The notes beneath the pieces were generated by a model. The model worked only from the letters and a program-made list of their open reading frames with translations, searched no databases and was not told the origin of the DNA. Source: Micromonospora chersina (GTDB taxonomy: Bacteria > Actinomycetota > Actinomycetes > Mycobacteriales > Micromonosporaceae). From it: DNA of 64,000 bases. The translations under genes were made by a program, and so were the position numbers. The DNA is taken from contig NZ_FMIB01000002.1 in NCBI RefSeq assembly GCF_900091475.1, positions 2,418,001-2,482,000 on the forward strand. The letters run 5' to 3'. This document shows positions 1 through 64,000 of this stretch, in pieces (the stretch's first letter is position 1; every line of letters starts with the position of its first letter).

Positions 1-358
1 ACGCGGCGACCAGCAGCACCCGGTCGGGTAGGTCCAGGGCTCACTGTCGCCCCGGCCGCCCGTCGGCGATGGTGTCCCCGCCGCGCTCGGCGACCAGGCG
101 GACCAGCCGATGTCCGGCCGATACGCGGCGGGAAGGCAACCTAAGGGACGTCTCGTAACCCGGTGTCTGTCTGTCGAGGACGGTCATCGATGATGCCTGC
201 GTGCAGGTGATCACCGCTGCCCGGGCCGAGTGAATCTTGCCGTTTCACCGGGCTGCAGCCCGCCCAGCGCGACCCGGCAGAGATGAGACGACAACTTGAT
301 CATCGGGGAGGCTCAACTCCGATACGACGACGGCTGGTGCCCGGACCGGCTGGGGTTT
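1..358. other. Left edge, no intact gene
   Basis: No intact gene is seen here. On the minus strand the first ~45 bases translate as LPDRVLLVAA running off the window edge, which resembles the start of DDE_Tnp_4 transposases, but an in-frame stop lies just upstream. From 140 the stretch holds an inverted-repeat end and then sequence without a convincing reading frame. Confidence 0.4.
140..163 (+). repeat. Left terminal inverted repeat
   Basis: A 24-bp sequence beginning CCTAAGGGACGTCTC. It matches the reverse complement of 2456-2479 at 22 of 24 positions. Confidence 0.75.
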
Positions 359-1015
359 TCACCACGAGACCGGCGGGGACTCCAAGCCGTCTGCCGTGAC
401 CCAGTGGTCAGGCCCGTCGGCGGAGTAGCACTGCCGCTCGGTGAAGGCCCAGCCGGACTCGTCGGTGATCAGCGAGAACGAGAAGAAGCCCTCCGGCGAC
501 ACGGAGTCGTGACAGGTCAGAGCGACCTGCGAGTTTGCGGGGAAGCCGGACAGCGTGATTGCGTAGCGGAAGCCGTGTGGGGCGGCCGGTCCCGGCTCCA
601 GCCAGATTTTGGGGCCGTCCGGTTGATATTGGAAGAGGGGGCCGTCGCAAGGCGGAGTGCTGGTTTGGTCAGCTACCAGTTCCGACCAGACGTAGCCAGA
701 CCATCCGATCTTCGGCCCCTCCCCGACGGTTACCCAGAACCAGCGGGGCGAGGTGCGCTCATAGGGTGCGGCACCATCGCGCCAGCAACGCATCATCACG
801 TGGGTGCCGTTGGGGAGCCAGTCAACGATTCCGCAGCCGTTCGTGGTGTCATCGGGGTTGGGTAGGTTCGGGCAGGTCCGAAGGTTGGCCCCACCCGAGT
901 CGGGAGAGCTGACGACGCTGCGCGGGTCGCTCGGTGCCGCTGCAGCGACACCGGGGACGACCAAAACGGCGATGAGGCCGAGCGCCGTCAGCGCGACGGG
1001 TCTGATGGCTCGCAC
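359..1015 (-). CDS. Secreted protein of unknown function with SH3-like region
   Basis: A 218-residue protein with a typical Sec signal peptide (charged MRAIRP start, hydrophobic core, AAA cleavage region near residue 27). The mature part has a Cys-rich segment (RTCPNLPNPDD) followed by a WFWVTVGEGPKIGWSGYVWSE stretch reminiscent of bacterial SH3 domains, and then an immunoglobulin-like tail. The start is a GTG preceded by GAGGAGGAA at good spacing. It probably acts outside the cell. It lies inside the inverted-repeat unit and points away from its partner cargo gene. No specific family is recognised. Confidence 0.7.
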   Translation of the reverse strand: MRAIRPVALTALGLIAVLVVPGVAAAAPSDPRSVVSSPDSGGANLRTCPNLPNPDDTTNGCGIVDWLPNGTHVMMRCWRDGAAPYERTSPRWFWVTVGEGPKIGWSGYVWSELVADQTSTPPCDGPLFQYQPDGPKIWLEPGPAAPHGFRYAITLSGFPANSQVALTCHDSVSPEGFFSFSLITDESGWAFTERQCYSADGPDHWVTADGLESPPVSW

Positions 1016-1502
1016 TCTTCCTCCTCATGGAACGATGACCGACTACTGGTGGTAACTGTCGGCCGCTGGTTCAGGCGACGGGTAATGATTGACGATCTTA
1101 ATATTCATGCCGTCGGTCGGGTTGGCTGAATTGTGAGTGCGTCAAGCCGCCACATCAATGTCAAACCTCCTCAAGGGCAATGATGTGACCTAGTTCACGA
1201 GCATGTTTGAAAATGGATACGACCGTTTCGGGCGATACGTCAGCAACTTGCCGGGCGCGATACATGAATCAAATTTTCGTTCGAACGGACTTGCCGGTCT
1301 ATGGCACACTGCCTCCGGAGTCAACCTTGGGTCGCGAACGGAGTTCCTTACGCGTGCCGGCGCGGCGCGGTTGCTGATCTTATTCCTTTCGATGATGGAG
1401 GTCGCCGGGGGGTGTCCAGACCCGTTCCCTGTGTTGCCGGCTTGGGCTGTATCCCGGTTAATAAGACAAGCAATTAATGCTCCGGCTTGATATAAAGAGA
1501 AT
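1016..1502. other. Intergenic, AT-richer region between divergent cargo genes
   Basis: 487 bases of visibly lower GC than the surroundings, between two divergently transcribed genes, so it should hold promoters for both. Open frames here have no family-like features and were not called. No strong terminator or repeat was seen. Confidence 0.5.
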
Positions 1503-2189
1503 GTGTCCGTCGACGATCTTGGTGAGCGTGAAGGGCTGCCGGTGGTGTCCAGCAACAAGCGTTCTTTTCTGCAGCGCACGTCGATCGCGTTTCTGCTCGC
1601 CGCCGTAGGTGCGGTATCCGGGATCGCGCAACTGGTTGGCGGGTTCATCGCCGGCAGGATGCTGATTATCTGGTCCGCTGCTATCACCCTGATCCTGGTC
1701 GGCGTTGCTGTCGGCATCGACGAGCTCTGGATGCGGCAGCGCCTCCAGCGCGTATTTGCCCGACGGGCCGTCTTGGTCACAACCACTGCCGCAGTCGCCC
1801 TCGGTATCGGTGTAGGCGCTGGCTACTTGATCGCTGCATATCCTTACGGAGAAAAGCCCCGCTCTTCGGCCGGGCAGACCCCGGCCCCCAAGCCCTCCGA
1901 AGGCGGCGACGGGGTAGTGGAAATCGCCGGCAACCGACTTGGGTCCCCCGTATTCGGCGACAATACGGGGCGTGCGGCTCCAGCGGGTGTTCCGAGGATC
2001 CCAGCCGGAACCCGGGTCACGGTGATCTGCAAGGCCGAAGACCTTACTGGAATGGTGAGCGTCACCTACCTGTACAAGATCGGCACCGCCCCGTGGACCA
2101 ACCTGTACTCGCCTTCGGATACCTTCCGCAACGGTGACCCGCCAGAGGGTGGTACGACCGCGTTTAACCCTGCCGTACCCGACTGCTGA
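1503..2189 (+). CDS. Membrane-anchored protein of unknown function
   Basis: 228 residues. Three hydrophobic helices occupy roughly residues 27-45, 52-70 and 86-108. They are followed by a proline-rich linker and an external-looking domain (residues ~135-228) containing GTRVTVICKAEDLTG and ending with a Cys. The C-terminal domain resembles the small SH3/beta-sandwich domains of actinobacterial secreted proteins, like the divergently encoded neighbour, which suggests the two may share a job at the cell surface. The start is GTG with a weak ribosome site, so a later start is possible. The function is unknown. Confidence 0.65.
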   Translation: MSVDDLGEREGLPVVSSNKRSFLQRTSIAFLLAAVGAVSGIAQLVGGFIAGRMLIIWSAAITLILVGVAVGIDELWMRQRLQRVFARRAVLVTTTAAVALGIGVGAGYLIAAYPYGEKPRSSAGQTPAPKPSEGGDGVVEIAGNRLGSPVFGDNTGRAAPAGVPRIPAGTRVTVICKAEDLTGMVSVTYLYKIGTAPWTNLYSPSDTFRNGDPPEGGTTAFNPAVPDC

Positions 2190-2284
2190 TGGCGTGGTGT
2201 GAGATCCTGCCCTCGATGGGCTCTGTCGGCGACATGCGTCCGCATGGCGACGCGAGCTAGCGCTCGAAGCCTGTGAATGGGTTG

Positions 2285-2425
2285 CCGCCGAGCCCGCTCC
2301 TGCCCAGCCGGCGTTTGGCCAGGCTCAAGTGCTTCAAGATCCTGCGCGACTACCGCCGCGCCGCCCGCACATCGACCGACGCCGCTTCCGGCATCGCGCA
2401 CCTCCACAACATCGCCCCGGGCTGA
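2285..2425 (+). pseudogene. C-terminal fragment of IS5-type (DDE_Tnp_4) transposase
   Basis: In one frame ending with TGA at 2423-2425 the translation reads RLARLKCFKILRDYRRAA and then SGIAHLHNI. This matches the conserved tail of IS5-family transposases (KILRDYRRA...GIAHLHN). Nothing upstream in this frame carries the DDE core, so only the tail survives. It lies 30 bases inside the right inverted repeat. Confidence 0.75.
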
Positions 2426-2455
2426 TCACCAACGCGGTCACGGGCAACGCCTCAA

Positions 2456-2479
2456 CCGAGTTGCGAGACGTCCCTTAGG
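2456..2479 (-). repeat. Right terminal inverted repeat
   Basis: Reverse-complement partner of the repeat at 140-163 with two mismatches. The shared core is GAGACGTCCCTTAGG. Confidence 0.75.
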
Positions 2480-2509
2480 CTCGGTGGGTCGTAGAAGCGG
2501 TCGCGGTTA

Positions 2510-3469
2510 CTAGGTGCGTGCACGTTCGGTGAGATCAGCGGCGTGGTTGTCGGTGGCTGCCGGTGGTGTCTGCGGACGTGGCGGCCAGTACCGGCGCACA
2601 GTGCGTTCCGAGCGTCCGATACGGGCCGCGATCTCGGCCGGATGCAGGTCGGGCTCCCGCCGGTGCCAGTAGGCAACCGCGGCAGCCGTGTCCGACGGCA
2701 CCAGCTCGTCGCCGTTCACCGCCGGCTCGCCGTTCGTGGTGCTGGCGGCGGGCGGCTGCTGCGCCCGCGCGTTGGCCACGTCGACCAGGTGGCGCCTCGG
2801 CCGGCGCTCACCGTCGCCGGCGTCATGTTGTGGGCGACGCTGCGGCGGGTCAGGGCACCGGACCGGATCGGCTGATGCGCTCGCGCCGGATGACGGGTCT
2901 GCAGTGCCCTCGTCTGGGCGGCCCGCTGATGGGGCGTGCGGCATGCGTGTGGTGGGCGCAGGGCTGGGTGTGGCGGCCACAGGAGGCTCGGGGTGCTGTT
3001 CGGGTTGTCCCGCGCGGATCCGGGCGGTGAGCTCGACGAGGCTGACGCTGGCGACGATGACCAGGCCGTCAACGGAGATGGGCAGCAGGTAGGCGGCCCC
3101 TGCGCCGATCTCGCCGTAGCGGGCGGCGACCCCGACGAGGTGCCAGTACGACACCCAGGTGGCGATGGCGGCGATAACGCTGGTGGCGGCCATGCGGATG
3201 ATGCCGAGGGAGCGGCGGTGGTGCGGGACGCGGGAGATCAGCTCGACGGTGAGCAGCAGCGCCAGCGGCGGCCACGCGGCGATGATCTGGCTGATCGGGT
3301 TCGGTCGGGCGTGCAGCACGTTCGCGGCGACCGATGCGGCGACCCCGAGGGTGAGGGTTGCCCGTACTGCCCATCGCAGCCGCTTCAGGTGCACGACAGC
3401 CACATCAGTGGCGGCCTCGCTTGTCGAGTTGTCCGCGGTACGGGTGGTGGGGCTGGTCAGCGGGCTCAC
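2510..3469 (-). CDS. DUF2637 membrane protein with C-terminal helix-turn-helix
   Basis: 319 residues. Four transmembrane helices (about residues 33-52, 62-80, 92-110 and 124-147) form a DUF2637 domain, a family frequent on actinomycete integrative and conjugative elements. A long disordered Pro/Ala-rich linker leads to a C-terminal helix-turn-helix (EIAARIGRSERTVRRYW) near residues 285-310. The GTG start overlaps the stop of the upstream LysM regulator in GTGA and has a GGGAG ribosome site, so the two are translationally coupled. The frame stays open far upstream, but the coupling and homology favour this start. A role in element maintenance or transfer is inferred from family context only. 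Confidence 0.8.
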   Translation of the reverse strand: MSPLTSPTTRTADNSTSEAATDVAVVHLKRLRWAVRATLTLGVAASVAANVLHARPNPISQIIAAWPPLALLLTVELISRVPHHRRSLGIIRMAATSVIAAIATWVSYWHLVGVAARYGEIGAGAAYLLPISVDGLVIVASVSLVELTARIRAGQPEQHPEPPVAATPSPAPTTRMPHAPSAGRPDEGTADPSSGASASADPVRCPDPPQRRPQHDAGDGERRPRRHLVDVANARAQQPPAASTTNGEPAVNGDELVPSDTAAAVAYWHRREPDLHPAEIAARIGRSERTVRRYWPPRPQTPPAATDNHAADLTERART

Positions 3470-6435
3470 GATCGTGCTCCCTGTGCTGCGGCCCGACCTT
3501 CTCGGCTGGCGGAGCGCAGATTGGTGATGAGCTGGTCGGCCAGTGTGAGCGTGTCGTCGCTGGGCTCGGCATCGATTTCGGCGAGCTGCCGTGTCACGGT
3601 TCGGCGTAGGGCCCGCACGCCGTCGATGTCGCCGAGGTGCGCGCGGGCGCGCATGGCCACCTGATACAGCTGCTCGGCGTAGGGGTGCTGGCCGATGGCG
3701 GCGTCGACGACGGCTAGCTGCTCGGCTGGTTGGCCGTCGAGTTCCTCGGTGAGGGCGACGGCCGCGTCGAGGGCTTGTTGCCGCACGGCTTCCCGGTGGG
3801 GCTCGATCCACTCGTAGTGGCAGCCGTCGGCGAGTGGTGCGCGGTAGGTGTCGACGGCGCGGCGCAGGGCCGCGACCCGTTCGGCTTTGTTGGTGGCGGT
3901 GTTGGCGGCGCGGAGGGCGGCGCGCATCCGCCACAGGTCCACGTCGAGGCGGTCGGGGTTGAGCTCGTAGCGGTGGCGGGGGTGGGTGAGGTAGGTGCCG
4001 GGTCCGCCGTGGTGGCGCAGGACGCTGCGCAGGTCGGAGACGTAGGTGTGGAGCCGGTGGGTGGCTTTGCTTGCGGGGGCGTCGGGCAGCAGGTCGTCGA
4101 GGATGGCCTCGGTGGTGGCGGTGCCGTCGCGTGCGGCCAGGTATACGAGCAGTTCGAGGGATTTGGCGCGCAGGCTGCGCTGCGGGTCCGCGTGGGCGAG
4201 GGCGGGAGCACCGAGCACGGTGACCGCGACCGTGGTGACGGTGCCGGTTTCGGGGGCTGGTGGGGTGGAGTTGGTCGCCGGCGTGCTGGTGGCGGGGGCT
4301 TGGTCGAGGGCGTCGCCGTGGCCCGTGTCGAGCGCCTGGATCTCGTGGTAAGCCCTCTGTTGGGGTGTGTCGGCCGGCATCGTTGCTAGCTGATGTTCGT
4401 GGGCCAGCGGTGTTCGCGGGTCGGGCTGTGCGCCTGTGCGATGTGCGGTGGGCGTGGGCTCGGTGGGGGCTGGGGAGGGGGCCTCGCCGGTGTGGGCCTC
4501 GGCCAGCACGGCGAGCAGATCGAGGGTCTCGGTGGGTTCGAGGACGGTGAGCCGGCCGATGTCGGCGCGGTGGGAGGCGTGGTCGGTGTCGGCGGGTGTG
4601 GTGGTGCCGTCTTCGCTGACGGTGACGGTGGTGCCGTCGGGCCAGGGGCCGAGGAGCACGCCGTGGATGTCCAGGCGTTGCCCTTGGGTGAGCAGGGCGG
4701 CGACGCGGGGGCGCTCGCTCCGGTCTGGGGGGTGGGTGAGGAGCATGACCGGTGGGAGGGGCTCTTCGTAGGGGTCCGCGCGTAGGTCGGCGACGGTGTT
4801 GGTCTCGTGTTGGTCGAGCAGTCGGGTGCGGTGCAGCGCCAGGGCTTCGAGGAGGTTCAGCGCGTCGTCGAGGGTGGGGGTGATTCTCAGCCGGGGTGTG
4901 CGGGGCACGGTGTCTGTGGTGGCGGCGAGCAGGGTCGCCGCAGTCGCTGCCGGTATCACGACGTGGGTGCGCGCGTGGGGATGTTCGTCGGTGTCGGTGG
5001 CGAGGGCGGCGGTGAGGAAGCCTCGGGCGGCGGCGTCTGCGCCGGGTCCGATCAGGCCCAGTCCGGCGGGCGGCCATATCGTCGGCGGCGCAGGCGCCGG
5101 CATGACCGGGTCGAGGCCGTGGCTGCTGCTGGTCAGCGTGGTGGTGTCGGGTGAGGCGGTGGCCGAAGGATCGTGTGACGTCGCTTGTCGACTGCTCGAG
5201 TTGGTCTTGCGCAGGGTGCTGGCGCCGTCGGGATCGCCGACTGCAGTGTCCGCCGGCTCGTTGTGTTGGCCCGTTTCGCCCGCGATGGCGGCGGGATGGC
5301 GCAGCGCGCGGCGGATCTGCCCAATCAGCCGGGGCAAGGGGGCGAGAGTTTGCGTTTCCCAGCGCGGCGTGGTGGAGGGGTTGCCCGCGGTGTAGCGGCG
5401 CTGCCGGTGCGCCCAGACGAGGGCGGCGGCGGTGGTGATGGCCAGGGCGAGGCCCAGGCTTAGCCAGCTGCCGCTGGGCAGCACCACGCCCCGGTCGGGG
5501 CTGCTGGGGCGGGGTCCACGGTCCGCGGTCGGTCCGGAGGTGGGCGTGCTCGTGGTGTTGTCTGCGCTGGCGCAGGTGCCGGCGGTGGTGGGTGTCGGCG
5601 CGTGGCTCGGCTCGATTGTGGGAATGGTTGCCGTGGGTGGGGCCGGGCGCGGTGTCGAGGGCGGCCGGGCGGTTGTCGGTGCGGGGGCCGGGGTGGCGAG
5701 GTCCGGCTCATCTGGGGTCGACGGTGGCGATTCGGGGCGGGGTCGGTGTTTGGTCGGTGGGGTGGCGTCGTCGGGCAGGGTGAGGGTCCAGCCGGGGTAG
5801 ATGACGTTCGGGTTGCGCAGGGTGCCGCCGGTGTGGGTGAAGTGGGTGCCGCGGTTGAGGGCGAAGATTTCGGGCCAGCGGTCGGGGTCGCCGAGCCGCT
5901 CAGCGGCGATCTTGGAGAGGGTGTCCCCTCGCCTGACGGTGTGGGCGGAGGTAGGGTCGGCCGCCATCAGAATCAGCTGTTGACTGCTGCTCACCTGGCG
6001 GGTTTCTGGGGCGGTGGTCGAAGCTTGCGGAGTCTGGGCGTCGCTGTCGTGCGTGGTTCCGGTGGCGGGGGCGGGGTGGGTGGGGGTGCCGGCGGTGGCG
6101 GTGGTGACGGCGGTGGCGCCGAGCAGTGCGGCGGTGAGGCCTTGGACGGGGCGGGGTAGGTGTAGTGCGGGCAGCCAGCGCAGGCGGCGAGCCAGCGTCG
6201 TGTAGGCGCGGGTCAGGACGGTGGTTGCCAGGAGCAGCCACAGCATCACGGCGCCTGCTTCGGCCAGGAGGATGACGAAGTCGGTCGTCAACGGTTGGTG
6301 AATCCACTGCCGGAGCGCCGCCGGCGACGGTAGCCGAGGATGCCACACCCCGCTTGCGACGAGGATCGCGGCAACGACAAGGGTGGACATGATGGACGTG
6401 GCGGCGGCCGCGGCGTTCGCTGCTCTGGACCTCAC
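3466..6435 (-). CDS. Transmembrane LysM-BTAD (SARP-type) regulator
   Basis: 989 residues. Two N-terminal transmembrane helices (about 16-32 and 53-75) and a hydrophobic stretch (97-116) precede a LysM peptidoglycan-binding domain (165-222: VRRGDTLSKIAAERLGD and NVIYPGWTLTLP). A Pro/Thr-rich spacer and a further helix (324-341) follow. The inner half has a degenerate NTPase-like domain (GLGLIGPGADAAARGFLTAA) and ends with an OmpR-like winged helix plus BTAD (about 735-985), as in SARP regulators. The predicted topology puts LysM outside and the DNA-binding part in the cytosol. It is paralogous to the upstream gene 6707-8818, which lacks LysM. The GTG start lies 13 bases after the last base of a GAGG motif. 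The TGTAAG direct repeats upstream may be its operator. Domain assignments are firm; signalling is inferred. Confidence 0.85.
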   Translation of the reverse strand: MRSRAANAAAAATSIMSTLVVAAILVASGVWHPRLPSPAALRQWIHQPLTTDFVILLAEAGAVMLWLLLATTVLTRAYTTLARRLRWLPALHLPRPVQGLTAALLGATAVTTATAGTPTHPAPATGTTHDSDAQTPQASTTAPETRQVSSSQQLILMAADPTSAHTVRRGDTLSKIAAERLGDPDRWPEIFALNRGTHFTHTGGTLRNPNVIYPGWTLTLPDDATPPTKHRPRPESPPSTPDEPDLATPAPAPTTARPPSTPRPAPPTATIPTIEPSHAPTPTTAGTCASADNTTSTPTSGPTADRGPRPSSPDRGVVLPSGSWLSLGLALAITTAAALVWAHRQRRYTAGNPSTTPRWETQTLAPLPRLIGQIRRALRHPAAIAGETGQHNEPADTAVGDPDGASTLRKTNSSSRQATSHDPSATASPDTTTLTSSSHGLDPVMPAPAPPTIWPPAGLGLIGPGADAAARGFLTAALATDTDEHPHARTHVVIPAATAATLLAATTDTVPRTPRLRITPTLDDALNLLEALALHRTRLLDQHETNTVADLRADPYEEPLPPVMLLTHPPDRSERPRVAALLTQGQRLDIHGVLLGPWPDGTTVTVSEDGTTTPADTDHASHRADIGRLTVLEPTETLDLLAVLAEAHTGEAPSPAPTEPTPTAHRTGAQPDPRTPLAHEHQLATMPADTPQQRAYHEIQALDTGHGDALDQAPATSTPATNSTPPAPETGTVTTVAVTVLGAPALAHADPQRSLRAKSLELLVYLAARDGTATTEAILDDLLPDAPASKATHRLHTYVSDLRSVLRHHGGPGTYLTHPRHRYELNPDRLDVDLWRMRAALRAANTATNKAERVAALRRAVDTYRAPLADGCHYEWIEPHREAVRQQALDAAVALTEELDGQPAEQLAVVDAAIGQHPYAEQLYQVAMRARAHLGDIDGVRALRRTVTRQLAEIDAEPSDDTLTLADQLITNLRSASREGRAAAQGARS

Positions 6436-6580
6436 CTGACCTCCTCGCGTCGCTGGCTGCCACGCCGCCGCTAGGCCGGATGCAGCGGCGAGCGCGCCGC
6501 GAACGAGGGCTGCGGATGGCGGTGGGCTGGGAATGATCTGACGCTATGGCCGTGGCATTGGCGGTGCACCCGGGCGACGG

Positions 6581-6616
6581 CTTACAGCGCCTTACAAAAC
6601 CTCACGCGCCCTTACA
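6581..6616 (-). promoter_or_regulatory. Phased direct repeats, candidate SARP operator
   Basis: On the minus strand TGTAAG occurs at three positions and CGTGAG at a fourth, all exactly 10 bases apart (plus-strand starts 6581, 6591, 6601, 6611). SARP regulators bind short direct repeats at helical-turn spacing. This array is about 150-180 bases upstream of the LysM-BTAD start, in the only sizeable gap of the module. The repeats are seen directly; the binding is inferred. Confidence 0.55.
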
Positions 6617-6706
6617 ACCGCAGGTCAACGAGTCACGGCCCCTGCAATCGGTCGCTTCCGCAACGGCCGGTTCGCGCTGCCGCGCTTCGACGTTCGGCGG
6701 GGTTGG

Positions 6707-8818
6707 CTAGTCGCCGGCGGAGGCGTTGCTGTGTTCGCGGGGCTGGCCGAGGGTGTCGCTGGGGTGCAGCCCGGCGATGCTGAGCCGGTGACGGTGAGCG
6801 TCGCGCAGCCGTTCTGCGGCGGCGTAGTCTCCCAGCGTGGTGAGGATGTCGATGGCCCGCTGGTGGAGGTTCTCGTTGTAGGGGTCGACGCGAATCCCGG
6901 CCTGCAGGAGTTCCACGGCGCGGCGGGGATCGTGTTGGGTCGACGCGGCGGCGGCGTAGGCGTCGAGGACGAGCCGGCGGGCGCCTTCCCGGGGCGGGTC
7001 GATCCACGGCCAGGTGTGGCCGGCGGCGAGGTCGCCGGTGTAGGCGTCGATCACGGCCTGCCACGCGCGGGCGGGGTCGGTGAGGGTGGTGGCGGCGTGG
7101 TGGGCGGCGGTGTGCAGCCGCCACAGGTCGACCTCAAGGTGCTCGCTGCGCAGGCGATAGCGGTCGTCGGTGTGGTCGATGATCGAGAGATCCGAGGCGG
7201 CGCGGATGGCGGCGCGTAGCACGCTGAGGGTGGTGTAGAGGCGGTTGGTGACGGTGTGGGCGGCCAGGCCGGGCCAGATTGCCTGCGCGAGTTGTGCGGT
7301 GGTGGCGCCGTGGCGGTGGACGGCGAGGAAGGTCAGGATCTGCACGGCGGCGCTGCGGCGGATGGTCACGGCCCGGCCGTCGATGAGCAGCGTGGGCTGG
7401 CCGAGGACCCGCAGCTCGACCGGCGGCTGCGCGGCAACGGGCGGGGTGGGCTGGGGCGTGCGGTCCTCGCCGGCTTGGCGGGGCATCCGGACCTCGGGCG
7501 GCTGCCGTCGCTGTTCGGGGAAGGCTGTGCGGGGGGCGGTGCCTGCGTGCGGTGTGTGGCTTGGTGTGGGCGGGGCGATGACGGTGAGCAGGTCCATCGC
7601 GGCGACCCGGTCCAGGACGCACAGCCGGGGCCCTGCCTGACCCGGCAGCCGCGCATTCACGGTCCGGCCGTGCTGGTCGACGCTCCACGTGGCGCCGAGC
7701 GGCCATGCGCCGAGGACGACCGCGGTTGCTCGGCCGGCGCCGAGCAGGGCTGCCAACCGGTCTGCGGCAGGCCCCGGCGGCGGCTCGGTGATCAGCACCA
7801 GCCGCGAAGCCTCCTCGTGTCTCGGCGGCGGCGGGCCAGCCGTGTCAGGTGTGGGCGACGCGAGGGAGTCGATCAGCTCAACGGCGTGGGCCGCGGTCTC
7901 GGTGACCCGGAGGGCGGGGATGCTGTCGCAGACTGCGGTGGCGGCCGGCGGAAGCAGCGTGGTCAGGGCGGACCGGGTGATGACCACGCGGATGGAGTCG
8001 GGCGGATCGCGCAACGCCGCAAGCAGCGCGGTGACCAGCACTCCCCTGGCGGCGTCGGCCGCGCCGCCGCCGGTGAAGGCGACGCCCGTCGGAGGTAACG
8101 CGGCGATTGACGGCGGCGCGGTAGCCCGGGTTTGCTCGTCGGGCGACCGTTCGCTGGACTCCTGGTCGGGGACGCCGACGGCTGCCTGGACGGCGGTGAC
8201 GGCCGCCGGCAGCGGCGCCAAGTCCAGGTCGTCGTGGTCCGGAGACTCCCGCAGGCCGGGCTGGTAGCTGCGTCGGCGCCTCAGCCACACAAGTGTGGCC
8301 GCGGCGGCCACCTGGTCGGCCGTTCCCTGAGGCAGCCAGCCGCCCGGGATGGTGACGCCCTCCCCCGCGTGGACGCCGGGTGCCGGGTGCGCGTCGACGG
8401 CGTCGTGGTGGAGTGTGCCGGCGGAGACAGCGATCGGCTGGAGGGGCGGGGCTGTCGCGGTGGTGTTGGCCGCGGCGGTCAGGGCGGCGGCGCCAGCCAT
8501 GCCGGTGGCGGTGGCTTGCAGGGGTGTCGGCAGCGGCAGGCGCCGCAGCCAGCGAGCGCCGGCACGCAGACGCCGTGCGGCGGTGACGATGACCGCGTAT
8601 GCAACGAGCAGCCAGAGCAGCCACGCGAAGACCGTCAGCCCGGCGGTCAGCGTCTGGGTGGTGAGGGGTTGCGCGACCCAGAGGCGGAGCTGCTGCAGGG
8701 TTGGCCAGCTGTGCAGCGGCGGGCCGACGAACCTCGCCAGCAGCCACGGCGGCATACCCAGAAGAAGCAGAGCGAAAGCGAGGGATGTGACCCTCCGCGG
8801 CCACCTCACCTCACCCAC
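6707..8818 (-). CDS. Membrane-anchored BTAD (SARP-type) regulator
   Basis: 703 residues, with the same plan as the LysM-BTAD paralogue downstream but without LysM. Hydrophobic helices lie at about 11-30, 58-80 and 100-120. A short external loop follows and then a helix near 168-180 ending in RRRR. The cytosolic part has the degenerate NTPase-like domain (GVAFTGGGAADAARGVLVTA) and a C-terminal winged helix with BTAD (about residues 470-690). The GTG at 8818 is used here; a second GTG three codons later has the better-spaced GGAGG. The gene lies 55 bases after the Hsp70-like gene, so both are probably in one operon. The target genes are unknown. Confidence 0.8.
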   Translation of the reverse strand: MGEVRWPRRVTSLAFALLLLGMPPWLLARFVGPPLHSWPTLQQLRLWVAQPLTTQTLTAGLTVFAWLLWLLVAYAVIVTAARRLRAGARWLRRLPLPTPLQATATGMAGAAALTAAANTTATAPPLQPIAVSAGTLHHDAVDAHPAPGVHAGEGVTIPGGWLPQGTADQVAAAATLVWLRRRRSYQPGLRESPDHDDLDLAPLPAAVTAVQAAVGVPDQESSERSPDEQTRATAPPSIAALPPTGVAFTGGGAADAARGVLVTALLAALRDPPDSIRVVITRSALTTLLPPAATAVCDSIPALRVTETAAHAVELIDSLASPTPDTAGPPPPRHEEASRLVLITEPPPGPAADRLAALLGAGRATAVVLGAWPLGATWSVDQHGRTVNARLPGQAGPRLCVLDRVAAMDLLTVIAPPTPSHTPHAGTAPRTAFPEQRRQPPEVRMPRQAGEDRTPQPTPPVAAQPPVELRVLGQPTLLIDGRAVTIRRSAAVQILTFLAVHRHGATTAQLAQAIWPGLAAHTVTNRLYTTLSVLRAAIRAASDLSIIDHTDDRYRLRSEHLEVDLWRLHTAAHHAATTLTDPARAWQAVIDAYTGDLAAGHTWPWIDPPREGARRLVLDAYAAAASTQHDPRRAVELLQAGIRVDPYNENLHQRAIDILTTLGDYAAAERLRDAHRHRLSIAGLHPSDTLGQPREHSNASAGD

Positions 8819-8873
8819 CTCCTGCAGGAGCTGACCTCTGCTGGGCGCGGTTGTCCCCGCCTCGGCCCGCCGC

Positions 8874-10712
8874 TCATCGAGCTGCGGGGCGAAGGAGGCG
8901 GGTCCACAGCTGGCGCAGCCACCATGCGGCCACGGCGATCGCGTAGATCGCCCCGAGGATTCCGGAGGCGGGCCAGCCGACCAGCGCGGCGGTGATGACG
9001 GCGAGGGGTGCGCCGAGGATCAGCCGCAGGATGGGCTGGGAGACGACGGCCATGACGGTTCCGACACCGAGGAGCAGGCCGCCGAGGCGGCTGGCGAGGT
9101 CGATCCACAGGACCATGTGGGGCCAGCGGTCCGCGGTCAGGGAGTACTGGATGAGCATCATCCCCAGCCCGGCGGTGACCACGGAGCCGGTCGGGAACGC
9201 GAGTAGCTGCGACCAGCCGCCTTGGGGGATGCGCCACTGTCGGGCGGCGACGAGGGCCATCACCGCGGCCGCGGCGACGATCGGGGCGATCGGCAGCAGC
9301 GCCCAGCGCAGGAATCCGCCGGCGGGGTCGCCGATGTAGAGGCTGCCGACGACGGCGTACATGCCGCTGACCGCGACGCCGAGGGACGCCGATGCCAGGA
9401 TGCCCGTGCCGGTCTGGGAGCCAGGGCTCACCGCTGGGTTGGTGCGGGCGGCGATCGTGGAGGCGAGGACGGTACCGGCGCTGAGGCTGGCGATCACCGC
9501 GAACACGGCGGCCACGGCCAGTTCACCCCAGTTCAGCAGCGCCCACTTGTAGAGGTAGCTCCCGTTCCATTCGGGAGTCAGCAGGAACTGGGAGAGCAGG
9601 CCGAGCGACATGAAGCCGGGTACCGCGATCGCGGCGGCCCGTCGCAGGGGCGGCACCGGCTCCTCCGCCGGTAGCCCTGCGGCCGCTGTGGCGTCAGCGG
9701 CGCCTGCGTCGGCGGCTCCCCGGACCGCTGCCGTTGCCGGGTCCGCCACCACGGTCGGGGTGACACCGACGGTCTCGGTGAGGACCTTCTCCAGCAGGTG
9801 CATCCGGGCGACACCGCCGACGCAGTAGACACCGGCAAGGTCGTTGACCGCGATCTCGGCGGCGGCGATCGCCTCGATCGCCAGCTGAGCGACGCGCTGC
9901 AGGACAGGATGAGCGGCTTGCTCGAGGAGGTCGGTGTTGAGCACCGCGGCCTCGCCCTGGGGCAGCGGCACCGTCACCGCGACACGGTCGGCCAGCGCGT
10001 GCTTCGCGGCGCCGACGCTGGCCAGCAGGGCCCACCGCTGCCCGTCGCCACCTGCCGGGCTGGTGTCGGCGAACATGGCGGTGAGGGCTTCGTCGATCGC
10101 TGTCCCACCCGCGCCGGCGTCGGCGAGGGTAGCAAGGACCTCGAACCCGGCCGGCCCGCGCCGCAGGACGCTGACCTCGGCGCCGGCACCGACGTCGCAC
10201 ACCACGATGTACGACCCCACCGGCAGCTGGACCCCGGTCGCCAGCAAGTGTCCGGCAACGGCCACGGGGGCTTCGATCAGGCGGGGTTGGGGCAGGCCCG
10301 CCCGGTGCGCGGCGTGGCGCATCCACGTCCGCCGCCGCGGCCCCCACCCGGCCGGCACCACCAGCCGCACGTCCTCCACCACCGACCCGACGGCCCGCTG
10401 CGCCTCGGCGGCGACCCGACGTAGCGTCGCGGCAACCAGATCCAAGGTGTCGACATCCGCGCCGGCAACGGCGAGCCGCTGCTCGGGCGACCGCCGTGGG
10501 GCCGGGACGAACCGCTGCGGATCCGCAGCGGCGGCCTGCCATGCCTGGTGGCCGGTCAGCACGTCCCCGTCCCCGCCGACCAGCACCGCACTCGGCAGGG
10601 CTGGTTCACCGTCAAACATCAGCGGCAGCCAGGCGCCGTCCGGCCACGCCAGCACCGCGGCTGTGCTGGCGATACCGCAGTCGATCGCCAGCCGCGCCTC
10701 CCCCGCTCGCAT
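8874..10712 (-). CDS. Hsp70-like ATPase domain fused to a multi-pass membrane domain
   Basis: 612 residues. The first ~340 form an actin/Hsp70-type nucleotide-binding domain: phosphate loop 1 LAIDCGIAS near the start, a phosphate-2-like DVGAGAEVSVL near residue 172, and a GVARM adenosine-type motif late in the domain. The peptide-binding domain of DnaK is missing. About seven transmembrane helices fill residues 350-612 instead. It heads the probable operon with the two membrane BTAD regulators. It may sense or remodel something at the membrane for them, but that is inference. ATG start, weak ribosome site. Confidence 0.75.
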   Translation of the reverse strand: MRAGEARLAIDCGIASTAAVLAWPDGAWLPLMFDGEPALPSAVLVGGDGDVLTGHQAWQAAAADPQRFVPAPRRSPEQRLAVAGADVDTLDLVAATLRRVAAEAQRAVGSVVEDVRLVVPAGWGPRRRTWMRHAAHRAGLPQPRLIEAPVAVAGHLLATGVQLPVGSYIVVCDVGAGAEVSVLRRGPAGFEVLATLADAGAGGTAIDEALTAMFADTSPAGGDGQRWALLASVGAAKHALADRVAVTVPLPQGEAAVLNTDLLEQAAHPVLQRVAQLAIEAIAAAEIAVNDLAGVYCVGGVARMHLLEKVLTETVGVTPTVVADPATAAVRGAADAGAADATAAAGLPAEEPVPPLRRAAAIAVPGFMSLGLLSQFLLTPEWNGSYLYKWALLNWGELAVAAVFAVIASLSAGTVLASTIAARTNPAVSPGSQTGTGILASASLGVAVSGMYAVVGSLYIGDPAGGFLRWALLPIAPIVAAAAVMALVAARQWRIPQGGWSQLLAFPTGSVVTAGLGMMLIQYSLTADRWPHMVLWIDLASRLGGLLLGVGTVMAVVSQPILRLILGAPLAVITAALVGWPASGILGAIYAIAVAAWWLRQLWTRLLRPAAR

Positions 10713-11113
10713 AGACCTCAGTCAAACATGACGATCACATTCACGTCACCCACGAATTACTCACAGACACGGACACCTTGCAGCCTGATGAGCAGGGTGA
10801 CGGGACGGACGACCGCTGAGTGACTCGCGTCGGGCAAGGCAAGGGCTGACAGTATCGGCTATGGCGTGTGATTGGGCACCCGGACTTGGCCGGATCCAGA
10901 GGGCTTCACTGAGCCGAAGAAGTCCTGGCCGGGCATCGGCGGGGCTGGCTCGTCGCGCCTGTCCGCTGGCTACCACCGGACATCCCTGCCGCTGATGAAC
11001 GCCATAGGCACGCCTGTACGACTGGGGCGGGCGGGAAGGCAGCTCCCAACCACCCACCTACCGCAACGGTTCGGCACCCATCCTGGAGTCGTCTGCCCCC
11101 GCCGGAGGCAGCT
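10713..11113. other. Intergenic region upstream of Hsp70-like gene
   Basis: About 400 bases with no convincing gene; short frames lack family features. It must hold the promoter of the Hsp70-like gene, and minus-strand GTGAG, GTGGG and GTGAA elements sit close to that start at irregular 11- and 9-base spacing. Confidence 0.4.
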
Positions 11114-11950
11114 CTAACCCTGGCTGAGCGCGGTGCGGAGGCGGGCTGCGGCCTCGGGCAGAGACCAGCCGAGCGCCGTCTCGATCGGTTCCGGCCCGAG
11201 AATCTGGTCGAGGAGTTGCCAGCCGAGCCAGTACCCGCACCGTCCGGGCAACTCGCCGGGACGGTCGATCGCACCGCTGAACCATTGCCCAGACACGTCG
11301 GTACGGTCCAACTCCTGCAGCGCCCTGCTCCGCAGCCTGGCCGCCATTCCCTTGCAGCGGTCGATCCAGGCTTGGGCGTCGGTGCTGAACCAGAGGTGCC
11401 CGCTGGGTGAAACCTCGGGCAACAGCCGGGCTGTGGCGTGCACCGCGAGTCCTTCGCGGAACAGGTCGGCGTCGACGCGGTCGGCCGGCCAGTCATGCGT
11501 TGAGCGGAGCATGTGCACCAGGTGGACCAGCTCGTGGAGGGCGAGCACGATATCGAAGGGCGGCTTGGGCATCTGTTCCACCCCGATGAACAGGGTGGGT
11601 TCGCCCTGTACCGACGAGACCCAGCCGTTCGCTTGGCCCAATCCCACCATCACTACGGCGTGGATCGGGTGATCGAGGCCGAGCTGTTCGGTGAGCAGTC
11701 TCTCCGCCTCCTGGATGGCGAACCTCGCCCGCTCGGCGGCGGCGCGCAGCTCGGTTCGCCGGGCGACCAGGCCGGGTAGACGGTCCGGGGCCACTTTGGG
11801 GTCGACCCAAGATTCGACGGCCGTGAAGATCTCCGCGTGAGGCTTAACGAACTCGCGCCACCATCGGTCGGCGAGGTCGCCCCCGCGCCCCTGGCCGGCG
11901 AAGTCGTCGAAGTTGGTTACGAGGTCGAGAATGCTGGCCATGGCGTTCAT
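11114..11950 (-). CDS. Predicted zinc metalloprotease (HExxH, DUF2268-like)
   Basis: 278 residues from ATG 11950. The HELVH motif at residues 139-143 and a Glu in FREGLAVHATA about 23 residues later fit a gluzincin-type zinc site, as in the DUF2268 family of predicted Zn proteases. No signal peptide or membrane helix is seen, so it is probably cytosolic. The frame stays open upstream, but the upstream residues look non-coding and MNAMASILDL is the first natural start. The substrate is unknown. The gene stands alone on the minus strand. Confidence 0.75.
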   Translation of the reverse strand: MNAMASILDLVTNFDDFAGQGRGGDLADRWWREFVKPHAEIFTAVESWVDPKVAPDRLPGLVARRTELRAAAERARFAIQEAERLLTEQLGLDHPIHAVVMVGLGQANGWVSSVQGEPTLFIGVEQMPKPPFDIVLALHELVHLVHMLRSTHDWPADRVDADLFREGLAVHATARLLPEVSPSGHLWFSTDAQAWIDRCKGMAARLRSRALQELDRTDVSGQWFSGAIDRPGELPGRCGYWLGWQLLDQILGPEPIETALGWSLPEAAARLRTALSQG

Positions 11951-12201
11951 GATGCGGTCTTGCTGATGGCTACCGACTTTGGGCTCATACCTGCGTCCCG
12001 AGGACTTGTGGTGTCCGTCAGCGTGGCCGGCGGCCTCACCCGACTGAGAGCACCTGCTGGGTGCGACCACCGTGATCGTCGTGCGTCACCTTGTCACCGT
12101 CGGCCTCAATGCCCCACGGGCGTGTCGGGGCTGATCATCGAGGGGTAAACCAAAGGCGTGGGCGGGAAACCGCCCAGCGGGGTGAGCGAAAAGCCGGACG
12201 C

Positions 12202-12489
12202 TCACCTGACCAGAATGTAGATGATCAGTGCTGTGCCGATGAGGAGCAGGGCGAAGATCGCAAATCGAAGCGCCCGCGGCAGGCGGTTCCAGTGTCGGCG
12301 TGCTGTCCGGACGGCTTGGTCCAGCTTGTCATTGGCGGTCCGGGCCCATGCGTAGTGACGGCCCAGGAGGCGTAGTCCGATGAGCAGGGCGGGCAGGCCG
12401 GCTTCTGGCAGTGGGATGAGCAGCAGTGCTCCGGTGACGAGTAGGACGAATCCGCCACCGATGGTCAGAATGGCTCGCACAGCGAGCAC
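12202..12489 (-). CDS. Small two-helix membrane protein, PGPGW-like
   Basis: 95 residues with a hydrophobic segment around IPLPEAGLPALLIGLRLLG, resembling the PGPGW/TIGR02611 signature IPLPGPGW, and a second C-terminal helix (residues ~73-93). The middle is basic. It is related in layout to the larger chromosomal gene at 29285-29824. GTG start without a clear ribosome site. The function is unknown. Confidence 0.6.
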   Translation of the reverse strand: MLAVRAILTIGGGFVLLVTGALLLIPLPEAGLPALLIGLRLLGRHYAWARTANDKLDQAVRTARRHWNRLPRALRFAIFALLLIGTALIIYILVR

Positions 12490-12796
12490 GCTACGGCGCG
12501 GCCGCCTCCAGCGTCGGGTGGGGCGGCCCGCGCCAGCTGTGGCGAGCAGCTATCCGGGGGAAGCCGATGGTCGGCGCGCTGGGCCGGCGTCGAGCGGTGG
12601 GCGTGGGTCGCCGCGATCCTCGCCGTCGCTGGCGGCATCACCCGCGTCCTCGCGGTGCCGTCGGTGAACGCGTTCTTCCAGCAGGTGCGCCCCGCTGGCC
12701 GCCGCGCCGAAGACCGAATCGAGCCGGCGGCCGTGATCCGGCCATGGCCGGCAGCCGACGCCCTCGCCCACCAGCTGGGCGTCTAGCCCCATCCGC
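12490..12796 (+). other. Start-less open frame, possible gene remnant
   Basis: A plus-strand frame reads GVERWAWVAAILAVAGG and continues to QLGV and a TAG at 12784-12786. It has a hydrophobic helix and plausible codon use but no ATG, GTG or TTG in frame after the preceding stop at 12442. It could be a decayed gene tail. No other feature is seen before the hairpin at 12797. Confidence 0.3.
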
Positions 12797-12840
12797 AACG
12801 ACCAGCGCCTCCGCCCTGCATGGTGGAGGCGCTGGTCGTT
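12797..12840. terminator. Strong hairpin, probable terminator
   Basis: AACGACCAGCGCCTCC pairs perfectly with GGAGGCGCTGGTCGTT (16 bp) around a 12-base loop. It directly follows the remnant frame ending at 12786. Confidence 0.65.
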
Positions 12841-12911
12841 CCAGTGCACTAGGTACACACTTCACAGCGAAGGATGTCACTGCGGTATGCACCAGGCGAG
12901 GATGAGGGAAC

Positions 12912-13145
12912 ATGGCGAAGGTTCCTTGGACTGCGCGAATCAATGGCCAAGCGGAGCCGACCGGCAAGGGGCGCATCCTCATTCCGCTGAAGGTCGACGA
13001 AGACCCCGACCGGCCGCAGACCCTGGTGATTCAGGCCAGCCGGGCGGAGGCGCTGATCCGGCAGCTACAGAACGCCGTGCAGCGGGAGAAGACGTTGCAG
13101 GCCTGGGCCAAGGGGAAGGGCGGCGACGCGACCCCCGCTGTCTGA
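12912..13145 (+). CDS. Small soluble protein of unknown function
   Basis: 77 residues, beginning MAKVPWTARINGQ and rich in charged residues, with a central helix (QASRAEALIRQLQNAVQRE). No signal peptide or known motif. It is flanked by strong hairpins on both sides, so it is probably a single-gene transcript. Start ATG with GAGGGA about 6 bases upstream. Confidence 0.65.
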   Translation: MAKVPWTARINGQAEPTGKGRILIPLKVDEDPDRPQTLVIQASRAEALIRQLQNAVQREKTLQAWAKGKGGDATPAV

Positions 13146-13152
13146 CGGCAGA

Positions 13153-13185
13153 CGAACGCCCCCGCCAATAGCGCGGGGGCGTTCG
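13153..13185. terminator. Bidirectional terminator
   Basis: A 13-bp perfect stem, CGAACGCCCCCGC with its complement, around a 7-base loop. It lies between the convergent genes ending at 13145 and 13193. Confidence 0.8.
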
Positions 13186-13192
13186 CGACCTG

Positions 13193-13771
13193 TCAGCCGA
13201 TACCCGTGGGCGCAACGGTCGCCGTGACCGTCGGCTGCGGCTCGGGGGCCGAGGTCGTCGACGGCGGGGCCGACGGCGAGGGGACCGGCGACGGGGTCCG
13301 CGTCGGCGCCGGCGTCGGCGACGGGGCCGTGCTCGGCGTGGCACTGGTCGGAGCCGGGCTCGGCGCGGCGGCGGCCGGGCCGGCGCAAGCGACCGACAAC
13401 TCCATCGAGGTCGGCTCCATGGCGGGGTCCGCCACCTGGAACGCCCAAGCGGTGGGGATCCCGCCCTCCGACGCCAGCGGGTAGGACTGCCAAGGCGCAG
13501 GATTGCCCGCAGGCTGCCCGGCCGACATCCGCCAGCCCCCGGACAGGGCCACCAGGCCCGCCGGGCAGGCCACGGTGACGTCACGCAGCCCGGAGCTGCC
13601 CGGGAAGTTGACCGTCTCGACTCGGGTGTAGGCGGTGGCCGCCGCGCCCGCGTCCCGCGGCTTCGCCGCCGCCACTTCAGGCCCGTCGACGGCCGCGAGC
13701 GTGGCGCCGCCGGCTACGAGCAGGCCAGCTATGGCCAGGACGGCGAGCCGGTTTCCAGTGGGTGTCTTCAC
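13193..13771 (-). CDS. Secreted protein with Pro/Ser/Thr-rich tail
   Basis: 192 residues. An N-terminal signal peptide (LAVLAIAGLLVAGGATLAA) is followed by a domain of about 100 residues with two cysteines (VACPAG and VACAGP) that could form a disulphide, and then a low-complexity tail rich in Pro, Thr and Ser. The start is GTG 13771 with GGGAGG eight bases upstream; the frame extends further but without features. It is probably a cell-surface or secreted protein of unknown role. Confidence 0.7.
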   Translation of the reverse strand: MKTPTGNRLAVLAIAGLLVAGGATLAAVDGPEVAAAKPRDAGAAATAYTRVETVNFPGSSGLRDVTVACPAGLVALSGGWRMSAGQPAGNPAPWQSYPLASEGGIPTAWAFQVADPAMEPTSMELSVACAGPAAAAPSPAPTSATPSTAPSPTPAPTRTPSPVPSPSAPPSTTSAPEPQPTVTATVAPTGIG

Positions 13772-13935
13772 TGCGTGCCCTCCCTGGGCTACTCGGTAAA
13801 CCCCGTGGGCGCGGGGCCGTTGGCTTGTGGTCAGCCGCTTGTCTGGGGTAGCTCGTGGAGGTCGCCCTGCCGGTCGCGCAGCCAGTGCCGCCGCCGGTTT
13901 ACGGGTTAGCGGGAGTTGGTAAGCCTGTCGGCTCG

Positions 13936-14628
13936 TCACTTCGATGTAGGGACAGGGACCGTGGTGGCTGTCGGGACGGTAGGCGTGTAGGTGGCTGGCG
14001 CGACGGTTGGCGATGGGGCTGGCGCTGGGGCGTTGTGCACAACGCCCTTCCATAGCGCGGCCACACCAGCCGTCGCGCCGGCGAGGATGAGGCCGCCCAC
14101 GACTGTCACCACGATCTGAGCGAAGACACCTGTTGCGAATCCGATCTTGCTGAGGCCCGGATGATCCTCAGCCACGATCGATCGCACGCGGGCTGGAAGC
14201 GCCGCCATGGCGGCCAGCCTGCCCACGAAGGTCGGGTCAGTGGCCTCTGCCCTCTCGGCCTTCTCCTGAAGCGCGCCGATTATCAGGTCGCACGTGTTGA
14301 CCACCTGCTGGGGAGGCATGGCCTCTACATCACGGAGTGAATGGTCCCAGGATGTTATGGGGTCGATCGGCATCCCGACGTTCGGCACCACGAAGGTTCG
14401 CGAAATGCCGGACTGTATCTGTGCGCGCTTGGCTCTGCCAGCCAGTTGCGACGTCTTCTGAGACGCGGTTGCGGCCTCTGCCTTCTCTGTCTCCTTCGGC
14501 CGAAACGCCATCAGTGAGCCCGTCATGTACTCCCGGACAGGCTCCATGTGAGTCAAAACGGACTGGTACGCGTCGCGGAAGCTGGCGATGTCTTGCGCCA
14601 TCCGCCTGTAGTGCTCGCTTCGCTTCAT
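13936..14628 (-). CDS. Unknown protein with C-terminal transmembrane helix
   Basis: 230 residues. The mostly helical N-terminal part begins MKRSEHYRRMAQDIASFRDAY. One transmembrane helix (about residues 168-195) is followed by an external Pro/Thr-rich tail. The gene begins 6 bases after the stop of the upstream gene at 14635, so the two form an operon. No family is recognised. A membrane-tethered helical protein paired with a small winged-helix-like protein suggests a two-component unit, but that is speculation. Confidence 0.65.
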   Translation of the reverse strand: MKRSEHYRRMAQDIASFRDAYQSVLTHMEPVREYMTGSLMAFRPKETEKAEAATASQKTSQLAGRAKRAQIQSGISRTFVVPNVGMPIDPITSWDHSLRDVEAMPPQQVVNTCDLIIGALQEKAERAEATDPTFVGRLAAMAALPARVRSIVAEDHPGLSKIGFATGVFAQIVVTVVGGLILAGATAGVAALWKGVVHNAPAPAPSPTVAPATYTPTVPTATTVPVPTSK

Positions 14629-14634
14629 CCTTGC

Positions 14635-15084
14635 CTAGCTCGCTCCAACGCTCTTGGCCAGAGCCGTGCCCGCTACATCCACCGCGATGTCGCGCCCGGC
14701 CGACCCCAGCCAGTCTGCGGTCTTACGCAGCCATCCACGCTTCTCCGGGTCTGACTCCTGATCGGCCGCCTGCTCCATCGCTTGCACCAGTCGGTCCGCC
14801 AGAGTCTCGGAGGTAGGCCAGGTGCCAACTATCCGGCGGGCATGCCCACTGGGGTCGCGGATCAGGCACATGTCTCGTCCGTCGAAGTCGCTCGCGTCTT
14901 CATACTTGAAGAGCGGCGGGTGTTCGCCAGCGAGAGCGAACAAGGCGACCAAAGCGGTTTCCAGGTCCATGCCCACGCGCTTTGCAACATCTCGCGCGTC
15001 CATGTCCCTTGCGCCTTCGTCAGAGATCTCCACGATCGCACGCAGGACCGGGAGGTCTCGGCTCTCCCACGTGTCATTCGTCAT
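14635..15084 (-). CDS. Unknown protein with winged-helix-like N-terminus
   Basis: 149 residues from ATG 15084. The N-terminal half (LPVLRAIVEISDEGARDMDARDVAKRVGMD) looks like a small winged helix. The C-terminal part is a charged helix (DPEKRGWLRKTADWLG) followed by a hydrophobic, amphipathic tail that could touch membranes. This layout recurs in actinobacterial small proteins, but no function is known to me. First gene of the pair with 13936-14628. Confidence 0.65.
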   Translation of the reverse strand: MTNDTWESRDLPVLRAIVEISDEGARDMDARDVAKRVGMDLETALVALFALAGEHPPLFKYEDASDFDGRDMCLIRDPSGHARRIVGTWPTSETLADRLVQAMEQAADQESDPEKRGWLRKTADWLGSAGRDIAVDVAGTALAKSVGAS

Positions 15085-15216
15085 GGCCCGGACTGTAACC
15101 CAGGGGTACGACAGCGGCAGGTGCCCACTCACGGGCAGGCTCTGCGCATGCGAACCCCAGGTATCGGGGCCGTCTGCCTTCCGGTGGGCGGCGCGGCACC
15201 GTGGGTGGTGGGCGGG

Positions 15217-15945
15217 TCAGGCCCCGGTGATCGCCTTGACCACTTCTGCCGTGCTTGCGGCGGTCGAGGCAATAGCTTCCGCGCCCTGGGCGTGCTCGCT
15301 CAACTTGCCCCAGAGCCGGCCGAGCCATGAGCCAGCCTTGGCGCGCTCCTCGCTACCTGGCTTGGTGGCCCGCACCGCCGCGAACGTCAGTGCGTCCATG
15401 GCCTTTTCAACGTTGGCATACCCGCCGATGCGGACGCTGAGCAACGCTGCCTCCACGCCCCTCAGCCGGTCAACCAGAAGCTCCTTCAGGTCATCCGGAA
15501 GGTCACTGGCGACCACGTCATCGATGATCGCCCTGACGTCCTCCACGAGTTGCTTGGAGGAGTCATCCGAGATCAGGGGCTGGACGCGGCCGTTGCGCCG
15601 CAGTGCCCGCGCGCAGCTCGCAACGCTGTAGACCATTTCTCCCGTCACTTGGTCCACGAAGTGACTCATCTGGACGTTGCCGACATAGAGGAGTGCGTCA
15701 ACAACGTTGCGGATCTGGGGCAAGAAAGTCAGAAGGTGGTCCGGGTCCTCGTCTTCCGGCAGGGCACGCACTTCGGCCTCCACCTGATCGACCAGCCTCG
15801 CGAGGTCGGCTGCCTTCTGGAGTACACCAAGGCGGTCAGACACCTCGAAGATCTGCATCCAGACTTCGATGGCCGCCCTGCCGGGCTGTTGCCGCGCCTG
15901 CTCCAGCATCGCCGCCAGCCTGCTCGCGGAGTTGTCCGTCCCCAC
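15217..15945 (-). CDS. Helical protein of unknown function
   Basis: 242 residues, predicted mostly helical (EQARQQPGRAAIEVWMQIFEVSDRLG and later segments), with a C-terminal Ala-rich hydrophobic tail (AGSWLGRLWGKL then AIASTAASTAEVV). The tail resembles in style that of the small protein at 14635-15084, hinting at a shared membrane- or partner-contact mode. It lies 53 bases downstream of 15999-16715 on the same strand. No family is recognised. Confidence 0.65.
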   Translation of the reverse strand: MGTDNSASRLAAMLEQARQQPGRAAIEVWMQIFEVSDRLGVLQKAADLARLVDQVEAEVRALPEDEDPDHLLTFLPQIRNVVDALLYVGNVQMSHFVDQVTGEMVYSVASCARALRRNGRVQPLISDDSSKQLVEDVRAIIDDVVASDLPDDLKELLVDRLRGVEAALLSVRIGGYANVEKAMDALTFAAVRATKPGSEERAKAGSWLGRLWGKLSEHAQGAEAIASTAASTAEVVKAITGA

Positions 15946-15998
15946 GCCCGCACCTCTCGTTCAATCTCGCCCAGCGGAGTCTATGGCTGGCAGGCCGC

Positions 15999-16715
15999 CT
16001 ACTCCGCCTTCAGGATGTCCCCGTGCTCGTATCGGAGCTGCGTCAACAGCAGGCTCCCCAGGCCGAGCACGCCGAGGGCGTACCGCTTGGCGTCGTCCCG
16101 TGTCTGGATCCGGTGCCGGTCAACGTTGCTGAGCGCCTGGGCGAAGCCCATCCCGAGGTATCGCCAGCCCTCCCGCTCGCTCGCCTGCCGGCCAAGTCGG
16201 TAGTCGCTGGTCTCCCCGAACACCTCTAGGTAGAGGTTCTTCCCGACCAGGTTGTTGCCGTTCCGGTCCTGCGGGTTCCCCGCCCACGTCCGGACGTGGT
16301 TCTCGACGAAGATCGCGGTCTGGCTGGCGACCTTGCCCCACTCCCCGTCCTCCACCTCGGTCTTCACGTGTGCCCACAGCTCGGGGTCGTACGCGTGTTC
16401 ATCCATCGGCTCGTCCCCGCCCAAGAGACCGAGCTCCCACAGGGCCGCGTCGACGAGCTCACACGCCTTGCCGACGCCTGCTTGGCGGGCTTGATTGGAA
16501 GCGGAGGCAGGCGTACTTGCAGTGACGAGACCAAGTCGATATCTGATTTTGTCGAAACGCTGTACCAGATCGTTGTCGGCTCCAAGCGAGCGAACGAAGA
16601 TAGCTCGAACTTGGGCCTTCCAGGTTTCGAAGCCCGCAGGGCGGGCGAAGAAGGCCGCCTGAGAGGCATCCTCTTTCAGCCTGTTCAGCTCGGCGATCGC
16701 AACAGCGGGGCGCAT
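15999..16715 (-). CDS. TIGR02391-like protein (Ymh family)
   Basis: 238 residues from ATG 16715 (an alternative start lies 7 codons upstream). The C-terminal half carries a pattern typical of TIGR02391/Ymh proteins: LVGKNLYLEVFG, then a Gly-rich helix GWRYLGMGFAQALSNVDRHR and a closing helical repeat. Such proteins occur in defence and accessory regions; their activity is not established. It is probably co-transcribed with 15217-15945. The TIGR02391 assignment is from pattern only. Confidence 0.55.
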   Translation of the reverse strand: MRPAVAIAELNRLKEDASQAAFFARPAGFETWKAQVRAIFVRSLGADNDLVQRFDKIRYRLGLVTASTPASASNQARQAGVGKACELVDAALWELGLLGGDEPMDEHAYDPELWAHVKTEVEDGEWGKVASQTAIFVENHVRTWAGNPQDRNGNNLVGKNLYLEVFGETSDYRLGRQASEREGWRYLGMGFAQALSNVDRHRIQTRDDAKRYALGVLGLGSLLLTQLRYEHGDILKAE

Positions 16716-16865
16716 GGACGCGAGTCTACGGGCCACCGGCGACAGGCTCGCTTTCCTTGCTCGCTATCGGCAGGCGCGACTACCGCGCGGTCACCTAAAG
16801 TGGTCGGCCCCGTACACAGTGCAGCCACAACGGACGGGGCCTTGGCCGGGAAGGAGCCCCGGCCC

Positions 16866-17177
16866 ATGAACAACGTACCTGCGCATCCTCATTGGTGCGA
16901 CCGCCAAGAGTGCGCCGTAACCCTCGCTATGTGCGCCCACCGCCTTCCTCGCCATCACCGCCACCGGGGCGCAAAAAGGGGCACCACCGACCGGGCCGGC
17001 CTCGTGCCCCTCAGGCTCGCCGAGACTCGACGTCTCCTGGCATACCTGATCACCCGCAGGCGAACCCGCGACGAGATCAATCGATGGTCATGGTGGCGGC
17101 GCCGCCGCCAGTTCCGAGCCAAAACAAGCCACTACCAGCGAAGACAACGACTCAGGCAAGTGCGGCTGGAGTACTAG
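16866..17177 (+). CDS. Small Cys/His-containing basic protein
   Basis: 103 residues. It begins MNNVPAHPHWCDRQECAVT, a Cys/His pattern seen in small proteins of actinomycete integrative elements, and ends in a very Arg-rich tail (WWRRRRQFRA) that could bind nucleic acid. ATG start with GGAG upstream. The function is unknown. Confidence 0.6.
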   Translation: MNNVPAHPHWCDRQECAVTLAMCAHRLPRHHRHRGAKRGTTDRAGLVPLRLAETRRLLAYLITRRRTRDEINRWSWWRRRRQFRAKTSHYQRRQRLRQVRLEY

Positions 17178-17476
17178 CACATCCGGCCATGATCAGGGCG
17201 TTTTCCACAGGCGCCGAAGTCCTCCACAACGTGAAGCCGTCCGCTGGCGAACTGTGGCGGCGCCGGCGAACCTCAACAGGTCGGCGAGGTCACCCCTGAG
17301 GCTGCTGGCCACGGCAACGTGCAGGTGGAGCAGCCCCGGCAGCAGGCCACCGACATCCGGGCCCCGCAGCGTGGAGCTCACGCTGCGGGTACCCTCCGTT
17401 TCTCGGTCCACCAAAGGCGGCGGGGTGATCGGTCGAGTTCGGGCCCGCCGCTCGCCGATCACCTACCGTCGGAGAG
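17178..17476. other. Intergenic, nothing recognised
   Basis: About 300 bases between two small plus-strand genes. No conserved frame, terminator or repeat is evident. Confidence 0.4.
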
Positions 17477-17674
17477 GTGGAGGTGCTGCTGCGCGGCGGG
17501 CCGGGTGACGGCCAGGTGATGTCCGGCGGCGGGGAGACCGTCGTGTGGCAGGCCTGCTTGTACGAGATTACGCCGGAGCTCGCCCGCCGCAGCGGGCGTG
17601 ATCTTCGGGTGTATCGGCACCGCCCGGACTGCTGCGAGCCCTACGGCCGGGGCGCGGAGGACCGCTGCGAGTAA
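17477..17674 (+). CDS. Small unknown protein
   Basis: 65 residues, GTG start. It begins MEVLLRGGPGDGQVM and contains CLYEITPELARRSG and DCCEPYG. This looks like a conserved island small protein: coherent codon use and a compact beta-type start. The function is unknown. Confidence 0.5.
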   Translation: MEVLLRGGPGDGQVMSGGGETVVWQACLYEITPELARRSGRDLRVYRHRPDCCEPYGRGAEDRCE

Positions 17675-17734
17675 CCAATCGCTACGGGAGCGCGAGACAC
17701 GCTCGCCATCCGAGCCGCCCACCCGATCGAACGT

Positions 17735-18025
17735 ATGTACGATCGCGGTGTGCAGGAAGTGGTACGGCGGTGGTGGAACGGCGTCTGGGGGCGCCTGACC
17801 CGGCGGGACGTGTGGCTGGTCCGCGAGACGCGCTGGACGGTGATGGCCCGGGCCGGGGACACGGAGTCAGGAAAGGTGCTGCGCTGGGAGTTCGACTCGG
17901 AGCCACCGGCGCTGGAGATGGTTGATCGCCTCCTGCGCGCCGACACCGCCGGCCGTTGGCGAGAGCAGGACCGCGGCACTCCCCCGCCGGGTACTGGCGC
18001 TGGCGAGGCGCGGCGGATCACATAG
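17735..18025 (+). CDS. Small unknown protein of actinomycete islands
   Basis: 96 residues. The core RDVWLVRETRWTVMARAG followed by VLRWEFDSEPPALEMVDRLL looks like a compact conserved domain seen as small proteins in actinomycete islands. ATG start, no clear motif. It may form an operon with 17477-17674 (60-base gap). Confidence 0.6.
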   Translation: MYDRGVQEVVRRWWNGVWGRLTRRDVWLVRETRWTVMARAGDTESGKVLRWEFDSEPPALEMVDRLLRADTAGRWREQDRGTPPPGTGAGEARRIT

Positions 18026-18092
18026 TGACAATTATTGTGTTCCGTTCGAATCCCAGCCCCTGGTCGCCCTCACCCCGCTGTCGCCCTCTGCC

Positions 18093-18338
18093 CTACCTGA
18101 TGGGCTTGGCCGGCAGCCCCGTTATCTCACCGGATCGCAGCCCGGCCCGCTGCACGAATATTGCCCGTCGAGCGACAGCATCGCCCTTGATGTTGAGTTG
18201 GTAGCCCTCGAGCCAGAGCCACCCGTCGTATGTCCGCCAGCCGAGCACCCGGATCACCCGGAAGAAGATTGGGTTGATGAACTGCACGCTGGCCGATCGG
18301 GTCACGTAGAGAAGGTCACCGGCACGGGGTGCGGTCAC
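18093..18338 (-). CDS. Small conserved protein (third of an overlapping trio)
   Basis: 81 residues. The core GDLLYVTRSASVQFINPI, continuing to RTYDGWLWLEGYQLN, is a compact beta-rich domain that I recognise as a recurring small protein of Micromonosporaceae and Streptomyces accessory regions, without known function. The GTG start overlaps the stop of the upstream gene in GTGA, so the trio is translationally coupled. Confidence 0.65.
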   Translation of the reverse strand: MTAPRAGDLLYVTRSASVQFINPIFFRVIRVLGWRTYDGWLWLEGYQLNIKGDAVARRAIFVQRAGLRSGEITGLPAKPIR

Positions 18339-18553
18339 CGCACCCACCCGAGGAACCGGCGATGGAGAAGCCCGGCAGGAGCCCAACCCATGTCCTGGCT
18401 CGCGGCCACCAGGCACGACCCCATGTATAGAGCTAGGGATATGGGCGCTTCTTCGTACTCGGCCTGCAGCTCCTGCCTCCGAGTGCGGCACGGCCAAGGG
18501 GCACCGCACCCGCCGCAACTCCAAATAGGTAGAACAGGCGCGTGAGATGTCAT
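18335..18553 (-). CDS. Small Cys-containing conserved protein (middle of trio)
   Basis: 72 residues. Begins MTSHAPVLPIWSCGGCGAPWPC. The Cys-x2-Cys-x4-Cys pattern could bind zinc, and PISLALYMGSCLVAAS forms a helix. It belongs to a widespread small actinobacterial family, sometimes mislabelled flavin reductase. ATG start with GGGAGG spaced six bases away; it overlaps both neighbours by four bases. Confidence 0.7.
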   Translation of the reverse strand: MTSHAPVLPIWSCGGCGAPWPCRTRRQELQAEYEEAPISLALYMGSCLVAASQDMGWAPAGLLHRRFLGWVR

Positions 18554-18735
18554 CCCGCCTCCCCTGGCCAATGCCGGCGGCTGATGGGGATGCGGTGTCT
18601 CGATCGACACGGCAGCTCGCCCCCGCAGCGACAAATCCTCCGGGCTCTCCTCCACGACCACACCGGCCGATGTCGACGCGCCAAGGTCAGGGCGACTGCG
18701 ATCACGTACTGGTCGTAGGAGACCTGCCTGCCCAC
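18550..18735 (-). CDS. Small basic Cys protein (first of trio)
   Basis: 61 residues from the GTG at 18735, preceded by GAGAGGGG; an ATG nine codons upstream is possible but has no ribosome site. Carries VALTLARRHRPVWSWRR and CRCGGELPC, a Cys cluster in a basic context, and RHRIPISRRHWPG near the end. It overlaps the next gene in ATGA. Transcribed divergently from the XRE regulator. Confidence 0.6.
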   Translation of the reverse strand: MGRQVSYDQYVIAVALTLARRHRPVWSWRRARRICRCGGELPCRSRHRIPISRRHWPGEAG

Positions 18736-18829
18736 CGTGACCCCTCTCGTATATGAGGGCATGGCAGCCGGGCCACGCTGGGTCATCCGACCACCACGCC
18801 CGGCAAACACGTTGCCACGCATGACAGCG

Positions 18830-18846
18830 ATCCGCAATATGCGGAT
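18830..18846. promoter_or_regulatory. 17-bp palindrome in divergent promoter region
   Basis: ATCCGCAATATGCGGAT is a perfect inverted repeat with 7-bp arms. It lies between the divergent trio (start 18735) and the XRE gene (start 18911), and is a candidate operator for the XRE protein. Confidence 0.5.
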
Positions 18847-18910
18847 TGCCGTTCTGCGTTCCGCGTGTCTGCGAACGGAAGTCAGGTGTCCCGCATGGCA
18901 AGATGACCAC

Positions 18911-19786
18911 GTGCCTCAACGCCAAAGCCCTACCGTCAGGCGCCGACGACTGGCGCTGACCCTGCGGCAGCTCCGTGACAGGGCTGGCATCACCTCGGCC
19001 GAAGCAGCCAGGCGGGTGGACCACGATGCGAGCTGGCTGAGTCGTATCGAGACGGCAGAGGTACGACCCCATCCCAACGACGTGCGGGCGCTACTGGCGC
19101 TGTACGGAGTGGAAGGTGACCAAGCGGAAGCCGTTATCGCGGTAGCACGGCAGGCGAAGCAGCGCGGTTGGTGGCAGCGGTATAGCGACGTCTTGCCGGA
19201 CTGGTTCGCCGCGTACGTCGGGATGGAATCCGAGGCGTCGGTCATCCGCACCTACGAATGTCAGATGGTGCCTGGCCTGCTGCAGACCGAGGAGTACGCG
19301 CGGGCCGCGTTCGAAGGTGCGCCGGTCCCGATGCGCGACGACGAGGTAGAGCGTCAAGTCGCGCTGCGGATGGAGAGGCAGGCCATCCTGTCAGGTGACG
19401 ATCCGCCGCTCCTGCGCGTGGTCATCGATGAGGGAGCCGCTCGGCGGATGGTCGGCGGACCCGAAGTGCTGCACAGACAACTCAACCGCTTGATCGAGGA
19501 CTCGACCAAGAGCAACGTCCAGATCCAACTCCTTCCGTACTCCGCCGGCGTCGGCTTCGACGGGAGCTTCGTGATCCTCGACTTCCCGCCGATTCCCGAG
19601 CCCTACCCCGACGCGGCCGAGGAGCGGATGGTCTACGTCGACACGCTGACCGGCGCGCTGTACCTGGACCGACCGTCGGAAATCGCCGCATACGCCGCAG
19701 CGCATGAGCAACTCCAAGCCCAGGCACTGGCACCCAATCCCACGCGAGATACGCCGCGTGCGATTGCCGCCGAGCTGATCACATAG
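18911..19786 (+). CDS. XRE-family regulator with DUF5753-type domain
   Basis: 291 residues from GTG 18911. An N-terminal helix-turn-helix (LRQLRDRAGITSAEAARRV, then WLSRIETAEV) is followed by a ~180-residue DUF5753-like domain, recognised by QMVPGLLQTEEYARA and VIDEGAARRMVG. Such proteins are paired with small DUF397 proteins in developmental (WhiJ-type) and Scr1/Scr2-like toxin-antitoxin-like loci. The DUF397 partner follows 13 bases downstream. An ATG-started longer frame exists but lacks homology upstream. Confidence 0.9.
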   Translation: MPQRQSPTVRRRRLALTLRQLRDRAGITSAEAARRVDHDASWLSRIETAEVRPHPNDVRALLALYGVEGDQAEAVIAVARQAKQRGWWQRYSDVLPDWFAAYVGMESEASVIRTYECQMVPGLLQTEEYARAAFEGAPVPMRDDEVERQVALRMERQAILSGDDPPLLRVVIDEGAARRMVGGPEVLHRQLNRLIEDSTKSNVQIQLLPYSAGVGFDGSFVILDFPPIPEPYPDAAEERMVYVDTLTGALYLDRPSEIAAYAAAHEQLQAQALAPNPTRDTPRAIAAELIT

Positions 19787-19799
19787 GAGGCCAGGAGCC

Positions 19800-19994
19800 A
19801 TGGACCTGTCTCGCGCTGTCTGGCGCAAGAGCACCAGGTCCGGTTCAAGCGGCAACTGCGTCGAAGTGGCCACGCCACCCCAGGTCGTCATGGTCCGCGA
19901 CAGCAAGCAGCCGCACGGACCCCTGCTCTGCTTCTCCCACGGCGATTGGGTCGCCTTCATCCAGCGCATCAAGGTCGGCAGCTTCCAAGCGTAG
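19800..19994 (+). CDS. DUF397 protein
   Basis: 64 residues; WRKSTRSGSSGNCVEVA and VMVRDSKQPHGPLL followed by WVAFIQRIK are the full DUF397 signature. ATG start with AGGAGG-type site. It is the expected partner of the preceding XRE gene, and the family is thought to modulate that regulator. Confidence 0.95.
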   Translation: MDLSRAVWRKSTRSGSSGNCVEVATPPQVVMVRDSKQPHGPLLCFSHGDWVAFIQRIKVGSFQA

Positions 19995-20104
19995 GAGCGA
20001 TCCCGTCCAAGTTGCGCAAGACAGCAGCGTCCTCGTGCCCCGTTACGTGCCCGATCGTTCGGACAGCGAGGGGTAACGAGGGTCAGCGGCAACAGGAGAC
20101 GACG

Positions 20105-20142
20105 AAGGCCCCTGACTCGCGTTTCCGCAGGTCAGGGGCCTT
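20105..20142 (+). terminator. Terminator after XRE/DUF397
   Basis: AAGGCCCCTGAC pairs perfectly with GTCAGGGGCCTT (12 bp) around a 14-base loop. Confidence 0.8.
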
Positions 20143-20151
20143 GCTGTTCCC

Positions 20152-20184
20152 TGGTGGCGGGTAGAGGATTCGAAACCTCTGCAG
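20152..20184 (-). other. tRNA 3'-end remnant (tRNA-Tyr-like), possible old attachment site
   Basis: On the minus strand AGAGGTTTCGAATCCTCT is a T-arm (with one extra T in the loop) followed by ACCCGCCACCA, an acceptor strand ending in CCA. Actinobacterial tRNA-Tyr ends in a closely similar way, and SLP1-type elements integrate there. No tRNA 5' part is present. This could mark the boundary of a nested element. Confidence 0.5.
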
Positions 20185-20376
20185 CTTCCGCGACGGCTTT
20201 ACAGAACGCCACGGTCAAGCCTTTGAGCAGCACAAATGCTGATCGACAGGGGTTCGGCGACACAAATACGACGCAGTGGCCAAGCGAAGGGGTCAGTTGG
20301 AGTGCCGCCACGACTGAGAACCCACACACCGCTCGCTAGGTTGCTGTCCCTACGACGGTCAGGTGAGGAGAGATCC
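20185..20376. other. Intergenic, nothing further recognised
   Basis: Short stretch between the tRNA remnant and a small open frame. It probably contains the promoter for the GHKL gene region. Confidence 0.35.
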
Positions 20377-20499
20377 ATGGCTGTGGCTGACCAGTCCCGT
20401 CCCGAAAGCAGTGCCGGTCGATGGTCAGCGCTCCGCCTTGGTCGGCGCTGTCACATGCGGCTTCCACACTGTCAGGACGCCGCCAGACCTGTTCCATAA
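20377..20499 (+). CDS. Possible 40-aa leader or small protein
   Basis: An ATG with a strong GAGGAG site at proper spacing opens 40 codons (MAVADQSRPESSAGRWSALR...) ending at TAA 20497-20499, 21 bases before the GHKL gene. It could be a small protein or a translated leader. No homology is recognised. Confidence 0.35.
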   Translation: MAVADQSRPESSAGRWSALRLGRRCHMRLPHCQDAARPVP

Positions 20500-20520
20500 A
20501 GGACAAGACTAAGGTAACCT

Positions 20521-22581
20521 ATGCGACTCTTCGTATCTGCGTCGACACGAGAGGTGACTACATTGCCTGAGGTTCACCTTACCGTCGGAGAATCCAAGAT
20601 CAAACAATTTCTCAACAAGAAGCCTCTGGAGACGATCGAAGAATTAATCTGGAACGGCTTAGACGCAGACGCGCGGACGATAAATATTGAACTTGAGCGC
20701 AATCCGGCCGGCGCACTCGCTGGGATTGTGATTACCGATGACGGGCATGGTTTCTCCTTCGACGAGGCTAACGAGTACTTCCCTGAATACGGCGACACGT
20801 GGAAGAAAAAGATTCGGGCCTCAAGGACGCGAAATAGGATCTTGCATGGCCGGAATGGGGAGGGGAGGCTCTTCGCGCTGTCGCTCGGACCCGATCCGAC
20901 ATGGGAGTCGGTCGCTGCCGCTGGCGACGGTCGAGTCAGGACGCGAGTTCGGGGCAATAGCCTTCGGCCGCTTGTATGGAACATTGATCTCATGGACCCA
21001 GCGGGTGGCAGCCCCGGCACTCAATTCCGAGTACGCATACCTGATGAGCGGCGTCTGCGCAGCCTTGAGCCCGAGTCGGCGGTTCCTCGCCTCACCGCAA
21101 GGCTTAGCTTCTATCTTCTAGCGTATCCAGAAGTGACCATCACTTACGATGGGTTTACGTTGGATCCGCGTGATGTGATAGAACAAGAGGTTGATCTAGC
21201 CCTCGAATTGCCGCCAGAATACACTAACGATCCGAACCCCCCAAAGGTCAGATTCGTAGAGTGGAAAGAGAGAGTTGCTGACCAAAAGCTGCTGATTTGC
21301 AACGGTCGAGGCGAGGGCCTTCTCGACTACGGCTCTCCCTATTCGTACTCAATCCTCTCGTTTACGCCATACCTTATTGCTGAGCGATTCAACGATCTCA
21401 GTCAGAGGGAAGTTCATATGATCCCGATGGTCGATGCTTCGTTGCTTCATTCGGCCATTCTTGCAGTGCGGCGTCACGTCACCCAGCGGCAGCGAGAGAT
21501 ATCAAGCAACGTGGTTAGCCAACTGCAAGACGAAGGAATCTATCCGTACGACGGCAAGGACCTCAGCGAGACAGAGGAAGCCGAGCGGCAGACATTCGAT
21601 CTTGTGGTGACGGTCGCGAGATCCGCGCTGGCAAATAAGCTTGTTCCGCGAAAGTTCCAAGTTGAGCTACTTCGGGCCGCGCTCGAAAACGACCCCTCGG
21701 ACCTTCACGAGATTCTTGACAACGTACTCGCACTCTCTGATGAAGAGCGGGCCGACCTTACGCAACTTATTAAAGACACACATCTAGCCCACGTCATTTC
21801 CTCGGCCAAGACGGTGGTTGATCGACTCAACTTTATATCCGCCTTGCGTAACGTTTTTGCAGACACCGACAAGCGTAACGCGCTGAGAGAAATTGATCAG
21901 CTGCATCCAATGATCGCTAGCAATCTGTGGCTATTCGGGGAGGAGTGGAACTTCTCCCAGACCGAACAGGGTCTGACGTCGGTTTTGGCGCAACATCTCT
22001 CGCGGCTAGGCCAGGAGGTGACGCTTGAGAACCGTCTTCAGAGCGTGAAGCGCGATGACGGTCGCAGCGGGCGAGTTGACATTGTCATGTTCCGAGGTAT
22101 CGGAGACGAGCACCATACGCAGCGTCTAGTGATCGAACTGAAGCGACCAAGTTTGCGGGTGGGATCCGAAGAACTCGAACAGGTCAAATCCTATGCTCGG
22201 GCAATTGTGCGAGACCCCCAGTATAAGCACGGCGCGGGCAAGTGGAAGTTTATCCTCGTCACATACGACATCGCCCCGGAGATCGAATACGATATTAAAC
22301 AGGAAGATCGAGAGCCTGGACACGCGGACAAGCAGCGGGATTATGACCTGTGGGTTCTCACTTGGGGGCAAATCTTCGATGATGCCGAACGGAAGCTGCG
22401 CTTCTTCCAGAGGCGCCTTAACTATGAAGCGACAGAAGAACGTGCCCACGGCAGTCTAGCCAAGCTGACAGAGGAATACGGCATTGGCCTCACACGGACG
22501 CGGAGTCGACAGGCGGCTAGCGGAAACACGAATGGAGTTGTGCCAGGTCAGGCTCGCAGGGTCGACACGGCGATCGACTGA
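20521..22581 (+). CDS. GHKL ATPase fused to PD-(D/E)XK nuclease
   Basis: 686 residues. The N-terminus is a GHKL (gyrase/Hsp90/MutL) ATPase: N-box EELIWNGLDADA (Glu41, Asn45), G1 DDGHGF (73-78) and G2 GRNGEGR (110-116). The C-terminus has a restriction-endonuclease fold: VDIVM (Asp520), then LVIELKRPS (Glu539-x-Lys541) and a QVKSYA helix. The middle is helical. MORC/MutL-like GHKL proteins linked to nucleases are known from restriction-type loci, so phage or DNA defence is the best guess. ATG 20521 has AAGG upstream; a TTG at 20563 with GAGAGG is an alternative. Codon use is visibly AT-richer than in neighbours, a sign of transfer. Domains are firm; biological role is inferred. Confidence 0.85.
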   Translation: MRLFVSASTREVTTLPEVHLTVGESKIKQFLNKKPLETIEELIWNGLDADARTINIELERNPAGALAGIVITDDGHGFSFDEANEYFPEYGDTWKKKIRASRTRNRILHGRNGEGRLFALSLGPDPTWESVAAAGDGRVRTRVRGNSLRPLVWNIDLMDPAGGSPGTQFRVRIPDERRLRSLEPESAVPRLTARLSFYLLAYPEVTITYDGFTLDPRDVIEQEVDLALELPPEYTNDPNPPKVRFVEWKERVADQKLLICNGRGEGLLDYGSPYSYSILSFTPYLIAERFNDLSQREVHMIPMVDASLLHSAILAVRRHVTQRQREISSNVVSQLQDEGIYPYDGKDLSETEEAERQTFDLVVTVARSALANKLVPRKFQVELLRAALENDPSDLHEILDNVLALSDEERADLTQLIKDTHLAHVISSAKTVVDRLNFISALRNVFADTDKRNALREIDQLHPMIASNLWLFGEEWNFSQTEQGLTSVLAQHLSRLGQEVTLENRLQSVKRDDGRSGRVDIVMFRGIGDEHHTQRLVIELKRPSLRVGSEELEQVKSYARAIVRDPQYKHGAGKWKFILVTYDIAPEIEYDIKQEDREPGHADKQRDYDLWVLTWGQIFDDAERKLRFFQRRLNYEATEERAHGSLAKLTEEYGIGLTRTRSRQAASGNTNGVVPGQARRVDTAID

Positions 22582-22585
22582 GCCG

Positions 22586-22804
22586 CACGGCGCTCCCGCG
22601 TCGTCCAGCACGATCGCACAGAAGCGGGCCGTCTTCTCAGGCGCGCTCAGGTACGCCGTAGAGCTGCGGCTACTCGATGCGCACCCGATGTCGATGGTTG
22701 GCTGGACCGGGCCGAAGACGGCCGATGACCTGGACCGCCGGGCCACGTTGATCTGCCGAGAGCTCCCTAGGCCCAAGGGCGGCGCCATCCCTTCGACTGG
22801 CTAA
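22586..22804 (+). pseudogene. Tyrosine-recombinase (integrase) remnant
   Basis: The frame containing SSTIAQKRAVFSGALRYAVE, then HPMSMVGWTGPKTADDLDRR, matches the linker between the core-binding and catalytic domains of actinomycete site-specific integrases (KRAVLxNALxYAVE...NPxxxVxWxxPK). Neither the N-terminal domain nor the catalytic R..HxxR..Y part is present, so it is a fragment of roughly 60 codons. It immediately follows the GHKL gene. Confidence 0.65.
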
Positions 22805-23353
22805 GCCACCTCGGCCCCGGAAGCGGCGGCGTCTCGGACGGAGTTGAGGATCGTGATCAGGCGGTCGACGTCGGCGGACGGGAAGATCGAGTCCGGCCCG
22901 TGCGGGGCGATGTCGCTGAACGGGGATTCGTAGAGCCCTGCGGGCTCCATGACGCCGTTCTGGGTCACGTGGGTGATGATCAGGTTGACGAAGTTGATCT
23001 GGTTGGCGGTCAGGGTGCGTCCGGCCAGGAACTCGCCGAACGCCTCCGTTGCGGCCTCCCGGTCCAGACCGACCAGCGAGCGGATGAACAGCCAGCCCGA
23101 GCCCGTGCGCCGAGCGGCGGGCCTCATCGATGTCCTCGGTACCGCCGCCGCTGGCCGCCAGCATCCGTTCCAGCTCATCGAGGTCGGTTGGGGAGAGCTG
23201 CGTGTTGCGGCGCAGCTTCTGCAGCGCCAGGTGGTCCTCGTGGGCGCGCAGGTACACCCGGGCCTTAGGGCGGAACCGTTCGAAGTCCGTGCCGATCTTG
23301 ATGTCGTTCAGCGTGACGACGGAGATCTCTCCCTGTGCGGATATCGCCAGCAC
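22801..23353 (-). pseudogene. HsdR-type restriction subunit, C-terminal remnant with frameshift
   Basis: The first part reads FRPKARVYLRAHEDHLALQK and TQLSPTDLDELERML. After a single-base shift near 23115-23125 the next frame continues with GWLFIRSLVGLDREAA and NFVNLIITHVTQNG, ending in IFPSADVDRLITILNSVRD. This is the C-terminal helical domain of type I restriction helicase/R subunits. The motor and nuclease domains are absent, so the gene is a dead remnant of about 185 codons. No HsdM or HsdS is seen. Confidence 0.7.
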
Positions 23354-24021
23354 CAGAGGAGGTCAGAGGGCGCGACGACTTGATCTATCCGCAAAGTCCG
23401 TCATCGCTCGTCACGGTGGCCACCCGAGCCCCGATTGCACCGCCGCCCACCTCCCGACGCCGGCCCGCCCAGCCGCCCCTGCGTCAACTTGCCGTGCACC
23501 CGCGAGGCGTACCCCTGCCCGCGAGGACAGGCAGCGCTGGCCTGTCGGGCCGCGACTCGGCTCACCCTGCTCGCCCGTGGCCAAGCGCAGGTCACCGCAC
23601 CGGTCACCACCGCGGCCCCACGCTTGGTCGGCTAACTCGGACCCGCCCGGCCGAATTGGACGTCCAGCCGCAGCCGCCCACACACCGTGCGCCCCTCCTG
23701 TCGCTGATACGGCCTGAGCTGGCGCCCCCTTTGCAGTATCGGTCTGTTTAGGTCCACGTCGGTGTGCATCGCTTGGCGTTGTCAAGCATGGCCGGAGATC
23801 AGAAAAGAGCTTCGGGGCATGATGGACGCCGGTTCACCCGCCCGCCAATACTAGTCCCGATGAACAACTACGACGCCGCGCCGACGGCCACGCAAGGTAG
23901 GCGGAGTTAACGCCGAAGGCCAGGCGATGACCGAGCGCGAACAGGATTGGCACAGTCGTTCGCTGGACAAGCAAGTGCTCTGCTCAACACCCCTTGAGCA
24001 CTAACCAATTAGGAGAAGACG
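23354..24021. other. Gene-poor stretch in the island
   Basis: About 670 bases. High-GC frames occur on both strands, but none has a family-like sequence, ribosome site and codon pattern together. It is likely decayed sequence beside the HsdR remnant. Confidence 0.4.
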
Positions 24022-24312
24022 GTGGCTATTCTGCGTAGCTCCAGAGAACTGGCACTTGTTCTCGACGCCGCGATCGATGCTGGCGATGACGCCGTCCGCA
24101 TGCAGGTGGAGTGGCAAGCCACCTGGACCGACCGCCCGTGCTTTCACTGTGGCGGGCATTTCAACAACGACGACCGAGCCTTTCTGTGGCAGGGACATGA
24201 ACAAGCGTTGGTGATGCATCAGAAGTGCTTGCTCGATTGGCTCCCCCGCGTCCAGCGCGACGCCAAGCGCATTGACCTCCCGTATGCCTACAGGGGGACC
24301 CATGAATCCTGA
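24022..24312 (+). CDS. Small putative zinc-binding protein
   Basis: 96 residues, GTG start with AGGAG seven bases upstream. CFHCGG, then a His and Cys spaced later (HEQALVMHQKCLLDWL), form a C-x2-C...H-x3-C pattern that could bind one zinc, like the Cys-His clusters of small actinobacterial island proteins. The function is unknown. Confidence 0.6.
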   Translation: MAILRSSRELALVLDAAIDAGDDAVRMQVEWQATWTDRPCFHCGGHFNNDDRAFLWQGHEQALVMHQKCLLDWLPRVQRDAKRIDLPYAYRGTHES

Positions 24313-24390
24313 GCAAGTTCCGGGCCAGGCCGGCGGTGCGGCGCGCCGCAGACAGCCCAGACCAAATGCCCTTAGCAAGGAGGAGACGAC

Positions 24391-24777
24391 ATGGCAGGCC
24401 GAACTGGCACCGTTTCAACTTTCCGAGGGCGAGTCTATTGGCGGCCTGTTGGGCATCTGCTACTGCCTGCCACGATCGGACCGGACGGACAATACAGCTC
24501 CCTGCCGGCGCGAGCCGATGAGTTGCCCGAATCTCGTCGTAAATGCCCGGCTACGCTACACGGTCTTACCAGGGCAGTCCGCAGGTGCGCGGCGAACCGC
24601 ACCGCAGACCTCGGCGCCCGAGGGTCTACGGACGCACCGCAGGTCCACCGCGACCCCAGCGGGCGGGGCCGAGAGATCGGGCCGCCGCTCGGTCACCCGG
24701 GCGACCAGCAGGAGCGCAGGTCAGAGGCGTCAACCTCCCGCCCGTCACCGTCGATGCTCGCCGGGCCGGCGTCTTGA
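24391..24777 (+). CDS. Possible small protein, uncertain
   Basis: 128 codons from an ATG with a strong AAGGAGGAG site 6 bases upstream. The first ~70 residues (GRVYWRPVGHLLLPATIGPD) look protein-like; the rest is low-complexity Arg/Pro/Ser, suggesting that the true frame is broken. A competing frame from ATG 24302 overlaps it. I recognise no family. Confidence 0.3.
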   Translation: MAGRTGTVSTFRGRVYWRPVGHLLLPATIGPDGQYSSLPARADELPESRRKCPATLHGLTRAVRRCAANRTADLGARGSTDAPQVHRDPSGRGREIGPPLGHPGDQQERRSEASTSRPSPSMLAGPAS

Positions 24778-24980
24778 TCCCAGCTCATCACCGTGGCCAG
24801 CCCGCGTCGTTGCTGTCCGTGAATGTCACCGGCTCCCAGACTTGCCATGCCTGCACTGCCCTTTGCGCATCGGGGCAACGAATACGAACACGGATGCCCG
24901 AGTCACGAGCCGTCGCGGAGCGCCCAAAGGTCGTTGTGAACCTGACTTGGCACCTCGGCGGGCGATCCGTCGGTGCGGTG
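24778..24980. other. Intergenic, nothing recognised
   Basis: Short stretch between convergent units. No terminator-quality hairpin was found. Confidence 0.35.
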
Positions 24981-27900
24981 TCAGTGACGCATGTTGACCC
25001 GGATGCCTCCGAACAACACTGGGCCAAACGAACTGACCCGGCCACGGCGCTTGAGTTCATTGAGCAGCTCATCGGTCCCGTCCCGTTCCTTCAACTTCGG
25101 ACGGTGCCGACCGACCCTGGTGAGCGGTTCGTACTCGTCGCCGAGCGCCAGGAGAATCTGGTCCAAGGCCGGCAGCCCGATGTCAGAGAGGTGGGGTATC
25201 AACAGATTCAGGATGTGCTCTGCGGGCGCTCCTGCTTCGCTGAGGTTGACCAGCAGCTCCACCGAAACGTCGTTGCCCTTGGCCGCCCACTCGCAGATCG
25301 CGATCGCGCCCTGCCGGGACAACCGACCGTATACGTATTCTGCGTCCTCGGCGATCGCGCGCTTAACGGCCGGTGCCACCCGTGGACTTCGCATCACCTT
25401 GGGCAGGTCGTCGCTCGATAGCATCAGCTCGCACACGTAGGACGCCAGGCCTTTCGACGCCGCGAAGTACTCCTCGCGGAGCGCGAACGGGCAACCGCCC
25501 ACCCGCGCATATGTCTCCGCAGCATCGGGTACCAGTTCGGCGTCCAGCAGCGCCGGGATCAGCTTCAGCCCGGCCTCGGTCAGGAGTTCGGGATTCAACC
25601 GGCCTGGGAGCTCGAGCTGCTTCACCAGCCGGACCCTCGCCACCGGGTCCAGGTCCTCGGCATTAGCCAGCGCATACCCGAGGTCGTACCGGGACTCCTC
25701 CTCCACCTCCTCGACCTCGGTGAGGTCGAGCCTGTTCAGGTTCTCCACCAGCTCCTCGCTGACACCGAACTTCCCTACAAACTGGCATACGTTCCAGACA
25801 GTCGGCGCAAACCGGCCCGCCGACACCACCGCGATCCACGCCGCATCGTCGAGCTCCTCCAAATCGGCCACCGTGCACGACGCCGATGCGCCCTCGGCAA
25901 CCGGCAGCACCGCCGATTCGGCGGCGTTGGCGACGTCGTTCAACACCGCGACGAACTCTTCCGAGGCATCGACTGTCACCTCCTTCTCCTCGCGGACTTG
26001 GAGGTAGCTGTCCAGGTTCCCGAGGATGTGGTCGTAGACGTCTGCGTTGGTCGCCCTCACCGCGTCAAGGGCTAGCGCGGTGCCTTCACCGAGCGCTGCG
26101 GACAGGTTCGCCCGAGTGACGGGGTACAGGCGAGCCTTGATCACTGCCTCGCGCTGTGCGTCGCCCAGCACGGCCAGGTCGCCGACCTGCGCGCCGAGAC
26201 GACGAACCAGGACGGCCACGTCAGCAGCAGCCTTCGGCGTCTCCACAGGCCCGACAAACGCTTGCATCCGGGCGTAATGCTCCGAGACGAAGTCTGCCAC
26301 CCGCTGCGAGGATTCGTAGTCGACGTCTCGGTCAGCGCTTCTGACAGCGGCATCGACGAGCGCAACGGCCGCCGCGAGGTCGATGGGGGCCTTCTCGACC
26401 AGATGGACGAACGCATGCTTCCAGCGAGGAACCAACTGGTTCACGAAGAGCTTCCTGGACGCGCCGTCCAGAAGGTACGCATCGATGAAGGATGAGTCGG
26501 TCCCGGCCCGCATGAGGAGCTTGTCGAGCGCCTTGTCCAGCCGGTCAGGACGCGTGGACAGGTAATGATCGAAAACCGCGAGGTTGAAGACGCTCTCGCC
26601 GTCGAGGAAGCGAGCGCCCATCTCCTTCTCAACTGCGTCAATGGAGGCAGCTTCGTCGAACCGGAAGCGGTGGTCTGCGCGATCGGCCTGGACGCAGTGG
26701 AGGATGAAGTTCATCGCGCTGACGCTGATGGCGATGCCGTGGTAGTCCGAGCAGTACAGCGTGAAGTTCTCGTCGATGTGGCCCCTGGCGAGGAGGTCGT
26801 GGGCCAAGGGCGACACGAGGTCGGCGACGATGCTATCCAGGTTGCGTTCGACGCCGCTGTCGGTGGGCATGACCAGGTCCGTCCTGGCCATGAGCTGCGC
26901 CATCGTCGCTTTCGCGACGAAGTCCTTGGTCTCGAGCGCGGTCCGGGAGGCGTGCTGGAGACGTGCGACATCAGCATCGATGGCGTCATCCAACGCAGCC
27001 GCCTCATCGCCGACCAGCGCGATCACGTCATCGAACGACAGGGTGACTCCACCGTATCCGGGTTGGATGAGATGCACGTCATCGCGGGTCTCGTGCAGCG
27101 ACCTCCAAAGGTCGCTGGACGTTAGTTCCGAGAGCGCGTAGTTCGCCGACTGGTACTGGAGGACCGGCACGCCACCGCGCCGCCCGGCCCGGTGAACAAT
27201 GGGCAACACCTTCTGGAGTCGTTCGCCGGCGGCTTTCGCGTGCTTGTCCCACGCCCTGTTCGACGCGATCCGGTCTAGTGCCTCCTTGCTGACCGCTGCC
27301 TGGTGGCTTGTCTGATACTTGACCAGGTCGCGGAAAGCCTGATGGGCCTCATCGATCTTGCTCGTGCCAAGCCGGATGGCCTCGAAGTCCTCGAGGTGCA
27401 GGTTCTTGTAGACCATCATCGCGAACAGTCGGTCCGCAGTGAGGCCCTTGAGGCCCTTCTCTCCTAGGACCGAAGCACGGTAGATCTCGAACTCATTGCG
27501 GATGTTGCGAATCAGGCGCATGTCGGTCAGATGCGTGCCCACCAGATTCACTAGCGCAGTCGAAGGTTGCTCGTCAGATGCGGCGAACTCCGCCGTCAAC
27601 AGGTCCCGCGCCGAACGGTGCGTGATGAACGGAACCATCGGGACAACCAGGTCGAAGAACTTCGTTCTGTTCGCCGACGGAGCGGATTCCAGAGCTGACG
27701 CACGAGCCGATGCCGCATCGGTATCGGCGTCCGCGTCGCCGTCCGGGGCGGCCTCGATGTTGAGTTGCTCGAAGATGCTGTCACGGACCGCATACACGAA
27801 TCGAACCGGCCGCGACTTGATCTGTTCGGAGTTGTTCAAGACGGTGTTCAGTTCACGTAGCGTTTCGAAGATGTGAGGGTCCCTGAAACGGTCTAGGTCC

Positions 27901-28673
27901 TCAAAGATCGCGACCTGGGTCTTCGTTCTCTGGAAAAAATAGACGATCTCGTCGAGGTATTCATCGAAGTACGAGTTTTCCTTCGCGCTGAGCTTGACTG
28001 CTGCTCCGCCCGCGGAGACGCTTTCCACCCGCAGTCGGCTCCGCAGAGCACGCAAACCCAGGAACCAGATCACGCCCAGGAACACGCCGAGCCCAGCCAC
28101 GATGGCCCATGGCACCCAGCCATGACTGGTGACCAGAGCCTGGGGCCCCACCTTCTCCACGCGATTCACCAGCCCAAGCAGGACCGCGACCACGAAGAAT
28201 CCAACCGCGACTGCGGCAGCCCAGATCACCGCCGGTCCGGGCCTGAACGAGTCGATGCGGAAGTACCTCGACCCCGGCATGTCCGAGGGCGCCTTGCGAT
28301 AGAGGAGCTGCTTAACGATCTCTTTCTGAATGAGGTTCGTCAGTGGTGCGGGCGTCCCGTCCTCCTTGATGCGCTCCCGCTTCTCGTCGCCAACCCCCAA
28401 GCTCGACAGCGACAGATTGACCCAGTTGATCCTCTGCTCGTCCAGACCTGCTTGGACGCCGAGGATGACACTGCTTTTTCCGCTGCCGTAGTGCCCCGCG
28501 AGCGCGATGTTCGTCGCGGCGTTCGCAGACCTGTTGGCCAAGACTTTGAGGAGAACCGCTGCATGCCGCCCGTGCAGGCTCTCCTCGTATATGGGTCCGA
28601 GACTCCGAAGGACCGGCACATCGAGCTGCAATGCGGACTGTCTGGCCGGGCGCACTCGTGACATGGACGGCAT
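24981..28673 (-). CDS. YobI-type membrane P-loop NTPase
   Basis: 1230 residues. The Walker A GHYGSGKSS (60-68) and Walker B VAIFEDLDR (254-262) define a KAP/YobI-like P-loop NTPase; two transmembrane helices (about 147-168 and 186-207) are inserted between them, so the ATPase core straddles the membrane. The C-terminal ~900 residues are helical, leucine- and acid-rich and repeat-like, as in STAND sensor proteins. This matches the YobI-like NTPase family of Firmicutes and Actinobacteria, whose role is unproven. It lies alone on the minus strand beside restriction remnants, which suggests defence. ATG at 28673 or three codons later at 28664. The NTPase assignment is firm; function is inferred. 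Confidence 0.85.
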   Translation of the reverse strand: MPSMSRVRPARQSALQLDVPVLRSLGPIYEESLHGRHAAVLLKVLANRSANAATNIALAGHYGSGKSSVILGVQAGLDEQRINWVNLSLSSLGVGDEKRERIKEDGTPAPLTNLIQKEIVKQLLYRKAPSDMPGSRYFRIDSFRPGPAVIWAAAVAVGFFVVAVLLGLVNRVEKVGPQALVTSHGWVPWAIVAGLGVFLGVIWFLGLRALRSRLRVESVSAGGAAVKLSAKENSYFDEYLDEIVYFFQRTKTQVAIFEDLDRFRDPHIFETLRELNTVLNNSEQIKSRPVRFVYAVRDSIFEQLNIEAAPDGDADADTDAASARASALESAPSANRTKFFDLVVPMVPFITHRSARDLLTAEFAASDEQPSTALVNLVGTHLTDMRLIRNIRNEFEIYRASVLGEKGLKGLTADRLFAMMVYKNLHLEDFEAIRLGTSKIDEAHQAFRDLVKYQTSHQAAVSKEALDRIASNRAWDKHAKAAGERLQKVLPIVHRAGRRGGVPVLQYQSANYALSELTSSDLWRSLHETRDDVHLIQPGYGGVTLSFDDVIALVGDEAAALDDAIDADVARLQHASRTALETKDFVAKATMAQLMARTDLVMPTDSGVERNLDSIVADLVSPLAHDLLARGHIDENFTLYCSDYHGIAISVSAMNFILHCVQADRADHRFRFDEAASIDAVEKEMGARFLDGESVFNLAVFDHYLSTRPDRLDKALDKLLMRAGTDSSFIDAYLLDGASRKLFVNQLVPRWKHAFVHLVEKAPIDLAAAVALVDAAVRSADRDVDYESSQRVADFVSEHYARMQAFVGPVETPKAAADVAVLVRRLGAQVGDLAVLGDAQREAVIKARLYPVTRANLSAALGEGTALALDAVRATNADVYDHILGNLDSYLQVREEKEVTVDASEEFVAVLNDVANAAESAVLPVAEGASASCTVADLEELDDAAWIAVVSAGRFAPTVWNVCQFVGKFGVSEELVENLNRLDLTEVEEVEEESRYDLGYALANAEDLDPVARVRLVKQLELPGRLNPELLTEAGLKLIPALLDAELVPDAAETYARVGGCPFALREEYFAASKGLASYVCELMLSSDDLPKVMRSPRVAPAVKRAIAEDAEYVYGRLSRQGAIAICEWAAKGNDVSVELLVNLSEAGAPAEHILNLLIPHLSDIGLPALDQILLALGDEYEPLTRVGRHRPKLKERDGTDELLNELKRRGRVSSFGPVLFGGIRVNMRH

Positions 28674-29049
28674 CTTACGAACAGGGTCCGACTTGTTCGC
28701 GAGCCCGGATCCGGGTGGCGGAGCCGAGGCCTACCGGAGGAAATCCCAACACAGACCGCCGTGGACAACACCAATCCCCCAGCGGCGCAGCGGCTGCCAC
28801 TCCGACCGTGGCAGCACGTCCCGCAGGGGTCGGCCGCACAGCGGCCGCGCAACAAGCTCCACCCGTAGCCGGTGGGGACTCATCGCCGCTGGTGCTAGTC
28901 ACCCGGCCCCGACCACGATGTCTGGTCGTCGCTCAACCTGCGCAGCGCTGACAGTCAGAGGAGACGGTGGAAACCGCCGTGATGTTGTCGACGGGACCGA
29001 CGAGCATGTTGCCGGGCCATGAAGGAGTGCCGCGTTCCCCGAGGCCAGG

Positions 29050-29078
29050 ATGGGGAGCAGGTTGCCGCTGCTCCCCAT
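29050..29078. terminator. Hairpin near island end
   Basis: ATGGGGAGCAG pairs perfectly with CTGCTCCCCAT (11 bp) around a 7-base loop. Confidence 0.55.
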
Positions 29079-29109
29079 CTGCTCCCAATTTAAGGGGAAG
29101 CAACGCGAA

Positions 29110-29140
29110 AGCCCGTTACCGGTGGTTCCGGTTACGGGCT
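29110..29140 (-). terminator. Terminator downstream of tRNA-Val
   Basis: A 12-bp stem (AGCCCGTTACCG and its complement with one mismatch) around a 7-base loop, 22 bases past the mature 3' end of the tRNA. Confidence 0.65.
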
Positions 29141-29162
29141 CGCTACCTGCAGATATTCACGG

Positions 29163-29234
29163 TGGGCGATACTGGGATCGAACCAGTGACCTCTTCGGTG
29201 TGAACGAAGCGCTCTCCCGCTGAGCTAATCGCCC
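29163..29234 (-). tRNA. tRNA-Val(CAC)
   Basis: The minus strand reads GGGCGATTAGCTCAGC at the 5' end, an anticodon arm CTTCG-TTCACAC-CGAAG with anticodon CAC, and a T-arm ACTGGTTCGATCCCAGT closing on ATCGCCC plus discriminator A. All stems pair. CCA is not fully encoded (CCG follows). Its 3' end faces the accessory island, the usual integration site of actinomycete elements. Confidence 0.97.
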
Positions 29235-29284
29235 TCAGCGCCGATGACTCTACCTGATCGAGACCCCGGACCAAAAACCGGGTC

Positions 29285-29824
29285 TCAGTGGGTCGCGAGG
29301 TAGTGCAGCGTCCGCGCCACGAGGTCGATGCCGAGGCTGTACTTGAGCGACAGCCACACCACTACCGACACGAACACGAGCCCGACGGCGCCCAGGGCGC
29401 AGCGTACGGGCAGCGACCGGCTGGTGACCCAGCGCGTCCAGGCGTTGACGTGCCGGCGGGTGAAGGCGAGCAGCCGCCGGGCCCAGTGGAATTCGACGGC
29501 CCAGACGCCGAGGCCGGCGATCACCAGGAGCCAGCCGGGCCCGGGCAGCGGGATCAGCGCGAGGCCGACGGTGACGACGATGGCGCCGAGCACGCCGATG
29601 AAGATCTTGAGGGCGACGCGGCCGGTGGGGTTGGCCCGGATGAGTTCGAGGGTGGTGTGCAGGCGGCCTCGCCATCCGGCCTGGCGCCGCTCCACGAGAG
29701 CGGTCCGCGGACCCCCTTCGACAGGCACCTCGTACCCCCGACTTTCGGCTGCTCGGGCCGCACCTTTCGGCGGTCCGGCCGTGGTCCTCGCTGCTACCGA
29801 GGAACCCCTCGTGACCATTTCCAC
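29285..29824 (-). CDS. TIGR02611 (PGPGW) membrane protein
   Basis: 179 residues. Two N-proximal helices separated by the family signature IPLPGPGW, and a C-terminal helix; the N-terminal ~60 residues are charged and disordered. The PGPGW family is a small actinobacterial membrane family of unknown role. First chromosomal gene beyond tRNA-Val, minus strand. Confidence 0.8.
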   Translation of the reverse strand: MEMVTRGSSVAARTTAGPPKGAARAAESRGYEVPVEGGPRTALVERRQAGWRGRLHTTLELIRANPTGRVALKIFIGVLGAIVVTVGLALIPLPGPGWLLVIAGLGVWAVEFHWARRLLAFTRRHVNAWTRWVTSRSLPVRCALGAVGLVFVSVVVWLSLKYSLGIDLVARTLHYLATH

Positions 29825-30091
29825 CCCCAGTGTCGCCCGGGACCGTCACCCTCGCTGAGGACTGGACGTTACCGGAGTAAGTCGACGACTGAACCACCCG
29901 TTGCCGGGCGGGATGACGGATCGGGCGGAAGCGGAAATCCTACAAGAACTCTCACGTTCTCGAAGGCTTTCCGACCCCCTTCCCACCACTGGGTGAAGTC
30001 AGCGTATGGCGGAGCGTAGCCAGGAGCAGCACCTGAGTATGGGAAAAGCGGGACACGCGCGTTCCGCAGCGGTGCCGGGGGGAGAACGTCC

Positions 30092-30523
30092 ATGAGTGTC
30101 ATCCGACCGACGACCGTAGAGGTCGAGACGTCGCTAAGGCTCGTCGCGCCTGACGCCACCGCCTTGCCGGTGCGTGCCAGTCTGCGTTACGACCCTGCTG
30201 ACCCGTATGCGGTCCATGTCCTGTTCCACGCCGAATCCGCCGGTGGCGAGGCGGTGAGCTGGTCGTTCGCCCGCGAACTGCTGGTCACCGGTCTCGACGA
30301 GCCGGCCGGCATCGGCGACGTCCGGGTCTGGCCGTGGGCCACGCCGCGCGGCGACTTCGTCGCGCTCGCGCTGTCGTCCCCGGACGGCAACGCCCTCTTC
30401 GAGGTCCCGCGCAGCGTGCTGGTGCGCTTCCTGCGCCGGACCTACGTCGTCGTCCCGCGCGGCCGCGAGGCCGAGCACCTGGACGTCGACACGGCGGTGA
30501 ACCGGCTGCTCGCCGGCCGCTGA
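30092..30523 (+). CDS. ssgB: SsgA/SsgB-family sporulation regulator
   Basis: 143 residues with the full SsgA-like fold: SLRYDPADPYAVHVLFH, then WSFARELLVTGL and GDVRVWPW. In Streptomyces SsgB recruits FtsZ to sporulation septa; this protein is closest in length and spacing to SsgB. ATG start with GGGGAGAA upstream. A single-gene unit ending in a strong terminator. The SsgB assignment over other SsgA-like proteins is by similarity only. Confidence 0.85.
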   Translation: MSVIRPTTVEVETSLRLVAPDATALPVRASLRYDPADPYAVHVLFHAESAGGEAVSWSFARELLVTGLDEPAGIGDVRVWPWATPRGDFVALALSSPDGNALFEVPRSVLVRFLRRTYVVVPRGREAEHLDVDTAVNRLLAGR

Positions 30524-30534
30524 CACGGCACACC

Positions 30535-30569
30535 GGGGCCGCGCGGATCTGCCGAGTCCGCGCGGCCCC
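30535..30569. terminator. Bidirectional terminator
   Basis: GGGGCCGCGCGGA pairs with TCCGCGCGGCCCC (13 bp) around a 9-base loop, between convergent genes. Confidence 0.8.
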
Positions 30570-30593
30570 GGGCCGTCAGTGCCGGGGTACGCC

Positions 30594-31370
30594 TCAGCCG
30601 TGCGTGGTGATCCCGCCGTCGACCGGGATGACCGCCCCGGTCAGGTACGCGCCGGCCCGCGACGACAGGTAGATCGCCGTGCCCGCCATGTCCTCGGGGC
30701 GGCCGATCCGGCCCAGCGGCACCTGCTGCTCGATGGCCGCGCGGGAGGCCGGGTCGTCCAGCGCGAAGGCCATCATCTTGCTCTCGAACGGCCCCGGCGC
30801 GATCGCGTTGACAGTGATCTGCTCGCCGGCGAGCTGGTGGGCGAGGCTGCGGGTGAGCATGTGCACGGCCGCCTTGGTCGCCGAGTAGGCGTACACCTCC
30901 ATCCACGGCACGCGGATGCCGTCGATCGAGCCGATGTTGATCACGCGGGCCGGGTCGTCGGGGGTGGCTGCCGCGCGCAGCGCGGGCAGCAGCGCGGTGG
31001 TGAGCCGGAAGACGGCCTTGACGTTCACCGCCCAGAGCTTGTCGAACGCGGTCTCCGGGTACGACTCCAGCGGCGCGCCCCACGTGGCGCCGGCGTTGTT
31101 GACCAGCACGTCGAGCCGGTCGGTGCGCTCCCGCACGGCCTGCGCCAGCCCGATCGCGCCCTCGTCGTGGCCCAGGTCGGCGGGGATCGCCTCGCAGTGT
31201 CCCTCGGCGGAGAGTTCCTTGGCCACGGCCTCGCAGACGTCGGCCTTGCGCGAGGAGATGATGACCTTTGCGCCGGCCCGGACGAAGCCCTGGGCGATCA
31301 TCAGGCCGATCCCCCGTGAGCCGCCGGTGACCAGGACCGTCTTGCCTTCGACCGAGAACAGATCCGTCAT
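30594..31370 (-). CDS. Short-chain dehydrogenase/reductase
   Basis: 258 residues from ATG 31370 (or 31376). Rossmann motif TGGSRGIG (15-22), NNAG (91-94) and catalytic Ser148, Tyr162 and Lys166 are all present. It is a classical SDR using NAD(P)H; the substrate is unknown, with glucose-dehydrogenase-like or rhamnolipid-type ketoreductases as nearest relatives. Divergent from an AraC regulator, which probably controls it. Confidence 0.85.
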   Translation of the reverse strand: MTDLFSVEGKTVLVTGGSRGIGLMIAQGFVRAGAKVIISSRKADVCEAVAKELSAEGHCEAIPADLGHDEGAIGLAQAVRERTDRLDVLVNNAGATWGAPLESYPETAFDKLWAVNVKAVFRLTTALLPALRAAATPDDPARVINIGSIDGIRVPWMEVYAYSATKAAVHMLTRSLAHQLAGEQITVNAIAPGPFESKMMAFALDDPASRAAIEQQVPLGRIGRPEDMAGTAIYLSSRAGAYLTGAVIPVDGGITTHG

Positions 31371-31424
31371 GCCCATCCCATCGCCCGTGTGCGGGGCCGC
31401 GGGCCGGTCGGCCGACCCGGGCGC

Positions 31425-31436
31425 TACCGATCGGTA
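31425..31436. promoter_or_regulatory. 12-bp palindrome between SDR and AraC genes
   Basis: TACCGATCGGTA is fully palindromic and lies between the divergent starts at 31370 and 31522; a related half GTTACCGTCGG recurs near 31507. A candidate operator. Confidence 0.4.
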
Positions 31437-31521
31437 ACCTAACCGTCCCTGGTCAGTGCCGACAAGACCGGCCATAACCGTCGAGATGCAAGGTGCGCGG
31501 CGGGCGGTTACCGTCGGGACG

Positions 31522-32436
31522 ATGGTCACTACCGGTCAGCCCTCCCCGGCCACCCGCACCGACCTGTCCACGCCTGCCGTCGACCCGGACGGGATCGTCA
31601 CCGGTGCGCTCGCCGACCTGGCGCCGGCGTCCGGCTGGTCGCGGCCGGTCCTGCTCGACGCCGACCTGCTGATCCTGGTCACCCACGGTCACGGCAGCGC
31701 CGAGCTGGACTTCCGGGCCCTGCCGTGCCGCCCGGGCACGCTGCTGCGGGCCCGGCCCGGTCAGGTGCTGCGTTGCCTCGGTCCGCAGCTCGACGCGACG
31801 GTGGTGCGCTGGGGTCCGGCGACCCTGCGCGGCCTCGACGTCGACCCGGACGCGGTGCCGGCGTACCGGCAGCTCGCCGGGGAGGACGAGGACGCGGTGA
31901 TCAGCGAGGTGACCCAGCTGGCCGTGGACGCCGACCGGCACGCGGGGATGCCGGCCGCGGCGGCGCTGCTGCGCCACCAGCTCGCCGTGCTGCTGCTGCG
32001 GCTGAGCCTGCTCCCGGGCGGCGAGGAGCGGGCCACGCCGCGGGCCGAGACGGAGACCTTCCGGCGGATGTGCCGGGAGGTCGAGCGCGGCTACCGGCAC
32101 ACCCGCCGGGTGGAGGACTACGCGGCCCAGCTCGGCTGCTCGGTGCGTACGCTGACCCGGGCCTGCCTGGCGGTCACCGGCCGCAGCGCCAAGCAGGTGA
32201 TCGACGAGCGGGTGGCGTTGCAGGCCAGCCGGCTGCTCGCGGCCACCGACGAGCCGATCGCCCGGATCGGCCGGCGGCTCGGCTTCCCCGAGCCGACCAA
32301 CTTCGGTCGCTTCTTCACCCGGGAGGTCGGGGTGAGCCCGGGGGCCTTCCGGGCCGCCCGGGAGCAGCCGCTGCCCGTCCGCATGGTGCGCCCTCGCCCG
32401 CCCGCCGACTCCCCCGCGCCCGCCGGCCGGGCATGA
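31522..32436 (+). CDS. AraC-family transcriptional regulator
   Basis: 304 residues from ATG 31522. The N-terminal half is a cupin-like effector domain (ADLLILVTHGHGSAELDF). The C-terminus carries the two AraC helix-turn-helix motifs, the second ending in RRLGFPEPTNFGRFFTREVG. The neighbouring SDR is the likely target. Seven bases upstream of the Rrf2 gene. Confidence 0.85.
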   Translation: MVTTGQPSPATRTDLSTPAVDPDGIVTGALADLAPASGWSRPVLLDADLLILVTHGHGSAELDFRALPCRPGTLLRARPGQVLRCLGPQLDATVVRWGPATLRGLDVDPDAVPAYRQLAGEDEDAVISEVTQLAVDADRHAGMPAAAALLRHQLAVLLLRLSLLPGGEERATPRAETETFRRMCREVERGYRHTRRVEDYAAQLGCSVRTLTRACLAVTGRSAKQVIDERVALQASRLLAATDEPIARIGRRLGFPEPTNFGRFFTREVGVSPGAFRAAREQPLPVRMVRPRPPADSPAPAGRA

Positions 32437-32443
32437 TGGCACT

Positions 32444-32899
32444 GTGCAGATCTCCGCGCGCGGCGACTACGCGGTCCGGGCCGCACTGAGCCTGGCCACC
32501 GCGTACCCCACCCTGCTGTCCACCCAGGCCATCGCGGCGGAGCAGGACATGCCCCGCAAGTTCCTGGAGGCGGTCCTGGCCGACCTGCGCCGGGCCGGGA
32601 TCGTCCGGGCCCAGCGCGGCGCCGAGGGCGGCTACACCCTGGCCCGGCCGCCGCGCGACGTCACCATCGGGCAGATCCTGCGCGCCGTCGACGGTCCGCT
32701 CGCCGGGGTACGCGGGCTGCGCCCCGAGGAGACGCAGTACGAGGGCGCGGCCGAGAACCTGCCGCGGCTCTGGGTGGCCGTCCGCGCCGCCGTCCGGCAG
32801 GTGGTCGACGAGGTGAGCCTGGCCGAGATGGCCAGCGGGAAGCTCCCGGGCCACGTCCGCAAGCTGATCGCCCGCCCCGACGCCTGGGAGCCCCGCTGA
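32444..32899 (+). CDS. Rrf2-family regulator lacking cysteines
   Basis: 151 residues. Winged helix beginning MQISARGDYAVRAALSLA, and RGAEGGYTLARPP is the Rrf2 signature. The three cysteines of iron-sulfur Rrf2 proteins (IscR, NsrR) are absent. This resembles CymR, a cysteine-metabolism repressor. It lies next to the sulfur operon on the other strand, so sulfur control is a reasonable inference. GTG start. Confidence 0.85.
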   Translation: MQISARGDYAVRAALSLATAYPTLLSTQAIAAEQDMPRKFLEAVLADLRRAGIVRAQRGAEGGYTLARPPRDVTIGQILRAVDGPLAGVRGLRPEETQYEGAAENLPRLWVAVRAAVRQVVDEVSLAEMASGKLPGHVRKLIARPDAWEPR

Positions 32900-32903
32900 C
32901 CCC

Positions 32904-33515
32904 TCAGAGGGTGCCGACCACCTCGGCGTAGTCGAGCCGGGGCAGCCGCTCCCGCCAGGCGTCCGGCGCCGGGCGGCCGATGTTCATGAGCAGCAGCACC
33001 CGGTGCCGGCCGTCCGGGAAGAACTCGCGCTCCACCCCGGCCGCGTCGAACCCGGCCATCGGGCCGGCGGCCAGCCCGGCGGCGCGTACCCCGACCAGCA
33101 GGTAGCCGATCTGGAGCGCCGCGTTGAACCGGGCCTGGGCCTCCCGGCCGGCCGGGTCGCCGGTGAACCAGTCCCGCGCGCCGGGCCGGTGCGGGAACAG
33201 CTCGGGCAGCCGGTCGTGCCAGTCCACGTCGGCGGCGAGCACCGCGGTCAGCGGCGCGCTCGCCGTCTTGTCCCGGTTGCCGGAGCTGAGGTACGGCAGC
33301 AGCCGGGCCCGCGCCGGCGCCGAGCGCAGCAGCAGCACCCGCAGCGGCTGGGCGTTCATCGCGGTCGGTCCGTTGCGGACCAGGTCGTGGATGGCCCGCA
33401 CCTGCTCCTCGTCGACCGGTTCGTCGGTGAACGCGTTGGCCGTGCGGGCCGCCCGGAACAGCAGGTCCTGGGCGGCCCGGTCGAGCGCGAGCAGTTCGCC
33501 GGCGGGTGCGCTCAC
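32904..33515 (-). CDS. Nitroreductase family, malonic semialdehyde reductase-like
   Basis: 203 residues, FMN-dependent. RTANAFTDEPVDEEQVRAIHDL and NGPTAMNAQPLR are typical of RutE/HadB-type proteins. The start GTG overlaps the upstream stop in GTGA, coupling it to the flavin reductase. A supporting role in flavin or reactive-carbonyl metabolism within the sulfur operon is inferred. Confidence 0.75.
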   Translation of the reverse strand: MSAPAGELLALDRAAQDLLFRAARTANAFTDEPVDEEQVRAIHDLVRNGPTAMNAQPLRVLLLRSAPARARLLPYLSSGNRDKTASAPLTAVLAADVDWHDRLPELFPHRPGARDWFTGDPAGREAQARFNAALQIGYLLVGVRAAGLAAGPMAGFDAAGVEREFFPDGRHRVLLLMNIGRPAPDAWRERLPRLDYAEVVGTL

Positions 33516-34075
33516 CACGTCCCCGGCCAGGCGCCCAGCGTGGTGGTGTAGCCGCCGCGGTGGTGCACCAGCGGGTCACCGTCCTCGCCCGCGCCGAGCG
33601 CCAGGGGTTCGGCGAGCACGAGGGTGTGGTCACCGGCCTCGATCCGGCGGACCACCCGGCAGAGCAGCACGGCCAGGGCGTCACCGATCAGCGGCACCCC
33701 GAACGGGCCGGCCGCCCAGCCGGGGTGGGCGGCGAACCTGTCGATCCCGCTGGTGGCGAAGATCCGCGCGACCTCCTGCTGGCCGGAGGCGAGCAGGTGC
33801 ACGGCCACGTGCTCGGCCCGTTCCACTGTCGGCCAGCTCGACGACTCCCGGCCCAGGCAGAACGAGACCAGCGGCGGGTCCAGCGACACCGAGGTGAACG
33901 AGGTGGCGGTGAAGCCGGCCGGCGGCAGCGACGGCAGGCGCCGGCCGCCGTGCAGGCCGGGCGTGGTGACCACGGTGACCGTGGACGCCTGCCGGCGCAG
34001 CAGACCGCGGAACGTGTCGGAGTCGACCGGGCGCAGCTCCACGGTGCCGGCACCGGGCCGGTCCACGGTGGTCAC
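33512..34075 (-). CDS. Flavin reductase
   Basis: 187 residues. FGTA-type flavin reductase fold with FTATSFTSVSLDPPLVSFC, PLVSFCLG and the DHTLVLAEPL motif near the end. It would supply reduced FMN to the adjacent monooxygenase. ATGA overlap with the upstream gene. Confidence 0.85.
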   Translation of the reverse strand: MTTVDRPGAGTVELRPVDSDTFRGLLRRQASTVTVVTTPGLHGGRRLPSLPPAGFTATSFTSVSLDPPLVSFCLGRESSSWPTVERAEHVAVHLLASGQQEVARIFATSGIDRFAAHPGWAAGPFGVPLIGDALAVLLCRVVRRIEAGDHTLVLAEPLALGAGEDGDPLVHHRGGYTTTLGAWPGTW

Positions 34076-35406
34076 GCCGTCACCAGCTCTCGGCCGGCGT
34101 AGGTGCTCGCCGGGCGGGGCAGCCCGTAGTGCTCGCGCAGGGTCCGGCCGGTGTACTCGTGCCGGAACAGGCCGCGCCGGCGCAGCAGCGGAACGACGTG
34201 GTCCACGAAGGCCTCCAGTCCGTGGGGCAGCAGGGGTGGCATGACGTTGAAGCCGTCGGCGGCGCCCTGGGTGAACCAGAGCTCGATCTGGTCGGCGATC
34301 TGCTCCGGGGTGCCGGCGACGACCCGGTGCCCGCGACCGCCGCCGAGCCGGCCGATGAGCTGCCGGATGGTGAGCTTCTCCCGGCGGGCCAGGTCGACGA
34401 CGAGCTGGTAGCGGCTCTGGTGGGACTGCACCGCGCTGACGTCGGGCAGGTCGGGCAGCGGCCCGTCCAGCGGCAGCCCGGTGAGGTCGAGACCGGTCAT
34501 GCCGGAGAGCTGGGCGAGGGCGTGCTCGGGCACGATGAGCGCCTCCAGCTCGTCGGCGAGGGCCCGGGCCTCGGACTCCGTACCCCCGATCACCGGCGCG
34601 ATACCGGGCAGGACCTTGACCCCGTCGGGGTCCCGGCCGGCGGCGGCGGTCGCGCGCCGCAGCTCGGCGTAGAACGCCTGGCCGTCGGCGAGTGTCTGCT
34701 GGGCGGTGAAGACGGCCTCGGCGTAGCGGGCGGCGAACGCGATGCCGTCGGCGGACGAGCCGGCCTGCACGAGCAGCGGCCGGCCCTGCGGCGGGCGCGG
34801 GGTGTTCAGCGGCCCGTGCACCCGGAACCGCTCGCCCTGGTGTGCGATCTCGTGCACCCGGTCGGTGTCGGCGAAGACGCCGGCCGCCGTGTCGAGGACC
34901 AGCGCGTCGTCCTCCCAGCTGTCCCAGAGCTTGATCGCCACGTCGACGAACTCGGCGGCCCGCCGGTAGCGCTCGGCGTGCGCCGGGTGGTCGTCGAGGT
35001 TGAAGTTGCGGGCCTCCCGGGCCTGCGCGGAGGTGACGATGTTCCAGCCGGCCCGGCCGCCGCTCAGGTGGTCCAGCGAGGCGAACTTGCGGGCCAGGTT
35101 GAACGGCTCGTTGTACGTGGTGGAGGCGGTCGCGATGAGGCCGATGTGCTCGGTGGCCGTCGCCAGCGCGGCGAGCAGCGTGACCGGCTCGAAGACGGCC
35201 TGGATGTTGTGCCGGACGGCCGGGCCGACGGCGAGCCCGTCGGCGAAGAACACCGAGTCGAGGGTGCCGCGCTCGGCGATCCGGGCCAGCTCCTGGAAGT
35301 GCGTCACGTCAGCGATGCGGCGCGGGTCGGTACGCGGGTGCCGCCAGGCCGCCTCATGGTGGCCGACACCCATCAGGAACGCGTTGAGGTGCAGGGTTCG
35401 GGACAT
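34072..35406 (-). CDS. FMN-dependent monooxygenase, NtaA/SnaA/SoxA family
   Basis: 444 residues from ATG 35406 (GAGAGGAAA upstream). Luciferase-like TIM barrel: LHLNAFLMGVGHHEAAW, GRAGWNIVTSAQ and RPLLVQAGSS are signatures of the NtaA/SnaA/DszA subfamily of two-component monooxygenases. With the flavin reductase it could oxygenate an organosulfur or chelate compound taken up by the adjacent transporter. The exact substrate cannot be told from sequence. Confidence 0.85.
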   Translation of the reverse strand: MSRTLHLNAFLMGVGHHEAAWRHPRTDPRRIADVTHFQELARIAERGTLDSVFFADGLAVGPAVRHNIQAVFEPVTLLAALATATEHIGLIATASTTYNEPFNLARKFASLDHLSGGRAGWNIVTSAQAREARNFNLDDHPAHAERYRRAAEFVDVAIKLWDSWEDDALVLDTAAGVFADTDRVHEIAHQGERFRVHGPLNTPRPPQGRPLLVQAGSSADGIAFAARYAEAVFTAQQTLADGQAFYAELRRATAAAGRDPDGVKVLPGIAPVIGGTESEARALADELEALIVPEHALAQLSGMTGLDLTGLPLDGPLPDLPDVSAVQSHQSRYQLVVDLARREKLTIRQLIGRLGGGRGHRVVAGTPEQIADQIELWFTQGAADGFNVMPPLLPHGLEAFVDHVVPLLRRRGLFRHEYTGRTLREHYGLPRPASTYAGRELVTA

Positions 35407-35417
35407 GGGGTTTCCTC

Positions 35418-36281
35418 TCAGGCGGTGACGTCGACGCGCCAGGTGGAGAAGCGGCGTTCCCCGGCGACGAGGAGCTGGTTGACGACCAGGCCGATGGCGG
35501 AGATCGTGATGATGCCGGCGTACATGTCGGGGATCGCGAAGTTGTACTGGGCGTAGTTGATGAGGTAGCCGAGCCCCGCCTTGGCGCCCACCATCTCGGC
35601 GGCGACAAGCACGAGGATCGAGTACGCCCCGGCGAGCCGGACGCCGGTGAAGATGGTCGGCACGGCCGCCGGCAGGATCACCTTCTGGAACAGCCGCAGG
35701 TGGTTGAGCCCCATCGAGCGGGCCGAGCGGACCAGCAGCGGGTCCACCCCCTTCACCCCGGCGATGGTGTTCAGCAGGATCGGCCAGGAGCAGGCGTAGA
35801 CCACCAGGGCGATCTTGGAGGTCTCGCCCAGGCCGAGGATGAGCACGAAGACCGGCAGCAGTGCCAGCGCGGCGGTGTTGCGGAACACCTCCAGCAGCGG
35901 GCTGAGCAGGTCGGCGAGGGGCCGGTACCAGCCGATCAGCAGGCCGAGCGGGATGGCGGCGGCCACGGCCAGGGCCAGCCCGGTGAGCGAGCGGGTCAGG
36001 CTGGCGCCGACGTGGTCGGCGAGCTGCCCGTTGCGCAGCAGCGTCCACCAGGCGGCGAGCACCTCGGACAGCGGCGGCAGGAAGACCCGGTCGACGAGCC
36101 CGGCGCGGGGTGCGGTCTCCCAGATGGCGGCCAGGGCCAGCAGGGCGACGCTGCGGTGCAGGGCCCGGCCGCCGAGCCCGAGCAGCCGTCCGGGCAGGGC
36201 GGGCGCGGCGGCGGGAGCCGCCGGCGGCGACACGGCGGTCCGGGCCGTCGGGCGGGCGGGGCGTTCGGCGATGTCAACCAA
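35418..36281 (-). CDS. ssuC: ABC transporter permease, SsuC-like
   Basis: 287 residues. About six transmembrane helices and the EAA loop region LVRSARSMGLNHLRLFQKVILPAAVP are typical of SsuC/TauC permeases for sulfonates, nitrate or taurine. Overlaps the ATPase gene by 8 bases. Assignment to sulfonate is supported by operon context and the cysteine leader. Confidence 0.85.
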   Translation of the reverse strand: MVDIAERPARPTARTAVSPPAAPAAAPALPGRLLGLGGRALHRSVALLALAAIWETAPRAGLVDRVFLPPLSEVLAAWWTLLRNGQLADHVGASLTRSLTGLALAVAAAIPLGLLIGWYRPLADLLSPLLEVFRNTAALALLPVFVLILGLGETSKIALVVYACSWPILLNTIAGVKGVDPLLVRSARSMGLNHLRLFQKVILPAAVPTIFTGVRLAGAYSILVLVAAEMVGAKAGLGYLINYAQYNFAIPDMYAGIITISAIGLVVNQLLVAGERRFSTWRVDVTA

Positions 36282-37092
36282 CGCGGGCCTCCTCTCGTAC
36301 GGCGGACTGGGCGGCCCGCACCTCGTCGCGCAGCAGCGTCCAGATCTGGTGCCGGTGGTGCCGGAACGCGTCGGAGGAGCGCACGTCCTCCTCGGCGTCC
36401 CGGTCGCCCAGCTCGATCTCGATGACCTCCTTGATCCGCCCCGGGCGGGAGGTCATCACGGCGACCCGCTGACCCAGGTGGACGGCCTCGTCGATGCCGT
36501 GCGTGATGAACACGACGGTCTTGCCGGTGGCCTGCCAGATCCGGACCAGCTCGTCCTGGAGCGAGTCGCGGGTCTGCGCGTCGAGCGCCGCGAACGGCTC
36601 GTCCATGAGCAGCACGTCGGGGTCGTACGCGAGGCTGCGGGCGATGGCCACCCGCTGCTTCATTCCACCGGACAGCTCGTGCGGGTATCGGTCGGCGAAC
36701 CCGGTGAGCCCGACCAGGTCGAGGTGGTGGGCGATGAGCTCGGCGCGTTCCGCGCGCGGCACGCCCTTGGCCTCCAGTCCGAACGCGACGTTGCCGGCGG
36801 CGGTGCGCCAGGGCAGCAGTGCGTACTGCTGGAAGACGATGCCCCGGTCGAGGCCGGGCCCGGTGACGGGGCGGCCGTCCACCAGCACCTGCCCGCCGGT
36901 CGGCGTGGAGAGCCCGCCGAGCAGGTCGAGCAGGGTGGACTTGCCGCAGCCGCTGGGGCCGACGACGACAAGGAACTCGCCAGGGCGTACCCCGAGGGTC
37001 AGCTCGTCGAGCGCGGTGACCGCGCCGCCGCTGCCCCGCCGACCCGGGAAGACCTTCGTCACCCGGTCGAAGAGGATCTTGTCGGTGCTCAC
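36274..37092 (-). CDS. ssuB: ABC transporter ATPase, SsuB-like
   Basis: 272 residues. Walker A GPSGCGKST (45-53), Q-loop QQYALLPW, signature LSGGMKQR and Walker B VLLMDEP are intact. GTG start overlaps the substrate-binding gene in GTGA. Drives the sulfonate-type importer. Confidence 0.9.
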   Translation of the reverse strand: MSTDKILFDRVTKVFPGRRGSGGAVTALDELTLGVRPGEFLVVVGPSGCGKSTLLDLLGGLSTPTGGQVLVDGRPVTGPGLDRGIVFQQYALLPWRTAAGNVAFGLEAKGVPRAERAELIAHHLDLVGLTGFADRYPHELSGGMKQRVAIARSLAYDPDVLLMDEPFAALDAQTRDSLQDELVRIWQATGKTVVFITHGIDEAVHLGQRVAVMTSRPGRIKEVIEIELGDRDAEEDVRSSDAFRHHRHQIWTLLRDEVRAAQSAVREEARVG

Positions 37093-38123
37093 GCGCCACC
37101 CCCACCGGCGGCAAACTCGTTGTACTTGTTGGTGTAGAGGTCGCCGGGCTTGGGCTTCTCGCCCTTGAGTTCGCCGGACTGGGCCAGCCAGTCGATCCAG
37201 GTGGCGAACTCGCGGTCGCTGATGACGCCGCCCTTGCCGGCGACGCCGGTGGACTTCCAGTACCTCACCAGCGACGGGTCCTCGTTGCGGCCGCGCTTGG
37301 CGATGATGGACTCCAGCCGGGCGACGACGGTCTCCCGGGGCTGGGTGCGCGCCCACTCGATGGCCTTGCCGACCCCGGTGGTGAACGTGCGCACCGTCTC
37401 CGGGTTGCGCGTGATGAAGTCGTTCCGGAAGACGTAGCTGCCGCCGCTGAACGCGCCGAGCAGCTCGTAGTCGGTGAAGACGGTGCGGATGCCGCCGGCG
37501 GCGACGGCCTTGTCGCGGATGACGCCGCCGAGCACCGCCAGGTCGATCTGCTTCTGCCGCAGCGACTGCTCGGTGTTGACCGGCGGCAGCGCGACCAGCT
37601 CGACCTTGGCGATCTCGGCCGGAGTCAGGCCGCCCTTGACCAGCCAGGTCTTGAGCACCGCCTCGGCGTGCGCGCCGAGCGTGTTCATGCCGACCTTCTT
37701 GCCGATGAGGTCGCGGGGACCGCGGATCGGGCTGTCGTCGAGGACGTAGTAGCCCTGGAAGGTCTGCGCGTCCGAGCCGTAGTAGGCGACCACGGCGGTG
37801 ATGGGTGCCTTCGCGGCCTGGAGCTTGACGATGGCGCCGTTGAAGGCGCCGCCGAAGTCGGTCTGGCCGGTGGCGGTGGCCTGGATGTCGGCGGGGCCGC
37901 CGGTGACGTTGCCGATCCAGTTGAGCTTGACGTCGCCCAGGTAGCCGAGGTCGGCGGCGAGTTCGGGGAGGGTCACCTGGCCGACCGAGCCCTGGTAGCG
38001 CAGCTCCTTGGTCTGTCGGCCGCCGGCGGCGGCGTCGGTGCCGCAGCCCGCGGCGGTGGTGAGGGCGAGCAGGGTGACGGCGGCGGCGAGGGTACGCCGC
38101 AGCGACTGACGGGTCGAGGGCAT
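37089..38123 (-). CDS. ssuA: ABC substrate-binding lipoprotein, SsuA-like
   Basis: 344 residues from ATG 38123. A lipoprotein signal (LLALTTAAGC) is followed by a NMT1/SsuA-type binding fold (LGYLGDVKLNWIG, then DFGGAFNGAIV). Anchored outside the membrane to catch an organosulfur substrate. First structural gene of the operon, with the leader peptide about 140 bases upstream. Confidence 0.88.
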   Translation of the reverse strand: MPSTRQSLRRTLAAAVTLLALTTAAGCGTDAAAGGRQTKELRYQGSVGQVTLPELAADLGYLGDVKLNWIGNVTGGPADIQATATGQTDFGGAFNGAIVKLQAAKAPITAVVAYYGSDAQTFQGYYVLDDSPIRGPRDLIGKKVGMNTLGAHAEAVLKTWLVKGGLTPAEIAKVELVALPPVNTEQSLRQKQIDLAVLGGVIRDKAVAAGGIRTVFTDYELLGAFSGGSYVFRNDFITRNPETVRTFTTGVGKAIEWARTQPRETVVARLESIIAKRGRNEDPSLVRYWKSTGVAGKGGVISDREFATWIDWLAQSGELKGEKPKPGDLYTNKYNEFAAGGGGA

Positions 38124-38583
38124 GGAGAGGTCTCCTGATCTGTCCACGATGCGGTGGCGAGGGCCCGCGAGGGGCGCGTGAGCACGCCGCTGCCGGCCGG
38201 GCCACGATGCGCCGACGACGGGAGCGGACGAGCGGAGGAGATGCGACGACCGAGAGCGGTCAGCTCAACAGAGCGCGCTCGCGTGCCGGACCAGGTCGAC
38301 GTGCACGCGAGCGGTGAGGAGAAGCTCGTCCCGCTGCGACATGACCTCATGCTGCCGACCGATCTCCGCGCCGGTCAATGCCCTTCCACAGAGTGAGACT
38401 TGCGTCGCTGGCTTTGTTACGACCCGTCACCACCAGCATTTACCGCCCCTTAACACCTACCCGTTGGATAGAGATTGTGACGGGTGGGACGGGCACCGTC
38501 CAGACCGGATCCGACCGGGTTTCGCGAACCGTCGTTTCGGGCATGTTCGATCCCGCAGACGCAGGGAGACGAAGGAGGACCCC
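38124..38583. other. Leader region of sulfur operon and divergent promoter
   Basis: 460 bases. It holds the cysteine leader peptide (38265-38342, minus) and promoters for the sulfur operon and the divergent DUF4236 gene. No other gene is supported. Confidence 0.6.
38265..38342 (-). CDS. Cysteine leader peptide of the sulfur operon
   Basis: A 25-codon frame starting MSQRDELLL and ending ARVHVDLVRHASALC just before the TGA. The HVDL-R-AS-C pattern is the actinobacterial leader-peptide family upstream of sulfur genes, in which terminal cysteine codons sense charged tRNA-Cys and attenuate expression. It lies between the operon and its promoter, 141 bases from ssuA. The ribosome site GAGG is unusually close to ATG, so expression level is uncertain. 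Below normal gene-length cut-offs. Confidence 0.8.
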   Translation of the reverse strand: MSQRDELLLTARVHVDLVRHASALC

Positions 38584-38763
38584 ATGGGCATCCAGTTCCG
38601 CAAGCGCAAGAAGTACGGGCCGGTGATCCTCCACTTCACCGAGAACGGCTTCTCGTCCTGGAGCATCAAGATCGGTCGCTGGTCGTGGAACTCCAACACC
38701 CGCGCCCACCGCGTGGACCTGCCGGGGCCGCTCTCCTGGAAGCAGGACAAGTCCCGGGCGTGA
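38584..38763 (+). CDS. DUF4236 small protein
   Basis: 59 residues: MGIQFRKRKKYGPVILHFTE fits the DUF4236 start, followed by a Trp-rich middle. ATG start with GGAGG six bases upstream. Ends with a strong terminator, so it is a single-gene unit. Function unknown. Confidence 0.7.
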   Translation: MGIQFRKRKKYGPVILHFTENGFSSWSIKIGRWSWNSNTRAHRVDLPGPLSWKQDKSRA

Positions 38764-38775
38764 CGTCCCGACGTC

Positions 38776-38810
38776 GAGCGGGGTGCCGGTGGTTCACCGG
38801 CACCCCGCTC
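38776..38810. terminator. Terminator after DUF4236 gene
   Basis: GAGCGGGGTGCCGGTG pairs perfectly with CACCGGCACCCCGCTC (16 bp) around a 3-base loop. Confidence 0.85.
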
Positions 38811-38872
38811 GGCGTCCGGGCCGGCTTCGCCGTTCCGCCGACGGGAGCCCCGTCCGGACGGAGAATCGCGGA

Positions 38873-39397
38873 GTGGCGGACCCTTCCTTTCGGCGGGAGC
38901 GGCGGCGGGCCGCGGCGGCCGTCGCGCTGCTGCTGTTCGCCTACTTCCTCGTCCCCGTCGAGCCGGACCCGAACGGCCTGCGGCTGGCCCTGCGCTCCGC
39001 CGGCACCCTGGTCCTGGTGGTCGTGGTCGCGTTCCTGGTCACCGGCCAGGTACGCCGCCAGCTCGCCGCCACCCAGCCGACCGGGGAAGCGCAGACGCGG
39101 GCGCTGATCCGGCTCGCCGTCGCGCTCATCGCCGGGCTGCTGGTCTTCGCCCTCGCCGACTACGTGGTGGCGAACACCCGCCCCGGCGAGTTCATCGGCC
39201 TGCGGACCCGGATCGACGCGCTCTACTTCGCGTTGGCCACGCTCACCACTGTCGGCTACGGCGACGTCACCGCCGAGGGGCAGATCGCCCGGGTGGTGGT
39301 CTGCGCGCAGATGGTGTTCAGCATCGGGGTGATCGCCACCGGGGCGTCCATCGTGGTCAAGCAGATGACCCAGCGGCCCCGCCCGGACCGGCGCTGA
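38873..39397 (+). CDS. Two-pore-domain-like potassium channel subunit
   Basis: 174 residues from GTG 38873. Four hydrophobic segments (about 14-30, 43-59, 80-100, 144-162) surround a pore loop with the K+ selectivity filter TVGYGD (126-131). It belongs to the Ion_trans_2 family. No regulatory RCK domain is fused. Its last 41 bases overlap the convergent gene. Confidence 0.88.
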   Translation: MADPSFRRERRRAAAAVALLLFAYFLVPVEPDPNGLRLALRSAGTLVLVVVVAFLVTGQVRRQLAATQPTGEAQTRALIRLAVALIAGLLVFALADYVVANTRPGEFIGLRTRIDALYFALATLTTVGYGDVTAEGQIARVVVCAQMVFSIGVIATGASIVVKQMTQRPRPDRR

Positions 39398-40265
39398 TCA
39401 CCACGTCGCCGCCGAGGCGGCCGTGTTCGGGGTCGCGGGTCACCGCGCCGGCGGCGAGCAGCGAGGTGAGCGCCCGGTTCGCGTCGGCGGCCCGGTAGAC
39501 GGTCGACGTGGCGGCGAAGCGGCGAAGCTCCGTCACCGTACGCGGGCCGGAGCGGGCGAGTTCGGCCAGCAGTTCGCGGCGCAGCGGGCCGGGCTCGGGA
39601 TCGAGGCTGATGTCGAGCAGCCGCCCCGCCGGGTCGGCCGGGTCGCGGTAGCGCACCCCGGCGTACTCGTCGACCGCCCAGAGGGCGTCCTTGACCGTCT
39701 CCAGGCCCCGGTCGGAGCCGGTGGCGTAGCCGAGCAGCCGGGCCGGCCCGTCGTCGGCCGGCACCAGCTCGACCTCGGTGACCAGCGGGAAGCCCGCCGC
39801 GGTCAGCGCCGGACGCAGCGACCGGCCGGGCGCCGTGACCAGCAGCACCTCGGCCGGGCGGCCGGACGCGGCGGCGGCCAGCAGGGCGGCGTCGGGCTCG
39901 CCGCCGTCCACAACGGTGAACAGCGGGGCGCCCGCCGCGCCGGCCGCCTTGAGCGCCACCGGCAGCCGGTCCGGCGAGCCCGGCACCACGTGCACGGCGA
40001 CGTCCGCCGGCAGGGTCGCCTCCGCGGCGCCCAGCCGGGCCGGCAGCTCGGCACCGCCGTCGGCGAGCACCAGCACGGTCAGCCGCCGGCCGCGCAGCCG
40101 GTCGGCGAACTCGGCCACCACCCGCAGCGCCGCCTCGGCGCCGGCGACGTCGCCCCCGGCGTACGCGAGGGCCAGCGTGGCCCGCCGCGAGCGGTGCAGC
40201 GCGGCGGGCAGCCAGTGGTCGAGCTGGCGGACGAGCAGCTCGCGCAGGACGGCATCGGTCGACAT
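39357..40265 (-). CDS. Unknown protein with C-terminal winged-helix-like region
   Basis: 302 residues. N-terminal two-thirds is an alpha/beta domain (RLTVLVLADGGAEL, then EVLLVTAPGRSLRPAL). The C-terminus (RELLAELARSGPRTVTELRRFAATSTVYRAADANRAL) looks like a winged helix. No family is recognised. Convergent overlap of 41 bases with the channel gene. Confidence 0.6.
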   Translation of the reverse strand: MSTDAVLRELLVRQLDHWLPAALHRSRRATLALAYAGGDVAGAEAALRVVAEFADRLRGRRLTVLVLADGGAELPARLGAAEATLPADVAVHVVPGSPDRLPVALKAAGAAGAPLFTVVDGGEPDAALLAAAASGRPAEVLLVTAPGRSLRPALTAAGFPLVTEVELVPADDGPARLLGYATGSDRGLETVKDALWAVDEYAGVRYRDPADPAGRLLDISLDPEPGPLRRELLAELARSGPRTVTELRRFAATSTVYRAADANRALTSLLAAGAVTRDPEHGRLGGDVVISAGPGGAAGSSA

Positions 40266-40289
40266 CCTGCCGTTCTACCGCATCCCCCG

Positions 40290-40811
40290 TCAGGCGGGAA
40301 CGGAGATGCCCACGCCGCCGCGGGTCTGGCCGCCGTAGCGCTGCCGCTCGCGGTCGAGGTCGAGCCGGCCGATCCGCTTGCGCGCGGCGAGGGCGCCCTC
40401 GTCGAGGAGGTCGGCGGGGACGATCCAGACGATCTCGAACTCCAGCCCGTCGGGGTCGCGGCCGTAGAGGCTCTTGGTGGTCCCGTGGTCCGAGGCGCCC
40501 ACCAGGGCGTCGGCGGCGGCCAGCCGCTCGGCGGTGGCGGCCAGCTCGTCCAGGGTGTCCAGCTCCCAGGCGAGGTGGTAGAGGCCGACCGTGGACCGCC
40601 CGGCCGGAGAGGCTCCGGCGGCCGCGCCGATCTCGAACAGCCCGAGGTCGTGGTCGTTGGTGGAGTCGGGCGCCTGGAGGAAGGCGGCGCCCCGGAAGCC
40701 GTCCGGCGTCATCGGCACCGGGCGGAAGCCGAGCACGTCGCGGTAGAAGGCGACGCTGCGGTCGAGGTCACGGACGTAGAGGACGGCGTGGTTGAGCCGG
40801 TGGATTCCCAT
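40290..40811 (-). CDS. VOC-family dioxygenase-like metalloprotein
   Basis: 173 residues from ATG 40811. The VOC fold has metal-ligand candidates His8 (LNHAVLYV), His79 (YHLAW) and Glu126 (LEFEIVW), as in glyoxalase/catechol 2,3-dioxygenase proteins. Divergent from the MarR regulator with a palindromic operator between, so it is the probable MarR target. Substrate unknown; aromatics or quinones are plausible. Confidence 0.8.
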   Translation of the reverse strand: MGIHRLNHAVLYVRDLDRSVAFYRDVLGFRPVPMTPDGFRGAAFLQAPDSTNDHDLGLFEIGAAAGASPAGRSTVGLYHLAWELDTLDELAATAERLAAADALVGASDHGTTKSLYGRDPDGLEFEIVWIVPADLLDEGALAARKRIGRLDLDRERQRYGGQTRGGVGISVPA

Positions 40812-40832
40812 GACACCGACGGTAGCGCGCTT

Positions 40833-40850
40833 TTGTTGAGCGTTCAACAA
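40833..40850. promoter_or_regulatory. MarR operator palindrome
   Basis: TTGTTGA-GCGT-TCAACAA, a perfect 7-bp inverted repeat between the VOC start (40811) and MarR start (40859/40871). Typical of MarR binding sites. Confidence 0.7.
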
Positions 40851-40858
40851 CAGGCGCT

Positions 40859-41332
40859 ATGATGGCCGTCATGACCCGGTGGCTGGACCCCGACGAGCAG
40901 CGGACCTGGCGGGCGTTCCTCACCGCCTCCCGGGCCCTCATGGACACCCTCGACCGCGAGCTGCAACGCGACGCCGGGATGCCGCACGCGTACTACGAGA
41001 TCCTGGTCCGGCTCTCCGAGGCCCCCGATCGGCGGCTGCGGATGAGCGAGCTGGCCGACGCCACCGGCTCCTCCCGCAGCCGGCTCTCGCACGCCGCCGC
41101 CCGCCTGGAGGCCGCCGGCTGGATCCGCCGGGAGGACTGCCCCACCGACCGCCGCGGCCAGCTCGCCGTGCTCACCGACGACGGCTTCGCCACCCTGGCC
41201 GCCGCCGCGCCCGGCCACGTCGAGGGGGTACGCCGGCACCTGTTCGACGCGCTGAGCCCGGCCCAGGTCGACCAGCTGCGGCGGATCAGCGAGACGCTCG
41301 CCGACCACCTGACCGGATCGCGACCAAACTGA
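40859..41332 (+). CDS. MarR-family transcriptional regulator
   Basis: 157 residues (or 153 from ATG 40871). Winged helix with RMSELADATGSSRSRLSHAAARLE and the wing CPTDRRGQLAVLT. Divergent from the VOC gene with a palindrome between, so it probably controls both. Confidence 0.88.
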   Translation: MMAVMTRWLDPDEQRTWRAFLTASRALMDTLDRELQRDAGMPHAYYEILVRLSEAPDRRLRMSELADATGSSRSRLSHAAARLEAAGWIRREDCPTDRRGQLAVLTDDGFATLAAAAPGHVEGVRRHLFDALSPAQVDQLRRISETLADHLTGSRPN

Positions 41333-41380
41333 TCCACAGCGGGGCTTGTACTTACCGTCGTCGGATGAGCACGATGGGGC

Positions 41381-42943
41381 GTGTCCTCCGGCTTCGCTGA
41401 CCTGACTGTCCAGGCGCACCACCTGGTGTCCGAAGGCGACCTCGCCGGTGCCCAGCGACTGCTCGCCGACGCGCTGAGCGACGCCGACCCCCGTCCCGCC
41501 AACGCCTCCGCCGAGCTGGCCGAGGCCGCCGGCCTCCAGGCCCGGGTGCTCGTCGCGCTCGGCGAGCCGCACTCCGCCCGCGGCTGGGCCGCGTTCGCGT
41601 ACGCGGCGACCTCCCGGCTGTTCGGGCGCTCCGACGAGCGGACCGTCACCGCCGCCGCCACCCTGGCCGCCGTGCTGCACCGGGTCGGCAGCGACGCCCG
41701 CGCCGCCCGGCTCTACTCCGACGTCATCATCGAGCTGACCGCCCGGGACGGGCCGGAATCCCAGCGGGTGCTGGCCGCGCACGCCGACCTGGCCACCGTG
41801 GAATACGCCCGCGGCCAGTGCGACGTGGCCCGCGACCGGTTGCAGGACGCCTGGGAGCTGCACCGCGAGGTCTACGGCGACGGCCACCCCAGCGGCATCA
41901 AGATGCTGGCCAAGCTCGGCGCGATGGAACGCGACTGCGGCCGCTACGCCGAGTCCCACGAGCACCTGGCGCTCGCCGAGGAGCTGTGCCGGCAGCACCT
42001 GGCCGCCGACGACCCGCTCGCCACCCAGGTCGCCGGGCTGGCCCGGGCCGCCGCCGACCCGGACCACGTCTGCGACACGCCGGAACCGCCCGCCCGGGAG
42101 ACGCCTGTGGTGCCGGCGGCGCGCGTCCCCCCGCCCGCCGAGGGGCCGCCCGACCTGCCGCCCTACCAGCCACCGACGCTCGACGACCCGGTCGAGACGC
42201 CGCTCTACCGCCCGCCGGACCGGGCCGAGGCCGCCCACGTGCCGACGCCCCGCACCCCGCCCGAGGCGGACGACGAGGCGTTCGCGGACTACCCGTGGCC
42301 GCCGGACGAGCCGGCCGAGGAGCCCTGGCGGCCGGGCGAGAGCGCGCTCCCGCCGACAGTTGTCGGGCTGACCGAGGCCGAGCCCGACGGCGTACGCCGG
42401 GTGCCCCCGGCCGCCGAACCCGGCACCCCGTCGCGGTACCTGCCCGTGCACGTGCCCCGGCCGCCCGCCACCGAGGGCCGGACCACGCCCTGGCTGCCGC
42501 TCGTGGTGGCCGGGGTGGTGGTGGCGCTGCTGCTCGGCACCATCGCGGTGATCGCTGGGGTGTCCCGGGTGGACGACCGGCGGGACACCCCGGCGCCCGC
42601 GCCGACCGCCCGCGCCTCCTCGGCCGGCCCCACCACGGGCACCCCGAGCGCCGCCCCGGCCGCCTCCCCCGGCACCCCACCCGGGCGGCTCACCCTGACC
42701 GACCGGCGGGACAGCATCGTGCTGAGCTGGACGTACCCGGCCGGCGCGGAGGGACCGGTGGTGGTCGCCGGGGGCCGCTCCGGGCAGCCGCAGCGCACCT
42801 TCCTGACCCTGCCCGCCGGCTCGGTCGACTACATCGCCTACGGCCTCGACCGCACCACCGACTACTGCTTCACGGTCGCCGTGGTCTGGTCCACCGACAC
42901 GGTCGCCCGGACCACCCCGGTCTGCACGAAGCGGCGCCGCTGA
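41381..42943 (+). CDS. TPR protein with transmembrane helix and extracellular Fn3-like domain
   Basis: 520 residues. N-terminal TPR repeats (ALGEPHSARGWAAFAYA, then ARGQCDVARDRLQDAWELH) form a cytosolic scaffold. A Pro/Glu-rich linker leads to one transmembrane helix (about residues 370-390, LVVAGVVVALLLGTIAVIAG), followed by an external fibronectin-type III-like domain (VLSWTYPAG, CFTVAVVW). Membrane-spanning scaffold of unknown partner. GTG start. Confidence 0.75.
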   Translation: MSSGFADLTVQAHHLVSEGDLAGAQRLLADALSDADPRPANASAELAEAAGLQARVLVALGEPHSARGWAAFAYAATSRLFGRSDERTVTAAATLAAVLHRVGSDARAARLYSDVIIELTARDGPESQRVLAAHADLATVEYARGQCDVARDRLQDAWELHREVYGDGHPSGIKMLAKLGAMERDCGRYAESHEHLALAEELCRQHLAADDPLATQVAGLARAAADPDHVCDTPEPPARETPVVPAARVPPPAEGPPDLPPYQPPTLDDPVETPLYRPPDRAEAAHVPTPRTPPEADDEAFADYPWPPDEPAEEPWRPGESALPPTVVGLTEAEPDGVRRVPPAAEPGTPSRYLPVHVPRPPATEGRTTPWLPLVVAGVVVALLLGTIAVIAGVSRVDDRRDTPAPAPTARASSAGPTTGTPSAAPAASPGTPPGRLTLTDRRDSIVLSWTYPAGAEGPVVVAGGRSGQPQRTFLTLPAGSVDYIAYGLDRTTDYCFTVAVVWSTDTVARTTPVCTKRRR

Positions 42944-42947
42944 CCCG

Positions 42948-44392
42948 TCAGTCCGCCTCCGGGTCGGCCAGCGCGGGCAGCCGTACCGTCACCCGCAACC
43001 CCGGCGCCGCCGCCTCCGGCGCGGCGTCGGCCAGCTCGACGGCACCACCGGCCCGGCGGACCAGCTCGCGCACGATGGCCAGGCCCAGGCCCGCGCCGCC
43101 CGCGTCGCGCCCCCGCGCGTCGTCCAGCCGGGTGAAGCGGGCGAAGACCCGCTCCCGGTCCGCCGCCGGGATGCCCGGCCCGTCGTCGGTCACCGTGACC
43201 AGGTGGTACGCGGACCCGCCGCGCTGCCGTGGCACGGGCGGCCCGGGGTGCGGGCCGGTGACCGCGAGCCGCACCTCGCCGTGCGCGTGCCGCAGCGCGT
43301 TCTCCACGAGGTTGACCAGCACCCGGCGCAGCTCCCCCGGGTCACCCTCGGTCCAGAGCGGGCCGGGTGGCGGCTCCAGGCGCAGCGGCGGGGACGGGTA
43401 GCGCCCGGCGACCCCGCGCAGCAGCTCACCCAGCTCCACCGGGCCGACGGCGTGCGGCGCGGAGCGGTCCGGCCGGGCCGCCTGCTCGTCGAGGCGGGCC
43501 AGCAGCAGCAGGTCGTCGACCAGCCGGCTGAGCCGCTCGGTGTCGGCGAGCAGGTTCTCCGCCACCGCCGGCCAGTCCGGGTCGCCCAGCCGCCGGGCCA
43601 CCTCCAGCTCGGTGCGCATGTTGGTGACCGGGCTGCGCAGCTCGTGCGCCGCGTCGGCGACGAACGCCCGCTGCCGGTCCCGGGACGCGGCCAGCCGGTC
43701 CAGCATGTCGTTGAGGGTGACCGCCAGCCGGTGGATCTCGTCCCGTCCCGCCGGCACGGGCAGCCGCTCGGCCCCGGCCCGGCCGGTGATCTCGGCGGCC
43801 CCGCTGCGCAGCGCCTCGACGGGGCGCAGGGTCGCCCCCACCACCCGCCAGGCCACCACGGCCAGCCCGGCCACCAGCAACGGGAAGCCGACCAGCAGCA
43901 GGTTCCGGACCACGTGCAGGCTGTGCCGGACGTCGGTCATCGACTTGGCCACGAGCACGGTCCGCGGCTCGTCGGCCGTGCCGGCCGGCACGGTCACCAC
44001 TCGCACCGGCCCGGTGAGGCCGACCCGCCGCCCGTCCACCACCAGCCGTTGGCGTTCCCCCGCGCGCAGCCGGTCCCGGCCGAGCATCGGCACCAGCCGG
44101 TCGGCGTCGATGGAGGCGGCCCGGATCCGGCCCTCGCCGTCGACGACCTGGACGCGCAGCTGCCCGCCGGCCACCGGCAGCGGATCGGGCAGGGCGTCCT
44201 CCGCGGCGAGCAGCGCGACCGCGTCCGCGGTCCGGAACGCCTCGGCGTCGACCGAGCGCTGCAACGTCCAGCCGAGCGCGCCGAGCAGCAGCGCCCCGCC
44301 GAGCGCGAACCCGACGACCAGGCCGGCCACCCCGAGCACGAGCAGCCGGGACCGCAGCCCGAGGTCCGGCAGGAGGGCCCTGATCCGATGCC

Positions 44393-44396
<4 letters not shown>
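42948..44396 (-). CDS. Sensor histidine kinase
   Basis: 482 residues from ATG 44396. Two transmembrane helices (about 20-42 and 166-184) flank a small external sensor domain; HAMP, then HisKA with His251 (AAHELRSP) and a HATPase with N, G1 and G2 boxes. ATGA overlap with the response regulator. The stimulus is unknown. Confidence 0.9.
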
Positions 44397-45049
<653 letters not shown>

Positions 45050-45145
45050 GGGTCAAGGGTGCCATCGGGTGACACCCCCTAGGTAATCTCCTCAGCGCTC
45101 TCACAGCGTCCCCCGTGCACCATCTACCGTCAGGAGGTGCACACC

Positions 45146-46258
45146 ATGTCCGTACTGAAGAACCGCGCCGTACTGCGCTGGCTGGTCCCGGTGACCGCGG
45201 GGGTCGCCGTGATCGGGGGCGGCGCCGCCGTCGGCACGTTCGCCGCCGGGGCCGACCCGGCGCTGCCGCCGCGTACCGCCGCCCAGCTCCTGGAGGACCT
45301 GCGCACGTCCCGCCTCGACGGGCTCTCCGGCACCGTGGTGCAGCGGGCCGACCTCGGGCTGCCGCCGATCGCCGAGCTGGCCGGGAAGGCCGGCGGGAAC
45401 GAGCTGGCCAGCCTGGTCAGCGGCACGCACACCCTGCGAGTCTGGTACGCCGGCCCGGACCGCCAGCGGGTCGCCCTCGTCGACACGCTCGGCGAACGGG
45501 ACGTGCTGCGCAACGGGCGCGACGTCTGGACCTGGAGCAGCCGGGACAACGCCGCCTCGCACCGGACGCTGCCGGCGGAGGGGAAGGACCTCGACACCGC
45601 GCCGGCCACCCCGGCCGACGCCGCCGACCGGGCGCTGGCCGCGATCGACCCGAGCACGGCCGTCACCGTCGGGCGCTCCGCCACCGTCGCGGGCCGCAGC
45701 GTGTACGAGCTGGTGCTGACGCCGCGCGACCGGGACTCGCTGGTGCACCAGGTGCGGATCGCGCTGGACGCGAAGGAGCACGTGCCGCTGCGCTTCGAGG
45801 TGCTGGCCGACGGGGCGGACGAGCCGGCGTTCGAGGTGGCGTTCACCCAGGTGGACTTCCGCACGCCGGACGCCGACCAGTTCCGGTTCAACCCGCCGCC
45901 GGGTGTGAAGGTCACCGAGGAGTCGGCGGACGACCGGCACGGGCCGGCCGGCAGGCGTCCCGCGGGCCGGGGCGAGGAGCGGCCGGACGTGCGTACCGTC
46001 GGGACCGGCTGGACCACGGTGCTGGTCGCGAAGATCGACGTGGCCGGCGGCGCGGCGGGCGCGAAGCCGGGCGAGGCGGCCGGCCCGGACGCGGAGGCGC
46101 TGTCGAAGGTGCTCGGCGGGCTCCAGCGGGTGAGCGGTGACTGGGGCAGCGGGCGGCTGCTCAGCGGCAAGCTGTTCAGCGTGCTGCTCACCGACGACGG
46201 CCGGGTGCTGGCCGGGCTGGTCACCCCGGAGCGGCTGTACCAGGCGGCGAAGGGCTGA
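45146..46258 (+). CDS. LolA/DUF2092-like secreted protein
   Basis: 370 residues from ATG 45146 (AGGAGG eight bases upstream). A signal or anchor helix is followed by a LolA-type beta fold (GTHTLRVWYAG, FEVAFTQVDFRTPDADQFRFNPP). Such proteins in actinomycetes are secreted lipoproteins of unknown role, often next to two-component systems. Probably under the adjacent regulator. Confidence 0.75.
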   Translation: MSVLKNRAVLRWLVPVTAGVAVIGGGAAVGTFAAGADPALPPRTAAQLLEDLRTSRLDGLSGTVVQRADLGLPPIAELAGKAGGNELASLVSGTHTLRVWYAGPDRQRVALVDTLGERDVLRNGRDVWTWSSRDNAASHRTLPAEGKDLDTAPATPADAADRALAAIDPSTAVTVGRSATVAGRSVYELVLTPRDRDSLVHQVRIALDAKEHVPLRFEVLADGADEPAFEVAFTQVDFRTPDADQFRFNPPPGVKVTEESADDRHGPAGRRPAGRGEERPDVRTVGTGWTTVLVAKIDVAGGAAGAKPGEAAGPDAEALSKVLGGLQRVSGDWGSGRLLSGKLFSVLLTDDGRVLAGLVTPERLYQAAKG

Positions 46259-46281
46259 GATCCGCGAGAACGGACCCGTCG

Positions 46282-46312
46282 GGGCCCGGTCGGCGTGACG
46301 CCGACCGGGCCC
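46282..46312 (+). terminator. Terminator after LolA-like gene
   Basis: GGGCCCGGTCGGCG and its perfect complement (14 bp) around a 3-base loop. Confidence 0.85.
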
Positions 46313-46413
46313 GCTGTCGTGTGCGAGCCTGCGGTGTGACGTCGTCGCGGGCGGCCGGCGAGGCTTGGTCCGGCGGGTGGCCACGCGGTATCTTTCTCAG
46401 TTCAAACACAAAA

Positions 46414-46438
46414 AGGAATGGCTCGTTGAGCCATTCCT
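46414..46438 (+). promoter_or_regulatory. AT-rich hairpin in helD leader, possible attenuator
   Basis: AGGAATGGCTC pairs perfectly with GAGCCATTCCT (11 bp, 3-base loop), preceded by an A run and followed by CAATTTT, in an unusually AT-rich island 28 bases before the helD start. It looks like an intrinsic terminator inside the leader. Confidence 0.55.
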
Positions 46439-46466
46439 GCCGCAATTTTAGCCATGAGGAGCCGGC

Positions 46467-48761
46467 TTGTCAACGCACTCCGACGTGTCGCGTGAGCTGC
46501 ACCAGGACGACGAGATCGGTCACGAGCAGAAGTACGTCTCGATGCTCTACGACCGGCTGGACGGCATGCGGGACCAGGCGGCCCGGCGGCTCACCGAGGA
46601 GCTGCGCACGACCGGCGGCACGCAGCAGGCCCGGTCGCAGCGCGACTCGGCCGTGCAGATGTACGCCGACCAGGTCGAGCAGTACTCCGCCGTGGAGACG
46701 GGCCTCTGCTTCGGCCGCCTCGACGGCGACGACGACTCGTGCCGCTATGTCGGCCGAATCGGCATCTTCGACACCTCCGGCGACTACGACCCGCTGCTGA
46801 TCGACTGGCGTGCCCCGGCCGCCCGCGCCTTCTACCTGGCCACCGCCGCGAACCCGCAGGGCGTACGCCGGCGCCGGCACCTGCGTACCCGGGAGCGGAA
46901 GGTCACCGGGCTCAACGACGAGGTGCTGGACATCGCCGCCGCGTCCCCCACCGCCCACGAGGAGGTGACCGGCGAGGCGTCGCTGCTCGCCGCGCTGAAC
47001 GCCGGGCGTACCGGGCGGATGCGCGACATCGTCGAAACCATCCAGGCCGAGCAGGACCGGATCATCCGGGCCGACCTGCCGGGCGTCATGGTGGTGCAGG
47101 GCGGCCCCGGCACCGGCAAGACCGCCGTGGCGCTGCACCGCGCCGCGTACCTGCTCTACACGCACCGGCAGCAGCTCTCCACCCGGGGCGTGCTGCTGGT
47201 CGGCCCGAACGCCACGTTCCTGCGCTACATCTCCCAGGTGCTGCCGGCGCTGGCCGAGACCGGCGTGCTGCTGCGCACCCAGGCCGACCTTTTCCCCGGC
47301 GTGCACGCCGTGCGCACCGAGCCGGCGGCCACCGCGGCGCTGAAGGGGCGCCTGGTGCTGGCCGAGGTGCTGGCGAACGCCGTCCGGGACCGGCAGTGGG
47401 TGCCGGAGGAGCCGCTGGAGATCGAGCTGCCGCAGCGGGAGATCCTCACGCTCGACCCCGAGACGGTGCGCCAGGCGCGGGACCGGGTCCGGCGCACCGA
47501 GCGCCCGCACAACCTGGCCCGGGCGATGTTCGACATCGAGATCGTGCACGCGCTCGCCGAGCAGGTGGCCGAGCGGATCGGCGCCGACCCGCTCGGCGGG
47601 GAGAACCTGCTCTCCGAGGCCGACCGGGCCGAGATCCGCCGGGAGCTGCGTGACGAGCCGGAGATCCGGTCCGCCCTGGACGAGCTGTGGCCCGTGCTCA
47701 CCCCGCAGCGGCTGCTCGCCGACCTGTACGCCTCGCCGGAGCGGATCGCCGCCGCCGCGCCGATGCTCACCGACGCCGAGCGGGCGGCGCTGCACCGGGA
47801 GCCGGGCGGCTGGACGCCGGCCGACGTGCCGCTGCTCGACGAGGCGGCCGAGCTGCTCGGCGAGGACGAGCGCGCCGCCGCGGCCCGCCGGGAGCGGATC
47901 CGCGCGCTGGAACGGGAGTACGCCGAGGGCGTGCTGGAGATCTGGCGCGGTTCCCGTTCGATCGACGTGGAGGACGAGGCGGACGGCGGCGAGATCCTGG
48001 GCGTCACCGACCTCATCGACGCCGACCGGCTCTCCGAGCGGCAGGAGGAGGCCGATCGGCTCACCACGGCGCAGCGCGCCGCCGCAGACCGCACCTGGGC
48101 CTTCGGGCACGTGATCGTCGACGAGGCGCAGGAGCTGTCGCCGATGGCCTGGCGGCTGCTGATGCGCCGCTGCCCGAGCCGGTCGATGACCATCGTGGGG
48201 GACGTGGCGCAGACCGGCGCGCTCGCCGGCACGCCGTCCTGGCAGGAGGCCCTGGCGCCGTACGTGGCGGACCGGTGGCGGCTGGAGGAGTTGACCGTCA
48301 GCTACCGCACCCCGGCCGAGATCATGGCGGTCGCCGCCGAGGTGCTCGCCGAGATCGACCCGGCGCTGCGCCCACCCCGCTCCGTACGCGCCAGCGGCGT
48401 GCCGCCGTGGGACCGGTCCGTCGCGGCGGACCGGCTCGTCGCCGAGCTGGTGGAGGCGGCCGCTCGGGAGGCGGCCGGGCTGGCCGACGGCCGGCTCGGC
48501 GTGATCGTGCCGGCCGGCCGGGTGACCGAGCTCAGCGCGGCGGTCGTCGCCGCGCTGCCCGAGGCGGCCGTCGGCGAGCAGCCGGAGCTGGCGAACCGGG
48601 TGGTGGTGCTCACCACCGAGCAGGCCAAGGGCCTGGAGTTCGACTCGGTGCTGGTGGTGGATCCGGACCGGATCGTCGCCGAGTCCCCGCGCGGCCACAG
48701 CGACCTCTACGTCGCCCTCACCCGCGCCACCCAGCGCCTGGGCGTCCTCCGCACCCCCTGA
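46467..48761 (+). CDS. helD: HelD-family RNA polymerase recycling ATPase
   Basis: 764 residues. UvrD-like superfamily 1 helicase motor: Walker A GGPGTGKT (212-219), Walker B IVDEAQEL, motif SYRTP and C-terminal VVVLTTEQAKGLEFDSV. The N-terminal coiled arm (YVSMLYDRLDGMRDQAA) and inserted domain are typical of actinobacterial class II HelD, which releases stalled polymerase and, as HelR, gives rifampicin tolerance. Start TTG 46467 with GAGGAG upstream. Expression may be set by the leader hairpin. Confidence 0.9.
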   Translation: MSTHSDVSRELHQDDEIGHEQKYVSMLYDRLDGMRDQAARRLTEELRTTGGTQQARSQRDSAVQMYADQVEQYSAVETGLCFGRLDGDDDSCRYVGRIGIFDTSGDYDPLLIDWRAPAARAFYLATAANPQGVRRRRHLRTRERKVTGLNDEVLDIAAASPTAHEEVTGEASLLAALNAGRTGRMRDIVETIQAEQDRIIRADLPGVMVVQGGPGTGKTAVALHRAAYLLYTHRQQLSTRGVLLVGPNATFLRYISQVLPALAETGVLLRTQADLFPGVHAVRTEPAATAALKGRLVLAEVLANAVRDRQWVPEEPLEIELPQREILTLDPETVRQARDRVRRTERPHNLARAMFDIEIVHALAEQVAERIGADPLGGENLLSEADRAEIRRELRDEPEIRSALDELWPVLTPQRLLADLYASPERIAAAAPMLTDAERAALHREPGGWTPADVPLLDEAAELLGEDERAAAARRERIRALEREYAEGVLEIWRGSRSIDVEDEADGGEILGVTDLIDADRLSERQEEADRLTTAQRAAADRTWAFGHVIVDEAQELSPMAWRLLMRRCPSRSMTIVGDVAQTGALAGTPSWQEALAPYVADRWRLEELTVSYRTPAEIMAVAAEVLAEIDPALRPPRSVRASGVPPWDRSVAADRLVAELVEAAAREAAGLADGRLGVIVPAGRVTELSAAVVAALPEAAVGEQPELANRVVVLTTEQAKGLEFDSVLVVDPDRIVAESPRGHSDLYVALTRATQRLGVLRTP

Positions 48762-48770
48762 CCGCAGACG

Positions 48771-48798
48771 GAAGGGGGCGGCCGTGGCCGCCCCCTTC
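48771..48798. terminator. Bidirectional terminator
   Basis: GAAGGGGGCGGCC pairs perfectly with GGCCGCCCCCTTC (13 bp), 2-base loop, between convergent genes. Confidence 0.8.
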
Positions 48799-48814
48799 GT
48801 CGTCGGTGTCCGGA

Positions 48815-49246
48815 TCAGCCCGGATTCGCCTGGTCGTTGGTGAAGTTTCCGACCTGGCTACCGCTGGACGAGGCGTCGCTTGTCGAGCCGCCGGCCGGGG
48901 TGCTCAGGCCGCCGGTGGTGGCGTCGCCCGTGGTGGTCGGGGCCACCTTGCCCGGGTGCTGCTCCGGCTGCCGGGCGATCCGGCGGGCGCTCGCCGGGCC
49001 GGCGGTGCCGCCGGTAGTGGTCACCGCGCCCTGGCCCCGGGTGGGCCCGCCGTCGCGCAACACGTTCGGGTCGACCGGGGCGTGCGCCGGATCGTCCGGA
49101 TCCTCCTCCTGGATCACCCGCAGCACGTCGGTCTGCGGCACGGTGACCTCGTCGAGCGCGCCCTCGCCGTAGACACCGCCGGCGACCCGCTCCTCGGCCC
49201 GCCGGGCGGCGTCCTGCCGCATGTCGTCCTCACGCACGTCAACCAC
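48815..49246 (-). CDS. Disordered protein of unknown function
   Basis: 143 residues, acidic N-terminus (VREDDMRQDAARRAEERVAGG) and a low-complexity Thr/Gly/Ser C-terminus. No folded domain is recognised. Confidence 0.5.
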   Translation of the reverse strand: MVDVREDDMRQDAARRAEERVAGGVYGEGALDEVTVPQTDVLRVIQEEDPDDPAHAPVDPNVLRDGGPTRGQGAVTTTGGTAGPASARRIARQPEQHPGKVAPTTTGDATTGGLSTPAGGSTSDASSSGSQVGNFTNDQANPG

Positions 49247-49539
49247 CTCGCAGATCTCTCGGGATCCTCGTTGCGTGCCCGGCCACCGCCGGCTGAAACC
49301 GGTCGGCGCCCGTTCCGCCCCCCGATGTCGGGTTCACCGCTGAGGCCGTGCCCGACACGCGGGTGCCGGGCGCCGCCCGGCGTGGTGCTTCTATTCGGCC
49401 GGAGACCGGTGTTACCTCGCCGGGGGCCCGGGTAGACGGAGGGTGCCCCCGCCACAGAGCGCGAACCGCGCCGTGGCCGACCTGCGGCAGCGGGGCGGGA
49501 GGTGTGCAGAGAACGACTCATCAATCCTGAGGAGGACAG
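49247..49539. other. Intergenic, divergent promoter region
   Basis: About 290 bases between divergent genes. Several GC-rich inverted segments occur, but none stands out as an operator. Confidence 0.4.
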
Positions 49540-49920
49540 ATGAGCACGCAGGCTGCATCCACCAGGCCGATGAACCGGCCGGCGCAGGACATGTCCAACC
49601 GGGCCGCGATGCAGGAGACGCCGACCCGCCCGATGCCGATGATGCACGACGGGCACCGGGAGCAGGCCATCGCAGCGCCTGGCACCGAGACCAAGCCGTC
49701 GTTCGCGACGACCGAGTTCTGGGTCTACGTCGCGTCCGTCGCGGCGGTGCTGGTGGCGTCCTTCCTGGTCGGGAAGAACTCGGTCGGGGTGGACATCTTC
49801 CGTGCCCCGCAGGCCTGGTTCTTCATCACGCTGCTGACCATCGGTTACCTGGGTAGCCGCGGTCTGGCCAAGGCCGGAAGCAACTTCCGCAGCGGTGAGG
49901 AGCGCAAGGCCCGGCACTGA
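49540..49920 (+). CDS. Small membrane protein
   Basis: 126 residues. Disordered N-terminal half, then two transmembrane helices (about 61-78 and 90-108) and a short basic tail. ATG with GAGGAGG upstream. Function unknown. Confidence 0.7.
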   Translation: MSTQAASTRPMNRPAQDMSNRAAMQETPTRPMPMMHDGHREQAIAAPGTETKPSFATTEFWVYVASVAAVLVASFLVGKNSVGVDIFRAPQAWFFITLLTIGYLGSRGLAKAGSNFRSGEERKARH

Positions 49921-49937
49921 CCGGAGCCACACCTGAG

Positions 49938-49976
49938 ACGACGATGCCCCCGGGGATCACCCGGGGGCATCGTCGT
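49938..49976. terminator. Long bidirectional terminator
   Basis: A perfect 17-bp stem (ACGACGATGCCCCCGGG and its complement) around a 5-base loop, between convergent stops. Confidence 0.88.
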
Positions 49977-49982
49977 GTGCCG

Positions 49983-50942
49983 TCACTCCCCGCCGAAGTC
50001 CCCGAAGTCGCCGCCGAAGTCGCCCTCGAAGGCGTCCTCGATGAGCTCACCGGCGACCAGGCCGCCCGCCACGCCGAGCGCGGCGCCGCCCAGCATGCCG
50101 GCCATGCCGGAGCCGCGGTGGCCGTGGTGCCCGTGCGGGGCGCCGAAGCCGTGCGCGCGCAGGTTGCCGTACCGCGAGGTGGTCTCCCGCAGCCAGCCGT
50201 CGACCACCTGGACCCAGTCGGTCCGGCCGGCGTCGCTGTGCGGGACGGCGTACCGGCCGAAGACGTCGTGCCCGGCGCTGAGGAAGCCGCCGCGCTTGTC
50301 GCACTCGAGGATCACCTCGACACCCTGCTGGCTGGTGACGAAGGTCAGCTCGACCTCGTTGATCGTCCCGGCGTACTGCGGCGCCGCGAAGAACTCGATC
50401 TCCTGGTAGAAGGGCAGCGTCTGCTGCACGCCCCGGATGTGGCCGCGCTCCAGGTCGGCGTGCTTGAAGCGGAAGCCGAGCGCCTGGAACGCGTCGAGGA
50501 TCCGCTCGTGGATCGGCAGCGGGTGCACCGCGACCTGGTCCAGGTCGGACTTGTCCACCGCCCGGGCCACCGCCAGCTCGGTCCGCAGGCCCATGGTCAT
50601 GCCGTGCAGCCGCTGGCCGTACACGTCGGTGACCGGGGTCTCCCACGGGACGGGGAGCTGGAACGGGATGGACAGCTGCTGCTTCGGGGCGAGCTGGAGC
50701 GGACCGCTCACCGCCATCCGGTGGAACTCCATGATGCCGGCGTACTCGGTGTCGCCGCCCTCGATCTCGACCCGGGTGACCAGGCCGACGGTGATCTGCT
50801 CGATGCTCGCCGGCGCGTCGCCGCCGACCAGGTTGACGTGACCGTCCAGGGTCAGGCCCGGCCGGGTGTTCGGGTTGGTCAGCACCGTGTCGACGCTCGG
50901 GCCGCCCACGCCGAACGCGCTCAGCATCTTCTTGAAGACCAT
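49983..50942 (-). CDS. SpoOM-family protein
   Basis: 319 residues from ATG 50942. Arrestin-like N-terminal domain (MVFKKMLSAFGVGGPSVDTV, then VTRVEIEGGD) and the family core PFQLPVPWETPVTDV identify SpoOM (sporulation-control protein). A Gly/His-rich segment and a C-terminal acidic repeat of GDF follow. Probably cytosolic. Confidence 0.85.
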   Translation of the reverse strand: MVFKKMLSAFGVGGPSVDTVLTNPNTRPGLTLDGHVNLVGGDAPASIEQITVGLVTRVEIEGGDTEYAGIMEFHRMAVSGPLQLAPKQQLSIPFQLPVPWETPVTDVYGQRLHGMTMGLRTELAVARAVDKSDLDQVAVHPLPIHERILDAFQALGFRFKHADLERGHIRGVQQTLPFYQEIEFFAAPQYAGTINEVELTFVTSQQGVEVILECDKRGGFLSAGHDVFGRYAVPHSDAGRTDWVQVVDGWLRETTSRYGNLRAHGFGAPHGHHGHRGSGMAGMLGGAALGVAGGLVAGELIEDAFEGDFGGDFGDFGGE

Positions 50943-51040
50943 CGCCACTCCGCTCCCACCGTCGGCGCGCTCCACCGTGGAGCGGGCCGCAAGGGCACCC
51001 TAACCTGGGCGGCTGTGAAGTGCCTGAAAGCGGAGGCCGG

Positions 51041-51817
51041 TCAGTAGACGTCGACCACGATCAGCTCACCCACCTGCTCGCCGATCTGCCGGCGCCCGTC
51101 GGGCGGCAGCCCCGCGTCGGTGATGAGCAGGTCGGCCTCCTCCAGCGGGGCGATGGTGGCGATGCCGATGGTCTCCCACTTGGTGTGGTCGGCGAGCACG
51201 ACGAGTCGCCGGGCCGCGCCGATGAGCCGCCGGTTGACCGCCGCCTCCAGCAGGTTCGGGGTGGTGAACCCGGTGCGCGGGCTCATCCCGTGCACGCCCA
51301 GGAAGAGCAGGTCGACGTTGAGCGCGGCGATGGCCGCCTCGGCCACCGGCCCGGTCAGCGCGTCCGAGGGGGTACGGATGCCGCCGGTCAGCACGACCGT
51401 CTGGTCGGCGCGCGGGTTCTGGTAGAGGGCGTCGGCGACCGGGATCGAGTTGGTGACAACGGTCAGCCCCCGGACGTCGGCCAGCCGGGCGGCCAGCGCG
51501 GCGGTGGTGGTGCCGGCGGAGAGCGCGATGGCCATGCCGGGCTCGACCAGGCCGGCGGCCCGCTCGACGATGGCCCGCTTCTCGGCCTGCTGCCGGATCG
51601 ACTTGGCCGCGAAGCCCGGCTCCTCGGCCGAGCCGGGGCCGGCCAGCGTCGCTCCCCCGTGGACCTTGTCGACGAGGCCCCGCTCGGCGAGCACCTCCAG
51701 ATCCCGCCGGATCGTCATGTCCGACACCCCGAAGCGGCTGACCAGGTGGCTGACCCGGACGCCGCCGCGCTGGCGGATCAACTCCAGGATGGCGCTCTGC
51801 CGTTGCTGAGCGAGCAT
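51041..51817 (-). CDS. DeoR-family sugar regulator
   Basis: 258 residues. N-terminal DeoR helix-turn-helix (RVSHLVSRFGVSDMTIRRDLEVL) and a sugar-phosphate-binding domain (IALSAGTTTAALA). It follows GH42 by 26 bases and so is probably in its transcript. The likely regulator of the divergent galactoside genes. Confidence 0.88.
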   Translation of the reverse strand: MLAQQRQSAILELIRQRGGVRVSHLVSRFGVSDMTIRRDLEVLAERGLVDKVHGGATLAGPGSAEEPGFAAKSIRQQAEKRAIVERAAGLVEPGMAIALSAGTTTAALAARLADVRGLTVVTNSIPVADALYQNPRADQTVVLTGGIRTPSDALTGPVAEAAIAALNVDLLFLGVHGMSPRTGFTTPNLLEAAVNRRLIGAARRLVVLADHTKWETIGIATIAPLEEADLLITDAGLPPDGRRQIGEQVGELIVVDVY

Positions 51818-51843
51818 CGAACTCCCTTCGGGCGGCACGAGAG

Positions 51844-53913
51844 TCAGACCGCGTCGGTCGTCCGGTGCACCGCGGGCGCACCGGCGTCCGGCGGCCCGGA
51901 CGGCAGGGCCCGGTCGCCGGCGCCGCCGGACGTCTCGCGGACGACGGCCACCTCCCCCGCCGGGACGACCAACTCGCCGTCGCACCAGCCGCCGGCGAGC
52001 AGTTCGGCGCCCGTGACCGCCAGCCGGGCCTCGGCGCCGGTGTGGTTGATGACGAACAGCCAGCTCCGGTCGGCGGACCGGCGGCGGACCACCTCCACCC
52101 CCTCCGGCGCGGTGGCCGCGGGCCGGGCGCCGGCCTCGGCGAGCAGCCGGGCGACCAGCCGGTCGGTCGCCGGCTGGTCGAGCCGGGTGCCGAGGTACCA
52201 GGCCGCGCCCGCGCCGACCGCGTGCCGGGTCAGCGCCGGCACCCCGGGCAGCGGCCCGTCGGCGTACGACGCGAGGATCTCGGCGCCCTCGGTGTGCAGC
52301 CACTCGGTCCACACGTCGGCGGTCGTGCCGTCGTCGAGGCGGACCGACTCGCCCGCCCGGAGCGGGAAGAACTCCTCGGTGCGTACGCCCAGCAGGTCGC
52401 GGAAGGCACCCGGGTAGCCGCCGAGCCGGATGTGGTCGTGCTCGTCGACGATGCCGCTGAAGTACGTGACAAGCGCCGTCCCGCCCGCCTCGACGTACCG
52501 GCGCAGCGCGTCGGCGTCGGCGTCGCGGACCAGGTAGAGGGTGGGCGCCAGGACCAGGCGGTAGTGGGACAGGTCGGCCGACGGGTGCACCACGTCGGCG
52601 GTGACCCCGGCCCGCCAGAGCGCGCCGTGCAGCGCGGTGAGCCGGTCGGCGTAGGTGACGTCGACACTGGGGTGGGAGTCGAGTTCGGCGCCCCACCACG
52701 CCTCGTAGTCGAAGAGGATCGCCACGTCGGCGTCGACCCGGCTGCCGCGTACCTCGGCCAGGGCCGCCAGGTCGGCGCCCAGCCGGCAGACCTCGCGGAA
52801 CACCTTGGTCTCCGGGCCGGCGTGCGGGACCAGCGCGGAGTGGAACTTCTCCGCGCCGGCTCGGGAGGCCCGCCACTGGAAGAACAGCACCCCGTCGGCG
52901 CCGCGCGCCACATGGGCGAGGCTGTTGCGGCGCAGCTGCCCGGGGGTCTTGGCGACGTTGCGCGGCTGCCAGTTCACGGCGCTCGTCGAGTGCTCCATGA
53001 GCAGCCAGGGCCCGCCGCCGGCGACGCCCCGGGTGTGGTCGGCGGCCAGCGCCAGGTTGACCTGCGGCTGCGGATCGGCGGCCGTCAGGTAGTGGTCGTT
53101 GGCGACCACGTCCACATCGGCGGCCCACGAGTGGTAGTCGAGGTACTTGATGCCGGTGCCGATCATGAAGTTCGTGGTGACCGGCTGCGTGGTGAGCCGG
53201 GTCAGCAGGTCGCGTTCGGCGCGCAGTTGGGCGCGCTGCTCGTCCGAGGAGAAGCGCAGGAAGTCGAGCTGCTGGGTGGGGTTGGCGAAGGTCGGCGCGG
53301 TCCGCGGCGGGTTGACCTCGGCCCAGTCGTGGTAGCGCTGGCTCCAGAACGCGGTCCCCCAGGCCGCGTTGAGCGCGTCCAGGTCGCCGTAGCGCTCGCG
53401 CAGCCAGCGCCGGAACGCGTCGGCGCTGACGTCGCAGTAGCAGTGCACGTTGTGGCAGCCCAGCTCGTTGGAGACGTGCCACATGACGACGGCCGGGTGG
53501 TCGGCGTACCGGCCGGCGACGGCCTCGACCAGGGCGAGCGAGCGCTCGCGGAAGACCGGCGAGCTGGGGCAGTACGCCTGCCGCCCGCCGGGCCAGAGGA
53601 CGGTGCCGTCGGCGCGGCGGGGCAGCGTCTCCGGGTGCCGGTGGGCCAGCCAGGGCGGCGGGCTGGCGGTGGCGGTGGCAAGGTCGACGCTGATCCCGCC
53701 GTCGTGCAGCAGGTCGAGCGACCGGTCCAGCCAGTCGAACTCGAAGCGGCCGGGAGCGGGTTCCAGCAGGGCCCAGGAGAAGATCCCGACCGACACCAGG
53801 TTGACCCCGGCCCGGCGCATCAGCTCGACGTCCTCGGCCCAGGTCTCCTCGGGCCACTGCTCCGGGTTGTAGTCGGCGCCGTACCAGATGCGCTCGCCGT
53901 GCCAGTTCCGCAT
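51844..53913 (-). CDS. GH42 beta-galactosidase
   Basis: 689 residues. GH42 TIM barrel: acid/base Glu150 (WHVSNE), nucleophile Glu307 (LLMEHST), and the zinc cysteines Cys115, Cys153, Cys158 and Cys160. No signal peptide, so it acts on oligosaccharides imported by the divergent ABC system. Confidence 0.92.
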   Translation of the reverse strand: MRNWHGERIWYGADYNPEQWPEETWAEDVELMRRAGVNLVSVGIFSWALLEPAPGRFEFDWLDRSLDLLHDGGISVDLATATASPPPWLAHRHPETLPRRADGTVLWPGGRQAYCPSSPVFRERSLALVEAVAGRYADHPAVVMWHVSNELGCHNVHCYCDVSADAFRRWLRERYGDLDALNAAWGTAFWSQRYHDWAEVNPPRTAPTFANPTQQLDFLRFSSDEQRAQLRAERDLLTRLTTQPVTTNFMIGTGIKYLDYHSWAADVDVVANDHYLTAADPQPQVNLALAADHTRGVAGGGPWLLMEHSTSAVNWQPRNVAKTPGQLRRNSLAHVARGADGVLFFQWRASRAGAEKFHSALVPHAGPETKVFREVCRLGADLAALAEVRGSRVDADVAILFDYEAWWGAELDSHPSVDVTYADRLTALHGALWRAGVTADVVHPSADLSHYRLVLAPTLYLVRDADADALRRYVEAGGTALVTYFSGIVDEHDHIRLGGYPGAFRDLLGVRTEEFFPLRAGESVRLDDGTTADVWTEWLHTEGAEILASYADGPLPGVPALTRHAVGAGAAWYLGTRLDQPATDRLVARLLAEAGARPAATAPEGVEVVRRRSADRSWLFVINHTGAEARLAVTGAELLAGGWCDGELVVPAGEVAVVRETSGGAGDRALPSGPPDAGAPAVHRTTDAV

Positions 53914-53954
53914 GACAGCAGAGAGTGCCCCCGAACGGCACCCAAGTCAACACT

Positions 53955-53979
53955 TTCCAACATCGACGGGAATTCCAAC
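53955..53979 (-). promoter_or_regulatory. Repeated GTTGGAA motif in galactoside promoter region
   Basis: TTCCAAC occurs at 53955-53961 and 53973-53979, exactly 18 bases apart, and a related GTTGACTTGG follows on the minus strand. Sited between GH42 and the ABC operon; a candidate DeoR operator. Confidence 0.45.
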
Positions 53980-54033
53980 GTTTACCGCCGCATCCCCGTG
54001 TCACAACTGGGTTATCGCTGTCCTTCCGCCCTC

Positions 54034-54061
54034 TTGACAGCGCCGAACCAAGGGGTAGCTT
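54034..54061 (+). promoter_or_regulatory. Sigma-70-type promoter of the galactoside ABC operon
   Basis: TTGACA and TAGCTT separated by 16 bases, ~130 bases before the substrate-binding gene. Confidence 0.5.
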
Positions 54062-54193
54062 CAACCGCCACCGGCTGTTTGTGTTCGGACATGTGGATTC
54101 ACGGTGGATCTACGTCGGTCGACATGAACACCGATCCCCGCCACTCGTCAACGGCCCTTGGGCGCAGCGCACCTCTTCCACGCAGGAGGCACA

Positions 54194-55525
54194 ATGTCCC
54201 GTCCCCGCTCGCAAGCCGAGTACCTCGCCCGACTCGTACCCCCTTCCGTCGCCGGCCTGAACCGCCGCTCGCTGCTGGCCGGCGCGGCCGGCGCCGGCGC
54301 GCTGCTCGGCACGGGACTGCTCGCCGGCTGCGGATCCGACTCCGACTCCGGCGGCGCGGACGCCAAGACCGTGTCCCTCGGGTCGAACCAGTCGGACCCG
54401 AAGCCGAAGGACGTCATCGCCAAGGTGATGGACGGCTACAAGACCTCGTCCGGCGTCACCGTCAACATCAACACGGTCGACCACAACACGTTCCAGGAGA
54501 ACATCAACAACTACCTCCAGGGCAAGCCGGACGACGTGTTCACCTGGTTCGCCGGCTACCGGATGCGGTTCTTCGCGGCCAAGGGCCTGGCGGGCGACCT
54601 CAGCGACGTGTGGGGCAAGCTCTCCGGCTACTCCGACGCGTTCAAGAAGGCGTCCACCGGCGACGACGGCAAGCAGTACTTCGTGCCGGCCTCGTACTAC
54701 CCGTGGGCGGTCTTCTACCGCAAGTCGGTGTGGCAGCAGCGCGGCTACCAGGTGCCGAAGACCCTGGACGACCTGAACACCCTCGGCGCGCAGATGAAGA
54801 AGGACGGCCTGAACCCGATCGCCTTCGCCGACAAGGACGGCTGGCCGGCGATGGGCACCTTCGACATCCTCAACCTCCGGATCAACGGCTACCAGTTCCA
54901 CGTCGACCTCATGGCCGGCAAGGAGGCGTGGACCTCCGACAAGGTCAAGAAGGTCTTCGACACCTGGGCCGGGCTGCTGCCGCTGCACCAGCCGGACTCG
55001 CTGGGCCGCACCTGGCAGGAGGCCGCCCAGTCGCTCCAGCAGAAGAAGAGCGGCATGTACCTGCTCGGCCTCTTCGTCGCCCAGCAGTTCAACAACGACG
55101 AGCAGGACGACCTCGACTTCTTCACCTTCCCCGAGGTCGACTCGACCATCGGCGCGAAGGCCCTGGACGCGCCGATCGACGGCTACATGATGGCCCGCAA
55201 GCCGAAGTCCGAGGGCGCCGCCAAGAAGCTGGTGGAGTACCTGGGCTCCAAGGACGCCGCGAACATCACCGTCAAGAACGACCCCAGCACCCTGGTCGCC
55301 AACACCGGCGGCGACACCAGCGGCTACACCGCGCTCCAGAAGAAGGCCGCGGAGCTGGTCGGCTCGGCCACCGAGATCGCCCAGTTCCTCGACCGGGACA
55401 CCCGCCCGGACTTCGCCTCGACGGTGATGATCCCGGCGATCCAGCAGTTCATCAAGAACCCGAAGGACATCAGCGGGCTGCTCACCAGCATCGAGAACCA
55501 GAAGAAGTCGATCTTCACCAGCTGA
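54194..55525 (+). CDS. Sugar ABC transporter substrate-binding lipoprotein
   Basis: 443 residues from ATG 54194 (GGAGG upstream). NRRSLL twin-arginine signal followed by lipobox LLAGC, so a Tat-exported lipoprotein. The remainder is a family-1 solute-binding protein (VFTWFAGYRMRFFAAKG, NGYQFHVDLMAGKEAW). Captures galactosides for the permeases downstream. Confidence 0.9.
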   Translation: MSRPRSQAEYLARLVPPSVAGLNRRSLLAGAAGAGALLGTGLLAGCGSDSDSGGADAKTVSLGSNQSDPKPKDVIAKVMDGYKTSSGVTVNINTVDHNTFQENINNYLQGKPDDVFTWFAGYRMRFFAAKGLAGDLSDVWGKLSGYSDAFKKASTGDDGKQYFVPASYYPWAVFYRKSVWQQRGYQVPKTLDDLNTLGAQMKKDGLNPIAFADKDGWPAMGTFDILNLRINGYQFHVDLMAGKEAWTSDKVKKVFDTWAGLLPLHQPDSLGRTWQEAAQSLQQKKSGMYLLGLFVAQQFNNDEQDDLDFFTFPEVDSTIGAKALDAPIDGYMMARKPKSEGAAKKLVEYLGSKDAANITVKNDPSTLVANTGGDTSGYTALQKKAAELVGSATEIAQFLDRDTRPDFASTVMIPAIQQFIKNPKDISGLLTSIENQKKSIFTS

Positions 55526-55546
55526 CGGCGGAAGGGGGAGGACACC

Positions 55547-56503
55547 ATGTCCGACCTGCCCCTGATCCAAGCGGATCGCGCCGTGCCGCCGCCGGCCGCG
55601 ACCACCACCACGCGTGGTCGCGGCCGCCGGCTACGGCTCCTGTCCCGCACCGACCGCGTGGTGATCACGCTGATGGTGCTGGTACCCCTGCTGCTCGTCG
55701 TCGGCCTGGTCTGGCTGCCGGCGGCGGCGACCGTGCTGCTCTCCGGCACCAACTGGGACGGCATCGGCCCGCTGGGCGAGATCGACTGGGTCGGTCTGAA
55801 GAACTACGACGACGTGGTGAACATCTACCCGCCGTTCGTGCCGGCGGTGCAGAACAACCTGCTCTGGCTGGCCGCCCTCTTCGTGGTGGCGACCCCGTTC
55901 GGGATGTTCCTCGCCGTGCTGCTCGACAAGGAGCTGCGCGGCAGCCGGTTCTACCAGACCGCGCTCTACCTGCCCGTCGTGCTCTCGCTGGCGCTGATCG
56001 GCTTCGTCTGGCAGCTCATCTACAGCCGCGACCAGGGCCTGCTCAACGCCCTGCTCGGCACCCAGACCGACTGGTACGGCGACTCGAACGTGAACATCTG
56101 GGCGGTGCTCTTCGCCGCCGGGTGGCGGCACGTCGGCTACATCATGCTGCTCTACCTGGCCGGCCTGAAGGGCGTCGACCCGTCGCTGCGCGAGGCCGCC
56201 GCCGTGGACGGCTCCTCGGAGGTCAGCACCTTCTTCCGGGTGGTCTTCCCGGTGATGCGACCGATCAACATCATCGTGCTGGTGGTGACGGTGATCGAGT
56301 CGCTGCGCGCGTTCGACCTGGTCTGGGTCATCAACAAGGGTCGCGCCGGCCTGGAACTGCTCTCCGCGCTTGTCACCCAGAACGTGGTGGGCGAGGCGAG
56401 CCGGATCGGCTTCGGCTCGGCGCTGGCGACCATCATGCTCGTCGTCTCCCTGGTCTTCATCACCCTCTACCTGTTCACCGTGATGCGGGAGGACCGGCGA
56501 TGA
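55547..56503 (+). CDS. Sugar ABC permease 1
   Basis: 318 residues, six transmembrane helices, MalF-type with EAA loop LREAAAVDGSSEVSTFFRVVFP. Overlaps the next gene in ATGA. No dedicated ATPase is present; a shared MsiK-type ATPase is likely. Confidence 0.9.
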   Translation: MSDLPLIQADRAVPPPAATTTTRGRGRRLRLLSRTDRVVITLMVLVPLLLVVGLVWLPAAATVLLSGTNWDGIGPLGEIDWVGLKNYDDVVNIYPPFVPAVQNNLLWLAALFVVATPFGMFLAVLLDKELRGSRFYQTALYLPVVLSLALIGFVWQLIYSRDQGLLNALLGTQTDWYGDSNVNIWAVLFAAGWRHVGYIMLLYLAGLKGVDPSLREAAAVDGSSEVSTFFRVVFPVMRPINIIVLVVTVIESLRAFDLVWVINKGRAGLELLSALVTQNVVGEASRIGFGSALATIMLVVSLVFITLYLFTVMREDRR

Positions 56504-57411
56504 GCAGCGCGACAGTGACCCGTACGCCGGACACCGCGGCGCCGTCCACCCGCCGCCGGCCACTGCGGCCGGCCCGGGTGGTCCTGCACGTCTTCCTGGC
56601 CGCCGTGGCGGTCGGGTGGCTCTTCCCGATCCTCTGGGCGGTGCTCACCTCACTGCGCTCATACGAGTACACGGCCACCCACGGCTACGTCTCGTTCGGC
56701 GGCTGGACGCTCGACAACTACGTCACCGCGTGGCGGACCGCCGAGTTCGGCAAGCACTTCCTCAACTCGGTGTACATCACCGTGCCGGCCGTGCTGCTCA
56801 CCCTCTTCCTCGCCTCCTGCGTGGCGTTCGTGATCGCCCGGTTCAGCTGGAAGCTCAACATCGCGCTGCTCGGCCTCTTCACCGCGGCGAACCTGCTGCC
56901 GCAGCAGGCCCTGCTCATCCCGCTGTTCCGGATGTTCACCGAGGTCCCGCTGCCGGCGTGGATGAGCGACTCGGAGCTGCTCTACGACAGCTACTGGGGC
57001 CTGATCCTGGTCAACGTGGCCTTCCAGTCCGGCTTCTGCGTCTTCGTGCTGAGCAACTACATGAAGGCCCTGCCGCACGAGCTGTACGAGGCCGCGATGG
57101 TCGACGGGGCGAGCGTCTGGCGGCAGTACTGGCAGGTCACCATGCCGCTGTGCCGGCCGGCCCTGGCCGCGCTGGCGACGCTGGAGGTGACCTGGATCTA
57201 CAACGAGTTCTTCTGGGCCACAGTGCTCATGCGCACCGGCGACAAGTTCCCGGTGACCAGCTCGCTGAACAACCTGCGCGGCGAGTTCTTCACCGACAAC
57301 AACCTCGTCTCGGCCGGCTCGGTGCTGGTCGCCATCCCCACCCTGGTCATCTTCTTCCTGTTGCAGAAGCAGTTCGTCCGGGGCCTCACCCTGGGAGCCA
57401 GCAAGGGATGA
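56500..57411 (+). CDS. Sugar ABC permease 2
   Basis: 303 residues, MalG-type, six transmembrane helices and EAA loop LYEAAMVDGASVWRQYWQVTMP. Overlaps the GH36 gene by ATGA. Confidence 0.9.
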   Translation: MSSATVTRTPDTAAPSTRRRPLRPARVVLHVFLAAVAVGWLFPILWAVLTSLRSYEYTATHGYVSFGGWTLDNYVTAWRTAEFGKHFLNSVYITVPAVLLTLFLASCVAFVIARFSWKLNIALLGLFTAANLLPQQALLIPLFRMFTEVPLPAWMSDSELLYDSYWGLILVNVAFQSGFCVFVLSNYMKALPHELYEAAMVDGASVWRQYWQVTMPLCRPALAALATLEVTWIYNEFFWATVLMRTGDKFPVTSSLNNLRGEFFTDNNLVSAGSVLVAIPTLVIFFLLQKQFVRGLTLGASKG

Positions 57412-59603
57412 CCATCGTTCACCTGCGCCGCGCGCGGACCAGCCTGGTGCTCGACGCGCGCGGCCCCGGCCTGCCCCGGGTCGTGCACTGGGGCGCCGAC
57501 CTCGGGCCGCTGCCCGCCGCCGACCTGCCCGCGCTCGTCGACGCCACGGTCCCGCCCGTGGTGCCGAGCAGCTTCGACGCGCCGACCGTGCTGTCGCTGC
57601 TGCCCGAGGCGAGCGCCGGCTGGAGCGGCCGGCCCGGCCTGGCCGGGCACCGGGACGGCCGGGACTGGTCCACCGCCTTTCGCCTCGACACCGTCGACGT
57701 GGACGATCCGCGTGGCGGCGGCGGGGAGGCTGTCCGCGTATCCGAGGAGGACCGGGACCACGGCGGGGCCGGGGCCGCGCGGGTGACCGTGCGGGCGGCG
57801 GACCCGGGCGCCGGGCTGTCCCTGACCGTCGAGATCACCCTGAGCGCCGCGGGGCTGCTGACCGTGCGGCACCGGCTGCGCAACGACGGCGACCGGCCCT
57901 ACGAGGTACGCGAGCTGACGCCGGTGCTGCCGGTGCCGGCGGTCGCCACCGAACTGCTCGACCTGACCGGGCGCTGGTGCCGTGAGCGCGCACCGCAGCG
58001 GCACCCGTGGCCGATGGGCGCCTGGGTCCGCGAGGGGCGGCACGGCCGGACCGGGCACGACGCCACCCTGCTGCTGGTCGCCGGCACCCCCGGATTCGGT
58101 TTCGGGCACGGCGAGACGTGGGCCGTGCACACGGCGTGGAGCGGCGACCACGTCACGGTGGCCGAGCGCCGGCCGACCGGCGAAGCCACCCTCGGCGGCG
58201 GTGAGCTGCTCGCCCCCGGAGAGATCCTGCTCGGGCCGGGCGAGGAGTACGCCACCCCCCTGCTGTACGCGGTGCACTCCGCCGACGGGCTCGACGGGCT
58301 CAGCGACGTGCTGCACACCCACCTGCGGGCCCGCCCCGAGCACCCGCGCGGCCCGCGCCCCGTGACGCTGAACGTGTGGGAGGCGGTCTACTTCGACCAC
58401 GACCTGGACCGGCTCAAGGGTCTCGCCGACCGGGCCGCCGAGGTGGGCGTGGAACGCTTCGTGCTCGACGACGGCTGGTTCCGTGGCCGGCGGCACGACC
58501 GGGCCGGCCTCGGCGACTGGTGGGTCGACGACGACGTGTGGCCGGACGGGCTGCAACCGCTCATCGACCACGTCCGAAAGCACGGCATGCAGTTCGGCCT
58601 GTGGGTCGAGCCGGAGATGGTCAACCCGGACTCGGACCTGTTCCGGGCCCACCCGGACTGGGTGCTCCAGGCGCCCGGCCGGCTGCCGCCCGAGTGGCGG
58701 CACCAGCAGGTGCTCGACCTGGCCCACCCCGACGCGTACGCCCACCTGCTCGACCGGCTCGACGCGGTGCTGCGCGAGCACGACGGGATCGCGTACCTCA
58801 AGTGGGACCACAATCGGGACCTCACCGAGGCCGGGCACGCCGGGCGGCCGGCGGTGCACGCGCAGACCGTGGCGGTCTACCGGCTGCTCGACGACCTGCG
58901 CGCCCGGCATCCCGGCCTGGAGATCGAGAGTTGCTCGTCGGGCGGGGCCCGGGTCGACCTGGAGATCCTGCGGCGGACCGACCGGGTCTGGGCCAGCGAC
59001 TGCAACGACGCCCTGGAACGGCTCTCCATCCAGCGCTGGACCGGCCTGCTGCTCCCGCCGGAGCTGATCGGCACCCACATCGGACCGGAGCGCTCGCACA
59101 CCACCCACCGGGTCCACGACCTGGGCTTCCGGGCGGCCACCGCGCTCTTCGGTCACCACGGCATCGAGTGGGACATCAGCGGGATCAGCGCGACCGAGCG
59201 GATCGAACTCGCCGCGTGGGTGGCGCTGCACAAGCGGCTCCGGCCGCTGCTGCACGGCGGGCGGGTGGTCCGGGTCGATCACCCGGACCCGGCCGTGCAG
59301 GCCCACGGCGTGGTCGCCCACGACCGCTCCCACGCGGTGTACGCGGTCTCCCGGCTGGCCACCTCGGCGGCGCAGGTGCCGGGCGCGGTCCGGCTGCCCG
59401 GGCTGGACCCGGCGCGGCGCTACCTGGTCCGGCCGCCCGCCGGGGTGCCCGAGCCGGCGCTGCTGGAACTCGCCCCGCCGGGATGGCTCGCCTCGGACGG
59501 CGGGGTGACGCTGAGCGGGTCGGTGCTCGGGTCGGTCGGGCTGCAACTGCCCGCCCTGCACCCCGAGCAGGCGCTGCTGCTGGAGGTCGCGGCCGTCGAC
59601 TGA
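57408..59603 (+). CDS. GH36 alpha-galactosidase
   Basis: 731 residues from ATG 57408. GH36 core with nucleophile Asp467 in YLKWDHNRDL and acid/base Asp531 in WASDCND. No signal peptide. Cleaves alpha-galactosyl residues of imported sugars together with GH42. Confidence 0.9.
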   Translation: MTIVHLRRARTSLVLDARGPGLPRVVHWGADLGPLPAADLPALVDATVPPVVPSSFDAPTVLSLLPEASAGWSGRPGLAGHRDGRDWSTAFRLDTVDVDDPRGGGGEAVRVSEEDRDHGGAGAARVTVRAADPGAGLSLTVEITLSAAGLLTVRHRLRNDGDRPYEVRELTPVLPVPAVATELLDLTGRWCRERAPQRHPWPMGAWVREGRHGRTGHDATLLLVAGTPGFGFGHGETWAVHTAWSGDHVTVAERRPTGEATLGGGELLAPGEILLGPGEEYATPLLYAVHSADGLDGLSDVLHTHLRARPEHPRGPRPVTLNVWEAVYFDHDLDRLKGLADRAAEVGVERFVLDDGWFRGRRHDRAGLGDWWVDDDVWPDGLQPLIDHVRKHGMQFGLWVEPEMVNPDSDLFRAHPDWVLQAPGRLPPEWRHQQVLDLAHPDAYAHLLDRLDAVLREHDGIAYLKWDHNRDLTEAGHAGRPAVHAQTVAVYRLLDDLRARHPGLEIESCSSGGARVDLEILRRTDRVWASDCNDALERLSIQRWTGLLLPPELIGTHIGPERSHTTHRVHDLGFRAATALFGHHGIEWDISGISATERIELAAWVALHKRLRPLLHGGRVVRVDHPDPAVQAHGVVAHDRSHAVYAVSRLATSAAQVPGAVRLPGLDPARRYLVRPPAGVPEPALLELAPPGWLASDGGVTLSGSVLGSVGLQLPALHPEQALLLEVAAVD

Positions 59604-59611
59604 ACGTGCTT

Positions 59612-59653
59612 CGGGTGCGTCTGTGGTCGCCGGAGCGACATCAGACGCACCCG
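59612..59653 (+). terminator. Terminator after GH36
   Basis: CGGGTGCGTCTG pairs with CAGACGCACCCG (12 bp), with an inner GTCGC/GCGAC stem. Confidence 0.8.
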
Positions 59654-59757
59654 GAACCCGGGAAAATTCTTCCCGGCGGATGTCGAGAAGCGGGGTGGCA
59701 GCTTCTACCGGAGGGTGGAAGCACCGACAATCGGTGCTCGGGCGTGAGGAGCCAACC

Positions 59758-60159
59758 GTGAAGTACATGTTGCTGATGCAGTTCAGCGCCGCCGGGGCCG
59801 ACTTCCCCTCGATCGACACGTGGACGCCGGAGGAGATCCGGGCGCACATCGGCTTCATGCGGGAGGTCAACGCGAAGCTGGCCGCGGACGGGGAGTTCGT
59901 GCAGGCCGAGGGTCTGGGCGGGCCGCAGCAGGCGCGGATCGTCCGGGCCGGCGAGAACGGTGCGCCGGTGGTCACCGAGGGGCCGTTCGCGGAGACCAAG
60001 GAGTTCCTGGCCGGCTGGTGGATCGTCGACTGCGAGACGCCGCAGCGGGCCGTGGAGATCGCCGCGCACATCTCCACCGCGCCCGGGCCGGGCGGACGGC
60101 CGCTGAACATGCCCGTCGAGGTGCACCCCGTCATGTCGGCGCCGTCCCAGGAGATGTGA
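59758..60159 (+). CDS. YCII-related (DGPF) protein
   Basis: 133 residues from GTG 59758 (GAGGAG upstream). GPFAETKEFLAGWWIVDC is the YCII/DGPF signature. Typically paired with a SigJ-type sigma factor. Its TGA is directly followed, in the same frame, by the sigma gene. Confidence 0.85.
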   Translation: MKYMLLMQFSAAGADFPSIDTWTPEEIRAHIGFMREVNAKLAADGEFVQAEGLGGPQQARIVRAGENGAPVVTEGPFAETKEFLAGWWIVDCETPQRAVEIAAHISTAPGPGGRPLNMPVEVHPVMSAPSQEM

Positions 60160-60162
60160 CCC

Positions 60163-61416
60163 CTGGGCGTCCCGGACCACACCGTCGAGGACCTGCTGCG
60201 CGAGCTGGCGCCGCAGGTCCTCGGCGTGCTCGCCCGCCGGTTCGGCGACTTCGCGACCGCCGAGGACGCCGTGCAGGAGGCGCTGCTCGCGGCGGCCACC
60301 CAGTGGCCCGCCGAGGGGCTGCCGGAGCACCCGCGCGGCTGGCTCGTGCAGGTCGCGTACCGCCGGATGATCGAGCTGGTCCGGGCCGAGGCGGCCCGCC
60401 GGGACCGGGAGGACCGGGCCGCCCGGCGCGGCGGCGACGACCGGCGGACCGCGCCGGCCGCCGACGAGCCGCTGACCGCCGAGCGGGACGACACGCTGGT
60501 GCTGCTGTTCCTCTGCTGCCACCCCACGCTCTCGACGGCCTCGGCCATCGCGCTGACCCTGCGCGCGGTCGGCGGGCTCAGCACCGCCGAGATCGCCCGC
60601 GCCTTCCTGGTCCCCGAGGCCACCATGGCGCAGCGGATCAGCCGGGCCAAGCAGCGCATCAGGTCGTCCGGCCTGCCGTTCCGGATGCCGGCCGAGGAGG
60701 AACGGCAGGCCCGGCTCGCCGCGGTGCTGCACGTGCTCTACCTGATCTTCACCGAGGGGCACACCGCGAGCCTCGGCGCGGACCTGCGCCGGGTCGACCT
60801 CTCCGAGGAGGCGATCCGGCTGACCCGGGCCATGCACGCGCTGCTGCCTGCGGACAGCGAGGTGGCCGGGCTGCTCGCCCTGATGCTGCTCACCGAGGCC
60901 CGGGCCGCCGCCCGCACCGGCCCGTCCGGCGAGCTGATCTCCCTGGCCGACCAGGACCGGTCCCGGTGGGACACCGCCGCGATCGCCGAGGGGACGGCGC
61001 TGGTCACCCGGGCGATGGCCCGCGGGCCGGTCGGGCCCTACCAGCTCCAGGCCGCCATCGCCGCCCTGCACGATGAGGCGCCCACCGCGGAGCGGACCGA
61101 CTGGCCGCAGATCCTCGCCCTCTACGAGGTGCTGGAGCGGCTGGCGGAGAGCCCCGTGGTGTCGCTCAACCGGGCGGTGGCCACCGCCATGGTGCACGGC
61201 CCGGCCGCCGGGCTGGCCGCCCTCGCCGCGCTGGCCGCCGACCCCCGCCTCACCGACCATCACCGCCTCGACGCGGCCCGCGCCCACCTGCACGAGATGG
61301 CCGGCGACCGGGAGGCGGCCGTGGCGCACTACCGCGCCGCCGCCGGCCGCACCACCAGCCAGCCGGAGCATGAGTACCTGCTCATGCGCGCGGCCCGCCT
61401 GGCGAACCCGGACTGA
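60163..61416 (+). CDS. ECF sigma factor, SigJ/DUF6596 type
   Basis: About 417 residues. Sigma-2 (RFGDFATAEDAVQEALLAAA, GWLVQVAYRRMIELVRAEAA) and sigma-4 (LSTAEIARAFLVPEATMAQR) are followed by a long C-terminal domain (LYLIFTEGHTA and SLNRAVATAM), the usual architecture of this ECF group. Homologues begin about 20 codons before the first GTG (60226). In frame, no ATG/GTG/TTG lies between the YCII stop at 60157 and there; CTG 60163 sits nine bases after AGGAG. I therefore place the start at CTG, with low certainty. Promoter targets unknown. Confidence 0.8.
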   Translation: MGVPDHTVEDLLRELAPQVLGVLARRFGDFATAEDAVQEALLAAATQWPAEGLPEHPRGWLVQVAYRRMIELVRAEAARRDREDRAARRGGDDRRTAPAADEPLTAERDDTLVLLFLCCHPTLSTASAIALTLRAVGGLSTAEIARAFLVPEATMAQRISRAKQRIRSSGLPFRMPAEEERQARLAAVLHVLYLIFTEGHTASLGADLRRVDLSEEAIRLTRAMHALLPADSEVAGLLALMLLTEARAAARTGPSGELISLADQDRSRWDTAAIAEGTALVTRAMARGPVGPYQLQAAIAALHDEAPTAERTDWPQILALYEVLERLAESPVVSLNRAVATAMVHGPAAGLAALAALAADPRLTDHHRLDAARAHLHEMAGDREAAVAHYRAAAGRTTSQPEHEYLLMRAARLANPD

Positions 61417-61441
61417 CCGCCGGGGGCGTACGCGGAAAGGG

Positions 61442-61471
61442 GGTGGCCGGGTCCGCGCGGACCCGGCCACC
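61442..61471. terminator. Bidirectional terminator
   Basis: GGTGGCCGGGTCC pairs perfectly with GGACCCGGCCACC (13 bp, 4-base loop) between convergent genes. Confidence 0.85.
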
Positions 61472-61487
61472 GGTGGTGCGTCGGCGG

Positions 61488-62855
61488 TCAGCTCGCGGTG
61501 CAGGTCACCGCGGGAACCGCGTTGCTGCCGTTCCAGCTGCCGATGAAGCCGAACGAGGTGCTGGCCCCGGCGCCGAGCCGGCCGTTGTAGTCGACGTTGC
61601 GGGCGGTGTACGCCGAGCCGCTGTTGCTTACCGTGGCGTTCCACGACTGGCTGACGGTCTGGCCGTTGGCGAACGTCCACTTCGTCGTCCAGCCGGTGAT
61701 GGCGGCGGCGCCCGCGGTCACCTTGACCTCACCCTGGAAGCCGCCCTGCCAGGAGTTGACGATCGTGTAGCTGGCGGTGCAGCCGGCCGGCGGCGGGGTG
61801 GGCCCGCCGGTCGGGCTGGTGGTCGGGCTCGGGCTGGTGGTGGGGCTCGTGGTCGGGCTCGGCGAGGTGCCGGCGAAGACCGAGGCCTCCCGGGCGGTGG
61901 CCTTGATGCCGTTGGCCCCGTTGAAGATGCGCTGGCCCCAGTTGGTGAGCTGGTTCGGGTCGAAGTTGGTGACCATGTCGAGGTACTCGACGCCGCCGCC
62001 GTTGCCGCTCCAGGACCAGCCGAGGTAGCCGATCCCGTTGGCCTGGCTGTAGGCCAGGATGGTGTCCTCGTCCGGGTTGCCGTCGGAGTGGTTGAAGCCG
62101 AACTCGCCGACCACGATGGGCAGTCCGGCGGTGCGGAACCGGCCCAGGTAGTCGGTGATCTCGGCGGCGGTGTCGAAGACGCCGTACATGTGGATCGAGA
62201 AGACGGTGTTCTTCTGCGGGTCGGCGGCGAAGACCGAGCCGGCGTTGTCGCGCATGGTGAAGGACCAGTCCTGGCCCCAGTTGGGGGCGTCCACCATGAT
62301 CGTGTGGGTCAGGCCGCCGGCGCGCAGCCGCTTGATCGCGTTGGCCGTGTCGGTGGCCCAGGTGCCGTAGCCCTGGTTGCCGTACGGCTCGTTGCCGATG
62401 TTCACGATGACGTACTTCTCCTGGCCCTGCAGGGCGCCGGCGATGCTGAGCCAGTAGTCGACCGCCCGGTCCAGGGTGATGGCGCCGCTCTGCTCGCCGT
62501 ACCCGGTGGTGTCGTGGACCTCCAGGACGCAGATGAGCCGGTTGGCCCTGCAGAGCGAGATGACGTTGGCGACGTCGGCGGCGCTGTTCTTCGTCCAGCG
62601 GTCACCGCTGGCCAGCACCACCCGGACGGTGTTCGCGCCGAGCGCCTTGATGTTGGCGAACGAGGAGGTCTGCTGTGGGTACCAGGTGTGCGCGTGGTTG
62701 ACCCCGCGCATGACGAACTCGGTGCCGTTGGCGTCGTAGAGCTTGCCGCCCGCGACCGAGAAGCCGGCGGCGGCGTGCGCCGGCTGCCCGAAGGCGAAGA
62801 CGGCGGCGAGGACCGTCAGCAGGGCGGCGCCCGCGACGGAGAGCATCTTCTTCAT
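61488..62855 (-). CDS. Secreted GH5 endo-beta-1,4-mannanase with CBM2
   Basis: 455 residues. Signal peptide (cleaved near AHAAAG), GH5 subfamily-8 mannanase domain: VMRGVNHAHTWYP, proton donor Glu156 (NIGNEPYG), nucleophile Glu251 (VVGEFGFNHSDG). A Pro/Thr linker leads to a CBM2 (about 350-455: GCTASYTIVNSWQGGFQG). Attacks mannan outside the cell while binding cellulose. ATG start; single-gene unit. Confidence 0.92.
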   Translation of the reverse strand: MKKMLSVAGAALLTVLAAVFAFGQPAHAAAGFSVAGGKLYDANGTEFVMRGVNHAHTWYPQQTSSFANIKALGANTVRVVLASGDRWTKNSAADVANVISLCRANRLICVLEVHDTTGYGEQSGAITLDRAVDYWLSIAGALQGQEKYVIVNIGNEPYGNQGYGTWATDTANAIKRLRAGGLTHTIMVDAPNWGQDWSFTMRDNAGSVFAADPQKNTVFSIHMYGVFDTAAEITDYLGRFRTAGLPIVVGEFGFNHSDGNPDEDTILAYSQANGIGYLGWSWSGNGGGVEYLDMVTNFDPNQLTNWGQRIFNGANGIKATAREASVFAGTSPSPTTSPTTSPSPTTSPTGGPTPPPAGCTASYTIVNSWQGGFQGEVKVTAGAAAITGWTTKWTFANGQTVSQSWNATVSNSGSAYTARNVDYNGRLGAGASTSFGFIGSWNGSNAVPAVTCTAS

Positions 62856-62996
62856 GGCTGTCCTCAGGGAGGTCTCCCCCGTGCCCGGATGGGGGTGCGG
62901 TGGTGTGACGACGGCGCGTGGCGGCTGAGCCCGACAGCCGCCGCCCGACTCCCGGCGGACGCAGGCATCAGCGTAGGGCGATGGAACGCGGAAGGC

Positions 62997-63008
62997 AACC
63001 GGTTAAGC
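62997..63008 (-). promoter_or_regulatory. GCTTAACCGGTT motif, copy 1
   Basis: AACCGGTTAAGC, containing the palindrome AACCGGTT. About 142 bases before the mannanase start. Exact repeat of 63109-63120. Confidence 0.5.
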
Positions 63009-63108
63009 TGATAGGCCGTCCGCGGCGGCGTCCTGTGACGGCCCATGTCGCCACGGGCCGCCACAGGGGCGGTCATCCCCACCACAGGATGGTGCGCCAC
63101 CGGGTCTG

Positions 63109-63120
63109 AACCGGTTAAGC
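63109..63120 (-). promoter_or_regulatory. GCTTAACCGGTT motif, copy 2
   Basis: Same 12-bp sequence as at 62997, 112 bases away in the same orientation. Between divergent genes; a LacI-type operator pair is plausible. Confidence 0.5.
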
Positions 63121-63238
63121 CGGACTGTAGGCAGCATCCCCACCGGCGTCAAGACGCCCGGCCCCCCGAAGCGGACACCAGGGTTGACCGCCGCTGCGCG
63201 GGGTATCCGGTGACGATCCGCCCGGAAGGAGATGTGCC

Positions 63239-64000
63239 ATGGTCAACGTCGGCTACACCCTCATGTGCGAACAGGCCGGCCCCAAGCAGCTTGTCGACCA
63301 CGCCGTCCGCGCCGAGGCCGCCGGCTTCGACCACCTGGTCATGTCCGACCACTACTACCCGTGGCTCGACTCGCAGGGCCACTCCCCGTACGCCTGGTCG
63401 GTGCTCGGCGCGGTCGCCCACGCCACCAGCCGGGCCGAGCTGCTCTCCTTCGTGACCTGCCCGATCCGGCGCTACCACCCGGCCGTGGTGGCGCAGAAGG
63501 CCAGCACGGTCGGGGTGCTCTCGGACGGGCGGTTCACCCTCGGCCTCGGCGCCGGGGAGAACCTCAACGAGCACGTGGTGGGCGGGTGGCCGCACGTGCA
63601 GCAGCGGCACGAGATGTTCGAGGAGGCGCTCCAGATCATCCGGCCGCTGCTCAACGGCGAGACCCTGACCTTCTCCGGCAACCACTTCGACGTGCCCGAC
63701 GCGTACGTGTGGGACCGGCCGGAGCGGCCCGTGCCGATGGCCGTGGCCGCCTCGGGCCGGCAGTCCGCCACCCTCGCCGCCGAGTACGCCGACGCCATGA
63801 TCGCCACCGACCCGCTGCCGCACCTGGTCGAGATGTACGAGGACGCCGGCGGCGCGGGCCGCCCCCGCTACGGGCAGGTGGCCATCTGCTACGGCCCGGA
63901 CGAGGCCGAGTGCCGCAAGATCGTGCACGACCAGTTCCGCTGGTTCGGCCTGGGCTGGAAGGTCAACGCGGACCTGCCCGGCCCCGACGCCTTCGCGGCG
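63239..64000 (+). CDS. F420-dependent LLM oxidoreductase, partial
   Basis: 254 codons to the right edge, without a stop. VNVGYTLMCEQAGPKQLVDH, MSDHYYPWLDSQGHSPYAW and LGLGAGENLNEHVVG are signatures of the F420-dependent glucose-6-phosphate-dehydrogenase-like family (TIGR03557). ATG with GGAGAT upstream. Uses cofactor F420; substrate uncertain. Confidence 0.88.
   Translation, partial: MVNVGYTLMCEQAGPKQLVDHAVRAEAAGFDHLVMSDHYYPWLDSQGHSPYAWSVLGAVAHATSRAELLSFVTCPIRRYHPAVVAQKASTVGVLSDGRFTLGLGAGENLNEHVVGGWPHVQQRHEMFEEALQIIRPLLNGETLTFSGNHFDVPDAYVWDRPERPVPMAVAASGRQSATLAAEYADAMIATDPLPHLVEMYEDAGGAGRPRYGQVAICYGPDEAECRKIVHDQFRWFGLGWKVNADLPGPDAFAA

Follow-up and report, generated by a model that had tools for sequence, protein, structure and literature searches.

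Introduction

Membrane one-component regulators of the ToxR/CadC type combine an N-terminal cytoplasmic wHTH, a single helix, and a C-terminal outside sensor in one polypeptide. Among SARP regulators, EmbR is soluble and carries its SARP part at the N end together with other partner domains. For AfsR, the available part of the source describes DNA contacts by P79, T88, S91, and R94, and SARP boxes built of direct repeats 11 bp apart, with the 3' repeat 8 bp from the -10 element (PMC10936776). A LysM, BTAD protein, PAGK_2369, is tabled in the Tad locus of the Cutibacterium acnes plasmid pIMPLE, where it is labelled TadB and is known from the table row alone (PMC3666418, Table 2). C. acnes plasmids of this kind bear signatures of conjugation, a pilin-like protein has been detected for them, and LysM goes unmentioned in the available part of that paper (PMC5696575); in the part available of another, LysM and BTAD are separate eCIS domains (PMC8213781).

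In the literature searched (largely without subscription journals), a LysM, BTAD protein in a Tad locus is named only in the accessible Table 2 of PMC3666418, and no functional account of such a regulator was found; PMC12075869 was set aside as a source, since "BTAD" in its available part is a journal code. A sequence-only reading of the locus described here had known of no characterised system with its set of genes. Two questions remain open in the field: what times the transfer of Gram-positive conjugative elements, and how a cell learns of pilus or wall contact.

Gene organization of the locus

The window is a stretch of 64,000 nucleotides (64 kb) from Micromonospora chersina, the host, whose genome measures 6.68 Mb. 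Four minus-strand genes at 2510-10712 are ordered Hsp70-TM, BTAD2, LysM-BTAD, and DUF2637 in the direction of transcription, with gaps of 55 bp 5' of BTAD2 and 271 bp 5' of LysM-BTAD:

10720..10750, minus strand: 31-bp conserved element, 7 bp upstream of the Hsp70-TM start, with SARP-box-like 11-bp direct-repeat spacing
8874..10712, minus strand: Hsp70-TM; ATPase domain at about residues 4-345, seven or eight membrane helices at 356-607
6707..8818, minus strand: BTAD2, a LysM-less paralogue of LysM-BTAD; two clear N-terminal helices, a middle domain, and a C-terminal wHTH plus BTAD
3466..6435, minus strand: LysM-BTAD; three helices, a LysM domain predicted outside, a fourth helix, an FtsK-like middle domain, and a SARP domain
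5773..5943, minus strand: LysM domain of LysM-BTAD, residues 165-221; Pfam 3.9e-5, with PDB profile matches, e.g., Kbp
5407..5469, minus strand: fourth helix of LysM-BTAD, about residues 323-343, with positive charge C-terminal of the helix
4483..5073, minus strand: middle domain of LysM-BTAD, about residues 455-651; FtsK/TcpA/EccC-like fold with a degenerate P-loop, GPGAxAAAR
3481..4239, minus strand: SARP domain of LysM-BTAD, wHTH plus BTAD, residues 733-985
about 2510..3400, minus strand: DUF2637 membrane protein whose C-terminal part includes an HTH-like stretch; start codon provisional

Domains, similarity, and hydropathy confirm the set that had been read from the letters, namely two paralogous membrane BTAD regulators with an Hsp70-type protein and a DUF2637 protein. 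BTAD2 is a paralogue of LysM-BTAD by sequence similarity; its N-terminal helices were called from hydropathy, and its Pfam BTAD match (21.3 bits) falls slightly short of the cut-off. The DUF2637 assignment stands (PF10935, 1.1e-9), whereas the helix-turn-helix said to end that protein scores under the cut-off (HTH_23, 0.004).

LysM-BTAD as a predicted wall-to-DNA protein

Hydropathy and charge over 52 rows fit a topology of four helices with LysM outside and the SARP domain inside, in agreement with the earlier prediction. LysM-BTAD is thus predicted to span the membrane with a wall-side LysM domain, which may hold peptidoglycan or wall-linked material, and a cytoplasmic SARP domain. The latter has the OmpR-type winged helix followed by BTAD that marks SARPs, adopts an AfsR/EmbR-like fold, and matches AfsR taken from a transcription complex. 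Read from the shared VSxLR motif, the AfsR contact residues P79, T88, S91, and R94 correspond to P787, T797, S800, and R803, which are invariant in a 14-row alignment (A1) and invariant or nearly so in one of 45 rows (A2); by the same reading, AfsR W74, R92, and K95 are not retained.

The middle domain has a RecA-like fold of the FtsK type, matching FtsK, TcpA, and EccC, in one predicted structure model (pLDDT 66 for the whole model; mostly above 80 in the middle domain, falling locally to near 68). Walker A GK[ST] is absent, GPGAxAAAR or GxGAxAAAR-like motifs standing instead in the rows printed, and Pfam FtsK_SpoIIIE gives no match to the domain at E up to 0.1. When 52 middle domains were compared by hhalign with eight FtsK-family proteins of the same genome and nine controls, the top three were FtsK-family proteins (29.6, 27.7, and 27.2) at probabilities of at most 6%, with one control at 23.9 and a true FtsK at 16.0, within the control range; this comparison was discounted as sequence support for the fold because the true FtsK did no better than controls. 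The middle domain has probably lost ATP binding.

An Hsp70-type ATPase with membrane helices

Hsp70-TM has the actin-like Hsp70 ATPase fold and several of its nucleotide motifs. The Hsp70 profile match ends at 370 of 599, the structure model consists of long helices from 356 on, and neither shows a substrate-binding domain, so that the replacement of this domain by membrane helices, already proposed from the letters, is upheld. The DnaK stretch GGGTFDVS reads GAGAEVSV, without the Thr of GGGTFD, and ATP hydrolysis is therefore doubtful. A protein search returned 325 homologues of Hsp70-TM; its membrane half, as a single-sequence query, was found in 6 of the 150 genomes searched from the order, each of them belonging to the same genus.

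Exchange of partner genes in Micromonospora

The nearest named relative of LysM-BTAD is that of Micromonospora chaiyaphumensis (93%). A protein search gave 375 homologues, and the named ones among the best 120 belong to Micromonospora and one Catenuloplanes. In a 61-genome sample of the genus, a profile of A1 matched 54 at E up to 0.001, many through short or LysM-only matches; a LysM-BTAD gene was defined by a match at both the N-terminal and SARP ends, which left 47 genes in 29 genomes among the rows listed. Neighbourhoods of up to 20 kb each were read for 45 of them, the host locus and one further locus (L088) completing the 47, and a Tad operon was called where at least two of CpaF, TadB, and TadC were present.

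Hsp70-TM with BTAD2 accompanies 21 of the 47 genes, a Tad operon 12, and a distant Hsp70-TM 7; one has BTAD2 only, at a contig edge, and six have no partner found. A Tad operon and Hsp70-TM occur together at none of the 47. For five of the six partnerless loci the contig measures 5.8 to 38.5 kb, and the sixth (G026) showed no partner in 60 kb more of sequence, where the four transfer-type genes described below for the host island are present. One locus counted with the 21 (L081) has Hsp70-TM (75%) and BTAD2 about 17 kb from LysM-BTAD on the same contig. DUF2637 is found at 27 of 45 loci. The Fisher value from the 45-locus counts, 4.4e-6, treats related loci as independent and is given no weight.

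Co-occurrence beyond the host island, which the sequence-only reading had proposed as a check, is accordingly seen. That the genes are chance neighbours on a genomic island, functionally unlinked, would suit the presence of unrelated defence-like genes on the same island, yet Hsp70-TM, BTAD2, and LysM-BTAD come together in 21 of 47 loci, across wide sequence distances, and this co-occurrence makes chance highly improbable. The order Hsp70-TM, BTAD2, LysM-BTAD is tightly kept in many loci whose proteins are down to about 45-60% identical. BTAD2 and LysM-BTAD are nonetheless about 5 to 10 kb apart in four loci (L024, L038, L039, and L047), about 17 kb apart on the G057 contig of L081/L102, and divergent in L072, so they do not form one operon everywhere.

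A tree of LysM-BTAD was built from 54 rows, 44 of them labelled, by a quick method with SH-aLRT only and a long-branch warning that includes the plasmid rows. It omits two duplicates (L036 of L021, L053 of L024) and three loci having no unbroken frame with both ends (L022, L052, and L074); ten rows, L081 among them, bear no partner label. On this tree a two-state Tad/Hsp label requires at least six changes and a three-state label seven, and the starred branches force five for Tad. Mixed clades unite L058 (Tad) with L024 (Hsp), L069 (Tad) with L054, L055, L067, and L088 (Hsp), and L062 and L063 (Tad) with distant-Hsp rows. Element-type CpaF proteins (at least 50% identity to that of L048) number 14 in the 61 genomes, and 12 are encoded beside LysM-BTAD; the other two are one in a fragmented genome with a partial gene (G005:C184) and one with no LysM-BTAD in the list (G003:C17). 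By eye, none of the 14 in the list lies near an Hsp70-type LysM-BTAD.

A conserved element upstream of Hsp70-TM

The 31-bp element (10720-10750, minus strand) reads GGTGACGTGAATGTGATCGTCATGTTTGACT. Of 20 distinct close Hsp70-TM loci, 18 carry it 6-7 bp upstream of the start, and the remaining two (L035 and L056) have diverged forms. The count covers 20 close starts; L038, L039, L047, and L053 fall outside it, their sequence being short of the start upstream, L053 being a duplicate of L024, which is counted. Beyond about 60-70 bp upstream of the starts, the DNA printed looks unrelated except in near copies. A weight matrix gave no match above 8 bits away from Hsp70-TM starts in the loci scanned; since 15 of the sites before Hsp70-TM had served as its training set, only this absence counts and re-finding them is no proof. 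In its own genome the 29-base core has a single site at up to three mismatches, the one before Hsp70-TM. The element matches itself best at an 11-bp shift (11/22; 163 of 20,000 shuffles as high), and GACTGA, a possible -10 hexamer, follows 8 bp past the second repeat; both the repeat pattern and the fit to SARP spacing were spotted post hoc.

None of the eight starts of distant Hsp70-TM genes shown (seven loci) is preceded by the element, and the search for BTAD2 there found none. L073, conversely, has the element and BTAD2 with no LysM-BTAD within its 20 kb. Because the box is absent where BTAD2 is absent and present in L073, the pattern points to BTAD2 as its cognate regulator, a candidate role read from sequence.

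These observations also bear on an alternative in which Hsp70-TM and BTAD2 are a self-contained regulated system sharing a recombination slot with Tad, the mutual exclusion reflecting the slot and not function. Their occurrence alone in L073, the spacing of about 5 to 17 kb elsewhere with the divergent arrangement in L072, and a box that travels with Hsp70-TM and not with LysM-BTAD all fit it. Still, the three genes keep their order closely in many loci at about 45-60% identity, BTAD2 is itself a LysM-BTAD paralogue, and 7 of 47 loci have the distant Hsp70-TM, without BTAD2, next to LysM-BTAD as well; we regard the shared slot as unlikely.

Island context

Genes in the first 24 kb of the window mostly have a third-position GC of 0.72-0.88, and beyond 30 kb it reaches at least 0.9 in most of them. 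The DNA upstream of the window encodes a TraC/VirB4-like ATPase, a TrwB-like ATPase, Replic_Relax, and NlpC/P60, two of which cluster with genes of Streptomyces plasmid transfer regions; all four transfer-type genes recur near LysM-BTAD in two other genomes (L085 and L089) at 77-97% identity. Replic_Relax occurs within 70 kb of 29 of the 47 LysM-BTAD genes, against a rough expectation of 4%, in a comparison that sets four partial genes aside, uses 75 Replic_Relax rows of LysM-BTAD genomes, and leaves out some weak rows. The 18 others comprise 13 on contigs below 80 kb and five on contigs of at least 100 kb (G017:C5, G033:C12, G033:C18, G044 at 143 kb, and one G053 copy at 923 kb). The locus thus appears to be part of a conjugation-type island with a putative transfer function. 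A tRNA-Val attachment site found no support: no 16-base repeat of the tRNA-Val region occurs in the 60 kb upstream plus the window. The island also carries defence-like genes of no evident relation to the four.

A general wall-stress sensor, in which LysM reads peptidoglycan state and the SARPs activate host genes (e.g., of secondary metabolism) with no link to conjugation, would agree with a LysM predicted outside and a SARP inside, and SARPs are known activators of antibiotic genes according to the available part of PMC10936776. The genes lie, however, on islands with conjugation genes and elsewhere with Tad pili, and the sole close genomic copy of the box precedes their own operon, so that we think a general stress role quite unlikely. 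Topology and LysM do partly support the cell-wall sensor of the sequence-only reading, which is better placed as a wall-anchored SARP switch of conjugation-type islands with exchangeable Tad or Hsp70 partners.

LysM proteins of Tad loci

On four Streptomyces plasmids, a LysM protein follows SAF, CpaF, two T2SSF, and TadE/TadG, downstream of a replication-relaxation gene. Pfam BTAD matches the LysM proteins of plasmid loci L009 and L012 and of the Micromonospora Tad-type locus L048, not that of L010. It matches none of those in Tad loci L028, L029, L031, and L033, of which the L028 protein has a SARP part by similarity to host LysM-BTAD. LysM proteins from Tad loci that lack a Pfam BTAD match come from Catellatospora, Propioniciclava, Brooklawnia, and an Acidimicrobiales bin. 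In the host, Tad genes are absent near LysM-BTAD: T2SSE matches lie on contig C1 and at 3.85, 4.01, and 4.11 Mb of C2, none near 2.42 Mb. At the end of the host chromosomal Tad locus (L064, 5224-12695), a 354-aa protein shows the helices-LysM-helix layout of LysM-BTAD and stops just past the last helix. Together with the plasmid Tad LysM proteins, this LysM-only protein makes the membrane-LysM half resemble a component of Tad loci that elements have extended with a cytoplasmic regulator, a direction that we infer from sequence comparison.

The same 354-aa protein, with the membrane-LysM half alone, would favour LysM-BTAD being mainly a wall anchor of a pilus or transfer machine, its SARP domain serving protein-protein contacts, and LysM proteins are common wall anchors. 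Against such a structural role stand the conserved wHTH contact positions, the match to AfsR of a transcription complex, and the SARP-box-like element conserved across the set; we give it little likelihood.

Proposed mechanism

Domains, fold matches, co-occurrence, partner exchange, island context, and the conserved element were computed, and topology was predicted; wall binding, the signal, an ATP cycle, the SARP that binds the box, and the target genes are what we infer from them. The wall-to-DNA build, with a pilus or Hsp70-TM as neighbour and never both in the loci examined, hints at a switch through which the cell surface would act on gene control. We give an even chance to the reading that the four genes form a membrane-bound, wall-anchored one-component SARP switch of conjugative islands, in which a Tad pilus and Hsp70-TM/BTAD2 are exchangeable. 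LysM-BTAD would be anchored in the membrane and grip peptidoglycan or wall-linked material outside, its SARP joined to the membrane part through the FtsK-like domain, whose ATP binding is probably lost. On other islands and on Streptomyces plasmids, LysM-BTAD closes a Tad operon; the host has no such operon nearby, and Hsp70-TM and BTAD2 fill the slot. A surface change (pilus or transfer apparatus, contact, wall remodelling) might alter LysM-BTAD and/or an ATP-binding Hsp70-TM, upon which the tethered SARP domains could be freed or ordered to bind direct-repeat boxes, the 31-bp box before Hsp70-TM among them; this binding would turn on the cassette and perhaps transfer genes too.

A bolder version, in which an Hsp70-derived membrane ATPase and a tethered SARP replaced the Tad pilus as surface input, giving two interchangeable, contact-reading modules with an FtsK-derived dead ATPase as relay, is speculative, and we think it somewhat unlikely. 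A protein spanning from peptidoglycan to promoter would answer the contact question directly, the repeated swap of Tad for an Hsp70-type membrane ATPase next to one regulator amounts to a natural experiment on that regulator's input, and the single conserved promoter box offers an easy handle for tests.

Comparison with known systems

The plasmid Tad-locus proteins (pIMPLE PAGK_2369 and those of Streptomyces loci L009-L012) share with LysM-BTAD a LysM and a C-terminal SARP-type part in one large protein; their genes come last or nearly last in a Tad operon with transfer genes adjacent, whereas in the host Hsp70-TM and BTAD2 occupy the Tad slot. AfsR (PMC10936776, available part) and EmbR are without a membrane part and carry the SARP at the N-terminus with other partner domains, while in LysM-BTAD it lies C-terminal, behind four helices and the FtsK-like domain. 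As in ToxR/CadC-type regulators, sensor and DNA-binding domain are predicted on opposite sides of the membrane, and to that extent the ToxR-type label of the sequence-only reading stands; the N-terminal wHTH and single helix do not carry over, the order being reversed, with four predicted helices, LysM outside, and a SARP activator. Hsp70-TM resembles DnaK/Hsp70 in its ATPase fold and several nucleotide motifs and differs in its membrane helices, the missing substrate-binding domain, and the lost Thr of GGGTFD. The middle domain of LysM-BTAD shares its fold with FtsK, EccC, and TcpA but not the Walker A lysine or a Pfam match. The system joins known kinds, namely membrane one-component regulators, SARPs, and Tad-locus LysM proteins, and its parts are each unusual in themselves.

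A second, distant Hsp70-TM type

A distant type of the Hsp70-TM protein (an Hsp70-type ATPase domain joined to membrane helices), 27–34% identical, was encountered at loci L025, L057, L059, L060, L061, L075, L078 and L082. Its gene adjoins LysM-BTAD on the opposite strand, with an additional copy on the same strand at L025. Most of the seven distant starts shown share TTGAC and ACTGCC directly 5′ of the ATG, and these motifs stand there in place of the 31-bp box that precedes the close-type starts.

Tad-related genes

The chromosomal Tad locus of the host (L064) ends in a LysM membrane protein (L064:11631-12695). This protein terminates after its last helix and corresponds to the membrane half of LysM-BTAD without the regulator. 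On contig C1 of the same genome (11,981 bases), a CpaF-like gene occurs twice in mutually opposite orientation, and the PF00437 score of both copies equals that of the copy in the chromosomal Tad locus (C2:4012113); the pair is either a repeat or an assembly artefact. In another Micromonospora genome, an element-type CpaF (G003:C17:53262-54311) lies approximately 18 kb from a Replic_Relax gene, and no LysM-BTAD accompanies it among the LysM-BTAD matches listed.

Window genes matching defence models

13936-16736, minus strand: four small genes in a row, one with Hypoth_Ymh (2e-18)
20521-22581, plus strand: GHKL ATPase-domain protein, 686 aa, also with a sub-threshold HSDR_N_2 stretch
24981-28673, minus strand: YobI-like P-loop NTPase, 1230 aa (PF20693, 2.9e-108)

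PADLOC matched the Hypoth_Ymh gene weakly to PDC-S35 (the remaining three of the four small genes have no Pfam family) and the GHKL protein, whose gene has a low GC3 of 0.61, weakly to REase_II. The YobI-like NTPase gene adjoins tRNA-Val (29161-29234). This NTPase matches the PADLOC Tmn model (2e-44) and is likely a defence protein at the edge of the island.
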